Assembly: GCF_023155745.1 (NCBI RefSeq)
Contig: NZ_JAKNUS010000003.1
Location: 1-64,000, forward strand
DNA from: Microbacterium kunmingense
GTDB lineage: Bacteria > Actinomycetota > Actinomycetes > Actinomycetales > Microbacteriaceae
Length of the DNA: 64,000 bases
Direction: 5' to 3'
Below are positions 1 to 64,000 of this stretch, piece by piece. Numbering within the stretch: position 1 is the first letter of the stretch; each line of letters begins with the position of its first letter. The notes under the pieces are model-generated. The model saw only the letters and a program-made list of their open reading frames with translations. It searched no databases and had not been told where the DNA came from. A program made the translations under genes and the position numbers.

Positions 1-1
1 A

Positions 2-127
2 TTCAACATCTTCAAGCAATGGCGCGCCTTGGCCACCCGCTACGACAAACTCGCCCTGACCTATCGCGGCGGCGTCGTCCTACGCGCCATCACCATCTGG
101 CTCAAGGCTTTAAGAGACACGCCCTAG
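2..127 (+). pseudogene. IS5-family-like transposase, C-terminal end only
   Basis: The window opens inside this gene. The frame reads 41 residues to a TAG stop and contains 'WRALATRYDKLALTYRGG', the conserved C-terminal end of IS5-group DDE transposases (the region around the last catalytic Glu and the closing helix). The 5' part lies outside the window, so I cannot tell whether the whole element is intact. Just downstream, on the opposite strand, an IetS-like protease gene loses its homology, so the right end of the insertion sequence should lie roughly between 128 and 155. I did not identify its terminal inverted repeat with certainty. Confidence 0.75.
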
Positions 128-586
128 GCCGACCTCGGGAAGATCCTCGACGCCCGGTCCCCTCCGGTCGTCGGGGCCGTATACAGCAATTGAATCGATC
201 TTGTTGTAGAGAGATTTGAGCTCGCCCGCGCCGCCCTCGACATCCTCGCCTTGACCATATCGCTCAAGAGCGGCGGCAAATGCTCGTCCGCCATCCTCGG
301 CGAGTACGAAGTAAGTGGCGGAGTCATCGGTGCCAAGTACTTCCAACTCGCGAAGGCTGAGTGTGTGGTCGTCAGCGAACCCGGCTTCAGACTTGATCTT
401 GAAGACGAATCGCGGGTCCACCCCATCCATTGCCGAACGAGCGGATGCGACAGGCATTGTTGCGAGTTGCGCACTAAGCGCCTGGCCATGTCGCCGGGGA
501 TTACGTGAAGGTGTAACTCCGAAGCCGGGCGACACGCGTCGCGAAGTCAAGGTTCTCCTGGGAGGCAGGAACGGATGACTTACCAC
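110..586 (-). pseudogene. IetS-like S8 (subtilisin) peptidase, N-terminal fragment cut by IS
   Basis: About 150 residues match the N-terminal pre-catalytic region of the large subtilisin-like proteases that are encoded next to a single AAA+ ATPase in IetAS-type anti-phage systems: an Arg/Pro-rich start ('PGFGVTPSRNPRRHGQ'), then a domain ending near 'IDSIAVYGPDDRRGP'. The family is usually more than 600 residues. The whole catalytic domain with the Asp/His/Ser triad is missing because the IS sequence replaces it, and the last 10 or so residues are read from IS DNA. The GTG start at 586 follows the stop of the ATPase gene by about 10 bases, so the two formed an operon. The protein cannot be an active protease. 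The assignment rests on the fragment plus its neighbour. Confidence 0.7.
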
Positions 587-595
587 TCCGCTTGC

Positions 596-1564
596 TTACC
601 ACGCGCGCTGGCGGATGCCGCGCAGAAGCTCGCTGACACGACTTGCGCTCACTTCCCCCCTGAGGATTTGCTCGCGGCGCACGTCGTACACGAATCGTTC
701 GACGGCAGCGTGTGGGAGACCCTTCAATGCGGACGCAACTTCGTCGGTAGCAAAAGGTTTGACGCGCATGGCACGCGCGCGTAGGCGAAGCAAGCGACGG
801 ATGGCATGAACGCCGGGACGCTTGAACTCGGCTACCTCGTCGAATCTCCGCCAAAGAGCAAAGTCGAGGAGACCGGGGTAGTTGGTAATGGCGATCAAGA
901 TGCTGGGGCCGGAATAGTGGTCGAGGAACTGCAGGAAGGACGATACGACCCGCTTCATCTCCCCATGCTCCGACGAGTCGTCACGCATCCGCCCCAATGC
1001 ATCGAACTCGTCAAAGACAAGGACAAGTCGGTGGTCCCGGGCAAACTCGAAAACGCGTCGCAAGTTCGTTGCTGTCTCGCCCAGGTAAGACGAGACGACG
1101 GTGTCCACACTGACCAAGCCCAGTGGCCAGCCAAGCATTGTCGCCAGTCCCTCAGCGGCACTCGTCTTGCCCGTGCCCGCCGGTCCGGTGAAAAGTAGCT
1201 TCTGCCGCTTGGGGACTCCCGCACTCGTAAGTTCTTCCCAGTGAGCGACCTCTCCAGCAACTTCATCCAAGGTGCTAGCAACGGACGGCTCTACAACAAG
1301 GTCGCTCAGATCCAATTCTGGGATCCGTACATCAATGAGATCCCACTCGTTGTCCCGTGACTTCGGCGCCGGAGGAAGCGTGAAGAGCGAGTCCGTTTGG
1401 CGCGCACCGCTCCCGACCGCGAGGAGAGCGCGGAGATCGCGGGCGATCGCGAAGTGGTGGCGAGCCTCTTCTTCCTCGATGATCTCGTTTACCGCGCGGC
1501 GGAATGCCAGCTCGTCGCGCGCCTGGAACGCACGCACGACATCCTTTATCTGCCTGCCCGCCAT
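596..1564 (-). CDS. IetA-like AAA+ ATPase (defence-associated)
   Basis: A 322-residue AAA+ ATPase from the ATG at 1564, where an AGGA sits about 9 bases upstream. A GTG at 1594 would add 10 residues but has no ribosome site. Counting from 1594, Walker A 'GPAGTGKT' is near residues 137-144 and Walker B 'VLVFDEFD' near 191-198, followed by the small helical lid domain. The N-terminal 100 residues are the family-specific region. In IetAS systems this ATPase works with a subtilisin-like protease in abortive-type phage defence. Here the partner gene directly downstream is truncated by an insertion sequence, so the ATPase is probably an orphan. The AAA+ call is firm; the IetA call depends on the partner. 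Confidence 0.8.
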   Translation of the reverse strand: MAGRQIKDVVRAFQARDELAFRRAVNEIIEEEEARHHFAIARDLRALLAVGSGARQTDSLFTLPPAPKSRDNEWDLIDVRIPELDLSDLVVEPSVASTLDEVAGEVAHWEELTSAGVPKRQKLLFTGPAGTGKTSAAEGLATMLGWPLGLVSVDTVVSSYLGETATNLRRVFEFARDHRLVLVFDEFDALGRMRDDSSEHGEMKRVVSSFLQFLDHYSGPSILIAITNYPGLLDFALWRRFDEVAEFKRPGVHAIRRLLRLRARAMRVKPFATDEVASALKGLPHAAVERFVYDVRREQILRGEVSASRVSELLRGIRQRAW

Positions 1565-1594
1565 AGCGCCGATCCTAACGGGAGCTTCGGTCAC

Positions 1595-1797
1595 TGTAAG
1601 CCGACCCGACGACGTTGCGTAAAGCTGCCCTGAGCGCTGAACGCGTCGCCCCGCTCATCACCACAAGCTCGGCCCTTTGGCGGTCTCAGGCCGCGCCCAA
1701 TGGCGGCGCGTCAGCCAAGCAGGTGGCTCGATTCTTGCCGGATCACGCCATCGCCCGGGCGGGGCGCTCGCCGTAGTCGCGGCGCAGGCTCCGCCGC
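1595..1797. other. Intergenic stretch, no gene seen
   Basis: About 200 bases between the IetA-like and DUF4062 genes, GC-rich, with no credible reading frame. The promoter of the ietA/ietS pair should lie here, but I could not pick out clear -35/-10 hexamers. Confidence 0.4.
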
Positions 1798-2880
1798 CTA
1801 ACCCCGGCGGATCGCGCGGAGCTTCATCATCTGGTCTTCACCCAGTGGGGTCAGCCGCCAATACTTGGCGGTGTTGTTGACCGCTCGCTTCTTATCGCCT
1901 CGCGCGATAACTCCGATGGCGAACAGTTGGACGATGATGTCGCTGACGACCTCGTCGCCCACCGAGATCTTGCTGGTTCGTTTTCCAAAGTCTGCGTGGT
2001 AGTTCTCGGACACCTCAGCCGCTCGACTGTCAACCCACGCGTCGAGCGCACGGCGAATCTCCGGCTCTGACGCTTCGTGGAGCAACGTAGGCCCAACGGT
2101 CTGGAGAATCTCGTTCCACGTCGACGACAGGATCATCCACCATGTGCCGGGGGAGGTGAACATCTCCCGTAGTTGTCCGTCCTCACGAAGCTGGTCTTTC
2201 CGATATCCCTGAAACAGCATCTTGACCTCGTACTCATCTTCTCCTTGAGCAAGTTCGTCGATGCCTTCGAGAAACGCCGTTGAGGTCGCCTTGGCTTGTG
2301 CTTCCTGCGTCAGTTCTGCGACCTTGGCTCGAAGCTCCGCGAGTTCGGTACGGACTTCGGGCGTCATTGCTTGACTCGCACGCACCCATCCTTCAGCGGG
2401 GTAGTGATCACGAGTTTCCATGAGAGCCAAGGCCACGTGTCCGGGGAGTTCGGCTGGCGTGTTCCAGTACTTCACCACCCGCGACGCCTCGACCTTCGTG
2501 CGGAATGCATCGAGCTTCTCCCGGCGCTCCTTGTCGAGCTCGATCTGATCTCCGGTCAATTTGCCGGGAGCGCCATGAAGGAAGGCCATGATCGGCTTCT
2601 CGATCGACTCGGCGTAGTCGAACTCCATCTCCGTGTAGCTGAGTTCGGTCGCTGGGTCGAGCGATCCGTACTTACCGCCGATAACGAGGACGTAGTAGTC
2701 GCACTCGTTGATGACCCGCTGAATTAGCCGCCACTTCTCGTCGTTGCCCGCCGGAAACAACTCCATACCTGCGGGAATGCAACCGGCGATGAGCAATGCC
2801 TGGATGACCGACTGCCGCTCTTCGCGCAGATCAAGGTAGGTGGAACTGACAAAGACTTGTTCGCGGCGATCCCCGGGCAT
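1798..2880 (-). CDS. DUF4062 domain protein, putative defence protein
   Basis: A 360-residue soluble protein that begins with the DUF4062 signature 'VFVSSTYLDLREERQSV' at about residue 10, followed by 'YYVLVIGGKYGS'. This is a Rossmann-like domain related to the TIR-like/STIR superfamily and is common at the N-terminus of multidomain proteins in defence islands. After residue 170 there is a short coiled-coil segment rich in Glu/Ala ('ELAELRAKVAELTQEAQAKA') and then a C-terminal domain that ends in a winged-helix-like piece ('KYWRLTPLGEDQMMKLR'). I do not recognise the C-terminal effector or sensor. It lies 234 bases upstream of the IetA-like gene on the same strand, possibly as a separate defence gene in the same island. 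Confidence 0.75.
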   Translation of the reverse strand: MPGDRREQVFVSSTYLDLREERQSVIQALLIAGCIPAGMELFPAGNDEKWRLIQRVINECDYYVLVIGGKYGSLDPATELSYTEMEFDYAESIEKPIMAFLHGAPGKLTGDQIELDKERREKLDAFRTKVEASRVVKYWNTPAELPGHVALALMETRDHYPAEGWVRASQAMTPEVRTELAELRAKVAELTQEAQAKATSTAFLEGIDELAQGEDEYEVKMLFQGYRKDQLREDGQLREMFTSPGTWWMILSSTWNEILQTVGPTLLHEASEPEIRRALDAWVDSRAAEVSENYHADFGKRTSKISVGDEVVSDIIVQLFAIGVIARGDKKRAVNNTAKYWRLTPLGEDQMMKLRAIRRG

Positions 2881-3438
2881 GATCTGAGGTTAGCGAGCCA
2901 TTGGGACTTCCCAGCAGGAACGACGCCGTAGTGAGGGCGCACGGCGCGGCCTCTTGTGGTGTCTTCGTTGACGTCTTGCTGTTACGCCGGTACTCGTGGG
3001 GTGGGGACGCTCCGAGGCCGTCGGAGAGGCTGCACGGAGAGGACAACAGACTTCACCGCCTGATTGCGGGCGGGTAAGCCCGTGGCATGCAACTTCTCAA
3101 GCTGCGATCCGATCAGCGGAGGGTTCAAGTTGCCATTCGGCGACTTGAAGGCCGGTAGGTGTAACGGTCAGTTCCTAATTAGCTGCCTGGAGACTCTCGC
3201 CCGGGCCATTGACCCTCTTGGTGCGAGTTCGGGGGCGCGCTGGGTTTGATCCGGGACGCGGGGTCGCGTCTGTCGGCGGCGACCGGAAGGCGGTCCTGAT
3301 CCGCGCCGCCGCTCCCTGTGCTGCGATCACTGCGTCAGCGGGAAGTCCTGCGCGTTTGGCAGGTGCAGAGAGATGAATGATGAGGGGACGGCAATTGAAG
3401 CCGGCCCCGCGGGCCGATCCGTCACCTAGAGCGGGTTT
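2881..3438. other. Intergenic region without a supported gene
   Basis: About 560 bases. A 61-codon frame exists on the plus strand at 3064-3249, but it has no ribosome site and its composition is not protein-like. The text around 3150-3240 vaguely recalls tRNA arms but forms no consistent cloverleaf. I see no repeat, promoter or hairpin that I would defend. Confidence 0.4.
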
Positions 3439-3789
3439 TCAGCTCACCGGCATCGATTCGTTCGACGCCACTCCCGCGTCGTGGTAGCGCCGCTCCAGCG
3501 CCCGTACCCGCACGATCCGCACAAGCGTGATCGGCCCGTTCACCACGAACTTGATCGCGTTCCACAGGCACACCAGTACGAGCAGGTTGATCCAACCCGG
3601 CGCGCCCCCGGCGACCCATTGCGCGAGTGCGGCGGCGATCACGACGTAGAAGACCGCGACGAGCATCGCGGGCACGCCCCACTTGAGTCCGCGGCGCGTG
3701 TGCGTCGCGCGAATCAGGATGTTCGTCGGCATCGTCCGCTGGAAGACGGCGTAGATGCGACTCACGAATGCGATGAGCAACTGGAACAT
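3439..3789 (-). CDS. Small membrane protein next to relaxase
   Basis: A 116-residue protein with two hydrophobic segments: residues about 38-57 ('VPAMLVAVFYVVIAAALAQW') and 66-86 ('INLLVLVCLWNAIKFVVNG'). The C-terminus is charged and Arg-rich. A strong AAGGAGAGG ribosome site lies 8 bases before the ATG. It starts 82 bases after the relaxase gene ends, on the same strand, so it is probably co-transcribed. Small proteins of this type accompany MobF relaxases on actinobacterial plasmids and ICEs, and some are loosely annotated as permease-like. I know of no established function. A role at the membrane during transfer is a guess from position. Confidence 0.7.
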   Translation of the reverse strand: MFQLLIAFVSRIYAVFQRTMPTNILIRATHTRRGLKWGVPAMLVAVFYVVIAAALAQWVAGGAPGWINLLVLVCLWNAIKFVVNGPITLVRIVRVRALERRYHDAGVASNESMPVS

Positions 3790-3871
3790 CGGCCAGGCCT
3801 CTCCTTCAGGCGTGGGGCTTGCGGTTGCGCTCAGGTTACGCTCGCCCCTCCCGCACGGATAGGACTACCCG

Positions 3872-6800
3872 CTACAGGCTGTGGACAGATCCTGCACGAA
3901 CAGGCACCCGCTGCGGCAGTGTAGGAGTATCGGCCCTCGACAACCTGAGCGCCCGATCCCGCGCCGCGGCTGCGGCCGCGGCATCCAATCGCTGGTTCGG
4001 CGAGGTTGCGGGAGCGCCGAGCGCGTCATCATCGAAAACGCCGTACCGGTCACGGTAGGCCGCCACAATGCGGGCTTGGCGCCGCCAGGCGCCCATGCGA
4101 CCAGGATCGACAGGTACGCACCCGAGCGACGCGATCCAGCTCGCTTTCGAGGCCAGCGCCGCTTCCACGAGCGCGACGGCGCGCGCCTCAATCAGTTGCG
4201 CGCGTTCGTCGAGGGCACGCCGCATCTCGGCATCCATCTCCCCCATCGCCGCCGGAATGAGGCCCGCAATCAGGCGCTGCCCGCTCCCTCGCGAGCTGCC
4301 GCTCGACCGCTGAGCGAGGATGCGCTCGAGGCGTTCGTGGAGTACTGCTGCAGCATCCTGAGCATCTTCGAATCCACGGGCGGCGACTATGCGCGGCACA
4401 AGCGTCTCGACGTGGTGACCGAGCGCCTCGGCGCGTCGAAGGCCTGCGGTGAGGGCACCGAAGGCGTCCGACGCGATCACCGCTTCGGCCAGTTCGCCAG
4501 GCAGCCCGCACGCCTGAATGAGGTGCATCCACCGTGGCCGCTGGGCGGAGGCCGCGATCGTGTCGTACTCGGCGGCGAGTTGCGCGATCGATCCCCAGTT
4601 CTCCTGCTCGGCGGCGATCGTCTCGTGTGCCGACAGCTCTGCGCCGACGTGACCGAGCACGCCTGCGAGGATGTCGCGAGCCGACGCATCCAGACGCTCA
4701 CCGGGATGCCGGGCGGAGTGATTGTTGTCGGTGCGCGACACGACCACATACGCGGTGTTCGAGACTCTCCCCCGTGTCATCGCGACGTAGAGGTTCTCGC
4801 GCGTCGTTCCGGGGTCGACGACGGCGTGCGCGGTGTCGGTCGTGATCCCCTGCGCGCGGTAGGCGGTCACCGCGTATCCGAGGTCGACGTTCTCAGCCAC
4901 GTACTGAGCAGGTAGCGTGAGTGGTCGGGCGTCGGTACGGTCGGTATTTTGCACGCGTAGCGAACCGTCGCGACGAACGGCGACGACCTTCCACCGCGCT
5001 CCGTTGCGCACCCAGTCGCGCCCTGAGCGCAGGCGGCGGTCGTTCTTGCGGGTGATGACGACATCACCGACGGATGCCGCGGACTCATCCCACAGCGGAG
5101 CCTCAGCGCCCGCCTCCACAACGCCGTTGAGAATCAGCTCGGCGCGCGCCCGCCGGTTGAGCGTGGCGACCGACTCACCCGTCTCGGCGACGAGAACCGA
5201 CGAAATGCCCGCTGCGACGTCTCGGAGCCAGGCGCTGTAGGCGGCATCCGCCATTGCGTCGGCGTCGCCGCCGACGATCCGATCATGCGCACCGTAAGTG
5301 TCGAGGGCGTGCACTCGCCCGTTACGAAGGTCGAGCGATGCGTCCTTCTCCCACGCATTGCGGAAGCGGTGGACGTCGGCGAGTTCTGGTGCATCTGGGC
5401 GGGCCTCGACGAGCATCCGGAACGCGCCGCCGGCGTCAACCGACTGCAACTGCGCCCAGTCCCCCACCAGCAGCACCTTCGCCCCGACCTGCGTCGCCAG
5501 CGTGCTGATGCGATCGAGCGCGAGCGTGCCGGAAAGGGATGCCTCATCGATGATGACGAGCTGTGCGGCCCGGAGGGTTACGCGGCCCTGGTCGTGCTCG
5601 TGCAGCCACTTTGCGGTGTTCTCGGCAGCTATGCCGAGGTCATCGGCAAGCTCGCGCGACGCCGCGGCGGATGGCGCGAGTCCGATTACCGAGCCCCGCC
5701 CGTGCTCGTGCTCCCAGGCCAGGCGCAGCGCATGCATCGCCGTCGTCTTACCCGCACCCGCCGGTCCGATAAGTACGTCGAGCGAGCGTGCGGAGGTTGC
5801 GATCGATTGGAGCGCCGTGCGCTGATCCTCCCCGAGGACGATCCCGTGATTGCGGCGGGCGCGCTCGGCACGCTCGAGGGTTGCAGTGCTGACCACCGGT
5901 GCATCGGGCGCGCGCGACGCGGTAAGCAAGCGCTCCTCGGCGTCGAGCAGCGTAATCGATGAGTAGCGCGTGGAGTTGCGCGGGCGGAAGACGCTCGTCT
6001 CGTCAGCACGGCGGAACTCAGCGGGCGAGACCGCGAGCTCGGGTGGCGTGAGGCGCGTGGAGCGCTGCTCCGCAGCATGGGTGATCATGCCGACGATCGC
6101 CTCGCGGTCCTCGGTCGCGGCGAACCGCCAACCCATCGTCTGGCGCGCGGCTTCGGCGTAGAGGTTCCAGCGAGTCCAGGTCGAGCGGCGCTCGCTGGCC
6201 GCTTCGACGACCCGCTCTGCGAGGTGGTTCAGGATGCTGCGCTCGATGTCTTCGGCACGGCGCGGCTGCGGGGCGTCCTGGTGCTCCACCGCGCCACGAG
6301 CCCACGCTGTCGCATTGCGGCCTAGCAGTCGGCTGGCGCGGGTGCGCCACTCGTGTGTGAGATCGGCGAGGGACCGGAGTTGCTTCTCGGGACGGGTTGC
6401 GAGGGTCGCCTGCTGACGGAGTCGGATGATCGTCACCTTCGACGGCGCGCGCCCGCGTGTCGCGATGTACTCGTCGATGAGCCGGTCCTTCTCGATGTCG
6501 ATATGGCGCGAGCGGGACGAAAACTCCGCGACGAGCTGCTCGGGAACGGTTGCGATCGCCCACACCGGGTTGCGGTCGGCTTCGCGGTCGCGCAGCTCCC
6601 ACCGCACGCCCAGCGCACGCGAAAGGTGGTCGGAGAACACAGCCGTGTGCAGCTCGGACAGCGCAACCGTCGCGGCGTGCAGCGGTCGTCCGTCGAGCGA
6701 GCGCCACTTGCCGTCCAGCACAGTGCGCACTTTGTTGCTCACCACGACGTGCGTGTGCAACTGCGGATCGCCGGCGCGGGAGTCGAAATGGTCGAAGCCC

Positions 6801-7369
6801 GCGGCGATGAGTCCGGTGACCTCAACCTGCGCGACAGCGCCATCACGGCCCGCTTCGCCAGCCCGAGTCGCGGCGTTTTCACGCTCCATGAAGGCGAGGA
6901 CGTCGTCGATCGCTTTGTGGTGCGCCGCGGCGATTGTGGCCTGGGTGTTGGCGTCGGCGACTGCCCAGAGGACGGATGCCGACTTCGGCAACGAGAAGGT
7001 GAAGTCGTAGCCGGCGACTGCGCGGCGGCGGGTCGGTGCTGGAGCGCCCTCGGCTGGGCGGTCGGATCCGGGCGCGGATGCTGCGTACTCGGGGTACGCG
7101 CGGCCGAGCGGCGCTCCCTTTCCGGGGTCGCGCCCCATCCCGAGCAACAGCTCGAGCTGTGCCTCGGACACCCGCGATCCCGCGGCGATCCTGCCGTCGG
7201 CGAGCTCTGGCAGTCCGCTGCCGAGCCAGCGTCCCGGCGGCGTGCCGGCTTCGGCGTAGTACCGCGTCAGCGGGGTCGAGAGCGGCCGATCGCCGTCCGC
7301 TGCTGCCACGGTGCGGAGGAGGTACTTGTACCCATCGCCCGCGCTCATCACCCGCATCGACACCGACAC
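3872..7369 (-). CDS. MobF-family conjugative relaxase-helicase (TraA/TrwC type)
   Basis: A 1165-residue bifunctional protein that nicks one strand at oriT and unwinds it for transfer. The N-terminal TrwC relaxase domain (about residues 1-330) has the start 'MRVMSAGDGYKYLL', candidate nicking tyrosines at 37-38 ('TRYYAEAG') and the HUH metal-binding histidines in 'FDHFDSRAGDPQLHTHVV' (H205 and H207, with H194 upstream). The RecD-like helicase follows, with Walker A 'IGPAGAGKTTAMH', Walker B 'LVIIDEASL', and the late motif 'GYAVTAYRAQGITTDTAH'. The C-terminal 200 residues are helical and charged. The GTG start at 7369 is preceded by AAAGGAGAGG. Full family length, no break. It stands alone, far from the type IV secretion genes at 41-51 kb. 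Confidence 0.92.
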   Translation of the reverse strand: MSVSMRVMSAGDGYKYLLRTVAAADGDRPLSTPLTRYYAEAGTPPGRWLGSGLPELADGRIAAGSRVSEAQLELLLGMGRDPGKGAPLGRAYPEYAASAPGSDRPAEGAPAPTRRRAVAGYDFTFSLPKSASVLWAVADANTQATIAAAHHKAIDDVLAFMERENAATRAGEAGRDGAVAQVEVTGLIAAGFDHFDSRAGDPQLHTHVVVSNKVRTVLDGKWRSLDGRPLHAATVALSELHTAVFSDHLSRALGVRWELRDREADRNPVWAIATVPEQLVAEFSSRSRHIDIEKDRLIDEYIATRGRAPSKVTIIRLRQQATLATRPEKQLRSLADLTHEWRTRASRLLGRNATAWARGAVEHQDAPQPRRAEDIERSILNHLAERVVEAASERRSTWTRWNLYAEAARQTMGWRFAATEDREAIVGMITHAAEQRSTRLTPPELAVSPAEFRRADETSVFRPRNSTRYSSITLLDAEERLLTASRAPDAPVVSTATLERAERARRNHGIVLGEDQRTALQSIATSARSLDVLIGPAGAGKTTAMHALRLAWEHEHGRGSVIGLAPSAAASRELADDLGIAAENTAKWLHEHDQGRVTLRAAQLVIIDEASLSGTLALDRISTLATQVGAKVLLVGDWAQLQSVDAGGAFRMLVEARPDAPELADVHRFRNAWEKDASLDLRNGRVHALDTYGAHDRIVGGDADAMADAAYSAWLRDVAAGISSVLVAETGESVATLNRRARAELILNGVVEAGAEAPLWDESAASVGDVVITRKNDRRLRSGRDWVRNGARWKVVAVRRDGSLRVQNTDRTDARPLTLPAQYVAENVDLGYAVTAYRAQGITTDTAHAVVDPGTTRENLYVAMTRGRVSNTAYVVVSRTDNNHSARHPGERLDASARDILAGVLGHVGAELSAHETIAAEQENWGSIAQLAAEYDTIAASAQRPRWMHLIQACGLPGELAEAVIASDAFGALTAGLRRAEALGHHVETLVPRIVAARGFEDAQDAAAVLHERLERILAQRSSGSSRGSGQRLIAGLIPAAMGEMDAEMRRALDERAQLIEARAVALVEAALASKASWIASLGCVPVDPGRMGAWRRQARIVAAYRDRYGVFDDDALGAPATSPNQRLDAAAAAAARDRALRLSRADTPTLPQRVPVRAGSVHSL

Positions 7370-7847
7370 CCGGCACCGCCTCTCCTTTCCCAGAGAGGTG
7401 GTCGAGCCGTGCCCGCTTCAGCGGGCGCGACCCTCGATCTGCAAGACGTGTGGAGGTGCATCGGTCGTTGCGCGAACAAGTGGCATCGGATCTGCGGGGA
7501 GCTCCTATAGCGAACCGGTTGTCCGCCAGCGAGATTGACTCGGCGGTCGGGGTGGGTTGTCGTCGGGAGCGAGCTACTCGCCGCGGTGCTACTCAGGCTA
7601 CGCAATGCACCGATGGCCCCTGATCCCTGGGGCAATCTCCCTTTCACCGACGCGGTCGGGCCGGCCATTCGACATCCCGACCGCGTCCGTGACGACAACG
7701 CAAGTGCAAGGTCGCGATACTGTCACGCTCGGATTCACCGAGGACGGCCAACCGGCATGGTCGGGCCAACCGGTGGGGATCGCGCCCTCAGTTACCAAGG
7801 CGGAGACGTCCTCCTAGCCGTCGCGACGTCTCCATGACCGACATTGT
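7370..7847. other. Region upstream of relaxase; candidate oriT, no clear gene
   Basis: Some 480 bases separate the relaxase start from the end of the GH3 gene. A perfect hairpin lies 40-60 bases before the relaxase start (listed separately). A plus-strand frame at 7557-7817 looks partly protein-like near its end ('TVTLGFTEDGQPAWSG'), but it has no convincing start and I do not call it. oriT would be expected here because MobF relaxase genes usually lie beside their nick site. Confidence 0.4.
7411..7426. other. Perfect hairpin, candidate oriT structure
   Basis: GCCCGCT-TC-AGCGGGC: two 7-base arms with a 2-base loop, 43 bases upstream of the relaxase start codon. Relaxases of the MobF family recognise a short hairpin next to the nick site, so position and structure fit. 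There is no T-run for a terminator on either side. I could not place the nick. Confidence 0.4.
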
Positions 7848-10151
7848 TCAGCGCTGCGGCGGGAGCGGCGCGTTTGCCATCGCGATCAGCCCGTCGATCA
7901 TCTCCGGCGTCACGCCGCCCGGGCTGTCGCTCACGGCGGCGAACATCCCGGCGCGGCCGATCGGGAACGACTCCATCATCTTCGAGGCGTCGACGCCTTC
8001 TGGCATGATCGCCTCGACGCCGTCCATCGAGCCCATCATCTGAGCGATCGCCGCCTGCACCATGGGTCCCACGACGGGGTGCGCCATGACCTCGCCGATC
8101 GACGAGGTCTTCGAGAGGGGCAGCTGCAGCGTGTCGCCGGTCACCTCGATCGAGACGGACGCGCGGATGTCGCGGCTCGACGCCGCCACGTCGACCGCGT
8201 AGGCTCCGCCCTCGACGACGAACCGGTCGGCGCGGATGTCCCAGTATGCGAGGTCGGCGCGGCGCACGGTCAGCGCGACGGTCTGCGTCTCGCCCGGCTC
8301 GAGGGCGACCGACGCGAACGCCTTGAGCTCTCGAGGGGCCCGCTGCACGCGCGAACCGGGCAGTGACGTGTAGACCTGCACGACCTCGCGACCCGCGCGG
8401 GCGCCGGTGTTCGTCACCGCGACGGTGACGATGACGTCGCCGTCCGCATCGACGGTGGCTGCGGCATCCGTGTACGAGAACGTCGTGTACGAGAGGCCGT
8501 GACCGAACGGGAACGCCACCTCAATGCGGCGCGCGTCGTACCAGCGGTAGCCGACGAAGATGCCCTCGCCGTAGCGGGTGTGCGAGAACTCGCCCGGGAA
8601 GTCGAGGAACGCGGGGGTGTCCTCGAGCCGAAGCGGGATCGTCTCGGTGAGCTTCGCCGACGGGTTGACGTCGCCGAACAGCACGTCGGCGGTCGCTCCG
8701 CCGCCTGCCTGGCCGAGCAGCCAGCCTTCAAGGATCGCGGGCACGCGCTCGGCGAAGGGAAGGGCCACCACCCCGCCGTTCGAGAGCACGACGACCGTGT
8801 TCGGGTTGACGGCCAGCACTGCGGCGAGCAGAGCGAGCTGCTCGGCGGGCAGGTCGATGTCGGTGCGGTCGTATCCCTCGGACTCGAGGCGGGCGGGCAG
8901 ACCGAGGAACAGCACCACGACGTCGACACCGGATGCCGCGGCCACCGCCTCGTCGCGCAGTGCGGCGTTGTCGTCGGCCGTCGTGGTCGATGCGATGCCG
9001 AAGCCCTTGGCGTAGGTCACGTCGCCCGTCGCGAGTGCGCGGATCTCGTCGAGTGCGGCGTCCAGGCGCGTCGGGTTGATCATCGACGAGCCCGCACCCT
9101 GGTAGCGCGGCTTCTCGGCGAACTCGCCGATGACGGCGATGCGCGCGTCCTTCGCGAGCGGCAGCAGCGGCGCCTCGCCCCCCGCGGCCGGCTCGTTCTT
9201 GAGCAGGACGATGCCGCGGCCCGCCGCCTCGCGCGCGAGCGCGTGGTGCCCGTCGACGCCGAGCGGGCCTTCGACGCGGCCGGCGCCGGCCTGCGCCCTG
9301 CGCACGAGGTCGAGCACCCGGCCCGCCGCGACATCCAGCACCGACTCGTCGAGCGTCCCGTTCTGCACCGCCGCGACGAGTTGGGCGTCGGTGACCCCGT
9401 TCGAGGTCGGCATCTCGAGGTCCATGCCTGCGACGATGCCCGAGACCCGGTCGTTGACCGCACCCCAGTCCGAGACCACGAGACCCTCGAAGCCCCAGTC
9501 GTCGCGCAGCACCTCGGTCAGCAGCCACGGGTCCTCGGACGCGTACACCCCGTTGATGCGGTTGTACGAGCACATGACGGTCCAGGGCTGCGCGTCGCGG
9601 ACGACCCGCTCGAAGCCGCGCAGGTAGATCTCGCGCAGCGGCCGCGGGTCCACGTCCGACGACGACCGCATCCGGTCGTCCTCCTGGTTGTTCGCGGCGA
9701 AGTGCTTCAGCGACGTGCCGACACCCTGCGACTGCACGCCGTCGACGTACGCCGCCCCGAGCGCACCCGACACGATCGGGTCCTCCGACAGGTACTCGAA
9801 GTTCCGACCGCACAGCGGAGAGCGCTTGATGTTGACGCCCGGTCCGAGCAGCACCGCCACCTTCTCGATCGAGGTCTCGGCGCCGAGCGCCTCGCCGACC
9901 CGCGACACGAGGTCGACGTCCCACGACGATCCCAGCGCGACGGCGGGCGGGAAGCAAGTCGCCGGCACGCTGTCGCCGATGCCGAGGTGGTCGCCGCCCT
10001 CGCGCTGCTTGCGCAGACCGTGCGGACCGTCGGTGAGCATGATCGCCGAGACCCCGGCGCGCTCGACGGGGGTGGTCCACCAGAAGCTCGCGCCGCTCGT
10101 GAGCGACGCCTTCTCTTCGAGGGTGAGGGTGCTGACATCGGGGATCGTCAT
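7848..10151 (-). CDS. Glycoside hydrolase family 3 beta-glucosidase
   Basis: A 767-residue cytoplasmic GH3 enzyme that removes terminal beta-linked glucose (or xylose) from oligosaccharides or glycosides. Substrate-binding 'KHFAANNQE' is at residues 149-157. The nucleophile is Asp228 in 'GLVVSDWGA'. The GH3 C-terminal alpha/beta domain and a fibronectin-III-like domain (about 590-660, 'REVVQVYTSLPGSRVQRAPRE') follow. The last 75 residues add a Met-rich helical tail ('VVGPMVQAAIAQMMGSM') seen in many Actinobacteria. There is no signal peptide. The ATG at 10151 has AAAGGA upstream; the frame stays open for another 84 codons but without a ribosome site. It is the last gene of an MFS-PAP2-GH3 operon, so imported glucosides are the likely substrates. 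Confidence 0.92.
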   Translation of the reverse strand: MTIPDVSTLTLEEKASLTSGASFWWTTPVERAGVSAIMLTDGPHGLRKQREGGDHLGIGDSVPATCFPPAVALGSSWDVDLVSRVGEALGAETSIEKVAVLLGPGVNIKRSPLCGRNFEYLSEDPIVSGALGAAYVDGVQSQGVGTSLKHFAANNQEDDRMRSSSDVDPRPLREIYLRGFERVVRDAQPWTVMCSYNRINGVYASEDPWLLTEVLRDDWGFEGLVVSDWGAVNDRVSGIVAGMDLEMPTSNGVTDAQLVAAVQNGTLDESVLDVAAGRVLDLVRRAQAGAGRVEGPLGVDGHHALAREAAGRGIVLLKNEPAAGGEAPLLPLAKDARIAVIGEFAEKPRYQGAGSSMINPTRLDAALDEIRALATGDVTYAKGFGIASTTTADDNAALRDEAVAAASGVDVVVLFLGLPARLESEGYDRTDIDLPAEQLALLAAVLAVNPNTVVVLSNGGVVALPFAERVPAILEGWLLGQAGGGATADVLFGDVNPSAKLTETIPLRLEDTPAFLDFPGEFSHTRYGEGIFVGYRWYDARRIEVAFPFGHGLSYTTFSYTDAAATVDADGDVIVTVAVTNTGARAGREVVQVYTSLPGSRVQRAPRELKAFASVALEPGETQTVALTVRRADLAYWDIRADRFVVEGGAYAVDVAASSRDIRASVSIEVTGDTLQLPLSKTSSIGEVMAHPVVGPMVQAAIAQMMGSMDGVEAIMPEGVDASKMMESFPIGRAGMFAAVSDSPGGVTPEMIDGLIAMANAPLPPQR

Positions 10152-10171
10152 GGTGTTCCTTTCGAGGGTTG

Positions 10172-10957
10172 TCAGATCGGTTGGGATGCCGCGAGCTCGG
10201 CGCGTCGACGGGCGCCGAGGTGCAGGAACCAAACGGGACGCCCGTAGTCCTTCTGCAGCCACGGCCAGAACGCCCACCAGATCAGCGGCGCACCGGCGGC
10301 GCCGGCGACGAGCCCGAAGAAGGTGTCGCTCAGCCAGTGCGCGTTGATGAGGGTGCGCTGCCACATCATGCCGACCATGATCACGCCGCCCACGATCCAC
10401 CACACGCGGCGCACCGTGCGGCGAGCCGACGGGATGAGCGCGGCGATCACGAACACGAAGGCCGCCGCGGCGACCGCGTGCCCCGAGGGGAAGGACCCGT
10501 GGTCGACCGAGAACAGCGGGCCGTAGAGCCCCAGGGCCTCATCTGCGGCCGGACGCGGGCGGTCGACGAGGTTCTTCATGCCCTGCGAGTACAGGCCCAT
10601 CGAGGTCAGGAGCGCCGCGATCGCGAACAGCGCCGATCGCCAGCGCCCGACGGCCACGAGGCCCAGCGGCAGCAGGATCACCATCACGAGGGCACCGCCG
10701 CCCTCGCCGAGGATCTGGAAGAACATCGCGATCGGCCCGAGGTGGGCGGTGCTGTCCGGGGCGGTGCCCACGAGGGCCCGCCACCAGTCGTCGAGGCCCT
10801 GCGTGAACGGCTCCTCAGCATTCACGGCGACCGCGGTCCCCATGAGGGCGAACGCGGCGGTGAGCCCCAGCGCCCACCACAGCAGCGCCATGGGGCGGCG
10901 GACTCGGGATGCCGCAGCATCCCGAGTCGTCGCGTCACCGGTGAGCGCAGTGCCCAT
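10172..10957 (-). CDS. PAP2-superfamily membrane phosphatase
   Basis: A 261-residue integral membrane protein with about six hydrophobic segments. The acid phosphatase motifs are all present: 'KNLVDRPRP' (motif 1), 'SFPSGHA' (motif 2) and 'RTLINAHWLSDTFFG' (motif 3, with the catalytic His). The family removes phosphate from lipid phosphates such as undecaprenyl diphosphate or phosphatidate. The ATG at 10957 has GAGGTG at good spacing, and the start lies 2 bases after the MFS stop, so the two are translationally coupled. The reason for a lipid phosphatase in a sugar operon is unclear. Function beyond the family is not resolved. Confidence 0.85.
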   Translation of the reverse strand: MGTALTGDATTRDAAASRVRRPMALLWWALGLTAAFALMGTAVAVNAEEPFTQGLDDWWRALVGTAPDSTAHLGPIAMFFQILGEGGGALVMVILLPLGLVAVGRWRSALFAIAALLTSMGLYSQGMKNLVDRPRPAADEALGLYGPLFSVDHGSFPSGHAVAAAAFVFVIAALIPSARRTVRRVWWIVGGVIMVGMMWQRTLINAHWLSDTFFGLVAGAAGAPLIWWAFWPWLQKDYGRPVWFLHLGARRRAELAASQPI

Positions 10958-10959
10958 CG

Positions 10960-12261
10960 TCACCTCACGGCCTTGATCGGCCACACCGCGAGGGCGCCCA
11001 GGATGCCGAGCACGATCGCGACCGGGAACAGGGCCTGGTAGCCCGCGACGAGCACGATCGCGCCGGCGACGCCGGGGGCGAGCGTCTGGGGAAGGGTGGC
11101 TGCGATGTTCACGACGCCGAGGTCCTTCGCGAAGTTCTTCGCCGAGGGCAGCACCTCGCTCATCAGCGCCGTGTCGACCGCCTGGAACATGCCGAAGCCG
11201 AAGCCCGCGATGAAGGTCATTAGCATCCACGCGTTGAGGTCCTGCCAGAACCACGGCAGGAGGAACGCGAGGCTCACGACGGCAGCCGACGCAAACACGA
11301 ACGGCTTGCGCCGCCCGACCTTGTCGGAGATCGGACCCGACACGACCGTCGAGATGATGATGCCGACCAGCGACAGCAGACCCAGGAGCGGGATGACCGT
11401 CTCAGGGTGCTCGACGCCGAAGTAGTCGGTGAGGAGGAACAGCTGGTAACCGGTGACGGCGAAGTACCCCGTATACAGCAGCAGGCGACCGGTGAACGCC
11501 CAGAAGAAGTCCGGGTGCTTGACGGGGTTGACCCAGAACGTCTTGAGGAACTCGACGAGCGTGAACGGCTCGGGCTGGAGCTCCTGGCTCGAGTAGTCGG
11601 GGTTGAAGACGACGAACAGGCTCAGGATCACCACCGCGAACACGGCGAAGATGACGTAGCCGAGCGCGATGCTGTTGAAGAAGAACGAGCCGACGATCGT
11701 GCCGCCGAGCGCGCCGACCATGAGCCCGATGCCCGAGAGCGCCGCGAATGTGCCGCGCCGCTTGAGCGGCACGCGGTCGGGCATTACGGCCGACAGCGGA
11801 CCCTGCGCGAAGTTGTAGGCGACCTGCACGAGCGTCCACGCGACGATGACGCCGACGAGCGAGTTCGCGAAGGCCAGGCCCACCAGGGCGAGGCCGCCGG
11901 CGAGCGCGCCGATGACGATCCACGGCGCGCGGCGACCGAAGCGGGTCCGCGTGCGGTCCGAGACCTGACCTGCGACCGGCTGGGCGATCATCGCGGCGAA
12001 CGCGCCGATGGTCGCCACGATCGCGAGGTTGGCGACTTTGTCCTCCTCGCCGAACAGCATCGTGATCTGCTGCGGGAGAAGGATGCCGGGCACGGCGCCC
12101 CACACCAGAAAGATGCCGAGGTTGGCGGGGATGATCCACACCATGAGCCGGCGAAGGCCCTTGAGCGGTGCGGGCGGGTCGTCGTTTCCGGAGGCCGTGG
12201 CCATGAAGGTGTTCTCGGTCATGGGCGCCGCAGCGGGCGCGAGCTCGGGTTCTGACGTCAT
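10960..12261 (-). CDS. MFS transporter, probably for the glucoside used by the GH3 enzyme
   Basis: A 433-residue transporter with about 12 hydrophobic helices and the MFS loop-2 signature ('GQVSDRTRTRFGRRAPW'), repeated in degenerate form in the second half ('GPISDKVGRRKPF'). The N-terminal 40 residues are polar and precede helix 1 at 'MVWIIPANLGIFLVWG'. The ATG at 12261 or GTG at 12267 are both served by AAAGGA; the upstream frame to 12441 has no ribosome site and runs across the promoter. It is the first gene of the operon with PAP2 and GH3 and is divergent from a TetR gene, which points to import of a beta-glucoside or related sugar, though efflux cannot be excluded. Confidence 0.85.
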   Translation of the reverse strand: MTSEPELAPAAAPMTENTFMATASGNDDPPAPLKGLRRLMVWIIPANLGIFLVWGAVPGILLPQQITMLFGEEDKVANLAIVATIGAFAAMIAQPVAGQVSDRTRTRFGRRAPWIVIGALAGGLALVGLAFANSLVGVIVAWTLVQVAYNFAQGPLSAVMPDRVPLKRRGTFAALSGIGLMVGALGGTIVGSFFFNSIALGYVIFAVFAVVILSLFVVFNPDYSSQELQPEPFTLVEFLKTFWVNPVKHPDFFWAFTGRLLLYTGYFAVTGYQLFLLTDYFGVEHPETVIPLLGLLSLVGIIISTVVSGPISDKVGRRKPFVFASAAVVSLAFLLPWFWQDLNAWMLMTFIAGFGFGMFQAVDTALMSEVLPSAKNFAKDLGVVNIAATLPQTLAPGVAGAIVLVAGYQALFPVAIVLGILGALAVWPIKAVR

Positions 12262-12303
12262 CGTCACGTGATCCTTTCGGCGACCACCGTGGGCGCCGAC
12301 AAA

Positions 12304-12332
12304 ACCATACGACATTCGGTTTTGAGAATCAA
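12304..12332 (-). promoter_or_regulatory. Sigma70-type promoter of the MFS-PAP2-GH3 operon
   Basis: On the minus strand TTGATT (12332-12327) and TATGGT (12309-12304) are separated by exactly 17 bases, about 43 bases before the MFS start. Two inverted repeats overlap it: AAAACC...GGTTTT (12301-12323) and AAGCG-TCGTT-CGCTT (12331-12345). They cover the promoter and are the natural binding sites for the divergent TetR protein. Confidence 0.6.
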
Positions 12333-12355
12333 GCGTCGTTCGCTTTACTGGCTTC

Positions 12356-12988
12356 ATGGCAGACCAGCAACGCCGCCGGGGCTCGTACGCGAAGGGCGTC
12401 GCCAAGCGCGAGGAGATCCTCCAGACCGCGCTCGACGTCATCGCCCGCGAGGGATTCCGCGGCGCCTCGGTGAAGGAGCTCGCCGACGCCGTCGGACTCA
12501 GCCAAGCCGGGCTCCTCCACTACTTCGGCAGCAAGGAGGAGCTCTTCACCGAGATCCTCCGCAAGCGCGACGAGCTCGACGCGGCCTCGTTCAGACTCCA
12601 GGACGCCGAGCTCGAGCCCGTCGCGTTCGAGGACGTCCGCGCCGGCTACGTGAACATCGTGCGCCACAACTCCGACGTCCCCGGCGTCGTGCAGCTGTTC
12701 GCCCGGCTCTCGGTCGACGCCGTCGACCCCCAGCATCCCGCCCACGACTTCTTCGTCGAGCGCGGCAGGCAGCTGCGCGGGGTCTTCGGGCTCGCGATCG
12801 CGCGCGCGCAGACGGACGGCCGGATCAGCTCAGAGGTCGAGCCCGAGACGGTCGCGAGGATCCTGCAGGCGGTGGCGGACGGCCTGCAGGTGCAGTGGAT
12901 GCTGGAGCCCGACCTCGACATGGCGGCGACCGTCGACGCCCTGCTGACGCTGCTGATGCGGAAGGACACCGATCAGCGCACACGTTGA
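12356..12988 (+). CDS. TetR-family regulator divergent from the sugar operon
   Basis: A 210-residue TetR repressor. The N-terminal helix-turn-helix lies at about residues 15-60 ('ILQTALDVIAREGFRGASVKELADAVGLSQAGLLHYFGSKEE' region). The rest is an all-helical ligand-binding domain. The gene is transcribed away from the MFS operon, with 94 bases between starts that hold two inverted repeats, so it most likely represses that operon and itself. There is no Shine-Dalgarno sequence before the ATG, so translation may be leaderless. The inducer is unknown, probably a glucoside or aglycone. Confidence 0.85.
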   Translation: MADQQRRRGSYAKGVAKREEILQTALDVIAREGFRGASVKELADAVGLSQAGLLHYFGSKEELFTEILRKRDELDAASFRLQDAELEPVAFEDVRAGYVNIVRHNSDVPGVVQLFARLSVDAVDPQHPAHDFFVERGRQLRGVFGLAIARAQTDGRISSEVEPETVARILQAVADGLQVQWMLEPDLDMAATVDALLTLLMRKDTDQRTR

Positions 12989-13083
12989 CCAGCCCATCGT
13001 CGCCCCACCGGAGGGCACAAGCGCGGGTCATGCCTCGGCGAACAGTGGGGAACACCCGCGACCCTTGAGGCGTTGCATGCGTT

Positions 13084-13563
13084 ATGAAGATTCGCGAGAT
13101 TGAGATTCGGACCATGGAGGGCACCACAACCTCGCTCTCGGAGTTCGGCGACAAGATGTTGCTCATCGTCAACGTCGCTTCACGATGTGGGCTTGCTCCT
13201 CAGTATGCGACGCTGGAGCACCTGCAACAGCAGTATGGCCATCGAGGTCTACAGGTTGTCGGGTTCCCCAGCAATCAGTTCCTTCAGGAACTGCGGACCA
13301 ATGATGCGATCAAGCAATACTGCTCCATGACATACGGCATCAGCTTTCCGGTTTTCGATCCGATCCGCGTCAACGGCCGCCGCGAGCACGCTCTCTACTC
13401 TGAGTTGAAGAAGACTCCCGACTCACGTGGGAAAGCCGGCAAGGTCCAGTGGAACTTCGAGAAGTTTCTGGTGACGAGGTCGGACGATGTGCACCGCTTC
13501 CGTCCTCACACGTTGCCCGACGACCCGGCGATCGTCTCGGCGATCGAGCGGGGGCTGCTCTGA
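13084..13563 (+). CDS. Glutathione peroxidase family protein
   Basis: A 159-residue thioredoxin-fold peroxidase that reduces peroxides. All three family motifs are seen: 'NVASRCGL' with Cys in the place of selenocysteine (about residue 35), 'VGFPSNQF', and 'WNFEKFLV'. The Gln and Trp of the catalytic tetrad are thus present. In Actinobacteria such enzymes use thioredoxin or mycothiol systems. There is no signal peptide. The length is normal. It stands alone, 95 bases after the TetR gene, and its GC content is somewhat lower than its neighbours, in keeping with separate acquisition. Confidence 0.85.
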   Translation: MKIREIEIRTMEGTTTSLSEFGDKMLLIVNVASRCGLAPQYATLEHLQQQYGHRGLQVVGFPSNQFLQELRTNDAIKQYCSMTYGISFPVFDPIRVNGRREHALYSELKKTPDSRGKAGKVQWNFEKFLVTRSDDVHRFRPHTLPDDPAIVSAIERGLL

Positions 13564-13773
13564 TTTTCAGTAAACGCCGACCGATGAAACTCCTTGCGAT
13601 GAAGTGAACGGCGAGGTACAGCGAGATTTGCGACGCGAATGGGTACCACCCGCCGCGGTGGTCTGACTCGCCGGAATCAAGATCCTGCCCCATCTGCCCC
13701 CTCGAAAACCATCGCGGACGCAACGCGAACCGTTGCCCGATCACCGCGCCCACGCCACCACCTCTCGTCCCGC

Positions 13774-14760
13774 TCACACGCCAAGGCTCGTTAGCAGACC
13801 GCGGATCCGTTCGAGACTCCACACCTCTTGTCGGGGATCCTGGTGCCCGCGATAAGAGGGTTCCACGGCCATGATGAGCAGCCGGTGTAGTGCGTAGAGA
13901 GCTTTTCGCGCCCGCCCGCTCTCATCCCCTTGTACGACGCCGTATCCTCGAGCGAACGCCTGCTCCCTGGGGAAGATGGGGATGTTGGGGTTCATGAAGC
14001 CGGCTTCCATCAGCGGGTCGCCCCACAAAGAGCGCTCGTGATCTACCACTCCAACGAGCATCGACTTTGTGACGATCGCGTTTCCAGGCCAGAGGTCCCA
14101 GGACACCAGGACCGGGGAGGTAACGGCCCGCAGTGCGTCGCTGTGCAGATCGAGGGCGGCAGCCGCACGCTCCTCGATGTCTTCGAGTCGGACTTGCGCT
14201 CGGTGTCCGTCGGCGAGCACATCCTCGACCATGCGCCTGAATGCCTGTGGCCAGTCCGAGAACACGGGGTCCCCAACGTAGCCGAACGAGGACCCACGAA
14301 TGCCGTTGAGCACGCGGTTGACGCGCCCCAACTCCGTCATCAGGTGATCTAACCTGGGCGCATCGGCTTTCTCGCCGTGCTCCAGCAGCTCACCCAGATT
14401 CTCTCCGTCGACGAAAGCCATGAAGAAGCATGGGGCGCCGACTGGGCCGGCGCCGTCGAAGATGTGCTCGACGTGAGGCACCGGTGCGGCCGAGCGACGT
14501 GCAATGAGCTCGATCGCGGCGAGTTCATTTGCCATGAGCCGTTGCTCGTAGGTGAGCACATTGACCTCCGGCGAAGGCGCGATCTTGAGTGCGACATCAC
14601 GCCCGTCCCGAAGACGCACCCGATACACGGCGTTAAAACGCCCACGTTTCAGTTCGACGATGGACCCATCAGCCTTTGGCACCTGTCGCGCCCCGTAGGC
14701 AGCATCCACGAGCGCCTCGATCGTCTCGACAGTCTGGCGGTTCTTGGTAGGGCTTTCCAT
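13774..14760 (-). CDS. APH-family phosphotransferase (aminoglycoside phosphotransferase-like)
   Basis: A 328-residue kinase-like fold. ATP-binding elements include 'VALKIAPSPE' (Lys at about residue 57). The catalytic loop reads 'VSWDLWPGNAIV', and the metal-binding motif 'GVVDHERSLWGDP' follows. The catalytic Asp and Asn are kept, but the His that opens the classical HGDxxxxN loop is replaced by Ser. Many relatives in Actinobacteria act on unknown small molecules (sugars, amino alcohols), so resistance should not be assumed. It is flanked by a peroxidase gene and an MMPL exporter gene and shows no operon link to either. Confidence 0.75.
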   Translation of the reverse strand: MESPTKNRQTVETIEALVDAAYGARQVPKADGSIVELKRGRFNAVYRVRLRDGRDVALKIAPSPEVNVLTYEQRLMANELAAIELIARRSAAPVPHVEHIFDGAGPVGAPCFFMAFVDGENLGELLEHGEKADAPRLDHLMTELGRVNRVLNGIRGSSFGYVGDPVFSDWPQAFRRMVEDVLADGHRAQVRLEDIEERAAAALDLHSDALRAVTSPVLVSWDLWPGNAIVTKSMLVGVVDHERSLWGDPLMEAGFMNPNIPIFPREQAFARGYGVVQGDESGRARKALYALHRLLIMAVEPSYRGHQDPRQEVWSLERIRGLLTSLGV

Positions 14761-14979
14761 GTGCTCCGGGGCGAGCGCTGTGAGGTGGTGACGGTCGAAG
14801 AACGCGCCGCAACGTTCAATTGTCTCGTAACTTGATGTGAATCGCGAGCTCCTGTGGAACTCGGACTACCTGGCAGATTATCTTCGCGCAGCACTCCCGG
14901 TCCGCCGATTGAAGGCGCTCCCTCACCGGATAGGTGTCATGCCGTCTCCATGGCGCGCTCGTGGGGACGGACGAGAGGG

Positions 14980-17517
14980 TCACTCACGTGCGAGCTCGTT
15001 CGGCGTGTTCTGGGTGCCCGTCGTGGCGCCGTGCACGGGGTGGCTGCGTTCTAGCGCTGCTCCTTCGACGTCGACGTTGGGAAGGATCCGGTCGAGCCAC
15101 TTCGGCAGCCACCATGCCTTTTCCCCGAGCAGGTGCATTGCTGCAGGGATGAGGACGAGTCGTACCACGAACGCGTCGATCAAGACACCGGCAGCGAGGC
15201 CGAAGCCGATGGGTCGAACCAGCGCGATGTGCGAGAACACGAATCCGCCGAACACGGCGCCCATGATGATTGCGGCGGCCGTGACAACTGCGCGTCCATT
15301 TCTGAGGCCGGCGATGACGGCCATCCGCGCGGGGACACCGTGCACGAAAGCTTCGCGCATGCCCGAGACCAGGAAGAGTTGATAATCCATGGCGAGACCG
15401 AACAGCACGCCGATAAGGATGATTGGCGCGAAGTTCAGCACAGGACCGGGGCTGTGTACTCCGAATACGGGTCCGAGCCACCCCCACTGGTAGATCGCCA
15501 CGACGGCACCGAATGCGGCGACCAGGGACAGAACGAACCCGGCGGTGGCGACCAGCGGGACCAGGATGGACCGGAAGACGAGGACGAGGATGAGGAAGGA
15601 GAGTCCAACGACGAGCACGAGGTACACGGGCAGAACGTCGGCGAGTTTCTCGGAGATGTCGATGTTGCCACTCGCCTGGCCTGCGACTCCAAGCTCGATC
15701 TCGCCGATTGGGGAGAGGTCGCGCAGGTCTCGTACGAGTTGCTCAGTTGATTCACTGGAGGGTCCGTCGATCGGCACGACCTGGAAGGCGAGGAAATCCC
15801 GATTGTCTGAGATGCCTATCGGTGCGACGGCGATGACGTCGTCGTTCGCAAGCAACTGCTCGGCGATGTCTGCTTGAACGGCGATGACGTTGTCTTCATC
15901 GATGGACTCGGGCAGAGCGGCTGTGATGAGCAGCGGGCCGTTTTGGCCAGCGCCGAATGCCTCGGCGGCGGTCGTGTAGGCGCGGTACTGGGTGGAGTCG
16001 AGGGGCTCAGATGATCCGTCCGGCATGCCGAGCCTCATGGACAGCGCCGGGATCGCGACGATGAGCAGGGCGATCACTGCGATCGCGGTACGGAGGAGCG
16101 CGCGCGAGGTTGTCATGGGCTTCAGGTCGGGCGCGGCGTGCGACTCGTGCCCGATCTGCGCCCGGGCACGGCGGTTGAGCACGCGGGGACCGATGATGCC
16201 GAGCAGCGCCGGCGTAAGCGTCACGGCGATGAGAACCGCGACCAGAACGCAACCGGCGGCGACCGTCCCCATGGTGCCGACGAACGGGATGCCCGTGACA
16301 TTCAGGGCCAGCAGAGCCACCAGCACTGTCGATCCGGCGAACACCACGGCGTTGCCTGAGGTCCCGTTCGCCAGTGGTATCGACTCCCTCAGGTCGACGC
16401 CGGCCAGGATCTGCTGGCGATGCCGATTGATGATGAACAGGGCATAGTCGATACCCACCGCGAGCCCGAGCATCAACCCGAGTACGGGAGTGGCCGAAGA
16501 CATGTCGACAACCCCGGAGAACGCGAGCGCCCCGGCCACCCCAACCCCGACGCCGATGACGGACGACACAATGGGGAGCATCGCCGGGAGGAGCGCGCGG
16601 AACATGAGCACCAGCACCAGCAGGGCGAGTGCGATTCCCACGAGCTCACCGACCCCCAGGATCCCTTCCACGGCCGTCGCGATGGCCGCAGAGTAGTAAT
16701 CGACCTGGACCCCGGCGATGTCGACTTCGTCGAGCTCCGCACTGACTGCCGTCACGACCTCCGCCGGAATCGCGAAGAGGTCATCTTCGAACAGCACTGC
16801 GCCGATCGCCGTCGAGCGATCTGTCGTCACGGTGCGGATTTCGGATGCCGCGGCGACGAGCCGTTGAGCATCCGCGATTTGGTCGCCCCTGTCCGCCAAC
16901 TCCTTCGCACCGGCCTCGAGTTCGCTCCGGCGGGCGTCAAGCTCCGCCGCGCCGGCATCGAGCTGCGCTTGCTGAGCCAGGAACTGCGGTGCGGCAAGTT
17001 CGTAAGATCCTGCCGCATTCGCCGCCGCAATCGCCGCGTCGAGCTGCGCCTGCCCTTCTTCGAGCTGCGCCTGGGCCGCATCGAGCTGCGCAGCGCCATC
17101 ATCGAGCTGCTGCTGTGCGGCGTCGAGCTGGGCGGCGCCGTCTTGAAGTTGCTGTTGCTGGTCCTCGCGAGTGGCCTCGGCGTCGAAAGGATTCACGACT
17201 TCGGCCACGCCGTCGATGCCACCGATGCGAGTCAGCAGATCCCCGATCTGCTCCTGCTGTGATTCGCTGAACTCGGACCCGTTCTCGCTCTGGAACACGA
17301 CCGTTCCGGTACCGCCGCCGAGATCGCCGATCTCCTCAGTGAGCTGCTCGCTCACCCGCTCCGTCTCCGTGCCGGGGATGCTGATGCTCGAGGTAAGGGT
17401 GCCTCCGAAAGCGAGGAAGGCTCCGATGGCGAGGGCAAGTGCGACAAGCCATCCGACGATCACTGCCCACGGACGCTGCGCGGCGAATCGACCGAGGCGA
17501 TAGAGGAGTTCTGCCAC
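14980..17517 (-). CDS. MMPL/RND-family exporter
   Basis: An 845-residue membrane protein with two repeats of one plus five transmembrane segments. 'GIDYALFIINRHR' (first half) and 'AMDYQLFLVSGMREA' (second half) carry the Asp-Tyr pairs of the proton relay. The periplasmic loop after helix 1 holds an unusually regular coiled coil of about 90 residues with repeats of 'AAQLDAAQ'/'EEGQAQLDAA', as in YhgE-like MMPL proteins. The GTG at 17517 follows AAAGG and gives the normal start 'AELLYRLGRFAAQRPW'. The longer frame to 17583 would cross the operator. It is divergent from a TetR gene that probably represses it. Substrate (lipid or drug) unknown. Confidence 0.88.
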   Translation of the reverse strand: MAELLYRLGRFAAQRPWAVIVGWLVALALAIGAFLAFGGTLTSSISIPGTETERVSEQLTEEIGDLGGGTGTVVFQSENGSEFSESQQEQIGDLLTRIGGIDGVAEVVNPFDAEATREDQQQQLQDGAAQLDAAQQQLDDGAAQLDAAQAQLEEGQAQLDAAIAAANAAGSYELAAPQFLAQQAQLDAGAAELDARRSELEAGAKELADRGDQIADAQRLVAAASEIRTVTTDRSTAIGAVLFEDDLFAIPAEVVTAVSAELDEVDIAGVQVDYYSAAIATAVEGILGVGELVGIALALLVLVLMFRALLPAMLPIVSSVIGVGVGVAGALAFSGVVDMSSATPVLGLMLGLAVGIDYALFIINRHRQQILAGVDLRESIPLANGTSGNAVVFAGSTVLVALLALNVTGIPFVGTMGTVAAGCVLVAVLIAVTLTPALLGIIGPRVLNRRARAQIGHESHAAPDLKPMTTSRALLRTAIAVIALLIVAIPALSMRLGMPDGSSEPLDSTQYRAYTTAAEAFGAGQNGPLLITAALPESIDEDNVIAVQADIAEQLLANDDVIAVAPIGISDNRDFLAFQVVPIDGPSSESTEQLVRDLRDLSPIGEIELGVAGQASGNIDISEKLADVLPVYLVLVVGLSFLILVLVFRSILVPLVATAGFVLSLVAAFGAVVAIYQWGWLGPVFGVHSPGPVLNFAPIILIGVLFGLAMDYQLFLVSGMREAFVHGVPARMAVIAGLRNGRAVVTAAAIIMGAVFGGFVFSHIALVRPIGFGLAAGVLIDAFVVRLVLIPAAMHLLGEKAWWLPKWLDRILPNVDVEGAALERSHPVHGATTGTQNTPNELARE

Positions 17518-17577
17518 GTGAGAACCTTTCGTGATGGGACAGCGGGGGCGCACCGTCGGGCCGTCATCGAGACTAGT

Positions 17578-17589
17578 CGACATTTGTCG
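17578..17589. promoter_or_regulatory. Palindromic operator candidate between MMPL and TetR genes
   Basis: CGACA-TT-TGTCG has perfect 5-base arms and lies about midway in the 134-base divergent intergenic region. A related, imperfect GACGGATGTCG lies 10 bases further on. TetR proteins bind such dyads. Confidence 0.5.
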
Positions 17590-17651
17590 GAAATCAGACG
17601 GATGTCGGAGAACTCGAAAATGGTGCTGGTGCGGGATGGCAGAATCGCCAC

Positions 17652-18236
17652 ATGGATGTCCGCGTCGAACGAACCCGACGGTCCTTGCAGGAGGCGCTTT
17701 TCGACCTCGCCCGTGATCGCCCGCTTGAGGAAGTGACGGTCGCCGACATTGTTCAGCGCGCCGGCGTGAATCGGAGCAGCTTCTACCAGCACTATGCCGA
17801 CAAGGAGACCTTGCTCGCCGACGCGCTCGACACCGCGGTGGATGACGCCGGCACGTTCCTGCCCGAGACCATCACCGCGCCAGACGGACCGCAACGCGCA
17901 CTCACCGCTTACCTGCGCCACATCGACGAGCGCGCCGACGTGTACCGGCGCGTGCTCGGACGGCACGGCTCGGCGGCCGTGGCGTCACGGCTACGCGACC
18001 GCATCGAGGCCGTTGCACGAGAAGGCCTCGCCCGAATGGGCACGGGAGCGTTCGAGGGCATCCCCCTCGGCGTCGTCAGCGCGGGCATCGCCGGCTCTGC
18101 CCTCGGTGTCATCGAGACATGGCTCGCACGAGACCCCCGGCCGAGCGTTGAGACCGCCGCAGACTGGGTCTGGCGGGTACTGGTCGGCGTCGGCGACGCA
18201 TTGGAGCACCAAAGGCAAGCACCTGGGAATTCGTGA
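17652..18236 (+). CDS. TetR-family regulator of the MMPL exporter
   Basis: A 194-residue TetR protein. The helix-turn-helix is at residues about 8-55 ('TRRSLQEALFDLARDR...ADIVQRAGVNRSSFYQHYADKE'), with a C-terminal domain of the TetR_C_33 type common beside exporter genes. It is divergent from the MMPL gene with a palindrome between them, so repression of the pump is the natural inference. It is convergent with mftF; the two genes end 118 bases apart and I see no strong terminator between them. Confidence 0.85.
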   Translation: MDVRVERTRRSLQEALFDLARDRPLEEVTVADIVQRAGVNRSSFYQHYADKETLLADALDTAVDDAGTFLPETITAPDGPQRALTAYLRHIDERADVYRRVLGRHGSAAVASRLRDRIEAVAREGLARMGTGAFEGIPLGVVSAGIAGSALGVIETWLARDPRPSVETAADWVWRVLVGVGDALEHQRQAPGNS

Positions 18237-18354
18237 CCCACTGGTATCCGGATGACCCCGGAGGGCGCCTGCCCACCCGGACCTGGTTCTACGCCGAAAC
18301 GGTCCGTGCGCATCGCGCCGGTCCCTCTCCGCGGGCGCGGTGCCGCTGGGCGCG

Positions 18355-19761
18355 TCAGCGGCGGCTGCGCAGGTCCGGAAGCAGCGCGCGCGGCGAGCGT
18401 CCGCGGATCGCGCTCACCCACACTCCGGCCCCATATGCCGCGTCGTCGAGTCGGCGCGCGAGCCCGAACCGCACCGGGTCAAGGCGCGGGCGCGTGCGGG
18501 CGAGTTCCCAGGCAGTGTCCGCGACTGCAGCCACGACCACCGCCCTGCGCACCCGGCGTGAGACGAGGCATCCAATCGCCGTCAACGGCCACCAGTGCCG
18601 CAGCAGCAGGGCGAAGCCCTGAGCGATCGCGGTCACGAGGCCGTACCCGGTGAGGCGAACGGCCAGGCGGTAGGGGTGACGCACCGCGGTGGCTCGGCGT
18701 CCGATCCGCACCATGGTCACCGCGAACAAGGCGGCTGCCACGGGAAGCGACCAGCGGCGCTGGGCCATCAACGCAACGAGCAGCGCCGCCGCCCACGGCG
18801 CTAGCGTGACCGGTGCGATGTCACGCGGATGCCGCACTGCAAGCAGATCGGCACCGGTGCCGTAGTACAGCTTGCGGCCTAGCCACGCCCGCAACGTCGC
18901 GCGGTGATCGTGCCGGACGACCGCTGCCGGCTCGTAGCGCACGCGATGGCCAGACTTGACGAGCCGCCAGACGAGGTCGACATCTTCCGCGACGCGCATC
19001 GACGCGTCGAAGCCGTCCCCGAGCGCGGTGACGCGTGCGGCGAGGCAGGCGGCGGGGAGCCACGTTACGCGGGCGCGCGGCCGCACGATCGATGCCTCGT
19101 GGCCGATATCCAGGGAGGACCTCGCGTCCTCGTAGCGCGTGATCCAGTTCGCCCTGGGCGCGTCGAAGCCGAGCACGCGCGGAGCGATCATCGCGAGGCG
19201 CGGATCGGCGAAATGTCGCAGCAGGAGCGGAATTGCGCCCGCCTCGACCACCACGTCGGAGTCCACGAACACCACGAACGGAGTCGCCACCCGAGCGAGC
19301 CCCGCGTTACGAGCGCCCGCGGGCCCAAGGTTCTCATTAAGGGTGACCAGCTCGGCGCCGTGCCGTGCCGCGACCGTGGCGACCGGGCGCGGGTCGACGG
19401 ATGCGTCGTCGACGACGATGACGCGCAATCCGGCGAGAGAGGCGAGGAGGCGGTCGAGTTGCCTCGGTCGGTCGCGGACGGGCACGACGACGGTCGCAAG
19501 CCCGGGGTCGACGTCGGGTAGCAACTCGACGACCGGGTCGGCGATGCCGGCCGCGAGGAGATGGTCGGCGAGCGTGCGGGAGACCGCATCCTTCACCGTC
19601 AGGCGGTCGCCGTGGAGGTAGGGGCGGGCACGCGGCTTCAGCGCGGAGATGCGGGTCGGTGAACCGCCGATGAGCACCGCGCCGTCGTCGACTACGCGCG
19701 TGTGCCGGTCGAGCCGCACCGTGAATCCGTCGGGCAGCACGGTACGCGGCGAAGCCGTCAC
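18355..19761 (-). CDS. mftF: MftF, mycofactocin oligosaccharide glycosyltransferase
   Basis: A 468-residue family 2 glycosyltransferase that adds glucose units to the mycofactocin precursor. The nucleotide-sugar site 'VIVVDDAS' and the metal-binding 'VFVDSDVVVE' are clear, and 'AEDVDLVWRL' is the ED motif near residue 270. Two or three hydrophobic helices follow in the last 160 residues, so it sits at the membrane. The N-terminal 80 residues ('ALKPRARPYL') are typical of MftF. The GTG start at 19761 overlaps the mftE stop by 4 bases (GTGA), so the genes are coupled. It is the last gene of the mycofactocin operon. Confidence 0.9.
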   Translation of the reverse strand: MTASPRTVLPDGFTVRLDRHTRVVDDGAVLIGGSPTRISALKPRARPYLHGDRLTVKDAVSRTLADHLLAAGIADPVVELLPDVDPGLATVVVPVRDRPRQLDRLLASLAGLRVIVVDDASVDPRPVATVAARHGAELVTLNENLGPAGARNAGLARVATPFVVFVDSDVVVEAGAIPLLLRHFADPRLAMIAPRVLGFDAPRANWITRYEDARSSLDIGHEASIVRPRARVTWLPAACLAARVTALGDGFDASMRVAEDVDLVWRLVKSGHRVRYEPAAVVRHDHRATLRAWLGRKLYYGTGADLLAVRHPRDIAPVTLAPWAAALLVALMAQRRWSLPVAAALFAVTMVRIGRRATAVRHPYRLAVRLTGYGLVTAIAQGFALLLRHWWPLTAIGCLVSRRVRRAVVVAAVADTAWELARTRPRLDPVRFGLARRLDDAAYGAGVWVSAIRGRSPRALLPDLRSRR

Positions 19762-20552
19762 GAGATCGTCCCGGCTGTGGGGTCGGATGACACGGCAACA
19801 CCACGCCCGACCTCGAGCACGACGCACCCCCGCGCGTCCACCCGGCCGAAGCGCAGCCGCGCCCAGGCCTCGGCGATCATCGCCTGGAGCAATGCCTCCC
19901 CCTCGGCGGCGGACGCCCCGTGCGGGTCGCCCAGTACCCCGTTCGGTGCGACACCGCGAACGCCCGACGCGCGCAGTTCGGGCAGGATCAGGCCGATGGG
20001 CCGCGTCTCTCCGGCCTCGAACCGGTCTGCGCGCACCCGCGAGGCGCAGAGGGCTTGCATGATCGAGGTTTCTGAGCGTCCCGCGTGCGCGTCCACGGGC
20101 ACGCCGATCCCCGCCACCGAGGCCGGATCGCAAGGGACCCAAACCGTTGATCGTCCCTCGCCGATCAGGGTCAATACCGCCGTCGAGAGTGCCTCGACGT
20201 TGCCGCCATGCCCGTTGACTAAGACCAGCCGCTCGGCCCACTCCCCCGCCGACCGACCGAGCTCGACGAGCAGCATCGTCAGCGTCTCCGTCCCGATCGA
20301 GAGCGTCCCCGGGAAGCCCCGGTGCTCGCCGCTTGCCCCGACCGCGACAGCCGGGGCCACGACGGCATCCGTGCCATCGGTGCGATACCGATCGGCGAGC
20401 GCGTCCGCGACGGCCGAGGCAATGATCGCATCGGTGTCGAGGGGCAGATGCGGTCCGTGCTGCTCGGTCGATCCGACCGGCACGAGTACGACCGGGTGTC
20501 CGACATCGGGCCACGGGCGGTCGACGAGGTGCGGGAAGCCCTGGAAGGTCAC
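19758..20552 (-). CDS. mftE: MftE, creatininase-family peptidase of mycofactocin maturation
   Basis: A 264-residue creatininase-fold metallopeptidase. After MftC has modified the C-terminus of MftA, MftE releases the Val-Tyr-derived core (AHDP). The metal ligands are seen in 'PVGSTEQHGPHLPLDTD' (Glu, His, His, Asp), 'GASGEHRGFPGT' and 'LVNGHGGN'. The length is normal. It starts 9 bases after the mftD stop and overlaps mftF by 4 bases. Confidence 0.92.
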   Translation of the reverse strand: MTFQGFPHLVDRPWPDVGHPVVLVPVGSTEQHGPHLPLDTDAIIASAVADALADRYRTDGTDAVVAPAVAVGASGEHRGFPGTLSIGTETLTMLLVELGRSAGEWAERLVLVNGHGGNVEALSTAVLTLIGEGRSTVWVPCDPASVAGIGVPVDAHAGRSETSIMQALCASRVRADRFEAGETRPIGLILPELRASGVRGVAPNGVLGDPHGASAAEGEALLQAMIAEAWARLRFGRVDARGCVVLEVGRGVAVSSDPTAGTIS

Positions 20553-20561
20553 GCGGCCGCC

Positions 20562-21902
20562 TTAGAGGTTGCCGGCGGCGACTGCATCAGTCGGCGGCTC
20601 GCCGGTGTCAGTCTCGAATGCAGCGCCGCGGGTCGTGGTCTGAGGAGTGCGCGCCGCGGGCTTGCGTGCTGCCGGCTTGCGCGCCGCGGGCTTGCGTGCT
20701 GTCGCAGCTGTCTCAGCCTCGGGACCGGCACCGAGTTCCCGCCGGAAGCCCGGGGGGATATAGAAGTCTGCCGGCGACAGCTCGGTGACCGAGCGGTGTC
20801 CCAGTCCGAGCACCGCCGAGTCGAGCCCGCCGCGGAGGACGTCGAGCACGTTCTCGACCCCCGCCTGGCCATTCGCGGCGAGGCCCCACAGGTACGCCCG
20901 ACCGATCATCACGGCGCGTGCACCCAGGGCGAGCGCCTTGGCGACATCTGACCCGCGCCGCACGCCCCCGTCGAGCAGCACCTCGACCTGCCCGCCAACC
21001 GCGTCGGCGATACCGGGCAGCATTCGGACGGACGCGGGCGTGGTGTCGAGGTTGTTGCCGCCGTGGTTCGACACCGAGATCGCGGTAACGCCGACATCGA
21101 CCGCACGCTTCGCGTCGTCGATGCGCGACACGCCCTTGAGCATGAACGGCCCGCCCCACTGCTCGCGGAGCCAGGCGACGTCGTCCCAGGTCGGCGGAGG
21201 CGTCGACATCCACTCGCCGTACGCGCCGAAGAACGTGGGCGCAGTGCCCCCGTCAGCCGGCGCGAGGTTCGGCGTCCTGAGGTCGGGCACCCACCCGGTC
21301 TTGAGGAAGTCGAACAGCCACGCGGGCTTGACGATCGCCTGAGGTGCGAACCGCATGGCGGCCATGAACGTGAGCTTGTCCGGGATCCACGGGCTTCCCC
21401 AGTCGCGCCCATGCGAGAATGACCAGTCGAGTGTGGCGATGAGGCCCTTCGCCCCGGCCGCACGCGCGCGGTCGAGCCGGTGGGCCATCGCCTCGCGTGT
21501 GCCGCTCCAGTACACCTGGAACAGCGTGTTCGGGTTCGCGGCAGCGACCGCTTCGATCGGCTTCGACGCGAACGAGCTGAGACCCATGATCGTCCCGCGG
21601 TTCGCGGCGGCGCGAGCGACCGCGACCTCGCCGTCGGGGTGAACCGCCTGTACGCCCGTCGGAGAGATGATCACGGGCAGCGAGATCGGGATGCCCATCA
21701 CAGTGGTGTCGAGTGTGCGTTCGGCATGATGCCCGGCGACGTGCGGCGCGAACTGCAGTTCGGAGAACGCCTGCTGGTTGTCCTCGATGGTCAGGCCGCG
21801 TTCGGAGCCCGCGATCAGGGCGCCGTACACCGATCTGGGCAGGCGCCGCTCGGCTCGTCGCTGCGCCACCGCCACCGTTTCAAACCAGCTGTTGCTCATC
21901 AT
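20562..21902 (-). CDS. mftD: MftD, FMN-dependent alpha-hydroxy-acid-dehydrogenase-like enzyme
   Basis: A 446-residue TIM-barrel flavoprotein of the lactate dehydrogenase/glycolate oxidase type. MftD deaminates AHDP to give the alpha-keto amide of premycofactocin, the redox-active centre. FMN and catalytic features: 'VSNHGGNNLDTTPAS' (catalytic His), 'VLLDGGVRRGSDVAKAL' and 'GARAVMIGRAYLWG'. The start 'MMSNSWFETVAVAQ' at 21902 has GGAAGG upstream. The last 60 residues are unusual: a low-complexity tail with the 5-residue unit ARKPA repeated, then an acidic end. The tail is absent from the MftD proteins I know and comes from a GC-rich DNA tandem repeat. Confidence 0.9.
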   Translation of the reverse strand: MMSNSWFETVAVAQRRAERRLPRSVYGALIAGSERGLTIEDNQQAFSELQFAPHVAGHHAERTLDTTVMGIPISLPVIISPTGVQAVHPDGEVAVARAAANRGTIMGLSSFASKPIEAVAAANPNTLFQVYWSGTREAMAHRLDRARAAGAKGLIATLDWSFSHGRDWGSPWIPDKLTFMAAMRFAPQAIVKPAWLFDFLKTGWVPDLRTPNLAPADGGTAPTFFGAYGEWMSTPPPTWDDVAWLREQWGGPFMLKGVSRIDDAKRAVDVGVTAISVSNHGGNNLDTTPASVRMLPGIADAVGGQVEVLLDGGVRRGSDVAKALALGARAVMIGRAYLWGLAANGQAGVENVLDVLRGGLDSAVLGLGHRSVTELSPADFYIPPGFRRELGAGPEAETAATARKPAARKPAARKPAARTPQTTTRGAAFETDTGEPPTDAVAAGNL

Positions 21903-21966
21903 CCGTTTCCTTCCGCGGGTGCGTTCGCCGTTGTCATCGTCTCGTTCGCTGCCGTCCGGCACCGGG

Positions 21967-22851
21967 TCATCCGCCGAACATCGCGCTCACGGCGGGGGCC
22001 ACGGCCCGGAAGTCTTCCACCACGTGCAGCGAGCCGCGGCCGAGGCGCGCGAGGTCGCGCCCGAGCTCGACGTCCCGCTCGCCGCTTGCATCGAGCAGCA
22101 CGTCGAGGCGCGGCAACCTACCCGCGAAAAGCCGCGGGTCGGGCCCGGCGTTGTGCACGCAGTCCGACAGCAGCACGACCCGGGCGTCGCGAACAGGGGC
22201 GCGCGCGAACTGCTGTGAGGCCAGCTCGAGCGGAAAGGCCACATTCGTCAGGCCTTGCGCCGGGATCCGCATGATTGACTCGAGCAGGTTCATGGGCTTC
22301 ACGGGCTGCCCGAGGTTCAAGAGAATTGCGGCATCCGACCAGAACGCGATCACCGCGAGGTCCTCGCTCACAAGCTCGCCCGCGAGGGCGCCTACGGTCG
22401 CTGCGGCCGTCGCGACCCGTTCACCTTTCATCGAGCCCGACACATCGACCGCGAGGACGACCGATCGCTTGGTGCGGATGCGGTCACGGACGATGATGTC
22501 CTCGTCCTCCGGCAGCGGACGCTCGGCGAGCACCTCGATCGTCCTGTCGAGGTCGATCTCGTCGGACCCGCCGCGATAGGGTACGCTGCCGAGCTCGCCG
22601 ATGCCGCGCCGGCTGGTCGCATCGCGCCGTGGCCGGCGCACCGACAAGCGCGCAGCGATCTGAAGTGCGCGCGCCCGGGCCACGGAGTCGGCCGCGGCAT
22701 CCGCCTCCGCCTGCACGAGACGTGCCTCCTCGTGGGTGAAGGTGGTCGCCGCGATGCCCTGCTTCGCCTTCCTCCTGGGTGCCCTCGAGTCGCCCACCGC
22801 GTTCTCGGTGCGGAAAAGCGTGCCGCCGGCGCCGGGTGTCGCATCGAACAC
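21967..22851 (-). CDS. VWA-domain protein paired with MoxR ATPase
   Basis: A 294-residue protein. The von Willebrand A domain occupies the C-terminal half, with an intact metal-ion-dependent adhesion site: 'VLAVDVSGSMKGER' (DxSxS), a downstream Thr in 'AQGLTNV' and the Asp in 'VVLLSDCVHN'. The GTG start at 22851 has GAGGAG 6 bases upstream. The same frame is open back to the moxR stop (36 codons) but has no start codon there. VWA proteins act with MoxR ATPases to insert cofactors or remodel dehydrogenases (as CoxD/CoxE do). It lies between moxR and mftD in one operon, so it probably serves a mycofactocin-dependent enzyme. Confidence 0.85.
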   Translation of the reverse strand: MFDATPGAGGTLFRTENAVGDSRAPRRKAKQGIAATTFTHEEARLVQAEADAAADSVARARALQIAARLSVRRPRRDATSRRGIGELGSVPYRGGSDEIDLDRTIEVLAERPLPEDEDIIVRDRIRTKRSVVLAVDVSGSMKGERVATAAATVGALAGELVSEDLAVIAFWSDAAILLNLGQPVKPMNLLESIMRIPAQGLTNVAFPLELASQQFARAPVRDARVVLLSDCVHNAGPDPRLFAGRLPRLDVLLDASGERDVELGRDLARLGRGSLHVVEDFRAVAPAVSAMFGG

Positions 22852-22959
22852 GGTGGGCTCCTCGTCGAGTCGTTTTGGCTTGCGCTTCAGGGGCGTTCCC
22901 TCGATCGTGCGCCGGTCGGGACGCTCGCGCTGCAGCGGTCCATCGGCGGGAACCGCTCT

Positions 22960-23910
22960 TCAGCCGGGCGCCGCTGCGGCAGGTTCGAGGATGAACCGGT
23001 CCTCCCAGATCTCGCGAAGCACTCGTTCGGGTGTCGTCTCGATCGCCTCGTCGAGGTGGATACGCCCGGAGAGCGCGACGACCATGGCGTCGAACACGAG
23101 CTCCGGATAGTCGTTGTGATCGGGCGAATGGATGCCGCGCAGCTGCGCGAGCTGTGCGGCGACGAGCACGAGATCGATCGCGCCTCGCACGCTCGATCCT
23201 TGGCGCACGTCGCGGTGCTGCCGCGTAGCGCGGGTCACCGCAACCGCGTCCTCGATGACCCGCTCACCCACGTCGTTCGCTGCCCCGGCGCGCAATGCCA
23301 CGATGCGCTCCTCACTCGGCGCATCCTGGTAATCGACTGCCAAACGATTCAACCGGTCGTGGACGCTCGTCGACAGCCGGGTCGTGCCTACGTTGTCGTA
23401 CGGGTTCATCGAGGCGATGACACGGAACGTCGGCTTCGCCCGGATGCGACCCACGCGCGGGACAGCTATCGATCGATCGGCCATGGCCGTGAGCAGCGTG
23501 TTCAGGGTGTCCTCCGGCGCCCGGTTGAACTCCTCGATGTAGAGGAAGCCGCCAGCGCGCATGGCCTCGACGAGCGGCCCAGCGACGAAGTTCTCGGCAC
23601 TGTAGTCCTCTTTCAGCACCCGGGCGGGGTTGTGGTGGCCGACGAGCTTCGCGGGCGTCAGGTCGGCGTTGCCCTCCACGAAGAGCAGCGGGATTCCCCA
23701 CTCCTCCGTGATCGCCGTGAGTATCGTCGTCTTGCTCGTGCCGGGCGGACCCTCGAGCAGAATGTCGCGCCCCGCCGCCACCGCCGCGAGCGTCAGCTCG
23801 AGCTCGCGCTCGCGGCCGACGATGCGCGCAGCGATGCGCGAACGGCTGGCCGCGAGCCGACTCGCCCCATCCTCGATTAGAGGGACCTCGTCGGTCACAA
23901 CCCCGCTCAC
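22960..23910 (-). CDS. MoxR-family AAA+ ATPase
   Basis: A 316-residue AAA+ ATPase. Walker A '[11 protein letters not shown]' lies near residue 52, Walker B '[18 protein letters not shown]' near 120, and sensor 1 is in '[19 protein letters not shown]'. MoxR proteins with VWA partners are chaperones that activate metallo- or quinoprotein dehydrogenases. The GTG start overlaps the stop of the SDR gene upstream by 3 bases (GTGA), so translation is coupled. The VWA partner is the next gene. No methanol-dehydrogenase-type client gene is seen in the window, so the client is either one of the SDRs, MftG, or encoded elsewhere. Confidence 0.88.
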
Positions 23911-24740
23911 TTCTGCATCGACCCCGCGTCGACCGGTAGCGTCACGCCAGTCACGTACCTGGACTCGTCGGAGGCGAGCCAGAGCACCGCGTTCGATATG
24001 TCGACCGGCTCGACCCAGGGAATGGGCAGCGCGTTCGTCGCCCGGAACCGTTCGCCGATCCGCTCGCGCGTGCGTTCGACCGGCTCGAGATCGGGGGCGA
24101 ACAACGCGTAGATGGCCTCGTTCTGGATCATGTCGGTGTCGACGCTCGTCGGGTGCACTGAGTTCACGCGGATCATGTCGGGCGCCAGCTCGAGAGCGAG
24201 CGTGCGCATGAGCCCGACAACCCCGTGCTTAGCCGACACGTAGTGCGCGAAGTTCGGCAAACCCTTCAGACCGGCGACCGAGCTCGTGATGATGATCGAC
24301 CCGCCGCCCGCGGCCCTGAGGTGCGGGATGGCGACCTTGCAGGTGCGCCAAACCCCCGACAGGTTGACGTCGATCATGTCTCCCCACTGCTCCTCGCTGA
24401 GCGCCTCAGTGGTCGCCGTCGAGAAGATCCCCGCATTCGCCGCCACGATGTCGAGCCGGCCGAGTTCGGCCACGCCCGCGTCGACGGCCGCACGCAGCGC
24501 CTCGACGTCGCGCACGTCAGCCGTGCCGGCAACGATGCGCCGGTCAAGCGCCTCGACCTGTCGAACCGTCTCGTCGAGGTCGGCCTGCGTCGCCATACCG
24601 TATGGCACAGTCGCGATCTGCTCGACGATGTCGACCGCGATGATGTCAGCTCCCTCTTCCGCCAGGCGGAGCGCATGACTGCGCCCCTGTCCTCGCGCCG
24701 CGCCCGTGATGAACGCGACCTTGCCGTCCAGTCGTCCCAT
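23907..24740 (-). CDS. Mycofactocin-coupled SDR oxidoreductase (copy 1)
   Basis: A 277-residue short-chain dehydrogenase. Cofactor site '[21 protein letters not shown]', then the insertion typical of mycofactocin-coupled SDRs ('[20 protein letters not shown]', where the nicotinamide cofactor is held so tightly that mycofactocin must reoxidise it). The active site is Ser ('ITSSVAG'), Tyr-x-x-x-Lys ('YVSAKHG'). The ATG at 24740 is chosen because it gives the standard start '[13 protein letters not shown]'. The open frame continues upstream without a ribosome site. Alcohol or carbonyl substrate unknown. Confidence 0.9.
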
Positions 24741-24778
24741 AGTGTGCTCCCTTCTCTGCGTTCTACAGACCGTTGCCG

Positions 24779-25615
24779 CTACTTGACATTTGCTCCGGCA
24801 TCCACCGGCAGGGCGACGCCCGTGACGTATCGCGCCTCGTCGGAGGCGAGCCAGAGCACAGCGTTCGAGATGTCGCGCGGGTCGACCCATGGGACCGGAA
24901 GTGCGTTGATGCCCCCGGCAGCCTGCTTGAAGTCCTCGACCGTCGGGTTCTCCAAATCGGGCCGGAAGAGCCTGAACGTGGCGTCGTTGTTGACCATCGG
25001 CGTGTCCACCACTGTCGGATGCACCGAGTTGACCCGGATCATGTCCGGTGCGAGTTCGAGTGCGAGGGTGCGCATCAGCCCGACGACGCCGTGCTTCGCC
25101 GCGACGTAGTGCGCGAGATTCGCGAACGCGAACAGCCCCGCGTCGGAGCTTGTGAGAATCATCGATCCGCCCTTGCCGCCCGCGCGGATGTGCGGGACGG
25201 CCGCCTTGCACGTACGCCACACACCGGAGAGGTTGATCTCCTGCATGTTGACCCACTCGTCGTCGGGGATGTCCTCGACCCTGTTGAATGTCCCCCCAAT
25301 GCCGGCGTTGGCGGCGACGATGTCGAGCCGGCCAAGTTCGGCGACGCCCTTGTCGACAACTGCCTTCAGTTGGCCGAAGTCGCGAACGTCGGCTTTCTCA
25401 GCGACGATCCGCCGGTCGAGCGCCTCCACCATCCTCACGGTCTCTGCGAGGTCCTCCTCCGTCGCAGGCGGGTAGTTGTTTTCCGGAATGGCGGCGCAGA
25501 TATCGATTGCGATGATGTCGGCGCCCTCTTCAGCAAGCCGTATCGCGTGACTGCGCCCCTGTCCTCGCGCCGCGCCCGTGATGAACGCGACCTTGCCTTC
25601 GACCCGTCCAGCCAT
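24779..25615 (-). CDS. Mycofactocin-coupled SDR oxidoreductase (copy 2)
   Basis: A 278-residue SDR closely related to its neighbours, with '[15 protein letters not shown]', the insertion '[20 protein letters not shown]', Ser in 'LTSSDAG' and 'YVAAKHG' as catalytic Tyr and Lys. It ends in '[14 protein letters not shown]'. Start at ATG 25615. It lies 38 bases upstream of copy 1. This copy and copy 1 resemble each other most ('[17 protein letters not shown]' in both), which suggests recent duplication. Confidence 0.9.
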
Positions 25616-25629
25616 AACTTCCTCTCCCT

Positions 25630-26448
25630 TTACTTCTTGTTGGTGAAGCCCGCGTCGACGGGCAGTGTGACGCCGGTGACGTACCGTGCGGCGTCGGACA
25701 CGAGCCACAGGATCGCGTTCGAGATGTCGACGGGCTCGACCATGGGCACGGGCAAGGCATTGGCCATTGCCTGGCCCATCTGGGGATCTGACTGGAGGAA
25801 TTCCTGCATGATGTCGTTGACGACCATGGGTGTGTTCACGCCGGTGGGATGGACAGTGTTGACCCTGATCGAGTGCTGAGCCAGCTGGTTGGCGTAGCTT
25901 CGCATGAGCCCGACTACGCCGTGCTTGGCGGCGGTGTAGCCGAGACCGCCGGGCGCGTCGCCGCCGATGCCATTCAGTCCCGCAGTCGAGCTTGTGATCA
26001 CAATTGCTCCGCCACGTCCGCCGTTGATCATCGACGGTTTCGCAACCTCGACGGTGTAAAAGACGCCCGTGAGGTTGACGTCGAGGACGTCCTGCCACTC
26101 CTCGGGCACCGGGTGCAGCGACAGTGGCGCGATGCCCGCATTGGCAAGCACGATGTCGACCGCTCCCAGTTCGGCGACGCCCGCGTCGAACGCGGCCTGC
26201 AGCGCGTCCCGGTCCCGCACGTCAGCTTGCACGGCGTGGATGCGGCGATCGAGAGCCTCGACCTGCTGCACCGTCTCGGCAAGATCATCGGGCGTCGACA
26301 TCGGGTACGGGACCGACTCGATCTGAGCGCAGATATCAACTGCGATGATATCGGCGCCCTCCTGCGCGAGTCGGATTGCGTGCGAACGTCCTTGCCCGCG
26401 TGCGGCTCCGGTGATGAAGGCGACCTTGCCTTCGAGCTGACCAGCCAT
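25630..26448 (-). CDS. Mycofactocin-coupled SDR oxidoreductase (copy 3)
   Basis: A 272-residue SDR with '[21 protein letters not shown]', the insertion '[20 protein letters not shown]', Ser in 'ITSSTAG' and Tyr-Lys in 'YTAAKHG'. The loop after the active site ('[12 protein letters not shown]') is longer than in copies 1 and 2, so the substrate pocket should differ. It is 14 bases from copy 2 and in the same operon. Confidence 0.9.
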
Positions 26449-26503
26449 GTTGCTCCGTTCTGTTGGTTTTGCCGATGCTGGGTACGGATAGCTGATTGAG
26501 TGG

Positions 26504-27364
26504 CTACTTCACTGGGTCGGCGTTGTAGCCGGGCATGAGCAGGTGTCCGGCGTCGACGGGGATAGAAACCCCCGTGACCGAGGACGCGAGGTCTGAGTTG
26601 AGGTACAGCGCCGCGTCGGCGATGCGTTGCGGGTCGAGGAATCCGTTGCCTTTGAGTGCGTGGAACGAGTACCCGGCCTCCAACATGTCGGCTTCGTTGC
26701 CCTCGCCTGCGGATTTGCCCGACATCATGTCCCACGCGCCCTGCCAGCTTGTCATCGGGGTGAGGATCGCGCCGGGGTGGATGGCGTTCACGCGGATGCC
26801 GTGCCGGGCGTACTCGAGCGCCAGCGTCTTCATAATGCCCACGACGCCGAACTTCGCTGCGCAGTAATGCACGTAGTTGACGCCCGGCTCGAGTCCGTTG
26901 ATCGAACTGGTCATCACGATCGAGCCGCCACCTCGCTCCATCATGTGCGGCAGCACGGCCTTGGCTGACTTCCAGACCCCCGTGAGGTTCACGGCGATCA
27001 TGTCGTCCCACATCTCGTCGGTCATCTCGTGAGCCGGCGCGAGCGAGAAGATGCCCGCGTTGGCGATGAGGATGTCGATACGCCCGAACTCGGCAATTCC
27101 CGTCGCGACCGCCCCGTCGAGGTCCGCCTGCCTCCTTACGTCACCGTTCACGGCGACGATTCGCCGGTCAAGCGCTTCGACCTGCTTCACGGTCTCGTCG
27201 AAGTCCTCCTGCGTGGCCATGGGATAGGCGACCGTCTCGATCTGCTCGAGCGTGTCAATGATGACGACGTCGGCGCCTTCACGTGCGCACGTAAGCGCGT
27301 GCGCACGCCCCTGGCCTCGCGAGCCTCCCGTAACGAGCGCAACCCTGCCGTCGAGCATTCCCAT
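26504..27364 (-). CDS. Mycofactocin-coupled SDR oxidoreductase (copy 4)
   Basis: A 286-residue SDR, the most divergent of the four: '[21 protein letters not shown]', insertion '[20 protein letters not shown]', Ser in 'MTSSING', Tyr-Lys in 'YCAAKFG'. The C-terminal third is longer and ends '[12 protein letters not shown]'. It is first of the SDR series, 155 bases after the mftC stop. A GGAGGAACC ribosome site precedes the ATG. Confidence 0.9.
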
Positions 27365-27519
27365 GATGGTTCCTCCTGTTCAAGGGCGTGCCGCTCCCAC
27401 GCCACGGTGGCCGCACGACCACTGGCCGCAACGTCGCGGCCAGTTCGGGCGAGTCGGGTCTCACGCGAGATCGGGGCGGGTGCCTCCTTATTGACATTGA
27501 CGCCGGGCGGCGCCGATCT

Positions 27520-28794
27520 TCATTGGGTCATCGGATGGTGCGAGGTGAAGCCCGCGAGCGGATCCTCGGCGCACGCGCTCACGGGCGGCGCCGCGAGGTC
27601 CTCGCGCCGGGTGAGAGTGAGGCGCACGGGGCCCACGCCGGTGCGCGGACGAGGCGGTGAGGTGCGATGCGAGTGGTCGCCGGAGTGCCTCGGCAGCCCT
27701 GAGTCGCCTGCTCGCTGTGCGAGAAGCTGCTCGCCGTAACCCTGCACGCACTCGGGGTCGGGACCATCGAGCGGCAGGCCTGTGAAGAACTTCGCGGCCA
27801 TGCACCCGCCCTTGCAGGTGTCGAAGAACTGGCACGAGCTGCACGCGCCGCCAGACTGCGGCGAACGCAGTTCGGCGAATAGCGACGATTCGCGCCACAC
27901 CTTAGAGAATCCACCCTCGTCGCGGACGTTGCCGGCGAGGAACTCGTCATGGATGGCGAAGGGGCACGCGTACACGTCCCCGACGGGATCGATGAGGCAG
28001 ACGACGCGCCCAGCGCCGCAGAGGTTGAGCCCCGGGAGAGCTTGACCGTACGCCGAGAGGTGGAAGAACGAGTCGCCCGTGAGCACGTCGCCGCCGTGCG
28101 CGACGAGCCAGTCGTAGAGTTCGCGCTGCTGCGGCGGCGTGGGGTGCAATTCGTCCCACACGTCGGCGCCGCGGCCCGACGGGCGCAGCCGAGTGAGGCG
28201 TAGCTGGGCGCCGTAGCGATCGGCGATGGCCTTGAACTCGTCAAGCTGCGGGATGTTCTGTCTCGTGCAGACCACGGACATCTTGAAGGAACGCATGCCG
28301 GCGTCCGACAGGTTCTGCATCGCACGCAACGCGGTCTCGTAGGAGCGCGGCCCGCGGATATGGTCGTTGACCTCGGCGGTGGCACCGTCAAGCGAGATCT
28401 GCACGTCGACGTAGTCGTTCCCGGCGAGGCGCCGGGCGATCTCGGGCGTGATCTTCACGCCGTTCGTCGAGAACTTCACGCCCACGTTGTGTTCCGTGGC
28501 GTAGTCGATCAGCTCCCAGAAGTCGCTGCGCACCGTCGGTTCGCCGCCGCCGATATTCACATAGAACACCTGCATGCGCTCGAGTTCGTCGATGACGGCC
28601 TTGCACTCCTGGGTGCTCAGCTCGCGCGGGTCGCGCCGGCCGCTGCTCGACAGGCAGTGTACGCACGAGAGGTTGCATGCGTACGTGAGCTCCCAGGTCA
28701 GGCAGATGGGTGCGTCGAGGCCGAGCTCGAAGTGGTCGGCCAGGCGCATGGACCGCGGCGGCCCGGCGACGACAGGCGCCTCCACGATGCTCAC
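27520..28794 (-). CDS. mftC: MftC, radical SAM enzyme of mycofactocin biosynthesis
   Basis: A 424-residue radical SAM/SPASM protein. It decarboxylates the C-terminal Tyr of MftA and cross-links it to Val. The SAM cluster motif is C40-x3-C44-x2-C47 ('YACNLSCVHCL'). The SPASM auxiliary-cluster cysteines are in 'LCGAGRVVC', 'VYACPFA', 'GGACSSCQFFDTCKGGC' and 'PECVQG'. The GTG start at 28794 overlaps the mftB stop by 4 bases (GTGA). A longer frame to 28890 only overlaps mftB. The Pro/Arg-rich 60-residue tail is like that of other MftC proteins. Confidence 0.95.
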   Translation of the reverse strand: MSIVEAPVVAGPPRSMRLADHFELGLDAPICLTWELTYACNLSCVHCLSSSGRRDPRELSTQECKAVIDELERMQVFYVNIGGGEPTVRSDFWELIDYATEHNVGVKFSTNGVKITPEIARRLAGNDYVDVQISLDGATAEVNDHIRGPRSYETALRAMQNLSDAGMRSFKMSVVCTRQNIPQLDEFKAIADRYGAQLRLTRLRPSGRGADVWDELHPTPPQQRELYDWLVAHGGDVLTGDSFFHLSAYGQALPGLNLCGAGRVVCLIDPVGDVYACPFAIHDEFLAGNVRDEGGFSKVWRESSLFAELRSPQSGGACSSCQFFDTCKGGCMAAKFFTGLPLDGPDPECVQGYGEQLLAQRAGDSGLPRHSGDHSHRTSPPRPRTGVGPVRLTLTRREDLAAPPVSACAEDPLAGFTSHHPMTQ

Positions 28795-29066
28795 GGCGTC
28801 CGCTCCATGAGCATCTGCGACTCGGCGAGGGTGCCAAGCGCCCCGAGGTACCGCGGCAGGTGCGCGTCCGCGACGCCGGCAGCCTCGCACGCGGCACGCG
28901 CGGACGCGGCATCCGGCAGTGCCCGCACAACCTCGAGCAGCGTGAGATCCTTGAGGAAGGACAGCTTGCGCGTGCCGAAGTGGTAGAGCAGCGCACCGAA
29001 CGGCTCGGGCCGAACCGAGACCTGGGGGTGCAGCTGCCAGGCGGACTCAGGGGCGACGGCGGTCAT
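28791..29066 (-). CDS. mftB: MftB, peptide-recognition chaperone of mycofactocin biosynthesis
   Basis: A 91-residue PqqD-like RRE protein that binds the MftA leader and presents it to MftC. Seen: 'WQLHPQVSVRPEPFGALLYHFGTRKLSFL', the usual MftB strand-turn core (residues about 10-38), followed by a helical end. It starts 7 bases after the mftA stop and overlaps mftC by 4 bases. Confidence 0.92.
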   Translation of the reverse strand: MTAVAPESAWQLHPQVSVRPEPFGALLYHFGTRKLSFLKDLTLLEVVRALPDAASARAACEAAGVADAHLPRYLGALGTLAESQMLMERTP

Positions 29067-29073
29067 GGGAATG

Positions 29074-29184
29074 TTAGTAGACGCCGCACATACCGTCGAT
29101 CGAAATTTCCTCGACGAGCGACTCCGTCTCGATCACCTCGTCGACATCACCCGTTGGAACGACGAGGTCTTTACTTCGACTCAT
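29074..29184 (-). CDS. mftA: MftA, mycofactocin precursor peptide
   Basis: A 36-residue ribosomal peptide whose end 'EISIDGMCGVY' is the invariant mycofactocin core: the last two residues, Val and Tyr, become the cofactor. The leader is acidic ('DVDEVIETESLVEE'). The ATG at 29184 has GAGGAG 6 bases upstream; the longer open frame to 29307 crosses the operator and has no ribosome site. It is the first gene of the operon. Confidence 0.96.
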   Translation of the reverse strand: MSRSKDLVVPTGDVDEVIETESLVEEISIDGMCGVY

Positions 29185-29202
29185 GGGATGCTCCTCATGT
29201 GC

Positions 29203-29222
29203 GATCACCGTCATTGGTGATC
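29203..29222. promoter_or_regulatory. MftR operator candidate: 7-base inverted repeat
   Basis: GATCACC-GTCATT-GGTGATC, with perfect 7-base arms, in the 89-base gap between mftA and mftR. It overlaps the predicted -35 of mftR and covers the expected start region of mftA. MftR is a TetR protein known in mycobacteria to regulate its own cluster, so binding here fits. Confidence 0.65.
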
Positions 29223-29242
29223 TACTCGGTTGGCCCGATACT
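29214..29242 (+). promoter_or_regulatory. Promoter of mftR-mftG
   Basis: TTGGTG (29214-29219), 17-base spacer, GATACT (29237-29242). The -35 hexamer is inside the right half of the inverted repeat, which predicts autorepression. It also argues against the ATG at 29244 as the mftR start, since it would fall at the end of the -10 element. Confidence 0.5.
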
Positions 29243-29273
29243 AATGACACCCGGTGCCGTTGGGAAGGGGGTA

Positions 29274-29939
29274 GTGGCCTTGGTCCTGTCCCAGGGGGAT
29301 GAATCACTGCCGCGCGCTCGTGTCGGCCGCTCGCCGTCGACCACTCATGCGCAGATCAGTCACGTCGCCCTCGAGCTGTTCATGGAGCGCGGCTTCGATG
29401 CCACGACGGTCGATGAGATCGCCCGAGCGGCCGGCATCGGGCGGCGAACGTTCTTCCGCTACTTCCCCTCGAAGAATGACGTACCGTGGGGCGAGTTCGA
29501 CGAGATGCTCGACCGCATGGGCACGCATCTCGCCTCCCTCCCCGACACGATCCCGATTATGGAGCAGCTACGACGCGCGATCATCGAGTTCAATCGCGTG
29601 CCGGAATCGGAATCGGAGTACCACCGGCGGCGCATGGAGCTGCTCCTCAACGTGCCGACGCTCCTCGCGCACTCAACGCTCCGCTATCGATCATGGCGTG
29701 GGGTGATCGCCGACCACGTCGGGCGTCGCCTGGATCTGCCATCGAGCGACCTGATCCCGCAGACCATCGCGTGGACCTGCCTCGGGGTATGCCTCGCAGC
29801 GTACGAACAGTGGCTGGCCAACCCCGAGCGCATCCTGCTGGACCTGCTCGACGAGGCGCTGCTCATGATCGACGAGCGCATCGACACGAGAGTCGTCCAG
29901 GCACACCGCAGCCATAGGGGAGCCGATGACCAGCGCTGA
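29274..29939 (+). CDS. mftR: MftR, TetR-family regulator of mycofactocin genes
   Basis: A 221-residue TetR protein, divergent from mftA. Helix-turn-helix at about residues 25-70: 'HVALELFMERGFDATTVDEI' then 'AGIGRRTFFRYFPSKNDVPWGEF', the FRYFPSKND turn being characteristic of MftR. In mycobacteria MftR responds to long-chain acyl-CoA. The GTG at 29274 is preferred (purine-rich GGGAAGGGGG upstream); an ATG at 29244 would add 10 residues but lies in the promoter. It overlaps mftG by 14 bases. Confidence 0.88.
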   Translation: MALVLSQGDESLPRARVGRSPSTTHAQISHVALELFMERGFDATTVDEIARAAGIGRRTFFRYFPSKNDVPWGEFDEMLDRMGTHLASLPDTIPIMEQLRRAIIEFNRVPESESEYHRRRMELLLNVPTLLAHSTLRYRSWRGVIADHVGRRLDLPSSDLIPQTIAWTCLGVCLAAYEQWLANPERILLDLLDEALLMIDERIDTRVVQAHRSHRGADDQR

Positions 29940-31656
29940 GGCGACGCGCCCCACTGCAACCCGCACCACGGTGGTGGTCGGCGCGGGCGCCGCGGGGGCG
30001 GCCCTTGCCGCGAGGCTCAGCGAAGATCCCGAGCACCGCGTCATCCTGCTCGAGGCGGGCCCTGTACCCCGCTCTCCCGCCGAGTTCCCGCCCGAGCTGC
30101 TGGACGCGTCAACAGTGCAGGGCGCGATGCCGGGGCATCCGGCGAACTGGTCCTACCTCGGCAACCTCACGCCCGATCTGCCGTACACGATCGCGCGCGG
30201 TCGCATTATTGGCGGCTCGTCGACAATTAACGGAGGGTACTTCGTGCGCGCGCGCCCGGAAGACTTCGCCCGGTGGTCCGTTGCCGCGGGTCCGGACTGG
30301 GGCTATGAGAGCGTACTGCCCGTGCTCCGCCATCTCGAGCACGACCTCGACCTCGGGTCTGGAGTGTTCCACGGTGATGCCGGGCCGATGCCCGTGCGGA
30401 GGGCGGTCCAGTCGAACCCCGCGGCTCGGGCGTTCACGGCCGCGGCCCTTGAACTCGGCTTCGTCGCCGAGCCCGACAAGAACGCACCCGGAGCTCCCGG
30501 TGTCGGCCCCGTGCCGCAGAACGTCGTCGACGGCGTGCGCATCAACACCGGTCTGGCCTACTTGTCGCCCGCGCGAGACCGTCCGAATCTCCAGGTGATC
30601 GGACGATGCCGCGTCCTACGCGTCGTGTTCGAGGGCACACGCGCGGTGGGGGTCGAGGTGGCGGAGACGGGAGGCATGTCTGCGGCATCGGGTCGGAGTG
30701 GTGCGCGCGTCGCATCCATCCTGGCCAACGAATCCGGGGCGCGTGTGATCCCTGCCGACGAGGTGGTGCTCTGCGCCGGCGGAATCGGAACGCCGCAGCT
30801 GTTGCTCGTCTCTGGCGTCGGGCCGGCCCAGCAACTGCGCGACCACGGCGTGCGGGTGGTGCACGACTCCCCCGGCGTCGGCCGGGCATTCACCGATCAC
30901 CCCGACATCGCCGTGGGCTGGCGAGCCCCGCGCAATCTCATGGATCCGCGCACGCCCGAGACGTTCACGACCGCGCTCAACTTCGTATCACCCGGAGGTG
31001 ACGCCGCGGGAGACCTGGAGATCATGGTCTCAGTCAAAAGCATGAACCACCTGCTGACGGGGTCGACGAGTGCGCTGGCCGGCGGTGCGCGATCAGCGCT
31101 GCGGCATCCACTCGCCACTCATCGGTCGCTGCGCGGCTTGTCGCTCACGCGAGTGCGGGAACAGGCACTGCACGGGCGCGACCTCGTGCTCCTCGTCGGG
31201 CTGCAGCGGGAGGAATCACGCGGCTCGATCACCCTCGCGTCGGCAGACCCGACGGCGAACCCCCGCATCGACTACCGGTACCTCTCGACCGCGCGCGACC
31301 GGGAGCGTATGCGCTTCGGCATTCGCACAGCCGTGGCGCTGCTACACACCCGCGCGTTCGCGCAGCTGTTCGAGGGGCTCACCGAGCTCGATGAGGCAAC
31401 GCTCGACCACGATAGGGCACTCGACGCGTGGATGCTCACCCACCTCGGCACCGCGATCCATCTCTGCGGCAGCGCCCCGATGGGGCCGTCACGCGACCCG
31501 TTCGCTGTCGTCGACGGGTTTGCGCGCGTTCGGGGCGTCACGAACCTCCGTCTCGCTGACACCTCGATCCTTCCCGATACTCCTTCGCGGGGGCCGGCCG
31601 CAACAGCGGTATTGGTTGGGGAACTCGTCGCGCGCTTCATCCGTCGCGGCGACTGA
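29926..31656 (+). CDS. mftG: MftG, GMC-family flavin oxidoreductase
   Basis: A 576-residue GMC oxidoreductase. The FAD site 'VVVGAGAAGAALAARLSE' is at residues 16-33, the GMC signatures 'GRIIGGSSTINGG' and 'GGIGTPQLLLVSGVG' are present, and the C-terminal active site includes 'GTAIHLCGSAPMG' and 'PDTPSRGPAATAV'. MftG passes electrons from reduced mycofactocin towards the respiratory chain. The ATG at 29926 lies inside the end of mftR, so the two are coupled. Confidence 0.92.
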   Translation: MTSAEATRPTATRTTVVVGAGAAGAALAARLSEDPEHRVILLEAGPVPRSPAEFPPELLDASTVQGAMPGHPANWSYLGNLTPDLPYTIARGRIIGGSSTINGGYFVRARPEDFARWSVAAGPDWGYESVLPVLRHLEHDLDLGSGVFHGDAGPMPVRRAVQSNPAARAFTAAALELGFVAEPDKNAPGAPGVGPVPQNVVDGVRINTGLAYLSPARDRPNLQVIGRCRVLRVVFEGTRAVGVEVAETGGMSAASGRSGARVASILANESGARVIPADEVVLCAGGIGTPQLLLVSGVGPAQQLRDHGVRVVHDSPGVGRAFTDHPDIAVGWRAPRNLMDPRTPETFTTALNFVSPGGDAAGDLEIMVSVKSMNHLLTGSTSALAGGARSALRHPLATHRSLRGLSLTRVREQALHGRDLVLLVGLQREESRGSITLASADPTANPRIDYRYLSTARDRERMRFGIRTAVALLHTRAFAQLFEGLTELDEATLDHDRALDAWMLTHLGTAIHLCGSAPMGPSRDPFAVVDGFARVRGVTNLRLADTSILPDTPSRGPAATAVLVGELVARFIRRGD

Positions 31657-31693
31657 TAGGCGCGCCCCTTCTGAAGACGAAAGGATCCTGGTC

Positions 31694-32326
31694 ATGCATG
31701 AAGTCGCTCGGGGGGTCTACCAGCTGCATGGGCAGCCAGCGCACCTGTTCAACGTCTACCTCATCGAGAATCTCCTCGTTGACGCGGGCACGGCTTGGGC
31801 GCGGCGGCGAATCTTGCGGCAGGTCGCGGGTCGAGATCTTAAGGCTCACGTAGTGACTCACGCGCACTCGGATCATTTCGGGTCCAGCAGAGCAATCTGC
31901 GATGCCTTGTCGATCCCGTTGTGGGCTGGCGCAGCGGACCGGAGCGCCATCCAGGCGGGCACGCCGCAGATGAGGGCAGGGGTCTTGTCGAGCCTTGTGG
32001 GCAGGATGGTTCCCCGACCTCCGGCGTGCGACGTTCAACGAGCGCTCAGCGAGGGCGATGAGATAGCGGGATTTACCGTTCTAGAAGTACCCGGCCACAC
32101 CCCGGGGCATATCGCGTTGTGGCGAGAGCAGGACCGAGTTCTTCTGTGCGGCGACGTCTACTCCCACCTCGGAAGAGTGACGCGGCCGCCCACGTTGTTC
32201 ACGTTGGATCCGCGGATGAACGACGAGTCTCGCCGACGACTGGCGGAGCTCCGACCGCGACTCGTCTTGTTTGGGCACGGACGACCGCTCAGGCTCGGGC
32301 CCGCCGAGCGACTGCCAGTTCAGTAG
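31694..32326 (+). CDS. Metallo-beta-lactamase-fold hydrolase
   Basis: A 210-residue MBL-fold enzyme with the zinc motif 'VTHAHSDHFG' (HxHxDH, residues about 57-62), a further His in 'VPGHTPGH', the Asp in 'LLCGDVYSH' and the last His in 'LVLFGHG'. AAAGGA precedes the ATG at 31694; the open frame continues upstream through mftG in another phase and is ignored. It starts 37 bases after mftG on the same strand. The substrate is unknown. A thioester or lactone linked to the alcohol metabolism of the cluster would fit. Confidence 0.82.
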   Translation: MHEVARGVYQLHGQPAHLFNVYLIENLLVDAGTAWARRRILRQVAGRDLKAHVVTHAHSDHFGSSRAICDALSIPLWAGAADRSAIQAGTPQMRAGVLSSLVGRMVPRPPACDVQRALSEGDEIAGFTVLEVPGHTPGHIALWREQDRVLLCGDVYSHLGRVTRPPTLFTLDPRMNDESRRRLAELRPRLVLFGHGRPLRLGPAERLPVQ

Positions 32327-32407
32327 CTTGCGGGGAACCGCAGGAGGTAGTGTCAGGCGGCTCCGGCATGGGTGACACCCGTGGACGAGTTCCCGGAAGT
32401 TCGAATG

Positions 32408-33020
32408 GAACCTGACGTGATGGTCACGCTGCCCGCCGCGTACTTGGCTCGCGTGGCGAGGGAGTCCTCGAAGATACAGGCTGCGATCAAACGTGCCGAA
32501 TCGAACCCCAACCCCTTGCTTCCATTGCCGCTCAGGTCCTAGTGGCAAACGCCGTGTCCGAAGAGCTAGGGCAACGCGCTCCCAACCGGATCCCCTGGAC
32601 CCGAGGTACGGCGACCGAGTCGGCGTCCTCCTTGACCAGTACCGCCGTCCCGCGATCGCGGTCCACAGGACGACTTCACAACCACCGGACCTACGAAACG
32701 GGGTCAGCCCGGCCGGGAGCATCGGCGCCGTGCTCGGCTTCCGTCCGACCATCGGGTCGCTTGTCTGGACCAGCAACCAGCGGAACTATCGCTTCTCCCC
32801 CCGCGGATATAGCGTCGAAGAGTGGCTCAATCGCAACCTCGTCGTGTCGTGGGTTGCGTTCGACGACGCTGTGCACGGGGCCGAGGTCGAACCGATCAAG
32901 AGGCACACGCCGCTACTGAACCCGCGCGACAGCCCGTCAGCGCCCACCGAACTGTCGAAGCTTCGGGCCCCGTGTTGTGAGATCGCCAGGACGCAAGCCG
33001 CTCGACGTCAGCCAGGTTGA
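32408..33020 (+). pseudogene. Degraded gene, coding signal split over three frames
   Basis: Protein-like text moves through all three plus frames: 'MVTLPAAYLARVARESSKIQ' up to about 32530, then 'LASIAAQVLVANAVSEELGQ' to about 32600, then from about 32600 on a frame ending 'GYSVEEWLNRNLVVSWVAFD' and 'PIKRHTPLLNPRD'. The last part resembles the C-terminal end of GIY-YIG-type nuclease proteins (an aromatic 'SW' strand followed by a Leu-Asn closing motif). At least two frameshifts are needed, so it is not functional. Its end overlaps the hydrolase gene on the other strand by 84 bases. Family call tentative. Confidence 0.4.
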
Positions 33021-34139
33021 GACAGTGGATCGCCAGCGCGCTTGGTCGGAATTCCACGTCATCGTGTGATGCGCCCCAAAGATTTCGAGCTGAACGAGAT
33101 CTGGACGTAGCGCTTCGAGCTTGCGAGAGACGGCAGGCGGCGCTGAGTCGTCACCCGCTCCGTGGAGGATCAGAGTAGGGACTGCCAGGTCCTCTGCTCG
33201 CGCGATCCAGTCGATATCCCGGAGAGGGATACTGCCAGGCAGGCCGACCGCGCGTGCGAGCGTGGGCGACGTAAGCCACGGGAGCGCGGTCAGCCCCGCC
33301 ACCGAAGGCAGGCCAGCGCGAGCGCAGTTCGCGTTGATCGTCGCGACCCAGTCGAGAACGGGAGACTCGAGAACAACCCCTGCTATCAGCCGTCGGTATT
33401 GCGGCCGTGTAGCGAGCTGGAGCGCGACCTGTGCTCCCATTGACCAGCCGAATAGAACGACCCGTCGCGCGCCTTGATCGATGGCGTACTGGATCGCAGC
33501 GTCCACGTCGTCGACTTCAGTGGCGCCGAGGGTTGACCGACCAGTTCCGAGCCTTGGGCCTTCGCCATCGTTCCTGTAGCTGACGACAATTGACGTGTAG
33601 CCCAGCTCAGCGGTGACCTGCACACCACGCAGTGTTCCGGCTCGCGGACTGCCGAGCCCATGGATGTGGATTGCCCACCTCGTTGATTGCGAGTCGCGGC
33701 CATCGATACGCCAAGCTGGCGCCGGCCCCGGCGGAGTGGGGATGTCGATGTCGTGGGCGCTGAGGCCCGCATCGACGGGCGTCATGAAGTAGATGCCGCT
33801 CCACGAGGCGCGATCGTCGGCTGACGGTGTGAAGCCGGGTGCTGTCGCTGTCACGGCTCGTGCGAGGCGCCCAGGCCCGCGATCAAGTACTTCGGCACCC
33901 AGCTGAACCCACTGGCCACCTGGAAACAGCAGAGTGAACTCACCTGGGGATTCAGTTTGATGCGTTCGATCCAGCACGATTGCTCGTCGGTCGCCATCCT
34001 GTTCGAGGCCACGGACGGACAGGTCGAATCGGCGCGGGCTCGGAGGGGCGGTCAGGCGCCGCGCGATCACTAGACCGAGGCCCAACGAAAGCGTCGCTGC
34101 GGCGGCCAGCGCGCCAGCCAGCACGATCGGGGCTCTCAT
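32937..34139 (-). CDS. Membrane-anchored alpha/beta hydrolase
   Basis: A 400-residue protein with one N-terminal membrane helix (residues about 5-27, 'VLAGALAAAATLSLGLGLVI') and an outward-facing alpha/beta hydrolase domain. The nucleophile is Ser in 'VLFGWSMGAQVAL', the acid Asp lies in 'LILHGAGDDSAP' and the His in 'IFGAHHTMTWN'. The oxyanion loop is 'IHIHGLGSPR'. It is last in the XRE-ImmA-7TM operon, and its ATG overlaps the previous stop by 4 bases (ATGA). Substrate unknown; peptide or lipid ester hydrolysis outside the cytoplasm is plausible. Confidence 0.8.
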   Translation of the reverse strand: MRAPIVLAGALAAAATLSLGLGLVIARRLTAPPSPRRFDLSVRGLEQDGDRRAIVLDRTHQTESPGEFTLLFPGGQWVQLGAEVLDRGPGRLARAVTATAPGFTPSADDRASWSGIYFMTPVDAGLSAHDIDIPTPPGPAPAWRIDGRDSQSTRWAIHIHGLGSPRAGTLRGVQVTAELGYTSIVVSYRNDGEGPRLGTGRSTLGATEVDDVDAAIQYAIDQGARRVVLFGWSMGAQVALQLATRPQYRRLIAGVVLESPVLDWVATINANCARAGLPSVAGLTALPWLTSPTLARAVGLPGSIPLRDIDWIARAEDLAVPTLILHGAGDDSAPPAVSRKLEALRPDLVQLEIFGAHHTMTWNSDQARWRSTVSTWLTSSGLRPGDLTTRGPKLRQFGGR

Positions 34140-35158
34140 GCCGCTCCTCGTTGAAACTTGGGCCGTGTGGCCGGCGCAGCCGGCGCGTGAAGTCGAGCTT
34201 CGTCGGTTCCGAGGAGATGCTGCTCCGCACGTTCAAGGACGAGACGGTCGCGTGCGTGGAGAGAGAACGACACGCGCGGGTCGATCATCGCGTCGCGGAT
34301 CTCTACGACCTGTCGATGCAACTGCGCCTCGAGGCCATCGGTTTGCACGGACGCGGCATCCGTCTGACTCAGTCCCGGGCGAACGATCGTCGCCGCTCGC
34401 CACGCGGGCGATAGTTCCTTGATGAGTGTGCGTGTTCGCGCTGCCCTCCGTCGCGCGCTCAGGAAGCGCACGGTCGGCTGCCCAGCGAGTCCGACGCAGA
34501 GGAACAGGAAGGTCGATATGTAAAGCGGTCCGTACGCGATAGACACGTCAGTCATCACGTCTACACGCCCGGCAACGTGTGCGATGTCCATCATGAGGAC
34601 GACGACGCAGAGAACCGCTCCGAGGATCGCGCCGACGACGAGACAACCGGCGGGCAGCCGCTGTAGACCAACGCTCAGCCGATACTGACGGCTCGCGAGG
34701 ACTGCCATGGCGCCGACGACGATCCCGTAGTACGTGAACTGGATCATCGAGTACGCAGCTGCGGCAGGCTGCGCTCCGAGATCAATCATGAAGTTGGTCG
34801 TGGTGGCGCCACGGTCGATGAGCAAGAAGGCGACCCCGACGCCGCTCAGCGCAACAAGGAGGGCAGCAGGGCCCAGGGCAATGCGAACTGGGCCGGGCTG
34901 ATACTCCCCCGCTTTCATGATCCCTCGGCCAAGGAAGAAGATCCCGACCATGAGCGCGCAATCCCCGATGAGGGTGGCGACATTCGAGCCACCGAGGAGT
35001 CCATCGATGAAGCGGTAGACCGTATCGACATTGATCGTCATCGCGACCGCGATCGTGATCGCCGCGTAGGTGATGCTGCGCTCGGCTCGTCCGCGGCGCA
35101 AGATGAGCAGGCTCGCCACGAGCAGCCACATGAGCACCGCGACGAAGGTCTGCATCAC
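34136..35158 (-). CDS. Seven-helix membrane protein, MAB_1171c/DUF6545-like
   Basis: A 340-residue protein with about seven hydrophobic helices in the first 230 residues, followed by a cytoplasmic, helical tail ('LEAQLHRQVVEIRDAMIDPRVSF') of the kind seen in the MAB_1171c family. That family is repeatedly found in Actinobacteria beside an XRE regulator and an ImmA/IrrE protease, exactly as here. Function unknown; a sensor role is inferred from the partners. The start overlaps the ImmA stop; GTG 35158 and ATG 35155 are equally possible. Confidence 0.75.
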   Translation of the reverse strand: MMQTFVAVLMWLLVASLLILRRGRAERSITYAAITIAVAMTINVDTVYRFIDGLLGGSNVATLIGDCALMVGIFFLGRGIMKAGEYQPGPVRIALGPAALLVALSGVGVAFLLIDRGATTTNFMIDLGAQPAAAAYSMIQFTYYGIVVGAMAVLASRQYRLSVGLQRLPAGCLVVGAILGAVLCVVVLMMDIAHVAGRVDVMTDVSIAYGPLYISTFLFLCVGLAGQPTVRFLSARRRAARTRTLIKELSPAWRAATIVRPGLSQTDAASVQTDGLEAQLHRQVVEIRDAMIDPRVSFSLHARDRLVLERAEQHLLGTDEARLHAPAAPATRPKFQRGAA

Positions 35159-35619
35159 CCGAAGATCTCGAGGTAACGCGATTCCCCGTAAACCGAGCTT
35201 CTGATCGCCGCAGCCAGATGATCAGCCAAGGCCTCCGCCGCGATCTCGGTGCGAGAGTCCAAATCTTGACGAGTGAGCAGTCGACGCCGAGTCCGGGCGG
35301 GGATGTCGGGAAGCAGGAAGTCTTCCGTCGAGCATTCGTCGTCGTCTCCATGCCCGAGGATCATGTGGGCGAATTCGTGCAGGACGAACTGCTGGCGATG
35401 GAGGACGGAGTCGCTGTGCGCGTGAAGGACGAGGTCTTCGCTCTCGGTGATGAGCCACACTGCGCAAATGCCATCGTGGTCGCCGAGATCCGCAAGTTCC
35501 ACGATTCGGAGTGTGCGCTGCCGGTGATCCTGAAGTGCCCCGACGAGATCGTCAAAGGTGAAGGTGGTGCCCAGCTCAAGGTCTGAGACGGCCGTCGTCA
35601 CGGTCTGCTCGATATTCAC
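35155..35619 (-). CDS. ImmA/IrrE-like metallopeptidase
   Basis: A 154-residue protease with the zincin motif 'VLHEFAHMILGH' (HExxH, residues about 80-91). ImmA-type proteases cleave or inactivate their partner XRE repressor after DNA damage or quorum signals. GTG at 35619 follows GGGAG at good spacing. The gene lies 65 bases after the XRE gene and overlaps the membrane protein gene. It most likely controls the repressor encoded just upstream, as ImmA controls ImmR in ICEBs1. Confidence 0.82.
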   Translation of the reverse strand: MNIEQTVTTAVSDLELGTTFTFDDLVGALQDHRQRTLRIVELADLGDHDGICAVWLITESEDLVLHAHSDSVLHRQQFVLHEFAHMILGHGDDDECSTEDFLLPDIPARTRRRLLTRQDLDSRTEIAAEALADHLAAAIRSSVYGESRYLEIFG

Positions 35620-35684
35620 GGTGTCACTCCCGTCTGGGGAGCATGTGCCGGTGGGGGCCGCCAAGGGACCGGCATGGGCACTGC

Positions 35685-36107
35685 TCAGGTGTGTGTCATT
35701 TCCTCATCCAGGAATCTGCTGATCGCCTGAAGGGCCTTCGGGGAGATATCTCCCAGCGTTCGCGCGGCGTAGGACTTCACCTTCGCGGCTCGCATCGCCC
35801 GCACGAGATCCAGCTGCGCGGTGACCTTGTCCGGCGTCGCTGCGCCGTCCTCCCCGAGCAGGAACGCGGCATCCACGTCGAAGAACGCAGCCAGCCCTTC
35901 GAATAGCGCGGGGTCTTGCACGTAGCGGTGGCCGTTGACCATGTATGTCCATCGAGATCTCGACAGGTTGATGCCGCGCTTCTCGAGGAACGCCGCGATC
36001 TGGGCGTAGGTCGGTTCGTAATCCGACTCGGTGATCGCGACGTCGAGGAGCAGCCTGAGGCGTTTCGCGAGGTCTTCCGCAGCCACCTTGCTCTCGTCTT
36101 CTGTCAT
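35685..36107 (-). CDS. XRE-family repressor, probable ICE regulator
   Basis: A 140-residue helix-turn-helix protein. The DNA-binding part is at about residues 25-85 ('PTYAQIAAFLEKRGINLSRS' then 'WTYMVNGHRYVQDP', then 'FEGLAAFFDVDAAFLLGED'). This variant is of the type paired with ImmA/MAB_1171c proteins, and the C-terminus is short and helical. Three near-identical palindromes and a good promoter lie directly upstream, so it should autoregulate and also repress the divergent transfer genes. Start at ATG 36107, giving 'MTEDESKVAAEDL'; the longer frame to 36188 overlaps the promoter. Confidence 0.82.
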   Translation of the reverse strand: MTEDESKVAAEDLAKRLRLLLDVAITESDYEPTYAQIAAFLEKRGINLSRSRWTYMVNGHRYVQDPALFEGLAAFFDVDAAFLLGEDGAATPDKVTAQLDLVRAMRAAKVKSYAARTLGDISPKALQAISRFLDEEMTHT

Positions 36108-36174
36108 TTCGGTAGACCACCCTTCCCCTCGGGTGAGGCAAGGCTTGTCGTTTGTGAGCGCTACTCGACGGGCG

Positions 36175-36188
36175 TTGAGAATGCTCAA
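36175..36188. promoter_or_regulatory. XRE operator copy 1
   Basis: TTGAGAATGCTCAA, palindromic 5-base arms TTGAG/CTCAA. It lies just downstream of the -10 element of the XRE promoter, so binding would block initiation. Confidence 0.65.
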
Positions 36189-36215
36189 TGTACCCGTTGG
36201 GCATACTCAAATCAA
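36187..36215 (-). promoter_or_regulatory. Promoter of the XRE-ImmA operon
   Basis: On the minus strand TTGATT (36215-36210), a 17-base spacer and TACATT (36192-36187). Operator copy 2 fills the spacer and copy 1 follows the -10. Confidence 0.6.
36197..36210. promoter_or_regulatory. XRE operator copy 2
   Basis: TTGGGCATACTCAA, same consensus as copies 1 and 3 (TTGRGNATRCTYAA), located between -35 and -10 of the repressor promoter. Confidence 0.65.
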
Positions 36216-36218
36216 TCG

Positions 36219-36247
36219 TTGCGCATGATCGATGTCGGTGCTAAAAA
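36219..36247 (+). promoter_or_regulatory. Possible promoter of the transfer operon
   Basis: TTGCGC (36219-36224), 17-base spacer, TAAAAA (36242-36247). Both hexamers are only fair matches, but the spacing is ideal and operator copy 3 lies where transcription would begin. Confidence 0.4.
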
Positions 36248-36261
36248 CAAATCAAAGCCGT

Positions 36262-36275
36262 TTGAGCATGCTTAA
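36262..36275. promoter_or_regulatory. XRE operator copy 3
   Basis: TTGAGCATGCTTAA, the most symmetric copy (core AGCATGCT). It faces the plus-strand transfer genes that start at 36504. Confidence 0.65.
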
Positions 36276-36503
36276 AGAGGAGGACATCGCCCAGGACGGT
36301 ACGGAGGAGTTGTCGGCACTCCACCCCCCACAGAGCCGGCCCGCGGGCGCGCCCAAATTTCGTGAAGCCGCCCCGCGCGCGTGAACAGTGTGCGACCGGC
36401 TCGGGTCGGTCGTTCGCGCGCCCACCCATCGGCTCCGGTTAGATCGCGCGTACCTCCCACAGGAAGCCGCTCTGTCGGCTGATCAGAAGGAGGTGCCTAC
36501 GCC
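36276..36503. other. Leader region of the transfer operon
   Basis: Some 230 bases without a gene. An inverted repeat CGACCG-(8)-CGGTCG lies at 36393-36412; it could be a protein site or part of an origin. The ribosome site AGAAGGAGG for the ArdC-like gene is at 36486-36494. Confidence 0.4.
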
Positions 36504-37604
36504 ATGACTCACCAACCCCCCGCAGTCGGTTCCACTGAGGCGAAGCTCGAACGGCTGCACGCTCAGCTGGCGGATGCTGTGGCCACGCTCGTGACGGGCG
36601 ATCACTGGGTACGGGCTCTTGAGTTCGCCGCGCGATTCCGCTCCCGTTCGTTCAACAACACCATGCTCATCTGGACGCAACATCTCGCTGCGTTCGAGCA
36701 GGGCAGGGTGGCTAAGCCCACACCAACGTACGTCGCGGGGTTCCGGCAATGGCGCACGCTTGGGAGGTCGGTCGATCGCGGCCAGACCGGGTACATGATC
36801 TTTGCGCCCATCCACGCGCGGTTCACCTCCCCCACCCCAGAGGTCGCCGAGTCATGGCGTCGTCTTGCGCCTCGCGAGACCCCGAGACGCAACGACGAAG
36901 TGCGCACTCGAATGGTCGGGGTGCGGCCCGCATACGTGTGGGATGCCTCGCAGACGAGCGGTGTCCCGATCCCCCATGCCCCCACTCCGCAGTTGCTCGC
37001 GGGCGAGGCGCCACAAGGTCTCTGGGATGGGCTTGCAACCCTCGTACGCGAACAGGGGTACACGCTGCGCATTGTTGGGAGCGATCGCGATCTCGGCGGA
37101 GCCAACGGCATGACTGACTACCTCACTCGGAGCGTTGCCATTCGGGGTGACATAGACCCCGCGGCGCGTGCGAAGACCTTGGCGCACGAGCTGGCGCACG
37201 TGATGCTGCACGGCCCTGACAACGCCCATGCCGTATTCCATCGCGGGATCGGGGAGGTCGAAGCGGAGTCCGTTGCTCTGATGATCGGAGCAGCCCACGG
37301 CCTCGACACATCGGGCTACACCATCCCGTATGTGGCGACCTGGGCAGCATCCGTCGATGGAAAGACGCCAGTGGAAGTCGTGCAAGCGAATGGTGAGCGA
37401 GTGCGCACGGCAGCGGTCGCGATCCTCAAGGGACTGCCGACAGTGCAAGTCGGTTCGGGCGACCCGCCGGGTCTGACGAGGGAAGCGCAGCGGGGTGCAC
37501 TTCAGCCAACCGTCGCTGGTCCGGTGGAACGGTTCGATGATGTCCCCTTCGCGAGGGTTCGGCACTCCTTTGCCCGATCCGCGATCTCGGCCCGGGATCT
37601 GTAA
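36504..37604 (+). CDS. ArdC-like antirestriction/ssDNA-binding protein
   Basis: A 366-residue protein. The N-terminal ArdC domain ('FRSRSFNNTMLIWTQ', 'VAGFRQWRTLGRSVDRGQTG', residues about 45-100) binds single-stranded DNA. A zinc-peptidase domain follows, with 'LAHELAHVMLHG' (HExxH, near residue 230) and a third ligand region 'EVEAESVALMIG'. ArdC proteins protect incoming single-stranded DNA and blunt host restriction in conjugation. It is the first gene of the plus-strand operon, with a strong AGAAGGAGG. Its stop overlaps the next ATG by one base. Confidence 0.85.
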   Translation: MTHQPPAVGSTEAKLERLHAQLADAVATLVTGDHWVRALEFAARFRSRSFNNTMLIWTQHLAAFEQGRVAKPTPTYVAGFRQWRTLGRSVDRGQTGYMIFAPIHARFTSPTPEVAESWRRLAPRETPRRNDEVRTRMVGVRPAYVWDASQTSGVPIPHAPTPQLLAGEAPQGLWDGLATLVREQGYTLRIVGSDRDLGGANGMTDYLTRSVAIRGDIDPAARAKTLAHELAHVMLHGPDNAHAVFHRGIGEVEAESVALMIGAAHGLDTSGYTIPYVATWAASVDGKTPVEVVQANGERVRTAAVAILKGLPTVQVGSGDPPGLTREAQRGALQPTVAGPVERFDDVPFARVRHSFARSAISARDL

Positions 37605-38491
37605 TGGACGCCGTCGCCCTCTTCGCCGGAATGATCGGCCTCTCGCCGCGGGAAGGCGCCGCTCGGTTCGCTGCGGCAGGAGTCCCGATCTTCCCCTGCA
37701 AGCCAGCGGAGAAGCGGCCGCTCACAGAGCACGGGTTCCGCGACGCGACCTCCGACGACCGCCAGATCGCCCGATGGTGGTCTCGATGGCCCGAAGCGAA
37801 CATCGGCATGCCGACCGGGCGAGCTTCCGCCGTCGAGGTCGTAGACATCGATGTGCATGGGCGGGTGCGCGGATTCGCTGCCTTCGAACTCGCTCGCCGG
37901 GAAGGTCTCGTGGATCACTGGCAGGCGCTGGTGAAGACGGCATCCGGCGGGATGCACGCCTACTACCCCGCAGACCCTGATCGCGTTCAGGCATCGTGGC
38001 AGGCCGCCCGCGCCGGCATCGACTTCCGGGGTGAGGGCGGCTACGTCATCGTGCCGCCGTCGCAAGTGCTGTTCGAAGGCAACAGGTCTGCGTATGAGCT
38101 GATCGGCGCCGGACGCGGGGACGCCGTGTCTATCGACGGACCGGCGCTTCGACAATTCCTGGACCCGAGGCCGACCCCTGCTGCGATGCCCGCGGAGGCC
38201 CGCCGCGATGTTGACGCGGAGCGTCTCGCGGCGTGGCTGGCCGGACGGGCCGTGGGCGAGCGGAACCGCGCCCTGTACTGGGCCGCATGCCGGCTCGCCG
38301 AGAACGGCGTCACTGATCAGAGCGCGCGCAACGTACTCGCGCCTGCTGCGGAGCACGCGGGGTTGCATCAGGCTGAGATCCTGACGACCATCCGATCTGC
38401 GTACCGAACGGTGGTGGGGCAGGCGCCACCCGTTCGCATCAGTGGCGGCAGCTCAGCATCCCGCTCGCTCAGCGGGCAGGTGATCTCGTGA
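37604..38491 (+). CDS. Bifunctional primase/polymerase (Prim-Pol) domain protein
   Basis: A 295-residue archaeo-eukaryotic-type primase. Motifs: 'IFPCKPAEKRPLTEHG', 'IGMPTGRASAVEVVDIDVHG' (metal-binding Asp-x-Asp near residue 83), 'SGGMHAYY' (His) and 'GIDFRGEGGYVIVPPSQ'. The last 80 residues form a helical primase-C-terminal-like part ('GERNRALYWAACRLAENG'). No helicase is attached. It may prime complementary strand synthesis of the transferred DNA, or plasmid-like replication of the excised element. Confidence 0.85.
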   Translation: MDAVALFAGMIGLSPREGAARFAAAGVPIFPCKPAEKRPLTEHGFRDATSDDRQIARWWSRWPEANIGMPTGRASAVEVVDIDVHGRVRGFAAFELARREGLVDHWQALVKTASGGMHAYYPADPDRVQASWQAARAGIDFRGEGGYVIVPPSQVLFEGNRSAYELIGAGRGDAVSIDGPALRQFLDPRPTPAAMPAEARRDVDAERLAAWLAGRAVGERNRALYWAACRLAENGVTDQSARNVLAPAAEHAGLHQAEILTTIRSAYRTVVGQAPPVRISGGSSASRSLSGQVIS

Positions 38492-39144
38492 TCCCCGCTA
38501 CGACCCACCCGCCGTCAGGACGGATTGCCGTATGGACCGCAGTAGTCGGCACCGTGTTCATCGCTGTCGGTGCGTTCTGGTTGTCGTTCACCGCTCTCAC
38601 GGATCTCGCCGACGCGGCCGGCATCGCGGCGACGCAGGCGTGGGCGTGGCCGCTCATTGTGGACGGAATCATCGTCGTCGGAACCGTTGCCGTTGTCGCG
38701 CTCGCCGGACAGCGGGGTGCGTGGTATCCGTGGATGCTGCTCATGGCCGGCGCTGGGGTGTCGGTCGCCGCCAACTCGATCCATGCCGTCGTCGCGGCCG
38801 ATGCCGATGTTCTTCCCGTGCTTGCAGCGTCGGTTGCCGCAGTGCCGCCGCTGGTGCTTCTCGCGATCACTCACCTGACGGTCGTTCTCACCCAGCGATT
38901 CCGGCTTCACGTTTCCTCCACAGCAGAGACGCCACGAGACCTGTCCACAGAAGTCGTTCCGATTCGCTCGCTGTCCGATGTTCCGGAGAAGGGTGCCCGT
39001 AGAGACGTTGCCGCGCTGATGCGTCAGCGCGGGATGTCGAACAAGGAGATTGCGAGCGCCACGGGAGTTCATCCGTCGACAGTCGGCCGGTGGTTCGCGG
39101 GGACGATCGGCACACCTGAGGTTCAGAAGGAGGTTACGTCATGA
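38488..39144 (+). CDS. DUF2637 (Spd-like) membrane protein with HTH tail
   Basis: A 218-residue protein with four hydrophobic helices (residues about 12-135) of the DUF2637 family, found on actinomycete plasmids and ICEs and linked to intramycelial or intercellular spread of DNA. A C-terminal helix-turn-helix ('MSNKEIASATGVHPSTVGRWFAG', residues about 180-202) suggests it also binds DNA. GTG at 38488 overlaps the Prim-Pol stop by 4 bases. Confidence 0.82.
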   Translation: MIPATTHPPSGRIAVWTAVVGTVFIAVGAFWLSFTALTDLADAAGIAATQAWAWPLIVDGIIVVGTVAVVALAGQRGAWYPWMLLMAGAGVSVAANSIHAVVAADADVLPVLAASVAAVPPLVLLAITHLTVVLTQRFRLHVSSTAETPRDLSTEVVPIRSLSDVPEKGARRDVAALMRQRGMSNKEIASATGVHPSTVGRWFAGTIGTPEVQKEVTS

Positions 39145-39557
39145 ACGAATACGAGCGAGTCGAGCGACCCGGCCTGCCGCTTCGCGTGGACGCGTCCGAG
39201 CGCGAACGTGAACTCGTCGCCAAGCGGTCACCCGAAGAGGTCTCCGAGTTGGCGCGGCGCGGCGATCCTTCACTCGCGAGGCAGCCGCTCTCCCCGTCCG
39301 GCGCCGAGCAGGTTCGAAGTGAGGTCATCTGGATGCGGCCTACGGAACTCGTTCCCGCCGTCTCCGGGCGCGTCGCGGGGCAGGGCATCGACCTCGAGTC
39401 CTCGCTCGCGCGGCGAGCCCGCGCCATCCCGACGCAGGGAGTCGCAGCAACTCGCCGAGCAATCCGAGAACGGGCCCTTCACCTCCCGCCGGTGGAGGCA
39501 TTCGGAAACGGCCGCGCTGATTACGGGTCTGTCCGTCGTTCCCGAATCGGTCGGTAG
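39141..39557 (+). CDS. ICE hypothetical protein
   Basis: A 138-residue hydrophilic protein. The first half is charged ('RVDASERERELVAKRSPEEV'); no known domain or membrane segment is seen. ATG overlaps the previous stop by 4 bases, so it is a real member of the operon. I do not recognise a function. The Arg-rich end ('GSVRRSRIGR') would favour nucleic acid contact. Confidence 0.6.
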   Translation: MNEYERVERPGLPLRVDASERERELVAKRSPEEVSELARRGDPSLARQPLSPSGAEQVRSEVIWMRPTELVPAVSGRVAGQGIDLESSLARRARAIPTQGVAATRRAIRERALHLPPVEAFGNGRADYGSVRRSRIGR

Positions 39558-39567
39558 CGAGGTTGCC

Positions 39568-40467
39568 ATGTCGAGCCAGGGTTCCCGCTCAGCTGCCGCC
39601 GCATCGGTGCACTCGCAACGCGTTCCGGACTCGTCCGAGTCGGCGAGCGTGCCCGCCGCGTTTGAGAGCTCCGAGGGGCTGCGCGAAGTGCTCGAACGCC
39701 TCGCCGCGCAGGACCATGGCGCCTGGCGTCGCGACGCCGAAGCCGCAGCGCTCATGGAGTATGTCGTTCGACGTTACGCAAAGCTGGCGCGCAAGCACGG
39801 ACTCGATCCATGGGATGCCGCGGCGGCCGCATTCGACGCGATGCGCTCGTCGGCCGTGCGCAACGCTGACGACCCCTGGGCCGTAGTCACGCGAGCCGTA
39901 CAGGTGACGCTGATCGCGGAGGAGCGCGCAAACGGCCTGATGTGCTCCGTGTACCAGGCGCGCCGACCCGAGTTCTCGTCGTTTCATGACCCCGAGCGAT
40001 TCAGTGACCGAGAGAACCCCCTGAGCGACTATCACCCGTCACTTCGTGTCCAGGGCGCCGGGGACGCGCTCGATGACGGGTGCTCAACCGACGGCGCCGG
40101 GATTGGAGAGGCAGTCGAGAATGCGATCGCCTTCATGACCTTGCTCGGCTGGCCGCGCACGCCCGCGCGCACCGCAATGGAGTACATCTGCGCACGACTC
40201 AGTGAGGTTCCCTCGCGTGCAACTGCCTGGGAATCGCTTCGGCGCGACGTCCACGGAAGAACCCTCCTCGATCTGTCGTCCGCATCGTGGAACGGATTGC
40301 TCCGCGCTGTCCTCGGCAACCCGGAACCCGAGGTCGCCCGGACGACGGCCGGACGCGGCATCCTGCTCCGCCTGCTGATCGGTGAACCCTTGCGTTCACT
40401 GCTGACGGATGACGATCTCGTCCTCGCGGTGAGTCTCGCCGCCCCCGCCGAGCGATCGAGGTGGTGA
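39568..40467 (+). CDS. ICE hypothetical protein
   Basis: A 299-residue helical protein without membrane segments. A stretch at about residues 60-115 ('YAKLARKHGLDPWDAAAAAF' then 'ADDPWAVVTRAVQ') recalls the helical regions of sigma factors or replication adaptors, but I would not name a family. It lies 10 bases after its neighbour; its ATG has GCGAGG. Its stop overlaps the ParB gene. Similar proteins occupy this position in related actinobacterial elements. Confidence 0.6.
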   Translation: MSSQGSRSAAAASVHSQRVPDSSESASVPAAFESSEGLREVLERLAAQDHGAWRRDAEAAALMEYVVRRYAKLARKHGLDPWDAAAAAFDAMRSSAVRNADDPWAVVTRAVQVTLIAEERANGLMCSVYQARRPEFSSFHDPERFSDRENPLSDYHPSLRVQGAGDALDDGCSTDGAGIGEAVENAIAFMTLLGWPRTPARTAMEYICARLSEVPSRATAWESLRRDVHGRTLLDLSSASWNGLLRAVLGNPEPEVARTTAGRGILLRLLIGEPLRSLLTDDDLVLAVSLAAPAERSRW

Positions 40468-41474
40468 CCGTGGGAACCAGAGTCGGCCACATCGAGCTCG
40501 AACGATCGATCGAATCGATCGTCGTCGGGAAGCGGCACCGTACCGAGTTCGGAGACATCGATGAGCTCGCCCAGTCGATCACCCGCGACGGCCTGCTACA
40601 GCCGGTCACCGTGACACCGGAAGGTGTCCTGGTGTGCGGCGCTCGTCGGCTCGAAGCGCTGAAGCGGCTGGGTGAGAAGACGATCAAGGTGTGGGTGAGG
40701 TCAGGGATCTCGGATCGGCTCGCCGAGCTGTTGGCAGAGCAGGCAGAGAACGTCCTCCACAAGCCGCTCACGCCGACCGAAGCCGCGGCGCTCTACACCG
40801 AGTTGAAGGATCACATCGCCGACGATGCGACTCGCCGGCAGGCCGCGACGCGTTTCAGCCGTCCGGACGCTCGGGATGGAAAGGGCGGTGGTGCCACCGT
40901 GGCACCACCGCAATTCAAGTCAGGCAAGAGTCGCACCCAGGCAGCGCAGATGGTCACCGGAAAGGCGTCATACACCACGCTGGAACGCATTGCCGAACTA
41001 CAGCACCTTGTCGCTGACCCCGGCGTCGATCCTGCACTGAAGGAGAGAGCCAGCGAAGAACTGCGGCTCATCGACGATGGCGGAAGTGTCGCCGCGTCAC
41101 ACGCGCGAATCAGGCAACTCCTCGAGCCGGGGGCGACACAGCAGTTCGAGGACTTCGAAGCGCCCGAGGACTTCGAGCCGCCCGACGAACTCGAGCAATT
41201 GGCGAATGCGGCGCTCGCGAGAGTCAAGGAGGCCAAGCGCAACCAGCGAACATCCAGGTCTCGTGCTGCTACGGCACACGGCTTTCCCGTCCGTGCGTTC
41301 GTGCGTGTGTGGGAGGACCTGGATCTCTGGTGGACCCATTTCGACGTCGCGGCTGTGGCCACTGAACTGACGGACGAGCAACTCGAGCAGTTCGAAGCGA
41401 CGCTCGCTTCGACCGTGGAGTTCTTTGCGGCGATCCGCAGCGCGCGTGCCCAGTTGGGGAGGGAGATCGCGTGA
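40464..41474 (+). CDS. ParB/Spo0J-family protein of the element
   Basis: A protein of about 336 residues. The ParB N-terminal nuclease-like domain is at about 10-90 ('VGKRHRTEFGDIDELAQSIT', 'GVLVCGARRLEALKRLG'), but the arginine-rich CTP patch is 'GARRLEA' in place of GERRxxA. A helix-turn-helix follows at 150-190 ('GKSRTQAAQMVTGKASYTTLERI'), then an acidic linker ('EDFEAPEDFEPPDELEQL') and a C-terminal domain. No parA is adjacent, so it may act in regulation or transfer rather than in segregation. GTG codons at 40461, 40464 and 40470 are all possible; 40464 overlaps the previous stop. Confidence 0.82.
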   Translation: MTVGTRVGHIELERSIESIVVGKRHRTEFGDIDELAQSITRDGLLQPVTVTPEGVLVCGARRLEALKRLGEKTIKVWVRSGISDRLAELLAEQAENVLHKPLTPTEAAALYTELKDHIADDATRRQAATRFSRPDARDGKGGGATVAPPQFKSGKSRTQAAQMVTGKASYTTLERIAELQHLVADPGVDPALKERASEELRLIDDGGSVAASHARIRQLLEPGATQQFEDFEAPEDFEPPDELEQLANAALARVKEAKRNQRTSRSRAATAHGFPVRAFVRVWEDLDLWWTHFDVAAVATELTDEQLEQFEATLASTVEFFAAIRSARAQLGREIA

Positions 41475-42154
41475 TGGCCGCGTCTGTGCGCCCTGGGCGG
41501 CGGGTCGTACTCGTCCTATCGATCGGGTTCGGTGTGCTGACGGCACTTGTCGGCGTCGGCTTGTACGGCCTTGTACTAGCACCGTCGCCCAGCACTCCGA
41601 CGACTGCCGTCGAGTCGCCGGCCCCGGCTGCCTCGGACGTCAGCCCCAAACCGAGCGCCTCGAGCGCAATGCTTCCCCCGATCCGCTCGACATCGGATGC
41701 CGAGTCCTTCGCGCGCGATGCGGCCCGCGCGCTTATCCGCTGGGACGCCGCCACCGACTTCGATCCGGCCGACTACGCACAGGTGATCGTCGACGCAGGG
41801 GATCCCTCCGGTACCGAGACTGCTGGGCTTGCGTCCGATGTCCGCACCTATCTGCCCACGACGGACGCCTGGTTGACGCTGCGCACCTATGGCACGCGCC
41901 AGTGGCTCACCATCGACGAGGCGTTCGTGCCGGCATCCTGGAGCGACGCGATCGATCAAGCGACGCCTGGGCAGTTGCTCCCCGGAACGATCGCATACAC
42001 GATCACGGGAACACGCCACCGCGCTGGCATCGTGGGGACGCAGGCTCAGGAGACGTCTCGACCGATAGCTTTCACCCTCTTCATCGCGTGTGAGCCGAGT
42101 TTCGACGAATGCCGCCTGCTCCGGCTCTCCGAGGTCGACAACCCGCTCCGGTGA
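41474..42154 (+). CDS. Membrane-anchored T4SS accessory protein
   Basis: A 226-residue protein with one N-terminal helix (residues about 11-33), a Pro/Ser/Thr-rich extracellular linker ('APSPSTPTTAVESPAPAA') and a globular outer domain ('ALIRWDAATDFDPADY'). The layout resembles TcpC/VirB8-type assembly factors and other anchored lipoprotein-like ICE proteins, but similarity is only structural. ATG overlaps the ParB stop by one base. Confidence 0.65.
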   Translation: MAASVRPGRRVVLVLSIGFGVLTALVGVGLYGLVLAPSPSTPTTAVESPAPAASDVSPKPSASSAMLPPIRSTSDAESFARDAARALIRWDAATDFDPADYAQVIVDAGDPSGTETAGLASDVRTYLPTTDAWLTLRTYGTRQWLTIDEAFVPASWSDAIDQATPGQLLPGTIAYTITGTRHRAGIVGTQAQETSRPIAFTLFIACEPSFDECRLLRLSEVDNPLR

Positions 42155-42166
42155 CGGACGTCGCGC

Positions 42167-43336
42167 ATGAAGAAGCTCGTCATCGCTCTCGCCGTCGTTC
42201 TGGTCACCCTGCCGTTCGCCGGCATGATCGCGCTCCCCCTCGTCCTCTCCCCCGCCGCGCTCGCTGCCTGCCAGACATCCGGCCAGCTCGTCGTGACCGA
42301 CGTGCCCGACAGGTTGACTGCGAAACGGAGCGACGGCGTGTCGGTGACCCTCGGGCAGTCACAACTCACCCGTGCCGCGACGATCATTACTGTCGGCAGC
42401 GGTATTGAGGGGGTGGGACGGCAGGGGGTGGTGATCGGGCTGATGGCCGCGCTCACCGAGTCATCCCTGCGGATGCTGGCGAACGACGCCCATCCCGCAT
42501 CGCTCGGCATGCCCAACGACGGCATCGGCAGCGACCACGACTCACTCGGCCTCTTTCAGATGCGCCCGACCTCCGGCTGGGGCACTGTTGAAGAGCTCAT
42601 GGATCCGGACTACCAGGTGCGCGCATTCTTCGGCGGACCAGAGGGACCCAACTTTCCCTCCCCCGCTGGGCTCCTCGACATCGCGGGCTGGCAGTCAGCC
42701 GATCCCGGCTCGGCTGCGCAAGCTGTCGAGCGCTCGGCTTTCCCCGACCGCTACCAGGATTATCAGCCCGTCGCGGAAGCCATACTCGTCGTGCTGACCC
42801 GGCCGATCGCGTCGGTGACGGGAGGGGGCGCACCTCTGGATTCCGTCCCCGAGACGACCCGCATAGTCTTTCCCCTCCCGAGCAACACGTGGGTGCTGGC
42901 CAGCGGCTATGGCGGGCGAACCGACCCCATGACTGGGCGACCTGCGTTCCATGCAGGAACCGACTTCTCCGCGGCAGACGGCACACCCATCTTCTCGATC
43001 GCTGACGGGATCGTCAGCTGGGCGGGACCGTATGGGGGTTACGGACAGCTGATCGTCATCGAGCACACGGTCAACGGAGAGCGGGTGGCGTCGGCGTACG
43101 CGCACATGTGGGCGACCGGCGTACACGTGACGGTCGGCGAGCGCGTCACCGCTGGCCAGCACATCGGAGACGTAGGGTCATCCGGCAAGTCCACGGGATC
43201 CCATTTGCACTTCGAGATTCGTCCCGGCGGAGCGTTCGAGCCGGCCATCGACGCAGACTCGTGGCTCGCCGAGCATGGGGCCGAAGGATTGGATGCCGCG
43301 ACCGCTGGCCGGACAGCGTGCGCGGCAGGCGCGTGA
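42167..43336 (+). CDS. Cell-wall hydrolase, VirB1-like plus M23 (LytM) peptidase
   Basis: A 389-residue secreted or anchored protein. The N-terminal signal/anchor is at residues 4-33. A lytic-transglycosylase-like region follows ('ALTESSLRMLAND', with catalytic-type Glu, then 'SLGLFQMRP', residues about 90-160). The C-terminal M23 domain (about 255-370) has the zinc ligands in 'FHAGTDFSA' and 'SHLHFEI'. It opens peptidoglycan for the type IV secretion channel. The frame ends 10 bases before the next gene. Confidence 0.9.
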   Translation: MKKLVIALAVVLVTLPFAGMIALPLVLSPAALAACQTSGQLVVTDVPDRLTAKRSDGVSVTLGQSQLTRAATIITVGSGIEGVGRQGVVIGLMAALTESSLRMLANDAHPASLGMPNDGIGSDHDSLGLFQMRPTSGWGTVEELMDPDYQVRAFFGGPEGPNFPSPAGLLDIAGWQSADPGSAAQAVERSAFPDRYQDYQPVAEAILVVLTRPIASVTGGGAPLDSVPETTRIVFPLPSNTWVLASGYGGRTDPMTGRPAFHAGTDFSAADGTPIFSIADGIVSWAGPYGGYGQLIVIEHTVNGERVASAYAHMWATGVHVTVGERVTAGQHIGDVGSSGKSTGSHLHFEIRPGGAFEPAIDADSWLAEHGAEGLDAATAGRTACAAGA

Positions 43337-43346
43337 GGTGACCGAA

Positions 43347-43613
43347 ATGGACATCTTCCCGGACTTCGGAGCGGTTGGAGGAGCGGGTGAGCTCCGCGTG
43401 ATCGTCGGCGCGCTCCTCATGTATGTCCTGGTCTTCGCGGTACTCGCGATCCTCATCTGCGCCACCACATGGGTGATCGCGTCGACGAGCGGGAACTACC
43501 AGTCGGCCATGCGAGCCCGTAACGGCCTTCTTGTTGCTGTCGGCGCAGCGGCGCTTGCCGGCGCGGCGGTCGCCTGGATGAACTTCCTCATTGGGGTCGG
43601 CCAACAGCTCTAG
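43347..43613 (+). CDS. DUF6112 small membrane protein (copy 1)
   Basis: 88 residues with two hydrophobic helices (about 17-43 and 62-85) and the family start 'MDIFPDFGAVGGAGELR'. Such proteins resemble VirB2/TrbC pilins in size and topology, and they lie between the hydrolase and the VirB6-like gene in actinobacterial ICEs. GAGGTG lies 6 bases upstream. A second copy follows. Confidence 0.78.
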   Translation: MDIFPDFGAVGGAGELRVIVGALLMYVLVFAVLAILICATTWVIASTSGNYQSAMRARNGLLVAVGAAALAGAAVAWMNFLIGVGQQL

Positions 43614-43711
43614 CCAGAGTGCGTGCACGGACTGCGCGGGTCGACGGATCTCGGGGACGCCGCACGCACCTTGTACGCAGGTTCGTTTCTGCGCAGACAA
43701 GGAGCACGACC

Positions 43712-43981
43712 GTGATCGACATCGTTCCCAACGGGTCAGGACTTCCCGGCATCGAGCAACTCCGCGTCATCGTCGGCGCAGTGATGACAGTCGGGCTCAT
43801 TCTCGCCGTGCTCGCCCTCATCATCGCCGCAGTCGCGTGGGGGTATGGGGCCAACTCATCGAACCCCCATCTCGCCTCACGGGGCAAGCTCGGCGTTCTG
43901 GTGGCGTGCGGCGCGGCACTCATCTGCGGGGCGTCGGTCACGCTCGTGAACTTCTTCTGGGGTGTAGGCCAGTCCGTCTGA
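43712..43981 (+). CDS. DUF6112 small membrane protein (copy 2)
   Basis: 89 residues, a paralogue of the preceding gene ('LRVIVGA' and the closing Gly-Val-Gly-Gln motif are shared), again with two helices. GTG start with AAGGAG upstream. It is separated from copy 1 by 98 bases. Two pilin-like subunits may form a mixed channel. Confidence 0.78.
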   Translation: MIDIVPNGSGLPGIEQLRVIVGAVMTVGLILAVLALIIAAVAWGYGANSSNPHLASRGKLGVLVACGAALICGASVTLVNFFWGVGQSV

Positions 43982-44013
43982 GCGAACGCGGCCGATTGAG
44001 AGGAACGACGCGA

Positions 44014-45363
44014 GTGGGTGGAGTTTGCGATATCCCGGCGATCGCTGAGGTATGCCAGACCGTCGGGTCGGGTGTCACATCGCTCGTTGCCGCGCCCTTC
44101 GATTGGCTCGCCCACACGCTCGCCGCAGCCGCCGCGTGGTTCTTCGAAGCGGTCTGGGCGGTGTTCGACACGACAACACTCGTCGACGTCACCGGTGACC
44201 AGTACACGCACGTGTACAACCTGCTCTTCGGCGTCGCGCTGTTCGTCATGCTCGTGTTCTTCTGCCTGCAACTGATCACCGGATTGGCGCATCGCGATCC
44301 GACCGCGCTCTCACGAGCTGCTGCGGGGCTCGGCAAGTCCGTGCTCGGCTCGTTCGTCGCAATCGCCCTGACAGCGACGCTGCTGGAGATCACGGATCAG
44401 CTGGCCATCGGTATCGTCCAGGCAACAGGAAACACGATGGAGGGAATGGGCGACAGAATCGCCCTGATGGCCGCCGGGCTGGTCGCGATCAACATCGCGA
44501 GCCCCGGCGTCGGCGCGATCATGACGATCTTCCTCGCAGGACTCGCGATCGCAGCCACCGCGATTGTGTGGTTCTCGCTCCTCATCCGCAAAGCCCTGCT
44601 CCTGGTGGCTATCGTGTTCGCGCCGATCGCACTGGCCGGATTCTCCTGGGATGCTACCCGCGGCTGGTTCGGCAAGTGGGTTGCGTTCGTTGTGGCCCTC
44701 GTGTTCTCCAAGCTCGTGCTTGTCGTCCTCTTCCTCGTCGCGATCAACCAGACCGCGGCGCCGATCGACGTTGATCTCGCGTCCATCAGCGATCCCGTGG
44801 CCGGAGTCGTACTCATGCTCGTCGCAGCCTTCGCGCCATACATGACCTACAAGTTCATCTCGTTCGTCGGCGTCGATATGTACCACGCGATGTCGACCGA
44901 ACAGGAGGCTAAGGGCGCGCTGAATCGGCCAGTCCCCGTGCCAGTGAGCCCCGCGAGTGCGAAGTCGGCGAAGTCGATCCTCGACGGGGGTGGCACCTCG
45001 AGTGGATCGGCGCCCCCGGTGGCGACGAGCGCCGCTGCCAACACCGCTGGATCTGGTGCCAGCGCGGGTGCGTCTGGTGCAGCAGCGTCCGGCGCAGGAA
45101 CTTCAGGCGCTGCGGCGGCCGCCGGCCCGGCCGCCGCAGTCATCGTCGGCCGTCAGGTGGTCGGCAAGGCAGCCTCCGCTGGACCCAAGCTCGGCAACGC
45201 CACCGGATCAGCAGCCATGGGACATTCCGAGGGCGCTAATCCGACAGACATACCACCGTCACCGACGACCTCCCCGGCTGCCGGGCAACCGACCCCACAG
45301 CCGCGCACACCGACCCCGCACCCGCGGCCGATCCCCACTCCGCGCGAGAGGACGACAGCATGA
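44014..45363 (+). CDS. VirB6/TrbL-like polytopic conjugation protein
   Basis: A 449-residue protein with about seven or eight membrane helices in residues 20-290 and the family end 'APYMTYKFISFVGVD'. The last 140 residues are a low-complexity Ala/Gly/Ser then Pro/Thr tail. It forms the inner-membrane pore part of the secretion channel. GTG at 44014 (AGAGGAA upstream). The stop overlaps the next ATG by 4 bases. Confidence 0.85.
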   Translation: MGGVCDIPAIAEVCQTVGSGVTSLVAAPFDWLAHTLAAAAAWFFEAVWAVFDTTTLVDVTGDQYTHVYNLLFGVALFVMLVFFCLQLITGLAHRDPTALSRAAAGLGKSVLGSFVAIALTATLLEITDQLAIGIVQATGNTMEGMGDRIALMAAGLVAINIASPGVGAIMTIFLAGLAIAATAIVWFSLLIRKALLLVAIVFAPIALAGFSWDATRGWFGKWVAFVVALVFSKLVLVVLFLVAINQTAAPIDVDLASISDPVAGVVLMLVAAFAPYMTYKFISFVGVDMYHAMSTEQEAKGALNRPVPVPVSPASAKSAKSILDGGGTSSGSAPPVATSAAANTAGSGASAGASGAAASGAGTSGAAAAAGPAAAVIVGRQVVGKAASAGPKLGNATGSAAMGHSEGANPTDIPPSPTTSPAAGQPTPQPRTPTPHPRPIPTPRERTTA

Positions 45364-46823
45364 CAGCGGGCAACACCCCGCGCGCGAACCAACTGCACCC
45401 GGTCCAGTTCTCCCGCCTGTCTAAGCGAGGCGTGATGCTCGGCCTCTCCCTGGCACAGCTCGTGACACTCGCCATCGGGCTAGTCGCGTTCACCAGTGCG
45501 GTGTACCTGGGCGGCGGCATCCTGTTCGGCCTCACATCACCGATCTGGGTGACGAGCGTCGCTCTTGCCTTCGTTCCCGTGGGTGGCCGGAAGCTCATCG
45601 AATGGGTGCCGATCTCAATCCGCTGGGTGTGGCGAAGCGTCGGCGGGCAGCTGCGATTCCGCGCGGACTTGGTCAAGCCGCGCCCCGCGGGCACGCTCGC
45701 ACTCCCCGGCGACGCCGCCGCGCTCCGAGAGTGGGTCGACCCCGAGACGGGTGCCGCCATGATCCAAGACCCTCACACTCAGACCCTGACGGCAATCGCC
45801 GGCATCACGCATCCAGCGTTCGTTCTTCTCGACAGCGGCGAACAGGAGCGTCGGGTGGCCGGCTGGGGGCGAGTGCTCGCGACGGTCTGCCGGTCGGGCC
45901 GCATCGCGCGCGTTCAGATCTCCGAGCGCACAGTGCCCAGCTCCGGAAGCGGGCTTGCCGAATGGTGGGCCCGGCATGGCGTCGACGATGACTCTTGGCC
46001 CGCGGTCACGTACAAGGAGCTCATTGAGCGCGCTGGCCCCGCCGGCGAACGGCATGAGACGACAATCGCCCTCGCGCTCGATATGCGCGCGGCGGCCCGC
46101 CAGATCCGCGCCGCCGGGGGTGGCATGAAGGGGGCCGCGGGTGTACTGCGTCAGGAGATGACGACGTTGGTGGCAGCACTGCGGGCAGCTGACCTAACGC
46201 CCACAGGCTGGCTGAGCCCAGGCGAGGTCGCGGTGGTGCTGCGCTCCGCATACGATCCCGCAGCCGCTCCCGCGCTCGAGAGACACGGGGAGATCGGTCG
46301 ATCTCTCGCAACGGCCGGCCCCGTCGCAGTCTCCGAAACCTGGGACCGGCTGCGTACCGACTCGGCCCACCACGCGGTTATCTGGATTTCGGAGTGGCCG
46401 AGGTCACAGGTGTACCCAGGCTTCCTCTCCCCCTTGTTGCTGACTTCGGGCATCCAACGAACATTCACTCTGACGTGCACGCCGGTCCGTGCCGACCTGG
46501 CCGCACGGGACATCAGGAGAAAGAAGGTAGGACTTCTCTCGGATGCCGCGCAGCGTGCGAAAGTCGGGCAGATCGAGGATGCCGCGCGCACCGCCGAGTA
46601 CAACGACGTCGTCCAGCAAGAATCAGACCTCACGGCTGGTCACGGCGTGCTGCGATTCACCGGGCTCGTGGCAGTGTCGGCGCCGAGCGTCGACGAGCTG
46701 GATGCCGCAGTCGCGGCGATCGAGCAGGCCGCCGTGCAAGCTGCCTGCGAAACACGGAGGCTCGTGGGCCAGCAGGCGCAAGCGTTCACCGTCGCCGCTC
46801 TGCCCCTGTGTCGAACCGTATGA
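45360..46823 (+). CDS. SCO6880-family T4SS protein
   Basis: A 487-residue protein. The N-terminus holds two membrane helices (about 22-62, a PrgI/VirB3-like part); the soluble remainder has the SCO6880 pattern ('TGAAMIQDPHTQTLTAIAGI', 'HAVIWISEWPRSQVYPGF'). This family is the actinobacterial counterpart of VirB3 fused to the N-terminal, non-ATPase half of VirB4, and the ATPase half is encoded two genes downstream. Overlaps its upstream neighbour (ATGA). Confidence 0.85.
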   Translation: MTAGNTPRANQLHPVQFSRLSKRGVMLGLSLAQLVTLAIGLVAFTSAVYLGGGILFGLTSPIWVTSVALAFVPVGGRKLIEWVPISIRWVWRSVGGQLRFRADLVKPRPAGTLALPGDAAALREWVDPETGAAMIQDPHTQTLTAIAGITHPAFVLLDSGEQERRVAGWGRVLATVCRSGRIARVQISERTVPSSGSGLAEWWARHGVDDDSWPAVTYKELIERAGPAGERHETTIALALDMRAAARQIRAAGGGMKGAAGVLRQEMTTLVAALRAADLTPTGWLSPGEVAVVLRSAYDPAAAPALERHGEIGRSLATAGPVAVSETWDRLRTDSAHHAVIWISEWPRSQVYPGFLSPLLLTSGIQRTFTLTCTPVRADLAARDIRRKKVGLLSDAAQRAKVGQIEDAARTAEYNDVVQQESDLTAGHGVLRFTGLVAVSAPSVDELDAAVAAIEQAAVQAACETRRLVGQQAQAFTVAALPLCRTV

Positions 46824-46879
46824 CGCGCGGGGACACCTCGCGCACCTGACTGACGACTTCCGTTGCAAGGGGACACGCA

Positions 46880-47362
46880 ATGCCTACATTCCAGGATCCT
46901 GTCGTCGATGGCGAGGAAGCGTGTCACGCTCTGCGCGCTCTCGCGCACGCCACGCGCACGTTCGATGACCCGGCACAGACGTACGAGGTGGTCGGGGATC
47001 TGCTGGGCGGCCTGAGATCGCTCGAACAGGTGCTCGATCAGCTCGCGTTCGCGCACACCAGCTCAGACTCGATCGCCCGAACTGACGACGGTGATCACTG
47101 GGCTGGGGTGGAGGAAGCCCATGCAGCCGCCCTCGCGCTGCGGCGTGCGTCGACCCTTGTCGCTCGGGCCGGCTTGGCCCTCGATCGCGCATCTCAGCAC
47201 TCCGGCCGAATCGCCTGGAGCCCATCCGTCGGCGCCGCGCCGAAGGTCACGGAATCAGTCGCGCCCCGCGTCAATCCGAACGACTCGTTTCAGCGCCCTG
47301 ACCCATTCGCCTTGCAGGGGTCTGGTGCCAAAGTTAGCCGCCGCAACGGGATGTCGCTGTGA
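46880..47362 (+). CDS. ICE hypothetical protein between SCO6880 and VirB4
   Basis: A 160-residue soluble protein. The first 110 residues are helical with many Ala and His ('EEACHALRALAHATRTFDDP'); no catalytic motif. ATG has AAGGGG upstream. It overlaps the virB4-like start by 4 bases. Position is fixed in this type of module, function unknown. Confidence 0.65.
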   Translation: MPTFQDPVVDGEEACHALRALAHATRTFDDPAQTYEVVGDLLGGLRSLEQVLDQLAFAHTSSDSIARTDDGDHWAGVEEAHAAALALRRASTLVARAGLALDRASQHSGRIAWSPSVGAAPKVTESVAPRVNPNDSFQRPDPFALQGSGAKVSRRNGMSL

Positions 47363-48852
47363 ACGCGCACGGAGGTGAGCGCATACACACCACAACGCTT
47401 GTGGACCCGGCAGGCGAACGCAGGAAGGAGCGTCGTGCCCGACGAAAGGCATCCCGGCGTCTCAGTGACGCCACTCGCGCTGCCACCACCGAATCCGACC
47501 GTGCCGAGGCCGAAGCGGAGCGCGCGGATCTACGCGCGACGACCTACCTACCTGCCTCAGGTGAGTCGCGGCCCGCCGCGCTCCGAACCCCCGGCCGCCT
47601 GCGCATACCGCGCCACCAGGACACCAGTGCCACGCTCGCCGGAGCGTACCCGTTCCTCGCCGAAGGCGGACTCGGTTCGCAGGGCGTCTTCGTCGGCCAG
47701 GACCTCTACTCGGGCGCGTCGTTCGTCTATGACCCGTGGGTGCTTTACTCACGTGGGATGATCACCGCGCCGAACATCGTCCTGGCGGGGATCGTGGGCT
47801 CCGGTAAGTCATCGCTCGTGAAGAGCCTCTACACGCGTTCGATTCCCTTCGGTCGCCGCGTCTACGTCCCCGGCGACCCGAAGGGCGAACACACTGCCGT
47901 CGCCGAAGCGGTCGGTGGACAGGCAATCGTGCTCGGGCACGGCATGGCGAACCGACTCAATCCGCTCGACGAAGGGCATCGCCCATCCGGCGTTTCCGAC
48001 GAGAGCTGGGCCGGCCAGGTGGCTTCGCGTCGCCGCGACCTCATCGGCGCGCTGACCGAAACCGTGCTCGAACGACCACTGAGCCCGCTGGAGCACACTG
48101 CGATCGACCTCGCTCTCGCGGACACTGTCCGCTCATGTAAGACCCCGATTCTGCCGATGGTCGTGGAACGCATCCTCTCCCCGGACGTATCCCAGCAATC
48201 CGACCGCCGCCTCGTCGAGGACGGAAGGGTCGTCGGGCACGCACTCCGTCGGCTGGTCGCCGGAGATCTCGCCGGCCTGTTCGACGGCCCCAGCACCGTC
48301 ACCTTCGACCCGACCCTGCCGATGATCTCGCTCGACCTGTCGCGCGTTGCCGAGAATACGACGCTCGTGTCCGTCCTCATGACGTGCTCCTCCGCCTGGA
48401 TGGAATCCGCGCTCCTCGACCCGCACGGCGGGCAGCGTTGGGTCATCTATGACGAAGCCTGGCGTCTCATGTCGCATCCCGCCCTTCTGCGACGAATGGA
48501 TGCACAGTGGCGACTCGCCCGCCACTATGGAATCGCGAACCTGCTCGTCTTCCACAAGCTCTCCGACCTCGACAACGTCGGCGACCGGGGCTCCGCGATG
48601 CGCGCGATCGCCTCATCCCTCCTCGCCAACGCGGAGACGCGAATCATCTACCGGCAGGAAGCGGACCAACTCGGAGCGACTGCGACCGCGCTGGGCCTCA
48701 CTGGCACTGAGCAGAGCCTGCTGCCCGGCTTGGCAACGGGACAAGGTCTCTGGAGGATCAAGGACCGCAGCTTCGTGGTTCAGCACCAATTGCACCCCGC
48801 GGAGCTCGCAGCATTCGACACGACGAGCCGGATGACGGAGGGCGTGAAATGA
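47359..48852 (+). CDS. VirB4-like conjugation ATPase
   Basis: A 497-residue ATPase that drives assembly of the channel. Walker A 'GIVGSGKSS' is at residues 144-152, Walker B 'RWVIYDEAWRLM' near 370, followed by the VirB4 signature 'NLLVFHKLSDLDNVG' and 'TRIIYRQEADQL'. The N-terminal 80 residues are Arg/Glu-rich. It is shorter than classical VirB4 because the N-terminal half is in the SCO6880 protein. Confidence 0.9.
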   Translation: MNAHGGERIHTTTLVDPAGERRKERRARRKASRRLSDATRAATTESDRAEAEAERADLRATTYLPASGESRPAALRTPGRLRIPRHQDTSATLAGAYPFLAEGGLGSQGVFVGQDLYSGASFVYDPWVLYSRGMITAPNIVLAGIVGSGKSSLVKSLYTRSIPFGRRVYVPGDPKGEHTAVAEAVGGQAIVLGHGMANRLNPLDEGHRPSGVSDESWAGQVASRRRDLIGALTETVLERPLSPLEHTAIDLALADTVRSCKTPILPMVVERILSPDVSQQSDRRLVEDGRVVGHALRRLVAGDLAGLFDGPSTVTFDPTLPMISLDLSRVAENTTLVSVLMTCSSAWMESALLDPHGGQRWVIYDEAWRLMSHPALLRRMDAQWRLARHYGIANLLVFHKLSDLDNVGDRGSAMRAIASSLLANAETRIIYRQEADQLGATATALGLTGTEQSLLPGLATGQGLWRIKDRSFVVQHQLHPAELAAFDTTSRMTEGVK

Positions 48853-49439
48853 CGACAGCGCACGCAGTACGACGATCCACCGACGCGATCCGTGTGCCGG
48901 CGGTCCTTCCCGCTATCACCATGACGATCTCGGCGAACGGCACAATGACCGTCGCCGTCGACGGGACGCCATTCGAACCGCCTCGGTTCGGGGCACCCTG
49001 GACCCGCGCGTCCTTCGCGGAAGTCATAGACACGGTCCTGCTCGCTCTCGGCTCGCCGGTGCGGGTCGTAGTTTACGAGGCTGACGGCACTGTCTTCACC
49101 GACATCATCACCCGGCCGCTGCAGGGATCACTCAGCCCGAGCGCGCCGCCGAAGATTGAAGGCCGAGAGTCGAGTGCTCCAACGGAGTCGCAGGTCGCTC
49201 GCGAAGCACTTATCGATGCCATTCCCTCGATCGGGCCGCCTCGCGTTGTTTGCGGCGAAGAGGGTTTCCTCCCTGGCGAAGACGTAGCCCTAGCGATCAT
49301 CGTGCGTCACATCCAGGCTTCTGCGGACGGGTCCGCTCGAGCGTTGCTGGAACCGGGGCTCTGCCGCGTGACCGCCGAGGGCGAGATTGTCCTCGTGGGC
49401 AGAATCTCCGGCACGTGTGCTTTCGGGATCGTCACATGA
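48849..49439 (+). CDS. ICE hypothetical protein between VirB4 and VirD4
   Basis: A 196-residue soluble protein with two parts: a beta-rich N-terminal region ('TISANGTMTVAVDG') and a C-terminal domain ('FLPGEDVALAIIVRHIQASA', 'ALLEPGLCRV'). Coupled at both ends (overlaps of 4 bases). I do not recognise the fold. The C-terminal 'GEIVLVGRISGTC' suggests a small beta domain. Confidence 0.65.
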   Translation: MTTAHAVRRSTDAIRVPAVLPAITMTISANGTMTVAVDGTPFEPPRFGAPWTRASFAEVIDTVLLALGSPVRVVVYEADGTVFTDIITRPLQGSLSPSAPPKIEGRESSAPTESQVAREALIDAIPSIGPPRVVCGEEGFLPGEDVALAIIVRHIQASADGSARALLEPGLCRVTAEGEIVLVGRISGTCAFGIVT

Positions 49440-51208
49440 CGGGTCCCCACGGTGTCGGTGTCTCCGGTCCCGACGGGCTAACCAACGTCGCGTTGCTCGC
49501 TCTCGGCGGGGCCGTTGCGATCGCCGGCATCCTGCGTGTGGGCGGCAATCTCGCCGCCTTCCTAACAGGAGCGGAGCAGCCGACAGGTGGTCTGGCCGCG
49601 GGGCTCGGTGTCTTCGGGTCCCCCGCCGACCCGGGGGCGGCACTCGGATCTCCTGGGCTCAACGCCGTGGCGTACTGGGCTGTCGTCGTGGCGTTCGTGG
49701 CGCTGCTCAGCTTTTCGGGGTGGTGGGTCTGGCGCGTCATCCGAAACCACACTCGTCATGCCAGATCCGACCCGAACAGGATCGCCGGAATCGCGACCGC
49801 GGCCGACGTGCGCCGCGCTGCCTCCGATCACGCGTTGCTGACGCGCGCTACGCACCTTCGCGCGTCCGTCGACAAGCCGCGATGCGAGGACGTCGGCTAC
49901 CTCGTGGGAGTGGCGCGAGGAACGAAGGTGTGGACGTCGGTTGAGGATTCGATCCTCGTGATCGGCCCTCCCCGGTCGGGCAAGGGCGCCCACATCGTCA
50001 TCAACGCGATCCTCGATGCACCTGGCGCCGTCGTCACGACCTCCACCAGGCCGGACAACCTCACGACCACCATTCGCTCGCGTATGAGACGAGGACCGGT
50101 CGCCGTGTTCGATCCGCAACATCTCGCTCCGGGTGTGCCGGCGGGCTTGCGGTGGTCGCCGGTGCGCGGCTGCGAGATACCACTCACCGCGATGATTCGC
50201 GCCACGGGACTCGCAGCCGGTACAGGCCTGTCGAGTGTTGGGGTGGAGAACGGCGGCTTCTGGGAGGGCAAGACCCGCACGGCTCTTCAGTCGCTGCTGC
50301 ACGCCGCAGCGCTCGATGGCCGCTCACCTGGTGAGCTCTTTCGCTGGACGCTCGACCCGGCCGCGGCGAAGGATGCCGTCGCGATCCTCACCTCCAACCC
50401 TGCCGCCGCGACCGGATGGGCCGAGTCGCTTGAGGCGATGATCGACGCCGACCCCCGTACGCGCGACTCGATCTGGCAGGGCGTCTCCCTGGCGTTGGCG
50501 GCTCTGGCTGACCCCCGTGTTCTCGACGCCGTCAGCCCGAGCGAGGACGAGCGGTTCGATCCGGAGACCTTTCTCCGACGTAACGGCACCCTGTACCTTC
50601 TCGCGACGGGCGCCGGCGCCGGCGCATCCTCCTCCCTCGTCGCCGCGTTAGTCGAAGACCTGGTCGAGACCGCGAGGCGCGTTGCCGCGAGATCCCCAGG
50701 CGCCCGCCTCGACCCGCCGCTGCTTCTCGCGCTGGATGAGATCGGCAACCTCGCCCCTCTGCCGTCGCTGCCTGTCCTAATGGCCGAAGGCGGAGGCACC
50801 GGTGTCACCACGATGCCGGTGCTTCAGTCACTCGCGCAGGCCCGTCAGCGGTGGGGCGACAACGCAGCCACGGCGATCTGGGACGCGAGCATCGCCAAGA
50901 TCGTGCTCGGCGGCGCCTCAGGGTCTCGAGACCTCCAAGACATCGCCACCCTGATCGGCGACCGCGACGAGGCCACCGACTCGATCACGATCGGTGAACG
51001 CGGTATGCGCTCCAACCAGCGATCAACGCGCCGTGTTCCGATCATGCCGCCCGACGTGATTCGCACGCTGCCGTACGGCACGGCGCTCCTGCTGCTGAGG
51101 TCGGCACCGCCGATCGTCACGCGCCTGCGCGAATGGACTGCCCGGTCCGACGCTGCAGAACTTCGCGCTGAACGGGCTCGAGTCGAGGAACAACTGCGGC
51201 GGGGATAG
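49436..51208 (+). CDS. VirD4/TraG-type coupling protein
   Basis: A 590-residue coupling ATPase that joins the relaxosome to the channel. Two membrane helices occupy about 18-45 and 78-103. Walker A 'GPPRSGKGAH' is at 177-186, Walker B 'LLLALDEIGNLAPLP' near 425, and the TraG/TraM-type C-terminus ('ATLIGDRDEATDSIT', 'GTALLLLRSAPP') follows. ATG 49436 overlaps the previous stop. The upstream open frame to 49250 is a shadow. Confidence 0.9.
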   Translation: MTGPHGVGVSGPDGLTNVALLALGGAVAIAGILRVGGNLAAFLTGAEQPTGGLAAGLGVFGSPADPGAALGSPGLNAVAYWAVVVAFVALLSFSGWWVWRVIRNHTRHARSDPNRIAGIATAADVRRAASDHALLTRATHLRASVDKPRCEDVGYLVGVARGTKVWTSVEDSILVIGPPRSGKGAHIVINAILDAPGAVVTTSTRPDNLTTTIRSRMRRGPVAVFDPQHLAPGVPAGLRWSPVRGCEIPLTAMIRATGLAAGTGLSSVGVENGGFWEGKTRTALQSLLHAAALDGRSPGELFRWTLDPAAAKDAVAILTSNPAAATGWAESLEAMIDADPRTRDSIWQGVSLALAALADPRVLDAVSPSEDERFDPETFLRRNGTLYLLATGAGAGASSSLVAALVEDLVETARRVAARSPGARLDPPLLLALDEIGNLAPLPSLPVLMAEGGGTGVTTMPVLQSLAQARQRWGDNAATAIWDASIAKIVLGGASGSRDLQDIATLIGDRDEATDSITIGERGMRSNQRSTRRVPIMPPDVIRTLPYGTALLLLRSAPPIVTRLREWTARSDAAELRAERARVEEQLRRG

Positions 51209-51261
51209 GGAACCCACCTAACGGGTGACGGCCGACATGCGGCCCCTGGCAGGAGCATCCG

Positions 51262-51690
51262 ATGACTATCCACACCCAGCAATCTCTCTCCGGGTTCATC
51301 GCGTCGCAGCCTCAATTGGCGTTCAACACGAAAGGCGAAGCCCGCTTCTGGGTGCGCATCGGTCAGGAGCACTTCGAACGCAATGAAGACGGAACCTTCA
51401 CTCAGACCGAGACCACGTACCACGACCTCGTCATGTTCCGACGTAACGCTGAGCGCGCCTACGCGATGTTCAACAAGGGCGATGTGTTCATCGCAGAGGG
51501 ATACACGCACACCTCGACGCGGGAGCGCGACGGCGAAACGGTCGAGACCGAGGAGTTCGTCGCGAAGCGCCTCGGCCACGACTCCGCGCGCACGAACTAC
51601 ATCCTGCAACGCCGCCGCAACCAGCTCCCGTCGGTCACGGCATCCGCCCCGTCGACGGCAAAGCCCGCCGCTAGACCCGTGGCCATCTGA
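51262..51690 (+). CDS. Single-stranded DNA-binding protein
   Basis: A 142-residue OB-fold SSB. 'LSGFIASQPQLAFNTKGEARF' and 'YHDLVMFRRNAERAYAMFNKGD' match the element-borne SSB-like proteins of Actinobacteria. The tail is Pro/Ala-rich and lacks the acidic DDDIPF-type end of chromosomal SSB, so it probably does not recruit the host replication partners. It would coat transferred single strands. GGAGC ribosome site upstream. Confidence 0.85.
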   Translation: MTIHTQQSLSGFIASQPQLAFNTKGEARFWVRIGQEHFERNEDGTFTQTETTYHDLVMFRRNAERAYAMFNKGDVFIAEGYTHTSTRERDGETVETEEFVAKRLGHDSARTNYILQRRRNQLPSVTASAPSTAKPAARPVAI

Positions 51691-51697
51691 GCACCTG

Positions 51698-52267
51698 ATG
51701 ACCGCCGACGAGCCCTTGCATTTTCCGGGATACGAGTTCGAGCCACCGTCGCCGGACGGCCCTGAAGGTGAGGTCGATGGCCTGCCGAGTGTACCCCGCC
51801 CGGTGAACTGGAACGTGCTCACTTCGGATCGAGCTGCATTCGAGTGGGTGGAGCTGGACAGGTGGGTGAACTGGCTACGACGCACCTACGGTCTCGGACC
51901 GTCGATCATCCCGCCGCTGTGGCATCGCCACTCCGAACTCGTTTGGGAACTCTCCGCCCTACACCTGCACTGGCTCTGCGCATACGACGAGGAGCAGCAT
52001 GGCTCCGCTCCCCTCGGCTGGCACCAGGACTTTGCCGAGGCGCGCGAGCGCCTGCACGACTGGGTCGCCGCGTGCGGCTCACGCCTCGACCGTGACAGGG
52101 CGACACGTCAGACCGCGTGGCCAGGGGAAGATCCCGCCCCGGCAGTCGAAGAAATACCCATTGCGGATCGCGCCGCCGACTTCCGCAGATTCGTCGTCGA
52201 GGACGTCGCGCGGCGCCGAGCCGTCGAGGATGCGTACATGGCGGCAGCGGCCAGCGGCGCTGAGTAG
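51698..52267 (+). CDS. DUF4913 domain protein
   Basis: A 189-residue protein with the DUF4913 core ('WVNWLRRTYGLGPSIIPPLW', 'ELSALHLHWLCAYDEEQHG', 'LGWHQDFAEARERLHDWV', residues about 53-130). The family is confined to actinobacterial conjugative elements and phages; role unknown. ATG lies 8 bases after the SSB stop. Last gene of the transfer operon. Confidence 0.8.
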   Translation: MTADEPLHFPGYEFEPPSPDGPEGEVDGLPSVPRPVNWNVLTSDRAAFEWVELDRWVNWLRRTYGLGPSIIPPLWHRHSELVWELSALHLHWLCAYDEEQHGSAPLGWHQDFAEARERLHDWVAACGSRLDRDRATRQTAWPGEDPAPAVEEIPIADRAADFRRFVVEDVARRRAVEDAYMAAAASGAE

Positions 52268-52485
52268 GTGTTCAGGACTCGTTGGGAGCGTCGAGACGCG
52301 TTGTCCTCCATCATGAGTCCGGTGGGACCTGGCTAGAGCCGGCGCGCGCCACCCCCACGAAGAACGTGCCGTCCAACGCGCTGACAATGCGTTCGCGCTG
52401 AACTCGGACGCACATGCGGATTGGTCCTTCGCGCCCGACGGACTCAGCGCCCGCTCAGGACCGTCTGGCGAAGCGTAGGTGGAGA

Positions 52486-52974
52486 CTATGAGACGAACTG
52501 CGGGGGAAAGTACTCGTCGGGAACCTGGTGAAGGTCCAGGTGCGTCTCGAGGTGTTGGGCTGTCTGGCGAACCCTGATCAGGAGTGGGGTAGTTGAGCGC
52601 ATGCGGGTCCCGGTGAGTCGGGCCGCATTCTCATTAGCCGTCACCCAGAGCTCTTCGGCGCTGCTCTGATTTTGCGCAGCGACGGCGGCGACGAAGCGGC
52701 GGACGAATGCTTCGGTCGGGCCGGCTAGGTCGGCTTCGGCAAGGTGCGCGTCCCTGCCGTAGGCGGCGAGGATGCGCGCCAGGGTGTAGTCGAAGAGCAT
52801 GGCGTTTCGTCGGAGCCACTGCTCACCGGACGCTACCTGCATGCCGGTGATCTCGTGTTCCCACTCGGTCAGGCTGGCGTTGGTGGCCAGGCACATCACC
52901 GCCTTGGTGATCATGTAGTCCTGGACCAGGTGGTAGTCCTCCTGCTGAAGGGGATGCTTGTCCTCTGTCGCCAC
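52486..52974 (-). CDS. Hypothetical protein near MerR/SulP module
   Basis: A 162-residue, all-helical soluble protein ('YHLVQDYMITKAVMCLATNA'). No known motif. GTG start with GGGAGG upstream. A 13-base sequence in front of it (52988-53000) is repeated exactly in the MerR-controlled promoter at 53463, so it may belong to the same regulon. Confidence 0.6.
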   Translation of the reverse strand: MATEDKHPLQQEDYHLVQDYMITKAVMCLATNASLTEWEHEITGMQVASGEQWLRRNAMLFDYTLARILAAYGRDAHLAEADLAGPTEAFVRRFVAAVAAQNQSSAEELWVTANENAARLTGTRMRSTTPLLIRVRQTAQHLETHLDLHQVPDEYFPPQFVS

Positions 52975-53060
52975 ACCGACCTCCCAATCTCACGTTACGG
53001 AAGAGATTACGGCAGCAGGATGGTCGTTGGCTGGACCGGTCAACCTGGAGGGGGGAATGG

Positions 53061-53432
53061 TCAGCGGCGGCCGAGTTGCTCGAGGAAGTCGTCGGCGGCC
53101 TCGAGCTGAGCGCGCAGCCGATCGCGACGCTCGTTCGCCTCGGCACGCACGAGCTCCAGTCGGTCACGCAAGCCCTCATCACCGGGGTTCTCGGTCAGCG
53201 CGTCGATCAGCTCGAGTAGTTGCCCCGTCTCTTCGAGGGAGTATCCGAGCGGCTTCATACGTCGGATCAGGAGGAGGCGTGATTCGTCTTCGGCGGTGTA
53301 GAGACGGAATCCGCCTTCCGTGCGGCCGGTGGGCTTGAGAATGCCGATCTCGTCGTAGTGGCGGATGGTACGCAGTGACAGTCCGGTGCGTTCGGCGAGC
53401 TCTCCGATGTGCATCGTCATGGTGGCGGTCAT
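53061..53432 (-). CDS. MerR-family transcriptional activator
   Basis: A 123-residue MerR protein. The winged helix is at residues 5-70 ('MHIGELAERTGLSLRTIRHY', 'GGFRLYTAEDESRLLLIRRM'), followed by the dimer coiled coil. No ligand Cys is present in the short C-terminal region, so it does not sense a thiophilic metal by the usual site. ATG 53432 has GGAG 8 bases upstream. It is divergent from the sulP gene, whose promoter has the 19-base spacer typical of MerR control. Confidence 0.85.
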   Translation of the reverse strand: MTATMTMHIGELAERTGLSLRTIRHYDEIGILKPTGRTEGGFRLYTAEDESRLLLIRRMKPLGYSLEETGQLLELIDALTENPGDEGLRDRLELVRAEANERRDRLRAQLEAADDFLEQLGRR

Positions 53433-53450
53433 GTCAGCGGCTCCATCCGA

Positions 53451-53481
53451 TTGGCGACCAACTCTCACGTTACGGTAGTCT
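53451..53481 (+). promoter_or_regulatory. MerR-type promoter of the SulP gene
   Basis: TTGGCG (53451-53456), a 19-base spacer and TAGTCT (53476-53481). The long spacer holds an imperfect dyad (CTCACGTTACGGTAG). MerR proteins activate such over-spaced promoters by twisting the DNA. Confidence 0.65.
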
Positions 53482-53612
53482 TCGTGGCGTTCGATCATTT
53501 CTTGGTCGTACTCCCCAATTCTCTCCCGCCGACCATGCTCGGCATTCTGGCGCACCGGTGCGCTCCCCTCCGGCTTTCACCCTGACAGCCCCATCCTCCC
53601 GCTTGGAGTGCC

Positions 53613-55136
53613 ATGACTGACGTCATCCCCGTTCAAGATCCCAAGACCCGCTACCGCATCGAACCCACCGTGATGCAGGCCTTCCGCAGCCCCCGCATCC
53701 TGACCCGCGAAGTCCTCGCCGGGCTCGTTGTCGCGATCGCGCTCATCCCCGAAGCCATCGCGTTCTCGATCATCGCGGGCGTGGACCCGCGGGTCGGGTT
53801 GTTCTCCTCCTTCGTGATGGCCGTTGCGATCTCGTTCCTCGGCGGACGGCCCGCGATGATCACCGCCGCGACCGGCGCGATCGCGCTCGTGATCGCACCC
53901 GTGGCGCGCGAGTACGGGATGGACTACTTCATCGCCACCGTGCTCCTGGGCGGTCTGATCCAGGTCGTCCTGGCCGTGCTCGGCGTGGCGAAGCTGATGC
54001 GCTTCATCCCCCGCAGCGTGATGGTCGGGTTCGTCAACGCCCTGGCTATCCTGATCTTCATCTCCCAGTTCCCGCAGCTGATCGGCGTGCCCTGGCTGGT
54101 CTACCCACTCGTGGTCGTCGGGCTGCTGATCATGTACCTCATGCCTCGGTTCACCAAAGTGATCCCCGCTCCGCTGGTGGCGATCGTGCTGCTCACCGCC
54201 GCCGCGGTTGTGTTCACTCTCAACGTCCCCACCGTCGGCGACCAGGGCGACCTGCCGCAGAGCCTGCCGGAGCTGTTCATCCCGAATGTGCCTCTCACGC
54301 TCGAGACGCTCGGGATCATCGCCCCGTACGCTGCGGCGATGGCGATCGTCGGTCTGCTCGAGTCACTTATGACGGCGAAGCTGGTCGATGAGATCACCGA
54401 CACCCACTCCCGGAAGACCCGCGAAGCCTTCGGCCAGGGCGCGGCGAACATCCTCTCCGGAGTCTTCGGCGGCATGGGCGGCTGCGCGATGATCGGCCAG
54501 ACCATGATCAACGTCAAGGCCTCTGGCGCCCGGACACGGATCTCAACCTTCCTCGCCGGCGTCTTCCTGCTGATCCTGGTCCTGGTCCTGGGCGATGTCG
54601 TTGCCGTGATCCCGATGGCTGCGCTTGTCGCGGTGATGATCGTGGTCTCGGTCGCCACCTTCGATTGGCACAGTGTCCGCCTGTCGACGCTGAAGCGGAT
54701 GCCCAAGAGCGAGACCGCGGTGATGCTGATCACGGTGCTGATCACGGTGTGCACGCACAACCTCGCCATCGGCGTCGGTGCCGGAGTCCTCGCGGCCATG
54801 GTGCTCTTTGCCCGTCGTGTCGCTCACTTCGTCACCGTCACCCGACGGATCGACAAAGAAGCAGACGTCCCCACCGTCCGCTACTCCGTCGACGGTGAAC
54901 TGTTCTTCGCCTCCAGCAACGACCTCACCACTCAGTTCGAATACACCCACGACCCCGACCGCGTCATCATCGACATGTCCCAATCGCACATCTGGGACGC
55001 GTCCACCGTCGCCGCTCTCGACGCGATCGTCACCAAATACGAGCACCTCCAAAAGGACGTCATCCTCGAAGGCATGAACGACGCCACCACCAAACTCCAC
55101 GGACGCCTCACCGGCGGGCTCGGCGCTGGCCACTGA
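53613..55136 (+). CDS. SulP-family inorganic anion transporter
   Basis: A 507-residue membrane transporter with about 12 helices from residue 33 on, starting 'VLAGLVVAIALIPEAIAFSI', and a C-terminal STAS domain (about 415-500, 'IDMSQSHIWDASTVAALDAI'). SulP members carry sulfate, bicarbonate or related anions; which one is not resolved. Its promoter is under the divergent MerR gene. Confidence 0.9.
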   Translation: MTDVIPVQDPKTRYRIEPTVMQAFRSPRILTREVLAGLVVAIALIPEAIAFSIIAGVDPRVGLFSSFVMAVAISFLGGRPAMITAATGAIALVIAPVAREYGMDYFIATVLLGGLIQVVLAVLGVAKLMRFIPRSVMVGFVNALAILIFISQFPQLIGVPWLVYPLVVVGLLIMYLMPRFTKVIPAPLVAIVLLTAAAVVFTLNVPTVGDQGDLPQSLPELFIPNVPLTLETLGIIAPYAAAMAIVGLLESLMTAKLVDEITDTHSRKTREAFGQGAANILSGVFGGMGGCAMIGQTMINVKASGARTRISTFLAGVFLLILVLVLGDVVAVIPMAALVAVMIVVSVATFDWHSVRLSTLKRMPKSETAVMLITVLITVCTHNLAIGVGAGVLAAMVLFARRVAHFVTVTRRIDKEADVPTVRYSVDGELFFASSNDLTTQFEYTHDPDRVIIDMSQSHIWDASTVAALDAIVTKYEHLQKDVILEGMNDATTKLHGRLTGGLGAGH

Positions 55137-55437
55137 CCACCCGCCCTCAGGGGATCGGAGCTAGGCGTCCTGCTGGGACGGTGCGCGCGAAAGAGGAGGC
55201 GGCGTCGCGATCAGCACGCGCGTCGAGAGAGTCGGTGCTCGGGCGATGCCGGGTCGTCCACCACGGCGACCACAACGCCGCGATCCGGATCTCCGTCGAG
55301 CACCCAGGTGTTCAGGTCACCGATCTCGCAGCCGGGATACCTCATGTCACGTCGACCCGCAACGGTCTGCCGCTCCGATGTGTGGACGCGCATGGTCGTT
55401 GTGGCGCACCTATCCGCAACGGGAAGAGGAGTGATCC
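55137..55437. other. Gap between SulP and DUF305 genes
   Basis: About 300 bases. A minus-strand frame at 55211-55345 reads 'MRYPGCEIGDLNTWVLDGD' and looks protein-like for 44 residues, but it has no partner or known family, so it may be a gene remnant. Nothing else supported. Confidence 0.35.
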
Positions 55438-56034
55438 ATGTCTTCAAGCCGAGACAGCAACGACCGTGCCGCAGACCAGAAGCAGAAACGCGAAGACACG
55501 GTCAAGATGTACCTGCGTTTTGCAGCGATGGCCCTGACCGGCATGGTGGTCATGTATTGGGTCATGTTCGCAGGCTCCTGGGAGTGGTCCCACGTCAGGT
55601 TCAGCGAGAGCCGCGTGTTCATGGCGCTGACAATGGGGGGCACGATGGGCGTGGTCATGCTGGCCTGGATGCTGCACATGTACAAGAACTGGAAAGCGAA
55701 CATCGCCGTCGTCGCCGTCAGCCTGCTCCTCATCGGCGGCGGCATTGCCCTGGATCGCTCGCAGGTCATTGTCGACGACACCGACTTCATGCAGGGGATG
55801 ATTCCCCACCACTCCCTCGCGATCACGCGGTCCGAACGGGCGCAGATCCAGGACCTTCGCGTCTGCCAGCTAGCGGTCGGCATCAGCGAAGCGCAGCGGC
55901 GAGAGATCCTCGAGATGGACTGGCTGATCAAGGACATCGCCGAAAACGGCGTGGCGACAACTCCCGAGGACGCCGCCGATCGGCGGGTGCCGCACTTCAC
56001 CCGCTCGGCTGATCGCACCTGCCCCACCGAGTAA
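55438..56034 (+). CDS. DUF305 domain membrane protein
   Basis: A 198-residue protein with three membrane helices (about 27-47, 60-80, 86-105) and an outward DUF305 motif 'FMQGMIPHHSLAI' (residues about 120-132). DUF305 proteins have a ferritin-like four-helix fold, and the Met/His motif suggests metal (copper) binding; they often accompany metal-resistance cargo. Start at ATG with GAAGAGGAG upstream. Confidence 0.82.
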   Translation: MSSSRDSNDRAADQKQKREDTVKMYLRFAAMALTGMVVMYWVMFAGSWEWSHVRFSESRVFMALTMGGTMGVVMLAWMLHMYKNWKANIAVVAVSLLLIGGGIALDRSQVIVDDTDFMQGMIPHHSLAITRSERAQIQDLRVCQLAVGISEAQRREILEMDWLIKDIAENGVATTPEDAADRRVPHFTRSADRTCPTE

Positions 56035-56166
56035 CAACGCGCCCGCCCCAATGGCGACTGAAGGTATACGCGGTCACCGCGCCGAGGCAGGCGATTCCTC
56101 GCGAACGCCCCCTTCGTGTTCGCGCGCGAGCGGATCGAAGGGAGCAACCGTCTCTAGGCTGGGCGC

Positions 56167-56307
56167 ATGCAAGAGGCGCCGCCAGACACCATGGCCTGCC
56201 CAACGTGCGGAGACCGGATGTCCTTCGAGGTCCTCGACGACGAGAAGTTCATCGTCGCCTGGTCATGTCTGAACTGCGGCCTCATCCGCACTACTGAGCC
56301 GACATAG
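56167..56307 (+). CDS. Small zinc-ribbon protein
   Basis: A 46-residue protein with two Cys pairs, 'MACPTCGDRM' and 'WSCLNCGLIR', the pattern of a zinc ribbon. The codon use is normal and the composition clearly protein-like. The start is ATG 56167; a second ATG at codon 9 is also possible. No function can be assigned; DNA- or protein-binding is usual for such miniatures. Confidence 0.6.
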   Translation: MQEAPPDTMACPTCGDRMSFEVLDDEKFIVAWSCLNCGLIRTTEPT

Positions 56308-56360
56308 TTCCGCGCTGCCCGGAAGCCACCGCAACCGCGCAATGCCCGAATGGGGATCGA

Positions 56361-57329
56361 TCAAAGCGCCATGTCGGGTCGCCGTTGCGCATAATCGGTC
56401 GTGAGCCAGCGAAAGATCGTCAGCGATGATGTCGGGGAGGCGGCGTTGGCGCGCAGATAGCCCCGGCTTGCGAACTCGAGAGCGTGACGGCGTGGCTCCG
56501 TGTAAACGTCGAGCGGCAGCATCCCGCCCCGGAAGCGCGCGCGGGATACCTCGGCGACCCGTGCCCTCAACTCCACCTCGTGATCGGCGAAGTACTGATC
56601 GGCGATCGCGAGGATCTCACGCGCAACACGTCGGTTCTCCGAACGCTCCTGCCACGCGTGCACAAGATCCGGAGAGGTCGGCTCGTCCTGATTTCTGATA
56701 CGGGCGATGTCTTCACCGGTGCGCTTCTGCGCGAAGAAGGCGTCCGCCGCGGCATCGTTGTGACGTCGCTCCGGCGCGTGCACGCGGTGTAGCTGGCGTT
56801 CGGGCAGCCCAGCACGGGCGCGACGACGCGCCTGGCGCCGCGCCGCGTTCTCACGCTCGCGATATGTCGCCCGCTGATCTGGAGTGGGCGACCAGGTCGA
56901 ATCGCGGCCGGCCTCCCGGGCACGCTCGACCGCCCGGCGGCGCGCCTCGTTCGCCTTCTCCGGATCGGCAGCCTCGCGAGCGCGCCGGCGCTCAGCGATA
57001 GCCTCACGGTTCCGGTAGTAGTAATCGCGCTGAGCCTGCTTGTACGCCTCGAGATGCTTCTGCTTGTACCGCTCGCGCGCCTGCTGGCGTTCCTCCGGGT
57101 GTTCCTTAGCCCAGGCCTTCGCGCGATCGATCTGCTTCTGGCGTCGCGCCTTCTCCTCCCGCGCGCGTTGAGCACGATCGCGTTCGCGTTCGCGGTTCTT
57201 GCGGCGGATGTCCTCTCGGTTCCGCTCGCGGTACTCGGCGTAATACGTCGGGTGGGCCTCGTTCTATGCCTTCCGCTGTCGGGCCAGGCGCGCTGCACGC
57301 TCCTCGTCGCTCGGGTGTCCGTCACTCAT
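56361..57329 (-). pseudogene. Arg/Glu-rich coiled-coil protein, broken by one amber codon
   Basis: An open frame from the ATG at 57329 would encode 322 residues, but codon 22 is TAG (57264-57266, in 'RQRKA*NEAHPTYY'). No ATG or GTG follows for 480 bases, so the rest cannot be made by simple restart. The intact protein would be a highly charged helix of alternating Arg, Glu and Tyr ('YYAEYRERNREDIRRKNRE', 'YKQAQRDYYYRNREAIAERR') followed by a compact C-terminal domain. One base change (TAG from TAT or TAC) explains the loss. It could also be a sequencing error. Family unknown. Confidence 0.65.
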
Positions 57330-57353
57330 ATCGGATCCACCATGAGCACGCCG

Positions 57354-57599
57354 TCAAAGCTCGGCGAGCGCCGTGAACAACTCCTCGCGCGTGGCGGTCG
57401 GGTCGGTGATCGCTCGCACGAAGAGCGCGCCCATCCGTTCGCGCTGAACGTCGGACACGTTACCGAGCCGCACGAGACACCATTCGATGTCATCGGCGAG
57501 GCTATAGCTCGGATCATCCACCTCGATGCCGGGGTAGTACAGGAACGCGAGCACAGCCACGTGCTCCAAGACAGCGTCAGCGCGCTCACGATCGCTCAT
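57354..57599 (-). CDS. Small hypothetical protein
   Basis: An 81-residue acidic, helical protein ('ADAVLEHVAVLAFLYYPGIE'). It starts 24 bases upstream of the broken coiled-coil gene and probably formed an operon with it. The start at ATG 57599 is not backed by a good ribosome site, and the frame is open upstream to 57962. No known family. Confidence 0.55.
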   Translation of the reverse strand: MSDRERADAVLEHVAVLAFLYYPGIEVDDPSYSLADDIEWCLVRLGNVSDVQRERMGALFVRAITDPTATREELFTALAEL

Positions 57600-57691
57600 G
57601 GCATCAAGGTGCGCACCCCGCGCCCAACCGCTCGCACGGCGATGTCTGTTGGTCGGTTTACTCTCATGCGTGTTCGGCCGGAGGATGCCCA

Positions 57692-57971
57692 ATGACCGAA
57701 TCGCACCTATGGCACCCGCTGCTCGCAGCGCAGGAAGGTCCGACGGGCACCTGGACCTCAATAGACACGTGCGACCGCGTGTACGGCACGATCGAGCTCT
57801 CGACTCAACGCCACTACAGTTCGCTACCGCGTCAGCTTTCGGGGCGAAGTAATCGGCTGGTCCTCGACTCTCCGCGTTGCGTGCGAGCGGGTCCACGGCG
57901 AGTCCCTCCGGAACCACGGGCCAAACGGCGGGCCAATCGCGAGTTGGGGCGCGACGGAGCAAGCGCAGTGA
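57692..57971 (+). pseudogene. Small ICE protein gene with a one-base frameshift
   Basis: A CGGAGG ribosome site precedes ATG 57692. Frame 1 reads 'MTESHLWHPLLAAQEGPTG' to 'DRVYGTIEL'. From about 57800 the protein-like text moves to another frame: 'VRYRVSFRGEVIGWSSTLRV', 'GPNGGPIASWGATEQAQ' and a stop at 57971. Removing one T from the CTCTCGA run near 57798 restores one reading frame of about 92 residues. The Trp/Arg-rich second half looks like a small conserved protein of actinobacterial elements. It may be inactivated, or the base may be an error. Confidence 0.6.
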
Positions 57972-57986
57972 CCACAGGCCGCCTTC

Positions 57987-59174
57987 TCAGGTCGGCTGAT
58001 CCTTGGAGAAGGCGCGGTCGAGCATCTCGGCAGTGGAGGGGTTCACCATCTCGTTTCGACGAATGTAATGCTGGATGGTGATCTTGGGATCCGTGTGGCC
58101 CAACAGCTCTGCCGCAAGCTCCACGCCCGCCTGTTCGTTGATCGCTGTCGCGACCGTGCGGCGGAACGCGTGCGGCGTGACTCCGGTGATGCCGGCGATC
58201 TCCATGACTCGTCGAAGTTGGCGCCGCACATTGTTCGTGGTCAACGGGGTGCCCTCCCTGCTGCAGAAGAGCAGAGCGTCCAACGCCGGATCACTGAGAC
58301 TAGCCAGACGCCGACGGACGGCCTCGGCCGTGAAAGTCGGAATCGCGATAGTGCGTCGCGACTTCGCGGTCTTCGGGTGATCCTGCCGCTGGGTCGGCTC
58401 ACCCTTGTTGCTGACAATCGTGCCCGCGATGCGAATCGACGGCACCGCGCTCGTGATGTCAACATCACGACGTCGAATCGCGAGCACTTCGCCGATTCGG
58501 GCGGATGTTCCGAGCATGACCTCGACGATTCCACCGAGCTGTCCATCCGGCTTCGGCCCTGAGATCGCACGACCGCTCTCCCACACGGCGATCGCCGTGC
58601 GGATCGCCGTCACTTCGACCGGCGTGAGTGCGTCAGGTGTGGTTGTCTGCCGATTCAGTCGAGCGACATGGTCCATCGGATTACGCGACAGGACCTCGTG
58701 ACGGACAGCGAGGCCGAACGCCAGGCGAAGTACCACGCGCGCATGCTTTGCTCGGCTGTAGCTCCACTTGTTCAGCTGCTTGAGGAGTTGGTCGCAGCGC
58801 GCGACACCGATCTCACGCAGCGTCAGATTGCCGATCGCCGGCATGACGAGCGTTCGCATATTGCGCTCGTACAGCTGCCGTGTCGCCGTGGAGAGACGAC
58901 CCTCCTGATCCAGGTCCTCAAGCCAGTAGTCCACGAGATGTGAGAACAGGCTGTCGGGCGTGAGCACCGATGTCGTGGGCTGAAAGACGCTCCGCGTTGA
59001 GAGCTTTTCTTTCAGTGCGCGCTCGGCAAGCGTGCGCGTCCCTGCGGAGACCTGCACGAGCCTGGTCCGGCCATCCCAATCGCGATATCGAGCTCGGGCA
59101 ATCACGCGACCGGGTCCGGTGGCAAGGAACCCGATCTCGCCGAACGTGCCGATCGCGAGGCGTGCGCGGCTCAT
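57987..59174 (-). CDS. int: Tyrosine-type site-specific integrase
   Basis: A 395-residue integrase of the phage/ICE type. The N-terminal arm-binding domain (1-60), the SAM-like core-binding domain (72-170) and the catalytic domain follow in order. Catalytic residues: R226 ('SARIGEVL'), H335 and R338 ('TPHAFRR'), H360 ('LLGHTDPK') and Tyr370 ('IQHY'). It recombines attP with a site in the tRNA-Pro gene 430 bases away. ATG 59174 is the start; the frame is open to 59207 but overlaps xis. Confidence 0.93.
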   Translation of the reverse strand: MSRARLAIGTFGEIGFLATGPGRVIARARYRDWDGRTRLVQVSAGTRTLAERALKEKLSTRSVFQPTTSVLTPDSLFSHLVDYWLEDLDQEGRLSTATRQLYERNMRTLVMPAIGNLTLREIGVARCDQLLKQLNKWSYSRAKHARVVLRLAFGLAVRHEVLSRNPMDHVARLNRQTTTPDALTPVEVTAIRTAIAVWESGRAISGPKPDGQLGGIVEVMLGTSARIGEVLAIRRRDVDITSAVPSIRIAGTIVSNKGEPTQRQDHPKTAKSRRTIAIPTFTAEAVRRRLASLSDPALDALLFCSREGTPLTTNNVRRQLRRVMEIAGITGVTPHAFRRTVATAINEQAGVELAAELLGHTDPKITIQHYIRRNEMVNPSTAEMLDRAFSKDQPT

Positions 59175-59178
59175 CGTG

Positions 59179-59418
59179 TCACCGCGAGGCGGCGGGCGGC
59201 GGACCACCCGTCTCCCGGTGCGCGTCGACCCAGGCCCGCACGTCCGTGGCCGCGAATGTCAGATGCTTGCCGTAGCGATGCGCGAGAGGCGCCTGCCCCT
59301 TCGTACGCCACTCGTAGATGGTCGACACCGGGACGCGAAGATAGGCCGCGAGCTCGTTGATATTGAGGAGTCTCTCCAGCCCCCAGAGCTCTAGCGTCAG
59401 GTTGTCTACCGTGTCCAT
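59179..59418 (-). CDS. xis: Excisionase, MerR-like HTH_17 protein
   Basis: A 79-residue protein with the helix-turn-helix 'LLNINELAAYLRVPVSTIYE' and wing 'HRYGKHLTFAATDVRAWVD'. Such proteins direct the integrase towards excision. The start at ATG 59418 is chosen because it matches the usual size; an upstream open frame to 59520 has no ribosome site. The gap to int is 4 bases, so the two are co-expressed. Confidence 0.82.
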   Translation of the reverse strand: MDTVDNLTLELWGLERLLNINELAAYLRVPVSTIYEWRTKGQAPLAHRYGKHLTFAATDVRAWVDAHRETGGPPPAASR

Positions 59419-59563
59419 GCCGATAAGGTGCGCAGGTCGTTGCCCCACCATTCGGAGGCAACCGGAGCGAAGCCGAGTCAGTCGAGGCTTCGCGCCGCGA
59501 GAGTGCGCCAGAGCGGTCAATTTGATGGCATTGCGATGACGTGATCAAGTTTCACCAACTAAG

Positions 59564-59595
59564 AAGTCCCGGGAACCCTTAGGTTCCCGGGACTT
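59564..59595 (-). terminator. Strong hairpin terminator downstream of tRNA-Pro
   Basis: Perfect 14-base stem (AAGTCCCGGGAACC / GGTTCCCGGGACTT) with a 4-base loop, lying 5 bases after the tRNA 3' end. It stops the minus-strand tRNA transcript and shields xis and int from read-through. Confidence 0.75.
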
Positions 59596-59600
59596 TCCGG

Positions 59601-59674
<74 letters not shown>

Positions 59675-59771
59675 ATGTCCCCGCCGAAGCGCGGACAACT
59701 CCCCCATCCTACCGGCTCGTCGGAGCGCTCGCGAACGCGCGCGAGCACCCTGCGCCGGGTACTCTCCCACC

Positions 59772-60470
59772 ATGGCCTCGACGCGGACTTCCCCGCCCAC
59801 GGCACTCGGCCACACCCTGCTGCCGTTCGCTCCGTACGCGCTGGTCGCCGCCGTCCACGTCATCTCGCTGGCGGCCGGTGCGTCCGCCGTCGCCGCGCCG
59901 ACCAAACTCCTCCTCATGCCGCTCCTGGCGGTCGGCGTCGTCTGGGCCCTTCGCGGCGCGATCGCGCGCACCCCCGGCATCCTGCTCCTCATCGCGCTCG
60001 GCCTGTCGTGGCTCGGAGACGGCGCAGGCACGTTCTTCCCCTTCGCCCCGACCGTCCCGATGATGCTCCTCTGCTTCGGCCTGGCGCACGTGGCCTACAT
60101 CGTGCTGTTCTGGCGCTTCCTGTCGCGTGACCCGGTGCCCGCGTGGGCCCTCGTGTACGCCGTCTGGTGGGGAGCGCTCCTCGCGGTGCTGTGGCCGCAT
60201 CTCGGAGCGCTTCTGCTTCCCGTGGCGGTCTACGGCCTGGTTCTCGGCGGCACCGCGGTCGCCGCATCCCGCGCACGGGCGATGATCGCCGTGGGCGGGG
60301 CATTCTTCCTCACCTCCGACTCGATCCTCGCCTTCGACCTGTTCTGGCCCGACGCGCCGACGGCCGTGACCGGCCCGCTGGTGATGCTCACGTACGCCGT
60401 CGGACAGGGGCTCATCGCGCTCGGCGTGGTGCGGGCGGTCTCCTCCGCCGCCCGCGGAGGCCCGAGATGA
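59772..60470 (+). CDS. YhhN-family lysoplasmalogenase-like membrane protein
   Basis: A 232-residue membrane protein with about eight hydrophobic helices. The motif 'LSWLGDGAGTFF' and 'FFLTSDSILAFDLF' carry the acidic residues typical of the YhhN/TMEM86 family, which hydrolyses the vinyl ether of lysoplasmalogens. ATG 59772 is the start; the longer frame runs over the tRNA. Its stop overlaps the next start by 3 bases. Confidence 0.85.
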   Translation: MASTRTSPPTALGHTLLPFAPYALVAAVHVISLAAGASAVAAPTKLLLMPLLAVGVVWALRGAIARTPGILLLIALGLSWLGDGAGTFFPFAPTVPMMLLCFGLAHVAYIVLFWRFLSRDPVPAWALVYAVWWGALLAVLWPHLGALLLPVAVYGLVLGGTAVAASRARAMIAVGGAFFLTSDSILAFDLFWPDAPTAVTGPLVMLTYAVGQGLIALGVVRAVSSAARGGPR

Positions 60471-60835
60471 CGGCGGATACCGCGCGGGTCGATGCCTGGT
60501 TGTGGGCGATCCGCATCTACAAGACCCGCTCGGCTGCGACGACGGCGTGCCGAGCGGGGCATGTCCGCGTCAACGGCGAACGGGCCAAGGCTGCAGTGCA
60601 GGTGCGGGCCGGCGACGAGCTGCGCGTGCGGATCCAGGGGTTCGACCGCATCCTGGTGGTGCGCCAAACGATCTCCAAGCGCGTCGGCGCCGCTGTCGCC
60701 GCATCCGCCTTCGAAGACCGCACACCGCCCCCGCCCCCGCGGGAGCTCGCCGGCTCCGTCCCGGTGCGCGACCGCGGCGCCGGGCGGCCGACGAAGCGCG
60801 AACGACGCGACCTCGACCGACTGCGCGGCCGCTGA
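60467..60835 (+). CDS. S4-domain RNA-binding protein (Hsp15-like)
   Basis: A 122-residue protein with the S4 motif 'RVDAWLWAIRIYKTRSAATT' and 'GHVRVNGERAKAAVQVRAGD' (residues 7-50). Hsp15 (HslR) binds stalled 50S subunits with attached peptidyl-tRNA. The tail is basic ('GRPTKRERRDLDRLRGR'). ATG overlaps the previous stop. Confidence 0.88.
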   Translation: MTADTARVDAWLWAIRIYKTRSAATTACRAGHVRVNGERAKAAVQVRAGDELRVRIQGFDRILVVRQTISKRVGAAVAASAFEDRTPPPPPRELAGSVPVRDRGAGRPTKRERRDLDRLRGR

Positions 60836-60874
60836 TCTGCTGCGGATGTCGACGGCTGCCGCTACCGTCACCCC

Positions 60875-61462
60875 ATGAGCGTCGAGATCCTGCCCGCCAC
60901 ATCCGACCGCCACGACGACGCCGTGCGCGCCATCGCCCACGGTGACGGGCCGAGCTGCCTGTGCCAGTGGTGGATGGTCCGCCCCTCCGATTTCGCCTCC
61001 TTGACGAAGGAGGACAAGAAGCGGATGCTGCGCGACGACCTGTCGGCCCCGGTGGCGCCGGGCCTCATCGCCTACCGGGACGGCGAGGCGGCCGGCTGGG
61101 TCAGAGTCGGCCCCCGGCCCGCCCAGACGCGCATCGCGCGCACCCGGGCGATCGTCGCCCACTCCCGCGAGCCCCTCGAAGACTCCTCGGTCTGGGCCGT
61201 CACCTGCTTCGCGATCCGGCGGGAGCATCGCGGCGAGGGTCTCATGCGGGATCTCCTCGACGCCGCCGTCTCACACGCCCGGGCCCAGGGTGCGCGGGTC
61301 ATCGAGGGCTATCCCCTCGACCCGACGGTGAGAAGGCGCGGAGCGAACGATCTCTATCACGGCACCGTCTCGGTCTTCGAGCATGCGGGTTTCGAGGTGG
61401 TCGCCCGCCCCCGACCCGACAGCGCGATCGTCGCGCTCACCGTCTCCGACGCGGCCCGCTGA
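60875..61462 (+). CDS. GNAT-family N-acetyltransferase
   Basis: A 195-residue acetyltransferase. The acetyl-CoA site is 'FAIRREHRGEGLMRDLLDA' (motif A), with 'VFEHAGFEVVARP' near the end. 'CLCQWWM' near residue 30 and the layout match the small group of proteins of this kind in Actinobacteria. Substrate unknown. Confidence 0.85.
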   Translation: MSVEILPATSDRHDDAVRAIAHGDGPSCLCQWWMVRPSDFASLTKEDKKRMLRDDLSAPVAPGLIAYRDGEAAGWVRVGPRPAQTRIARTRAIVAHSREPLEDSSVWAVTCFAIRREHRGEGLMRDLLDAAVSHARAQGARVIEGYPLDPTVRRRGANDLYHGTVSVFEHAGFEVVARPRPDSAIVALTVSDAAR

Positions 61463-61474
61463 CCCGCCGTCCCG

Positions 61475-62389
61475 CTATGAGCTCACCTCGCCCGGCAGGC
61501 GGTCGAGCAGCCATCGGGCGCCGCGACTGGCCGCACCGACAGCGCCCACGCGTGCCCCGAGTTCGCGATCGCTCGTGATCACGGTCACCGCTTCGCCGCG
61601 GGCCGCGGCGGCCGCCGCCGTCGCGACAATCTCGTCGTCCCCAGCCTGGGAAGCGCGGACGACCTCGAGTCCCGCCGGCACCGGCGCGCGCCGCGCCTCG
61701 CCCTCCACGACTGCGATGACGCGGGGAAACCACACATCGCCCCAGAGGTCGAGCGCCTCCGCGTCGACGCCGGCGTCGACGAGGTGCCGCAGGCGGCGGA
61801 GCATGCGGTCCGCCGCCCCCGCGCGATCGCGCCACCAGCCGTCGGGAACCGCACCGACGACGTTGGCCACATCGACGATCAGGGTGGGTCGTGTCTGCAG
61901 GTGCTCGCGCAACGACGGCCAGGCCGCCCCGAAGCCGGGATGCAGCGGGTAGTCCTCCACCTCGTCGACCCCGACCCATCCGAGATCGAGGCTCTCGGGA
62001 TCGGCGATGACCGGTTCGAAGGGCGCCGTCACCTCGGCGACGACCGTCGTGTAGGTCCACACCTCCAGGTCGAGCACGCTGACGAATCGCGGACGGACCG
62101 CGCCGGCGGGGACCCCGGCCTCCTCACGCGCTTCGCGCAGCGCCGCATCGGTGGCATCCTCCCCCTGATGCCGCGCCCCGCCCGGGAGCCCCCAGGTGCC
62201 CCCGAAGTGACTCCATCCGACACGGTGCTGCAGCAGGACGCCGCGTTGCGGGTCGACCGCGAGGAGCCCCGCCGCACCGAAGCGACCCCAGTAGCGCTCG
62301 CCCGACTCGGTCACCACCCAGGCATCACCCGGGTCGCGCGGCCCGCTCGGACGGCGCGGCTCGCCGGGGGCCGGGGGTTGGATCGTCAC
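61475..62389 (-). CDS. Nudix hydrolase fused to a NYN/PIN-like domain
   Basis: A 304-residue protein with two domains. The N-terminal Nudix domain (about 25-160) has the box 'GGARHQGEDATDAALREAREEAGV' split over G...REAREEAG. The C-terminal part (about 170-300) starts with 'RPTLIVDVANVVGAVPDGWW' and ends with 'DDEIVATAAAAAARG' and 'AVTVITSDRELGARVG', the acidic pattern of NYN/PIN RNases. The fusion suggests a role in RNA or nucleotide turnover. GNAT and Nudix genes converge with 12 bases between stops. Confidence 0.8.
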   Translation of the reverse strand: MTIQPPAPGEPRRPSGPRDPGDAWVVTESGERYWGRFGAAGLLAVDPQRGVLLQHRVGWSHFGGTWGLPGGARHQGEDATDAALREAREEAGVPAGAVRPRFVSVLDLEVWTYTTVVAEVTAPFEPVIADPESLDLGWVGVDEVEDYPLHPGFGAAWPSLREHLQTRPTLIVDVANVVGAVPDGWWRDRAGAADRMLRRLRHLVDAGVDAEALDLWGDVWFPRVIAVVEGEARRAPVPAGLEVVRASQAGDDEIVATAAAAAARGEAVTVITSDRELGARVGAVGAASRGARWLLDRLPGEVSS

Positions 62390-62453
62390 CCTCTCAGCCT
62401 GTCACAGCGACACACCCCGTGGCCCCGCGGCCGTCATCGGAGGTCACGCCCTC

Positions 62454-64000
62454 TCAGCGCTGACGACGCTCCCGCACCCGCATGTTCAGCACGATCGGCG
62501 TGCCCTCGAACCCGTAGAGCTCCCGGAGGCGCCGCTGGATGAACCGGCGATACCCGGGATCGAGGAACCCCGTGGTGAACAGCACGAACGTCGGCGGGCG
62601 GGTCGACGCCTGGGTTCCGAACAGGATGCGGGGCTGCTTGCCGCCGCGGACCGGATGCGGGTGCTCGGCGACGAGCTCGGAGAGGAAGGCGTTGAACTTG
62701 CCCGTCGAGATGCGCTGATCCCACGACGCCAGCGCGGTCTCCAGCGCCGGCACGAGCTTGTCCAGGTGGCGCCCCGTGCGGGCGGAAATGTTCACGCGCG
62801 GCGCCCAGGCGACGTGAGCGAGGTCCTGCTCGATCTCGCGCTCCAGATAGCGGCGGCGATCGGCGTTCTCGAGATCGACGTCGTTCAGGCGGTCCCACTT
62901 GTTGAACGCCAGGACCAGGGCGCGCCCCGACTCCAGCACGAGGTCGATGATGCGGACATCCTGCTCGCTGAGCGATTCCGAGACGTCGAGCACGACGACG
63001 GCGACCTCCGCCTTCTCCAGCGCCGCCGACGTCCGCAGCGACGCGTAGAAGTCCGCGCCCTGCTGGAGGTGCACGCGGCGTCGGATGCCCGCCGTGTCGA
63101 CGAATCGCCAGAGCTTCCCCCCGAGCTCGACGACCTCGTCGACGGGGTCGCGGGTCGTTCCCGCGAGCTCGTTCACGACGACGCGCTCCTCGCCGGCCGC
63201 CTTGTTCAGCAGCGACGACTTGCCGACGTTCGGCCGGCCGAGGATCGCCACGCGACGCGGCCCGCCGATCTCCTGCTTCGCCACCGCCGAGACCTCCGGC
63301 AGCACCTTCATCATCTCGTCGAGGAGGTCGGCGACCCCCCGGCCGTGGATGGCCGACACGGGGTGGGGCTCGCCGAGCCCCAGGTTCCACAGGGCGGCGG
63401 CCTCGGGCTCCTGCCGGGCATCGTCGATCTTGTTAGCGACGAGGAAGACGGGCTTGCCGCTCTTGCGCAGCAGCTTCACGACGTGCTCATCGGTCGAGGT
63501 CGCCCCGACCATGGCGTCGACGACGAACATGACGACATCGCACAGCTCGATGGCGATCTCGGCCTGGGCGGCGACCGACGCATCGATCCCTCGCGCGTCG
63601 GGCTCCCACCCTCCGGTGTCGACGATCGAGAACCGGCGGTCCATCCACTCGGCCTTGTACGTCACCCGGTCGCGCGTGACCCCGGGGGTGTCCTCCACGA
63701 CGGCCTCGCGGCGACCGAGGATGCGATTCACGAGCGCGGACTTGCCGACGTTCGGGCGGCCGACGATGGCGACGACCGGCAGGGCCGGGAGGTATTCCAC
63801 CCCATCGCCCTCGTCGAGAAGACCGGCCAGGAGCGCCGCATCCTCGTCCTCGAGATCGTAGTCCGACAGGCTCGCGCGCAGCGTCGCCGCGCGCTGCTCG
63901 GCGAGGTCGTCGTCGATGTCGGCGAGGGTCTCGGCGAGGTGGTCGTCTCCCCCGGCGTACTCCCCGTCCTCGGAAGGGGCGTCGGTGGGACGCGTGTCAT
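62454..64000 (-). CDS. der: Der (EngA) GTPase, 5' end outside the window
   Basis: Two GTPase domains in tandem: G1 '[13 protein letters not shown]' with '[11 protein letters not shown]' and 'NKID', and G1 '[13 protein letters not shown]' with 'DTAGIRRR' and 'NKWD', then the KH-like domain ('[20 protein letters not shown]'). Der matures the 50S ribosomal subunit. Upstream of the GTG/Glu start at 63800 the frame stays open to the window edge with a strongly acidic leader ('[19 protein letters not shown]'), as in other Microbacteriaceae, so the true start is beyond 64000. Confidence 0.95.

Follow-up and report, generated by a model that had tools for sequence, protein, structure and literature searches.

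An integrative and conjugative element (ICE) of approximately 65 kb, located in the 3′ end of a tRNA-Pro gene of Microbacterium kunmingense, very probably carries a nearly self-contained mycofactocin (mft) module of the Agromyces type, as judged from gene content and sequence comparison. The window referred to here is the whole stretch of DNA that was analysed, 64,000 nucleotides comprising positions 1 to 64,000 of the forward strand of contig NZ_JAKNUS010000003.1, a 423-kb contig of the 28-contig draft assembly GCF_023155745.1. Gene calls were judged against the cut-offs of curated NCBIfam models.

The complete set of genes mftA-mftG and mftR, as claimed in the original prediction, is present in the window, and every member scores above its curated cut-off. 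The minus strand encodes the MftF glycosyltransferase (18355-19740; TIGR03965, 411.5 bits, cut-off 280), the MftE peptidase (19758-20552; TIGR03964, 272.2 bits, cut-off 172), the MftD pre-mycofactocin synthase (20562-21902; TIGR03966, 681.7 bits, cut-off 470.85), the MftC radical SAM maturase (27520-28794; TIGR03962, 650.4 bits, cut-off 265), the MftB chaperone (28791-29066; TIGR03967, 110.4 bits, cut-off 33), and the MftA precursor peptide (29074-29184; TIGR03969, 45.4 bits, cut-off 25). The plus strand encodes the MftR regulator (29274-29939; TIGR03968, 268 bits, cut-off 224.9) and the MftG mycofactocin dehydrogenase (29926-31656; TIGR03970, 450.1 bits, cut-off 387.45). MftA, at 36 amino acids, ends in IDGMCGVY and thus has the canonical core with Val-Tyr that had been proposed for it. 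The span first assigned to the cluster (18355-32326) holds for the mft genes; its right edge also takes in a gene past mftG for a metallo-beta-lactamase-fold protein (31694-32326; PF00753). In blastn comparisons with two Agromyces loci (L127 and L128), DNA homology runs from window position 18350 and stops earlier, at 31656-31664, so covering the mft genes from edge to edge; tblastx gave noise.

The genes mftC and mftD are separated by four TIGR03971 SDRs, a MoxR-type AAA+ ATPase, and a VWA protein, all encoded on the minus strand. The mycofactocin-coupled SDRs (23907-24740, 24779-25615, 25630-26448, and 26504-27358) score 421.9, 408.2, 397.2, and 348.2 bits, respectively, against a cut-off of 300. 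They are the only four proteins in the genome above this cut-off, all four lie on the ICE, and no protein in the genome passes the cut-off of TIGR03989. A fifth SDR, encoded off the ICE at position 104617 of contig C4, reaches 291.6 bits and could also be a client; because it falls just below 300, the description of the module as ‘self-contained’ depends on the cut-off. Among solved structures, carveol dehydrogenases are the best matches of the second SDR (5ej2 at the top), and the carveol dehydrogenase 3t7c is the top match of the fourth. The MoxR/CbbQ/NorQ-like ATPase (22960-23898; PF07728, 4.1e-24; AAA_3, 5.8e-15) finds midasin first among solved structures, with CbbQ and NorQ next, and is below the cut-offs of both the GvpN and MadB models. 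The VWA-domain protein is CoxE-like (21967-22851; PF13519, 7e-10; PF05762 VWA_CoxE, 8.6e-8), with a DxSxS MIDAS motif in the form DVSGS at residue 136. MadB together with MoxR was not found in the literature searched, which covered few subscription journals. One paper there names both mycofactocin and MoxR, and its title shows it to concern Mycobacterium chelonae prophages.

The cluster had been placed inside ICE territory with mobile-element genes on both sides, and this is what the surrounding genes indicate. To the left is a TrwC-type relaxase with a helicase domain (3872-7369, minus strand; PF08751, 5.8e-88; AAA_30), which forms part of the ICE backbone and which we take to belong to the MOBF class. 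To the right, genes extend from ArdC to a tyrosine integrase (57987-59207, minus strand; PF00589, 2.6e-19) that adjoins the tRNA-Pro gene, together with an excisionase-like HTH_17 protein (59179-59418, minus strand; PF12728, 5.3e-11). Between the relaxase and the integrase, a backbone module (33010-52248, delimited by a single 19.2-kb alignment to the genome G086 at 89.7% nucleotide identity, with its genes named from Pfam matches) encodes a hydrolase, a MAB_1171c-like protein, ArdC, Prim-Pol, ParB, M23, type IV secretion system (T4SS)-like proteins, SSB, and a type IV coupling protein (49250-51208, plus strand; PF12696 and PF02534). Because the T4SS genes besides the coupling protein have weak Pfam matches (TrbL, 0.0094; VirB4-like AAA_10, 0.0048), competence for conjugation is something that we infer. 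At the DNA level, a comparison with PLSDB plasmids gave the backbone module a single 54-base match and no close relative; a 70% relative of the coupling protein is encoded on one plasmid from Microbacterium.

The ends of the ICE are marked by direct repeats. The tRNA-Pro(ggg) gene identified by ARAGORN (59599-59674, minus strand) is the integration site; attR, the 40-bp 3′ end of this gene (59595-59634, plus strand), is identical over its 40 bp to attL at positions 143642-143681 of a second contig, C2. The ICE extends from C2:143642 to the end of C2, through the unread middle of an insertion sequence (IS), and then across window positions 1-59634. The 3′ end of a transposase gene and a right inverted repeat were read from the sequence at positions 1-126 (plus strand); the IS is taken to be of the IS5 type, and its unread middle is presumably about 0.7 kb if the IS has the usual size. 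C2 ends in TAGGGCGTGTCTC..., the window starts with the transposase end followed by GAGACACGCCCTA, and CTAG is found at the outer ends of the IS on both sides. This one IS divides an S8-peptidase gene between the end of C2 (C-terminal part, L010 14254-16152) and the start of the window (N-terminal part, frame 110-586, minus strand), and therefore both contigs adjoin. The two parts align with residues 167-779 and 27-146, respectively, of one intact S8 peptidase, although similarity in the N-terminal part is modest, at 26% identity and E 4.7e-7, and was seen for one of the two homologues compared. The peptidase is partnered by an AAA ATPase (596-1594, minus strand; PF00004), and such a pair is also found on a Sphingobium plasmid and a Bradyrhizobium plasmid. 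The draft state of the genome, in 28 contigs, might suggest that mft is linked to the conjugation genes by an assembly artefact; this is extremely improbable, as the relaxase, mft, T4SS, integrase, and tRNA genes are all on the single 423-kb contig, and both edges of the slot that holds mft agree with a sister element bearing other cargo.

This sister element is found in G086, which has the same ICE at the same tRNA, free of mft. Homology to it stops at window position 7454, after a relaxase region (3503-7454) that is 80.8% identical, and resumes at 33010, thereby defining a cargo slot (slot 1, 7455-33009) that in G086 holds copper and cytochrome-c genes instead. The ends of the G086 element are at 31022-31202 (attL, 89% to C2:143642-143822) and 108027 (attR). 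Direct or inverted repeats linking the edges of the mft cluster or of slot 1 were considered as traces of transposition and dropped: the edges compared have no 11-mer in common, and the short repeats within the edge stretches are chance-like. Further relatives of the ICE are present in G080, G101, and G042, and integrases 89-92% identical are found in G101, G086, and G080.

An empty site was among the checks suggested with the original prediction, and it was found: the predicted attB, made by joining the flanks, aligns without interruption to intact native tRNA-Pro loci in G019 and G020, two of the 15 loci compared. A point against the proposed insertion is that the left chromosomal flank differs among relatives, although in G008, G010, and G027 the tRNA-Pro gene has ArsR/glyoxalase genes at a distance of 3.7-5 kb. 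An OYE gene to the left of attL was tried as a marker of the empty site and dropped; no tRNA was found within up to 1.5 kb of OYE at ten relatives' loci, some of which ended at contig edges.

The element could have arrived as an ICE and now be an immobile genomic island, making mft in effect a chromosomal trait. The IS inside a gene near the left end is in keeping with this, as is the G101 element, which shows that such elements decay: its integrase, left end, and a TrwC fragment remain, with no T4SS match. We regard a fixed island as unlikely, since the integrase, excisionase, relaxase, and coupling protein genes all have open reading frames, the 19-kb backbone module is collinear with that of G086, attL matches attR exactly along 40 bp, and the IS has struck an accessory S8-peptidase gene and no transfer gene.

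The view that mft is uncommon in Microbacteriaceae is fair, but the rarity is not extreme, with MftD above cut-off in 35 of 398 genomes and 24 of 85 genera. A match to the mft region in 31 of 366 Microbacterium genomes, M. kunmingense included, means that mft is present in the genus. The cluster might then be ancestral in the host chromosome and have been captured locally by the ICE, with no import from another genus; the 31 genomes are compatible with this, as is the Microbacterium genome G602, which has the same mft gene order with one extra SDR. The phylogeny argues against it. In a tree of MftC alone (54 rows: 49 of 80 named loci, four further loci of the genus, and the window), the window groups with Agromyces at just 90/77, and nine mft genes were therefore concatenated. 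Two trees of 21 and 22 rows were made, the later adding six Microbacterium clusters, that of G602 among them. Genes shorter than half the full length were treated as gaps, loci covering only a small portion of the cluster were left out, and quick trees were run without bootstrap. In both, the window and three Agromyces loci group together with support of 100. Forcing the window to join the nearest Microbacterium group, chosen after the tree had been seen, was rejected (p-AU 7.8e-57), and Microbacterium as a single clade was rejected with the window (4.3e-33) and not without it (0.056). The proposed comparison of gene trees, made here with the mft trees, thus points to a source outside the genus. 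As G602 falls outside the window's group, ancestral mft becomes less likely; the search of the genome also found no second mft copy (one match each for mftA and mftC), and overall we consider local capture highly improbable. The source is apparently Agromyces or a sister lineage of Agromyces mft; the nine-gene trees are compatible with either, as they do not fix the order of the window and Agromyces inside the joint group.

An mft cluster at the same chromosomal place in strains lacking the conjugation genes, which would have counted against carriage by an ICE, was not seen when the mft neighbourhoods of 29 of the 30 further Microbacterium genomes with mft were examined, with flanks ranging from almost nothing to 34 kb. 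Within these limited flanks, none of the relaxase, coupling protein, integrase, Prim-Pol, or ArdC of the ICE was found near mft, and no tRNA-Pro was near mft in the 26 scanned for tRNAs. The Agromyces loci L127, L128, and L129 share the gene order of the window, L129 with more SDRs, and best-match identities to L128 are 59-92% across the cluster; in flanks of up to 10 kb from mftC, these loci have no match to the relaxase, coupling protein, or integrase of the ICE.

Haft and Basu (2011; PMC3023750) remark on a sporadic distribution of mycofactocin and record mft on the Haloterrigena turkmenica plasmid pHTUR01. The actinobacterial clusters that they describe resemble the present one in mftA-F, mftR, mftG, and TIGR03971 SDRs, whereas here mftC is separated from mftD by the SDRs and the AAA+/VWA pair, and the location is an ICE. 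PLSDB holds 12 plasmid records with mft, seven of them Streptomyces. Like pHTUR01, these are separate, potentially mobile replicons; however, ten of the 12 are typed as non-mobilizable and two as mobilizable, and none is a tRNA-integrated ICE. Known tRNA-integrated ICEs with a TrwC-type relaxase and T4SS share the tyrosine integrase, excisionase, relaxase, coupling protein, and att repeats at the 3′ end of a tRNA gene, but the cargo here is a redox-cofactor pathway. Plasmid-borne mft is therefore already known, and mft on an ICE is without precedent in the literature searched, with few subscription journals covered.

In the mechanism that we propose, the tyrosine integrase would have inserted the ICE at the 3′ end of the tRNA-Pro(ggg) gene. 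From its gene content, the ICE should exit by integrase and excisionase and circularise, after which the relaxase would nick the circle and the element's own coupling protein and T4SS would pass it to another cell, with mft carried in the slot between the relaxase and the ArdC/Prim-Pol module. Following roles known from the mycofactocin literature, MftA-F would build the cofactor under regulation by MftR, the four nicotinoprotein SDRs would oxidise alcohols and deliver electrons to mycofactocin, and MftG would re-oxidise it towards the respiratory chain; the CbbQ/NorQ-like ATPase and its VWA partner probably service the SDRs. Since the cofactor genes, SDRs, and MftG are all on the ICE, a single transfer would equip a recipient with the cofactor, the enzymes that use it, and its recycler. 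More tentatively, and with the balance of our judgement against it, mft, the SDRs, MftG, and the AAA+/VWA pair as an unrecognised activase may form a portable redox cassette that spreads between Microbacteriaceae genera through the ICE slot. If so, their joint travel means that one conjugation would furnish a naive host with a second redox economy in working order, and SDR-type mft systems would have a new functional component in the AAA+/VWA pair.

The ICE provides one concrete vehicle for mft, with defined ends, an empty site, an mft-free sister element, and a tree that points to a source outside the host genus. If it transfers, a cofactor and its users could be acquired naturally in one step, making the effect of mycofactocin on a naive host directly testable. 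It illustrates one way in which a redox-cofactor pathway, apparently obtained from a related genus, can jump between bacteria.

The mycofactocin (mft) cluster of Microbacterium kunmingense is carried by an integrative and conjugative element (ICE) that ends at window position 59634, within a tRNA-Pro(ggg) gene (59599-59674). The genome (3.50 Mb) is held in 28 contigs, the window being the first 64 kb of C22 (423,071 bp), and the left end of the ICE lies on another contig, C2. At the right end, an integrase of the tyrosine type (57987-59207) is followed by an HTH_17 excisionase-like gene and then by the 3′ end of the tRNA. Window 59595-59634 is repeated exactly (40 bp) at C2:143642-143681, 4.6 kb short of the end of C2. 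An insertion sequence (IS), which we take to be of IS5 type, ends C2 with its left part and opens the window with its right part, with CTAG at both outer ends. It breaks an S8-peptidase gene: when a Sphingobium plasmid's unbroken S8 peptidase serves as reference, the window part covers residues 27-146 and the C2 part residues 167-779. Since the att copies, the IS halves and the split gene link C2 to the window, the ICE measures ∼64.3 kb, to which the unsequenced central part of the IS has to be added. The split gene forms a pair with an AAA ATPase gene on the left side of the ICE (window 110-1594 and 14254-16152 of locus L010); the intact Sphingobium gene is preceded by the same kind of ATPase gene, and a Bradyrhizobium homologue aligned only with the C2 part of the peptidase and the ATPase. 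The pair also occurs on Bradyrhizobium and Sphingobium plasmids, and the Sphingobium copy adjoins a relaxase gene.

The original prediction that mobile-element genes surround mft is borne out by a TrwC relaxase, ArdC, Prim-Pol and type IV coupling protein (T4CP), together with the integrase, between the mapped ends; ParB-like, M23 and SSB genes are also present, and TrbL-like and VirB4-like genes gave weak matches. With these genes the ICE would be able to excise and transfer. Genes for a GH3 glycosidase, PAP2, an MFS transporter and TetR (window 7848-12988) have a third-position GC of 0.92-0.95, above most genes of the ICE backbone, and are perhaps separate, later cargo.

The set of mft genes is complete, as was also predicted: mftA-mftG and mftR (8/8) exceed the curated NCBIfam cut-offs, and MftA ends in CGVY, including the expected Val-Tyr. 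The minus strand reads mftA-mftB-mftC-SDR4-SDR3-SDR2-SDR1-MoxR-VWA-mftD-mftE-mftF, and mftR-mftG diverge from it on the plus strand; mftA and mftC each have a single match in the whole genome. Downstream of mftG is a gene for a metallo-beta-lactamase-fold protein (PF00753, 31694-32326), outside the DNA homology with Agromyces clusters.

Relatives of the integrase (E ≤ 1e-90) were found in 17 of 149 genomes of the genus, its own included. One of these sister elements, in genome G086, is the same ICE at tRNA-Pro, with an attL region 89% identical to C2 and identities to the window of 80.8% (3503-7454), 89.7% (33010-52248) and 85.5% (56353-59739). Between 7454 and 33010 its cargo differs. The ten frames searched there (L240, G086:C42:55200-73556) gave PCu(A)C and CopC copper proteins, two P-type ATPases, ResB, CtaG, a DsbD-type protein and an ArsR-type regulator, so that copper, cytochrome-c and P-type ATPase genes stand where mft stands in the window. 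G086 has no MftC over the cut-off and is absent from the 31 Microbacterium genomes matched by mft DNA. Because the G086 element holds other cargo at the same place, mft occupies a replaceable slot. Elsewhere, G080 shares the right part of the ICE up to its contig end, and G101 holds a decayed copy. A more distant copy lies in G042 (L092-L095, contig C12), where related ICEs seem to stand in tandem at the same tRNA-Pro; the tRNA copy beside the right flank matched over 61 nt only and escaped tRNA calling, and a full tRNA-Pro is found 64 kb away.

The empty site, proposed as a check on insertion, was found uninterrupted in two of the 15 tRNA-Pro loci compared. The C2 flank, 40-bp core and right flank of the window align without a break to intact loci in G019 (183 nt, 88%) and G020 (202 nt, 80%), through the hairpin adjoining the tRNA 3′ end; in the other 13, no single alignment crosses the core. 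Of 59 genus genomes sampled, 57 have a match to the right flank. On the C2 side, the ArsR and glyoxalase genes of the flank have counterparts 3.7-5 kb from tRNA-Pro in G008, G010 and G027. In G011 and G050, a distance of 4-5 kb separates the tRNA from a flank-plus-core piece, which would fit another island at the site. Extra tRNA-Pro copies, full or partial, occur at distances of 2 to 26 kb from this gene in G007 (L096-L097), G017 (L098), G011 (L102), G050 (L100) and G006 (L109), and the gene is apparently a preferred site for islands in the genus.

The nearest named mft clusters are those of Agromyces, with MftC 88-90% identical and gene order the same. DNA homology with two of them (L127, L128) spans window 18350-31664, ending at the outer edges of mftF and mftG. 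The mft gene trees, one part of the check that had been suggested, support this placement: in both nine-gene trees (21 rows, and 22 rows once six further Microbacterium clusters, G602 among them, had been added), the window groups with three Agromyces clusters at SH-aLRT 100, and an MftC tree of 54 rows gives the same grouping at 90/77. Forcing all Microbacterium rows together cost 397.5 log units (p-AU 2.3e-62; 7 rows) or 604.8 (p-AU 4.3e-33; 13 rows), and forcing the window with the nearest Microbacterium group cost 176.8 (p-AU 7.8e-57). Microbacterium without the window was not rejected as a clade (cost 14.9, p-AU 0.056; 13 rows, L134 counted in), and the window is therefore the row out of place. 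These phylogenies show the mft cluster to be of apparently foreign ancestry to its host genus. With support of 18-20 for the order inside the group, and with the window on the longest of its four branches (0.18-0.19), the source may be other than an Agromyces sampled here and the transfer may be an old one.

Distribution of mft in Microbacterium is sporadic (MftC over cut-off in 9/149 genomes; mft DNA matches in 31/366, own included), and MftD in 35/398 Microbacteriaceae genomes and 24/85 genera agrees with the expectation that mycofactocin is uncommon in the family. Surroundings of mft were examined in 29 of the 30 other mft-bearing Microbacterium genomes (all except G722). In 21 of these, G090 (7 kb and 29 kb) included, one side or both extended 24-35 kb past mft; in G706, G689, G108, G003, G131, G675, G727 and G728, neither side exceeded ∼10 kb. 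Within these flanks, no relaxase, coupling protein, Prim-Pol, ArdC, integrase or T4SS gene of the ICE was matched at E ≤ 1e-10. The sole backbone-protein matches were two partial ones to the M23 peptidase, a widespread fold (39-41%; G574, G643), and a DprA-like protein 29 kb from mft in G602. No tRNA-Pro was near mft in the 26 genomes scanned (G108, G003 and G131 being outside the scan). The outcome that would have spoken against mobility, mft at the same chromosomal place in strains lacking the conjugation genes, was thus not seen within the limited flanks of these 29 genomes. Flanks of 80 named mft loci, reaching a median of 7.5 and 5.3 kb past mft, also contained none of these ICE genes; given such flank lengths, a differently arranged ICE farther out could be missed. 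In G090 (L121-L122; genome completeness 68), mftC, mftD, mftF, mftG and mftR matched in several pieces, as if the cluster were decaying or poorly sequenced. ICEs with metabolic cargo are known, as are mft clusters and plasmid-borne mft; the combination of mft with an ICE was not found in print, within partial coverage of the literature.

Between the SDRs and mftD lies a gene pair (21967-23898) for a MoxR/CbbQ/NorQ-like AAA+ ATPase and a VWA protein. Among solved structures the ATPase scored best with midasin, then CbbQ/NorQ, and the VWA protein matched a CoxE-like model; CbbQ and NorQ are AAA+ activases partnered by VWA proteins. Among the 80 named loci, 15 have both an in-cluster SDR and MoxR, one SDR alone, two MoxR alone and 62 neither; the two thus coincide in 15 of the 18 having either, with thresholds chosen by us and related sequences, so that the Fisher p of 3e-13 is no fair probability. 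By manual count, 13 of the 29 other Microbacterium clusters have MoxR and SDRs (≥50% identity) and 16 neither, some of the latter being short contigs (e.g. G131, G675, G689). The simplest guess is that the pair would act as an activase of the SDRs or in their assembly; the literature searched yielded nothing on such a pair with mycofactocin.

According to published accounts, SDRs of the TIGR03971 family apparently hold non-exchangeable NAD and need an external redox partner (PMC5264612), and MftG links mycofactocin to respiration (PMC11778925). The cluster would be predicted to produce mycofactocin and oxidise alcohols. No protein in the genome exceeds the TIGR03989 cut-off, and a fifth SDR, on contig C4, scores 291.6 against the TIGR03971 cut-off of 300. 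Since all four TIGR03971 proteins over the cut-off are on the ICE, the host seems to rely on this element for both the cofactor and most of its recognisable SDR users.
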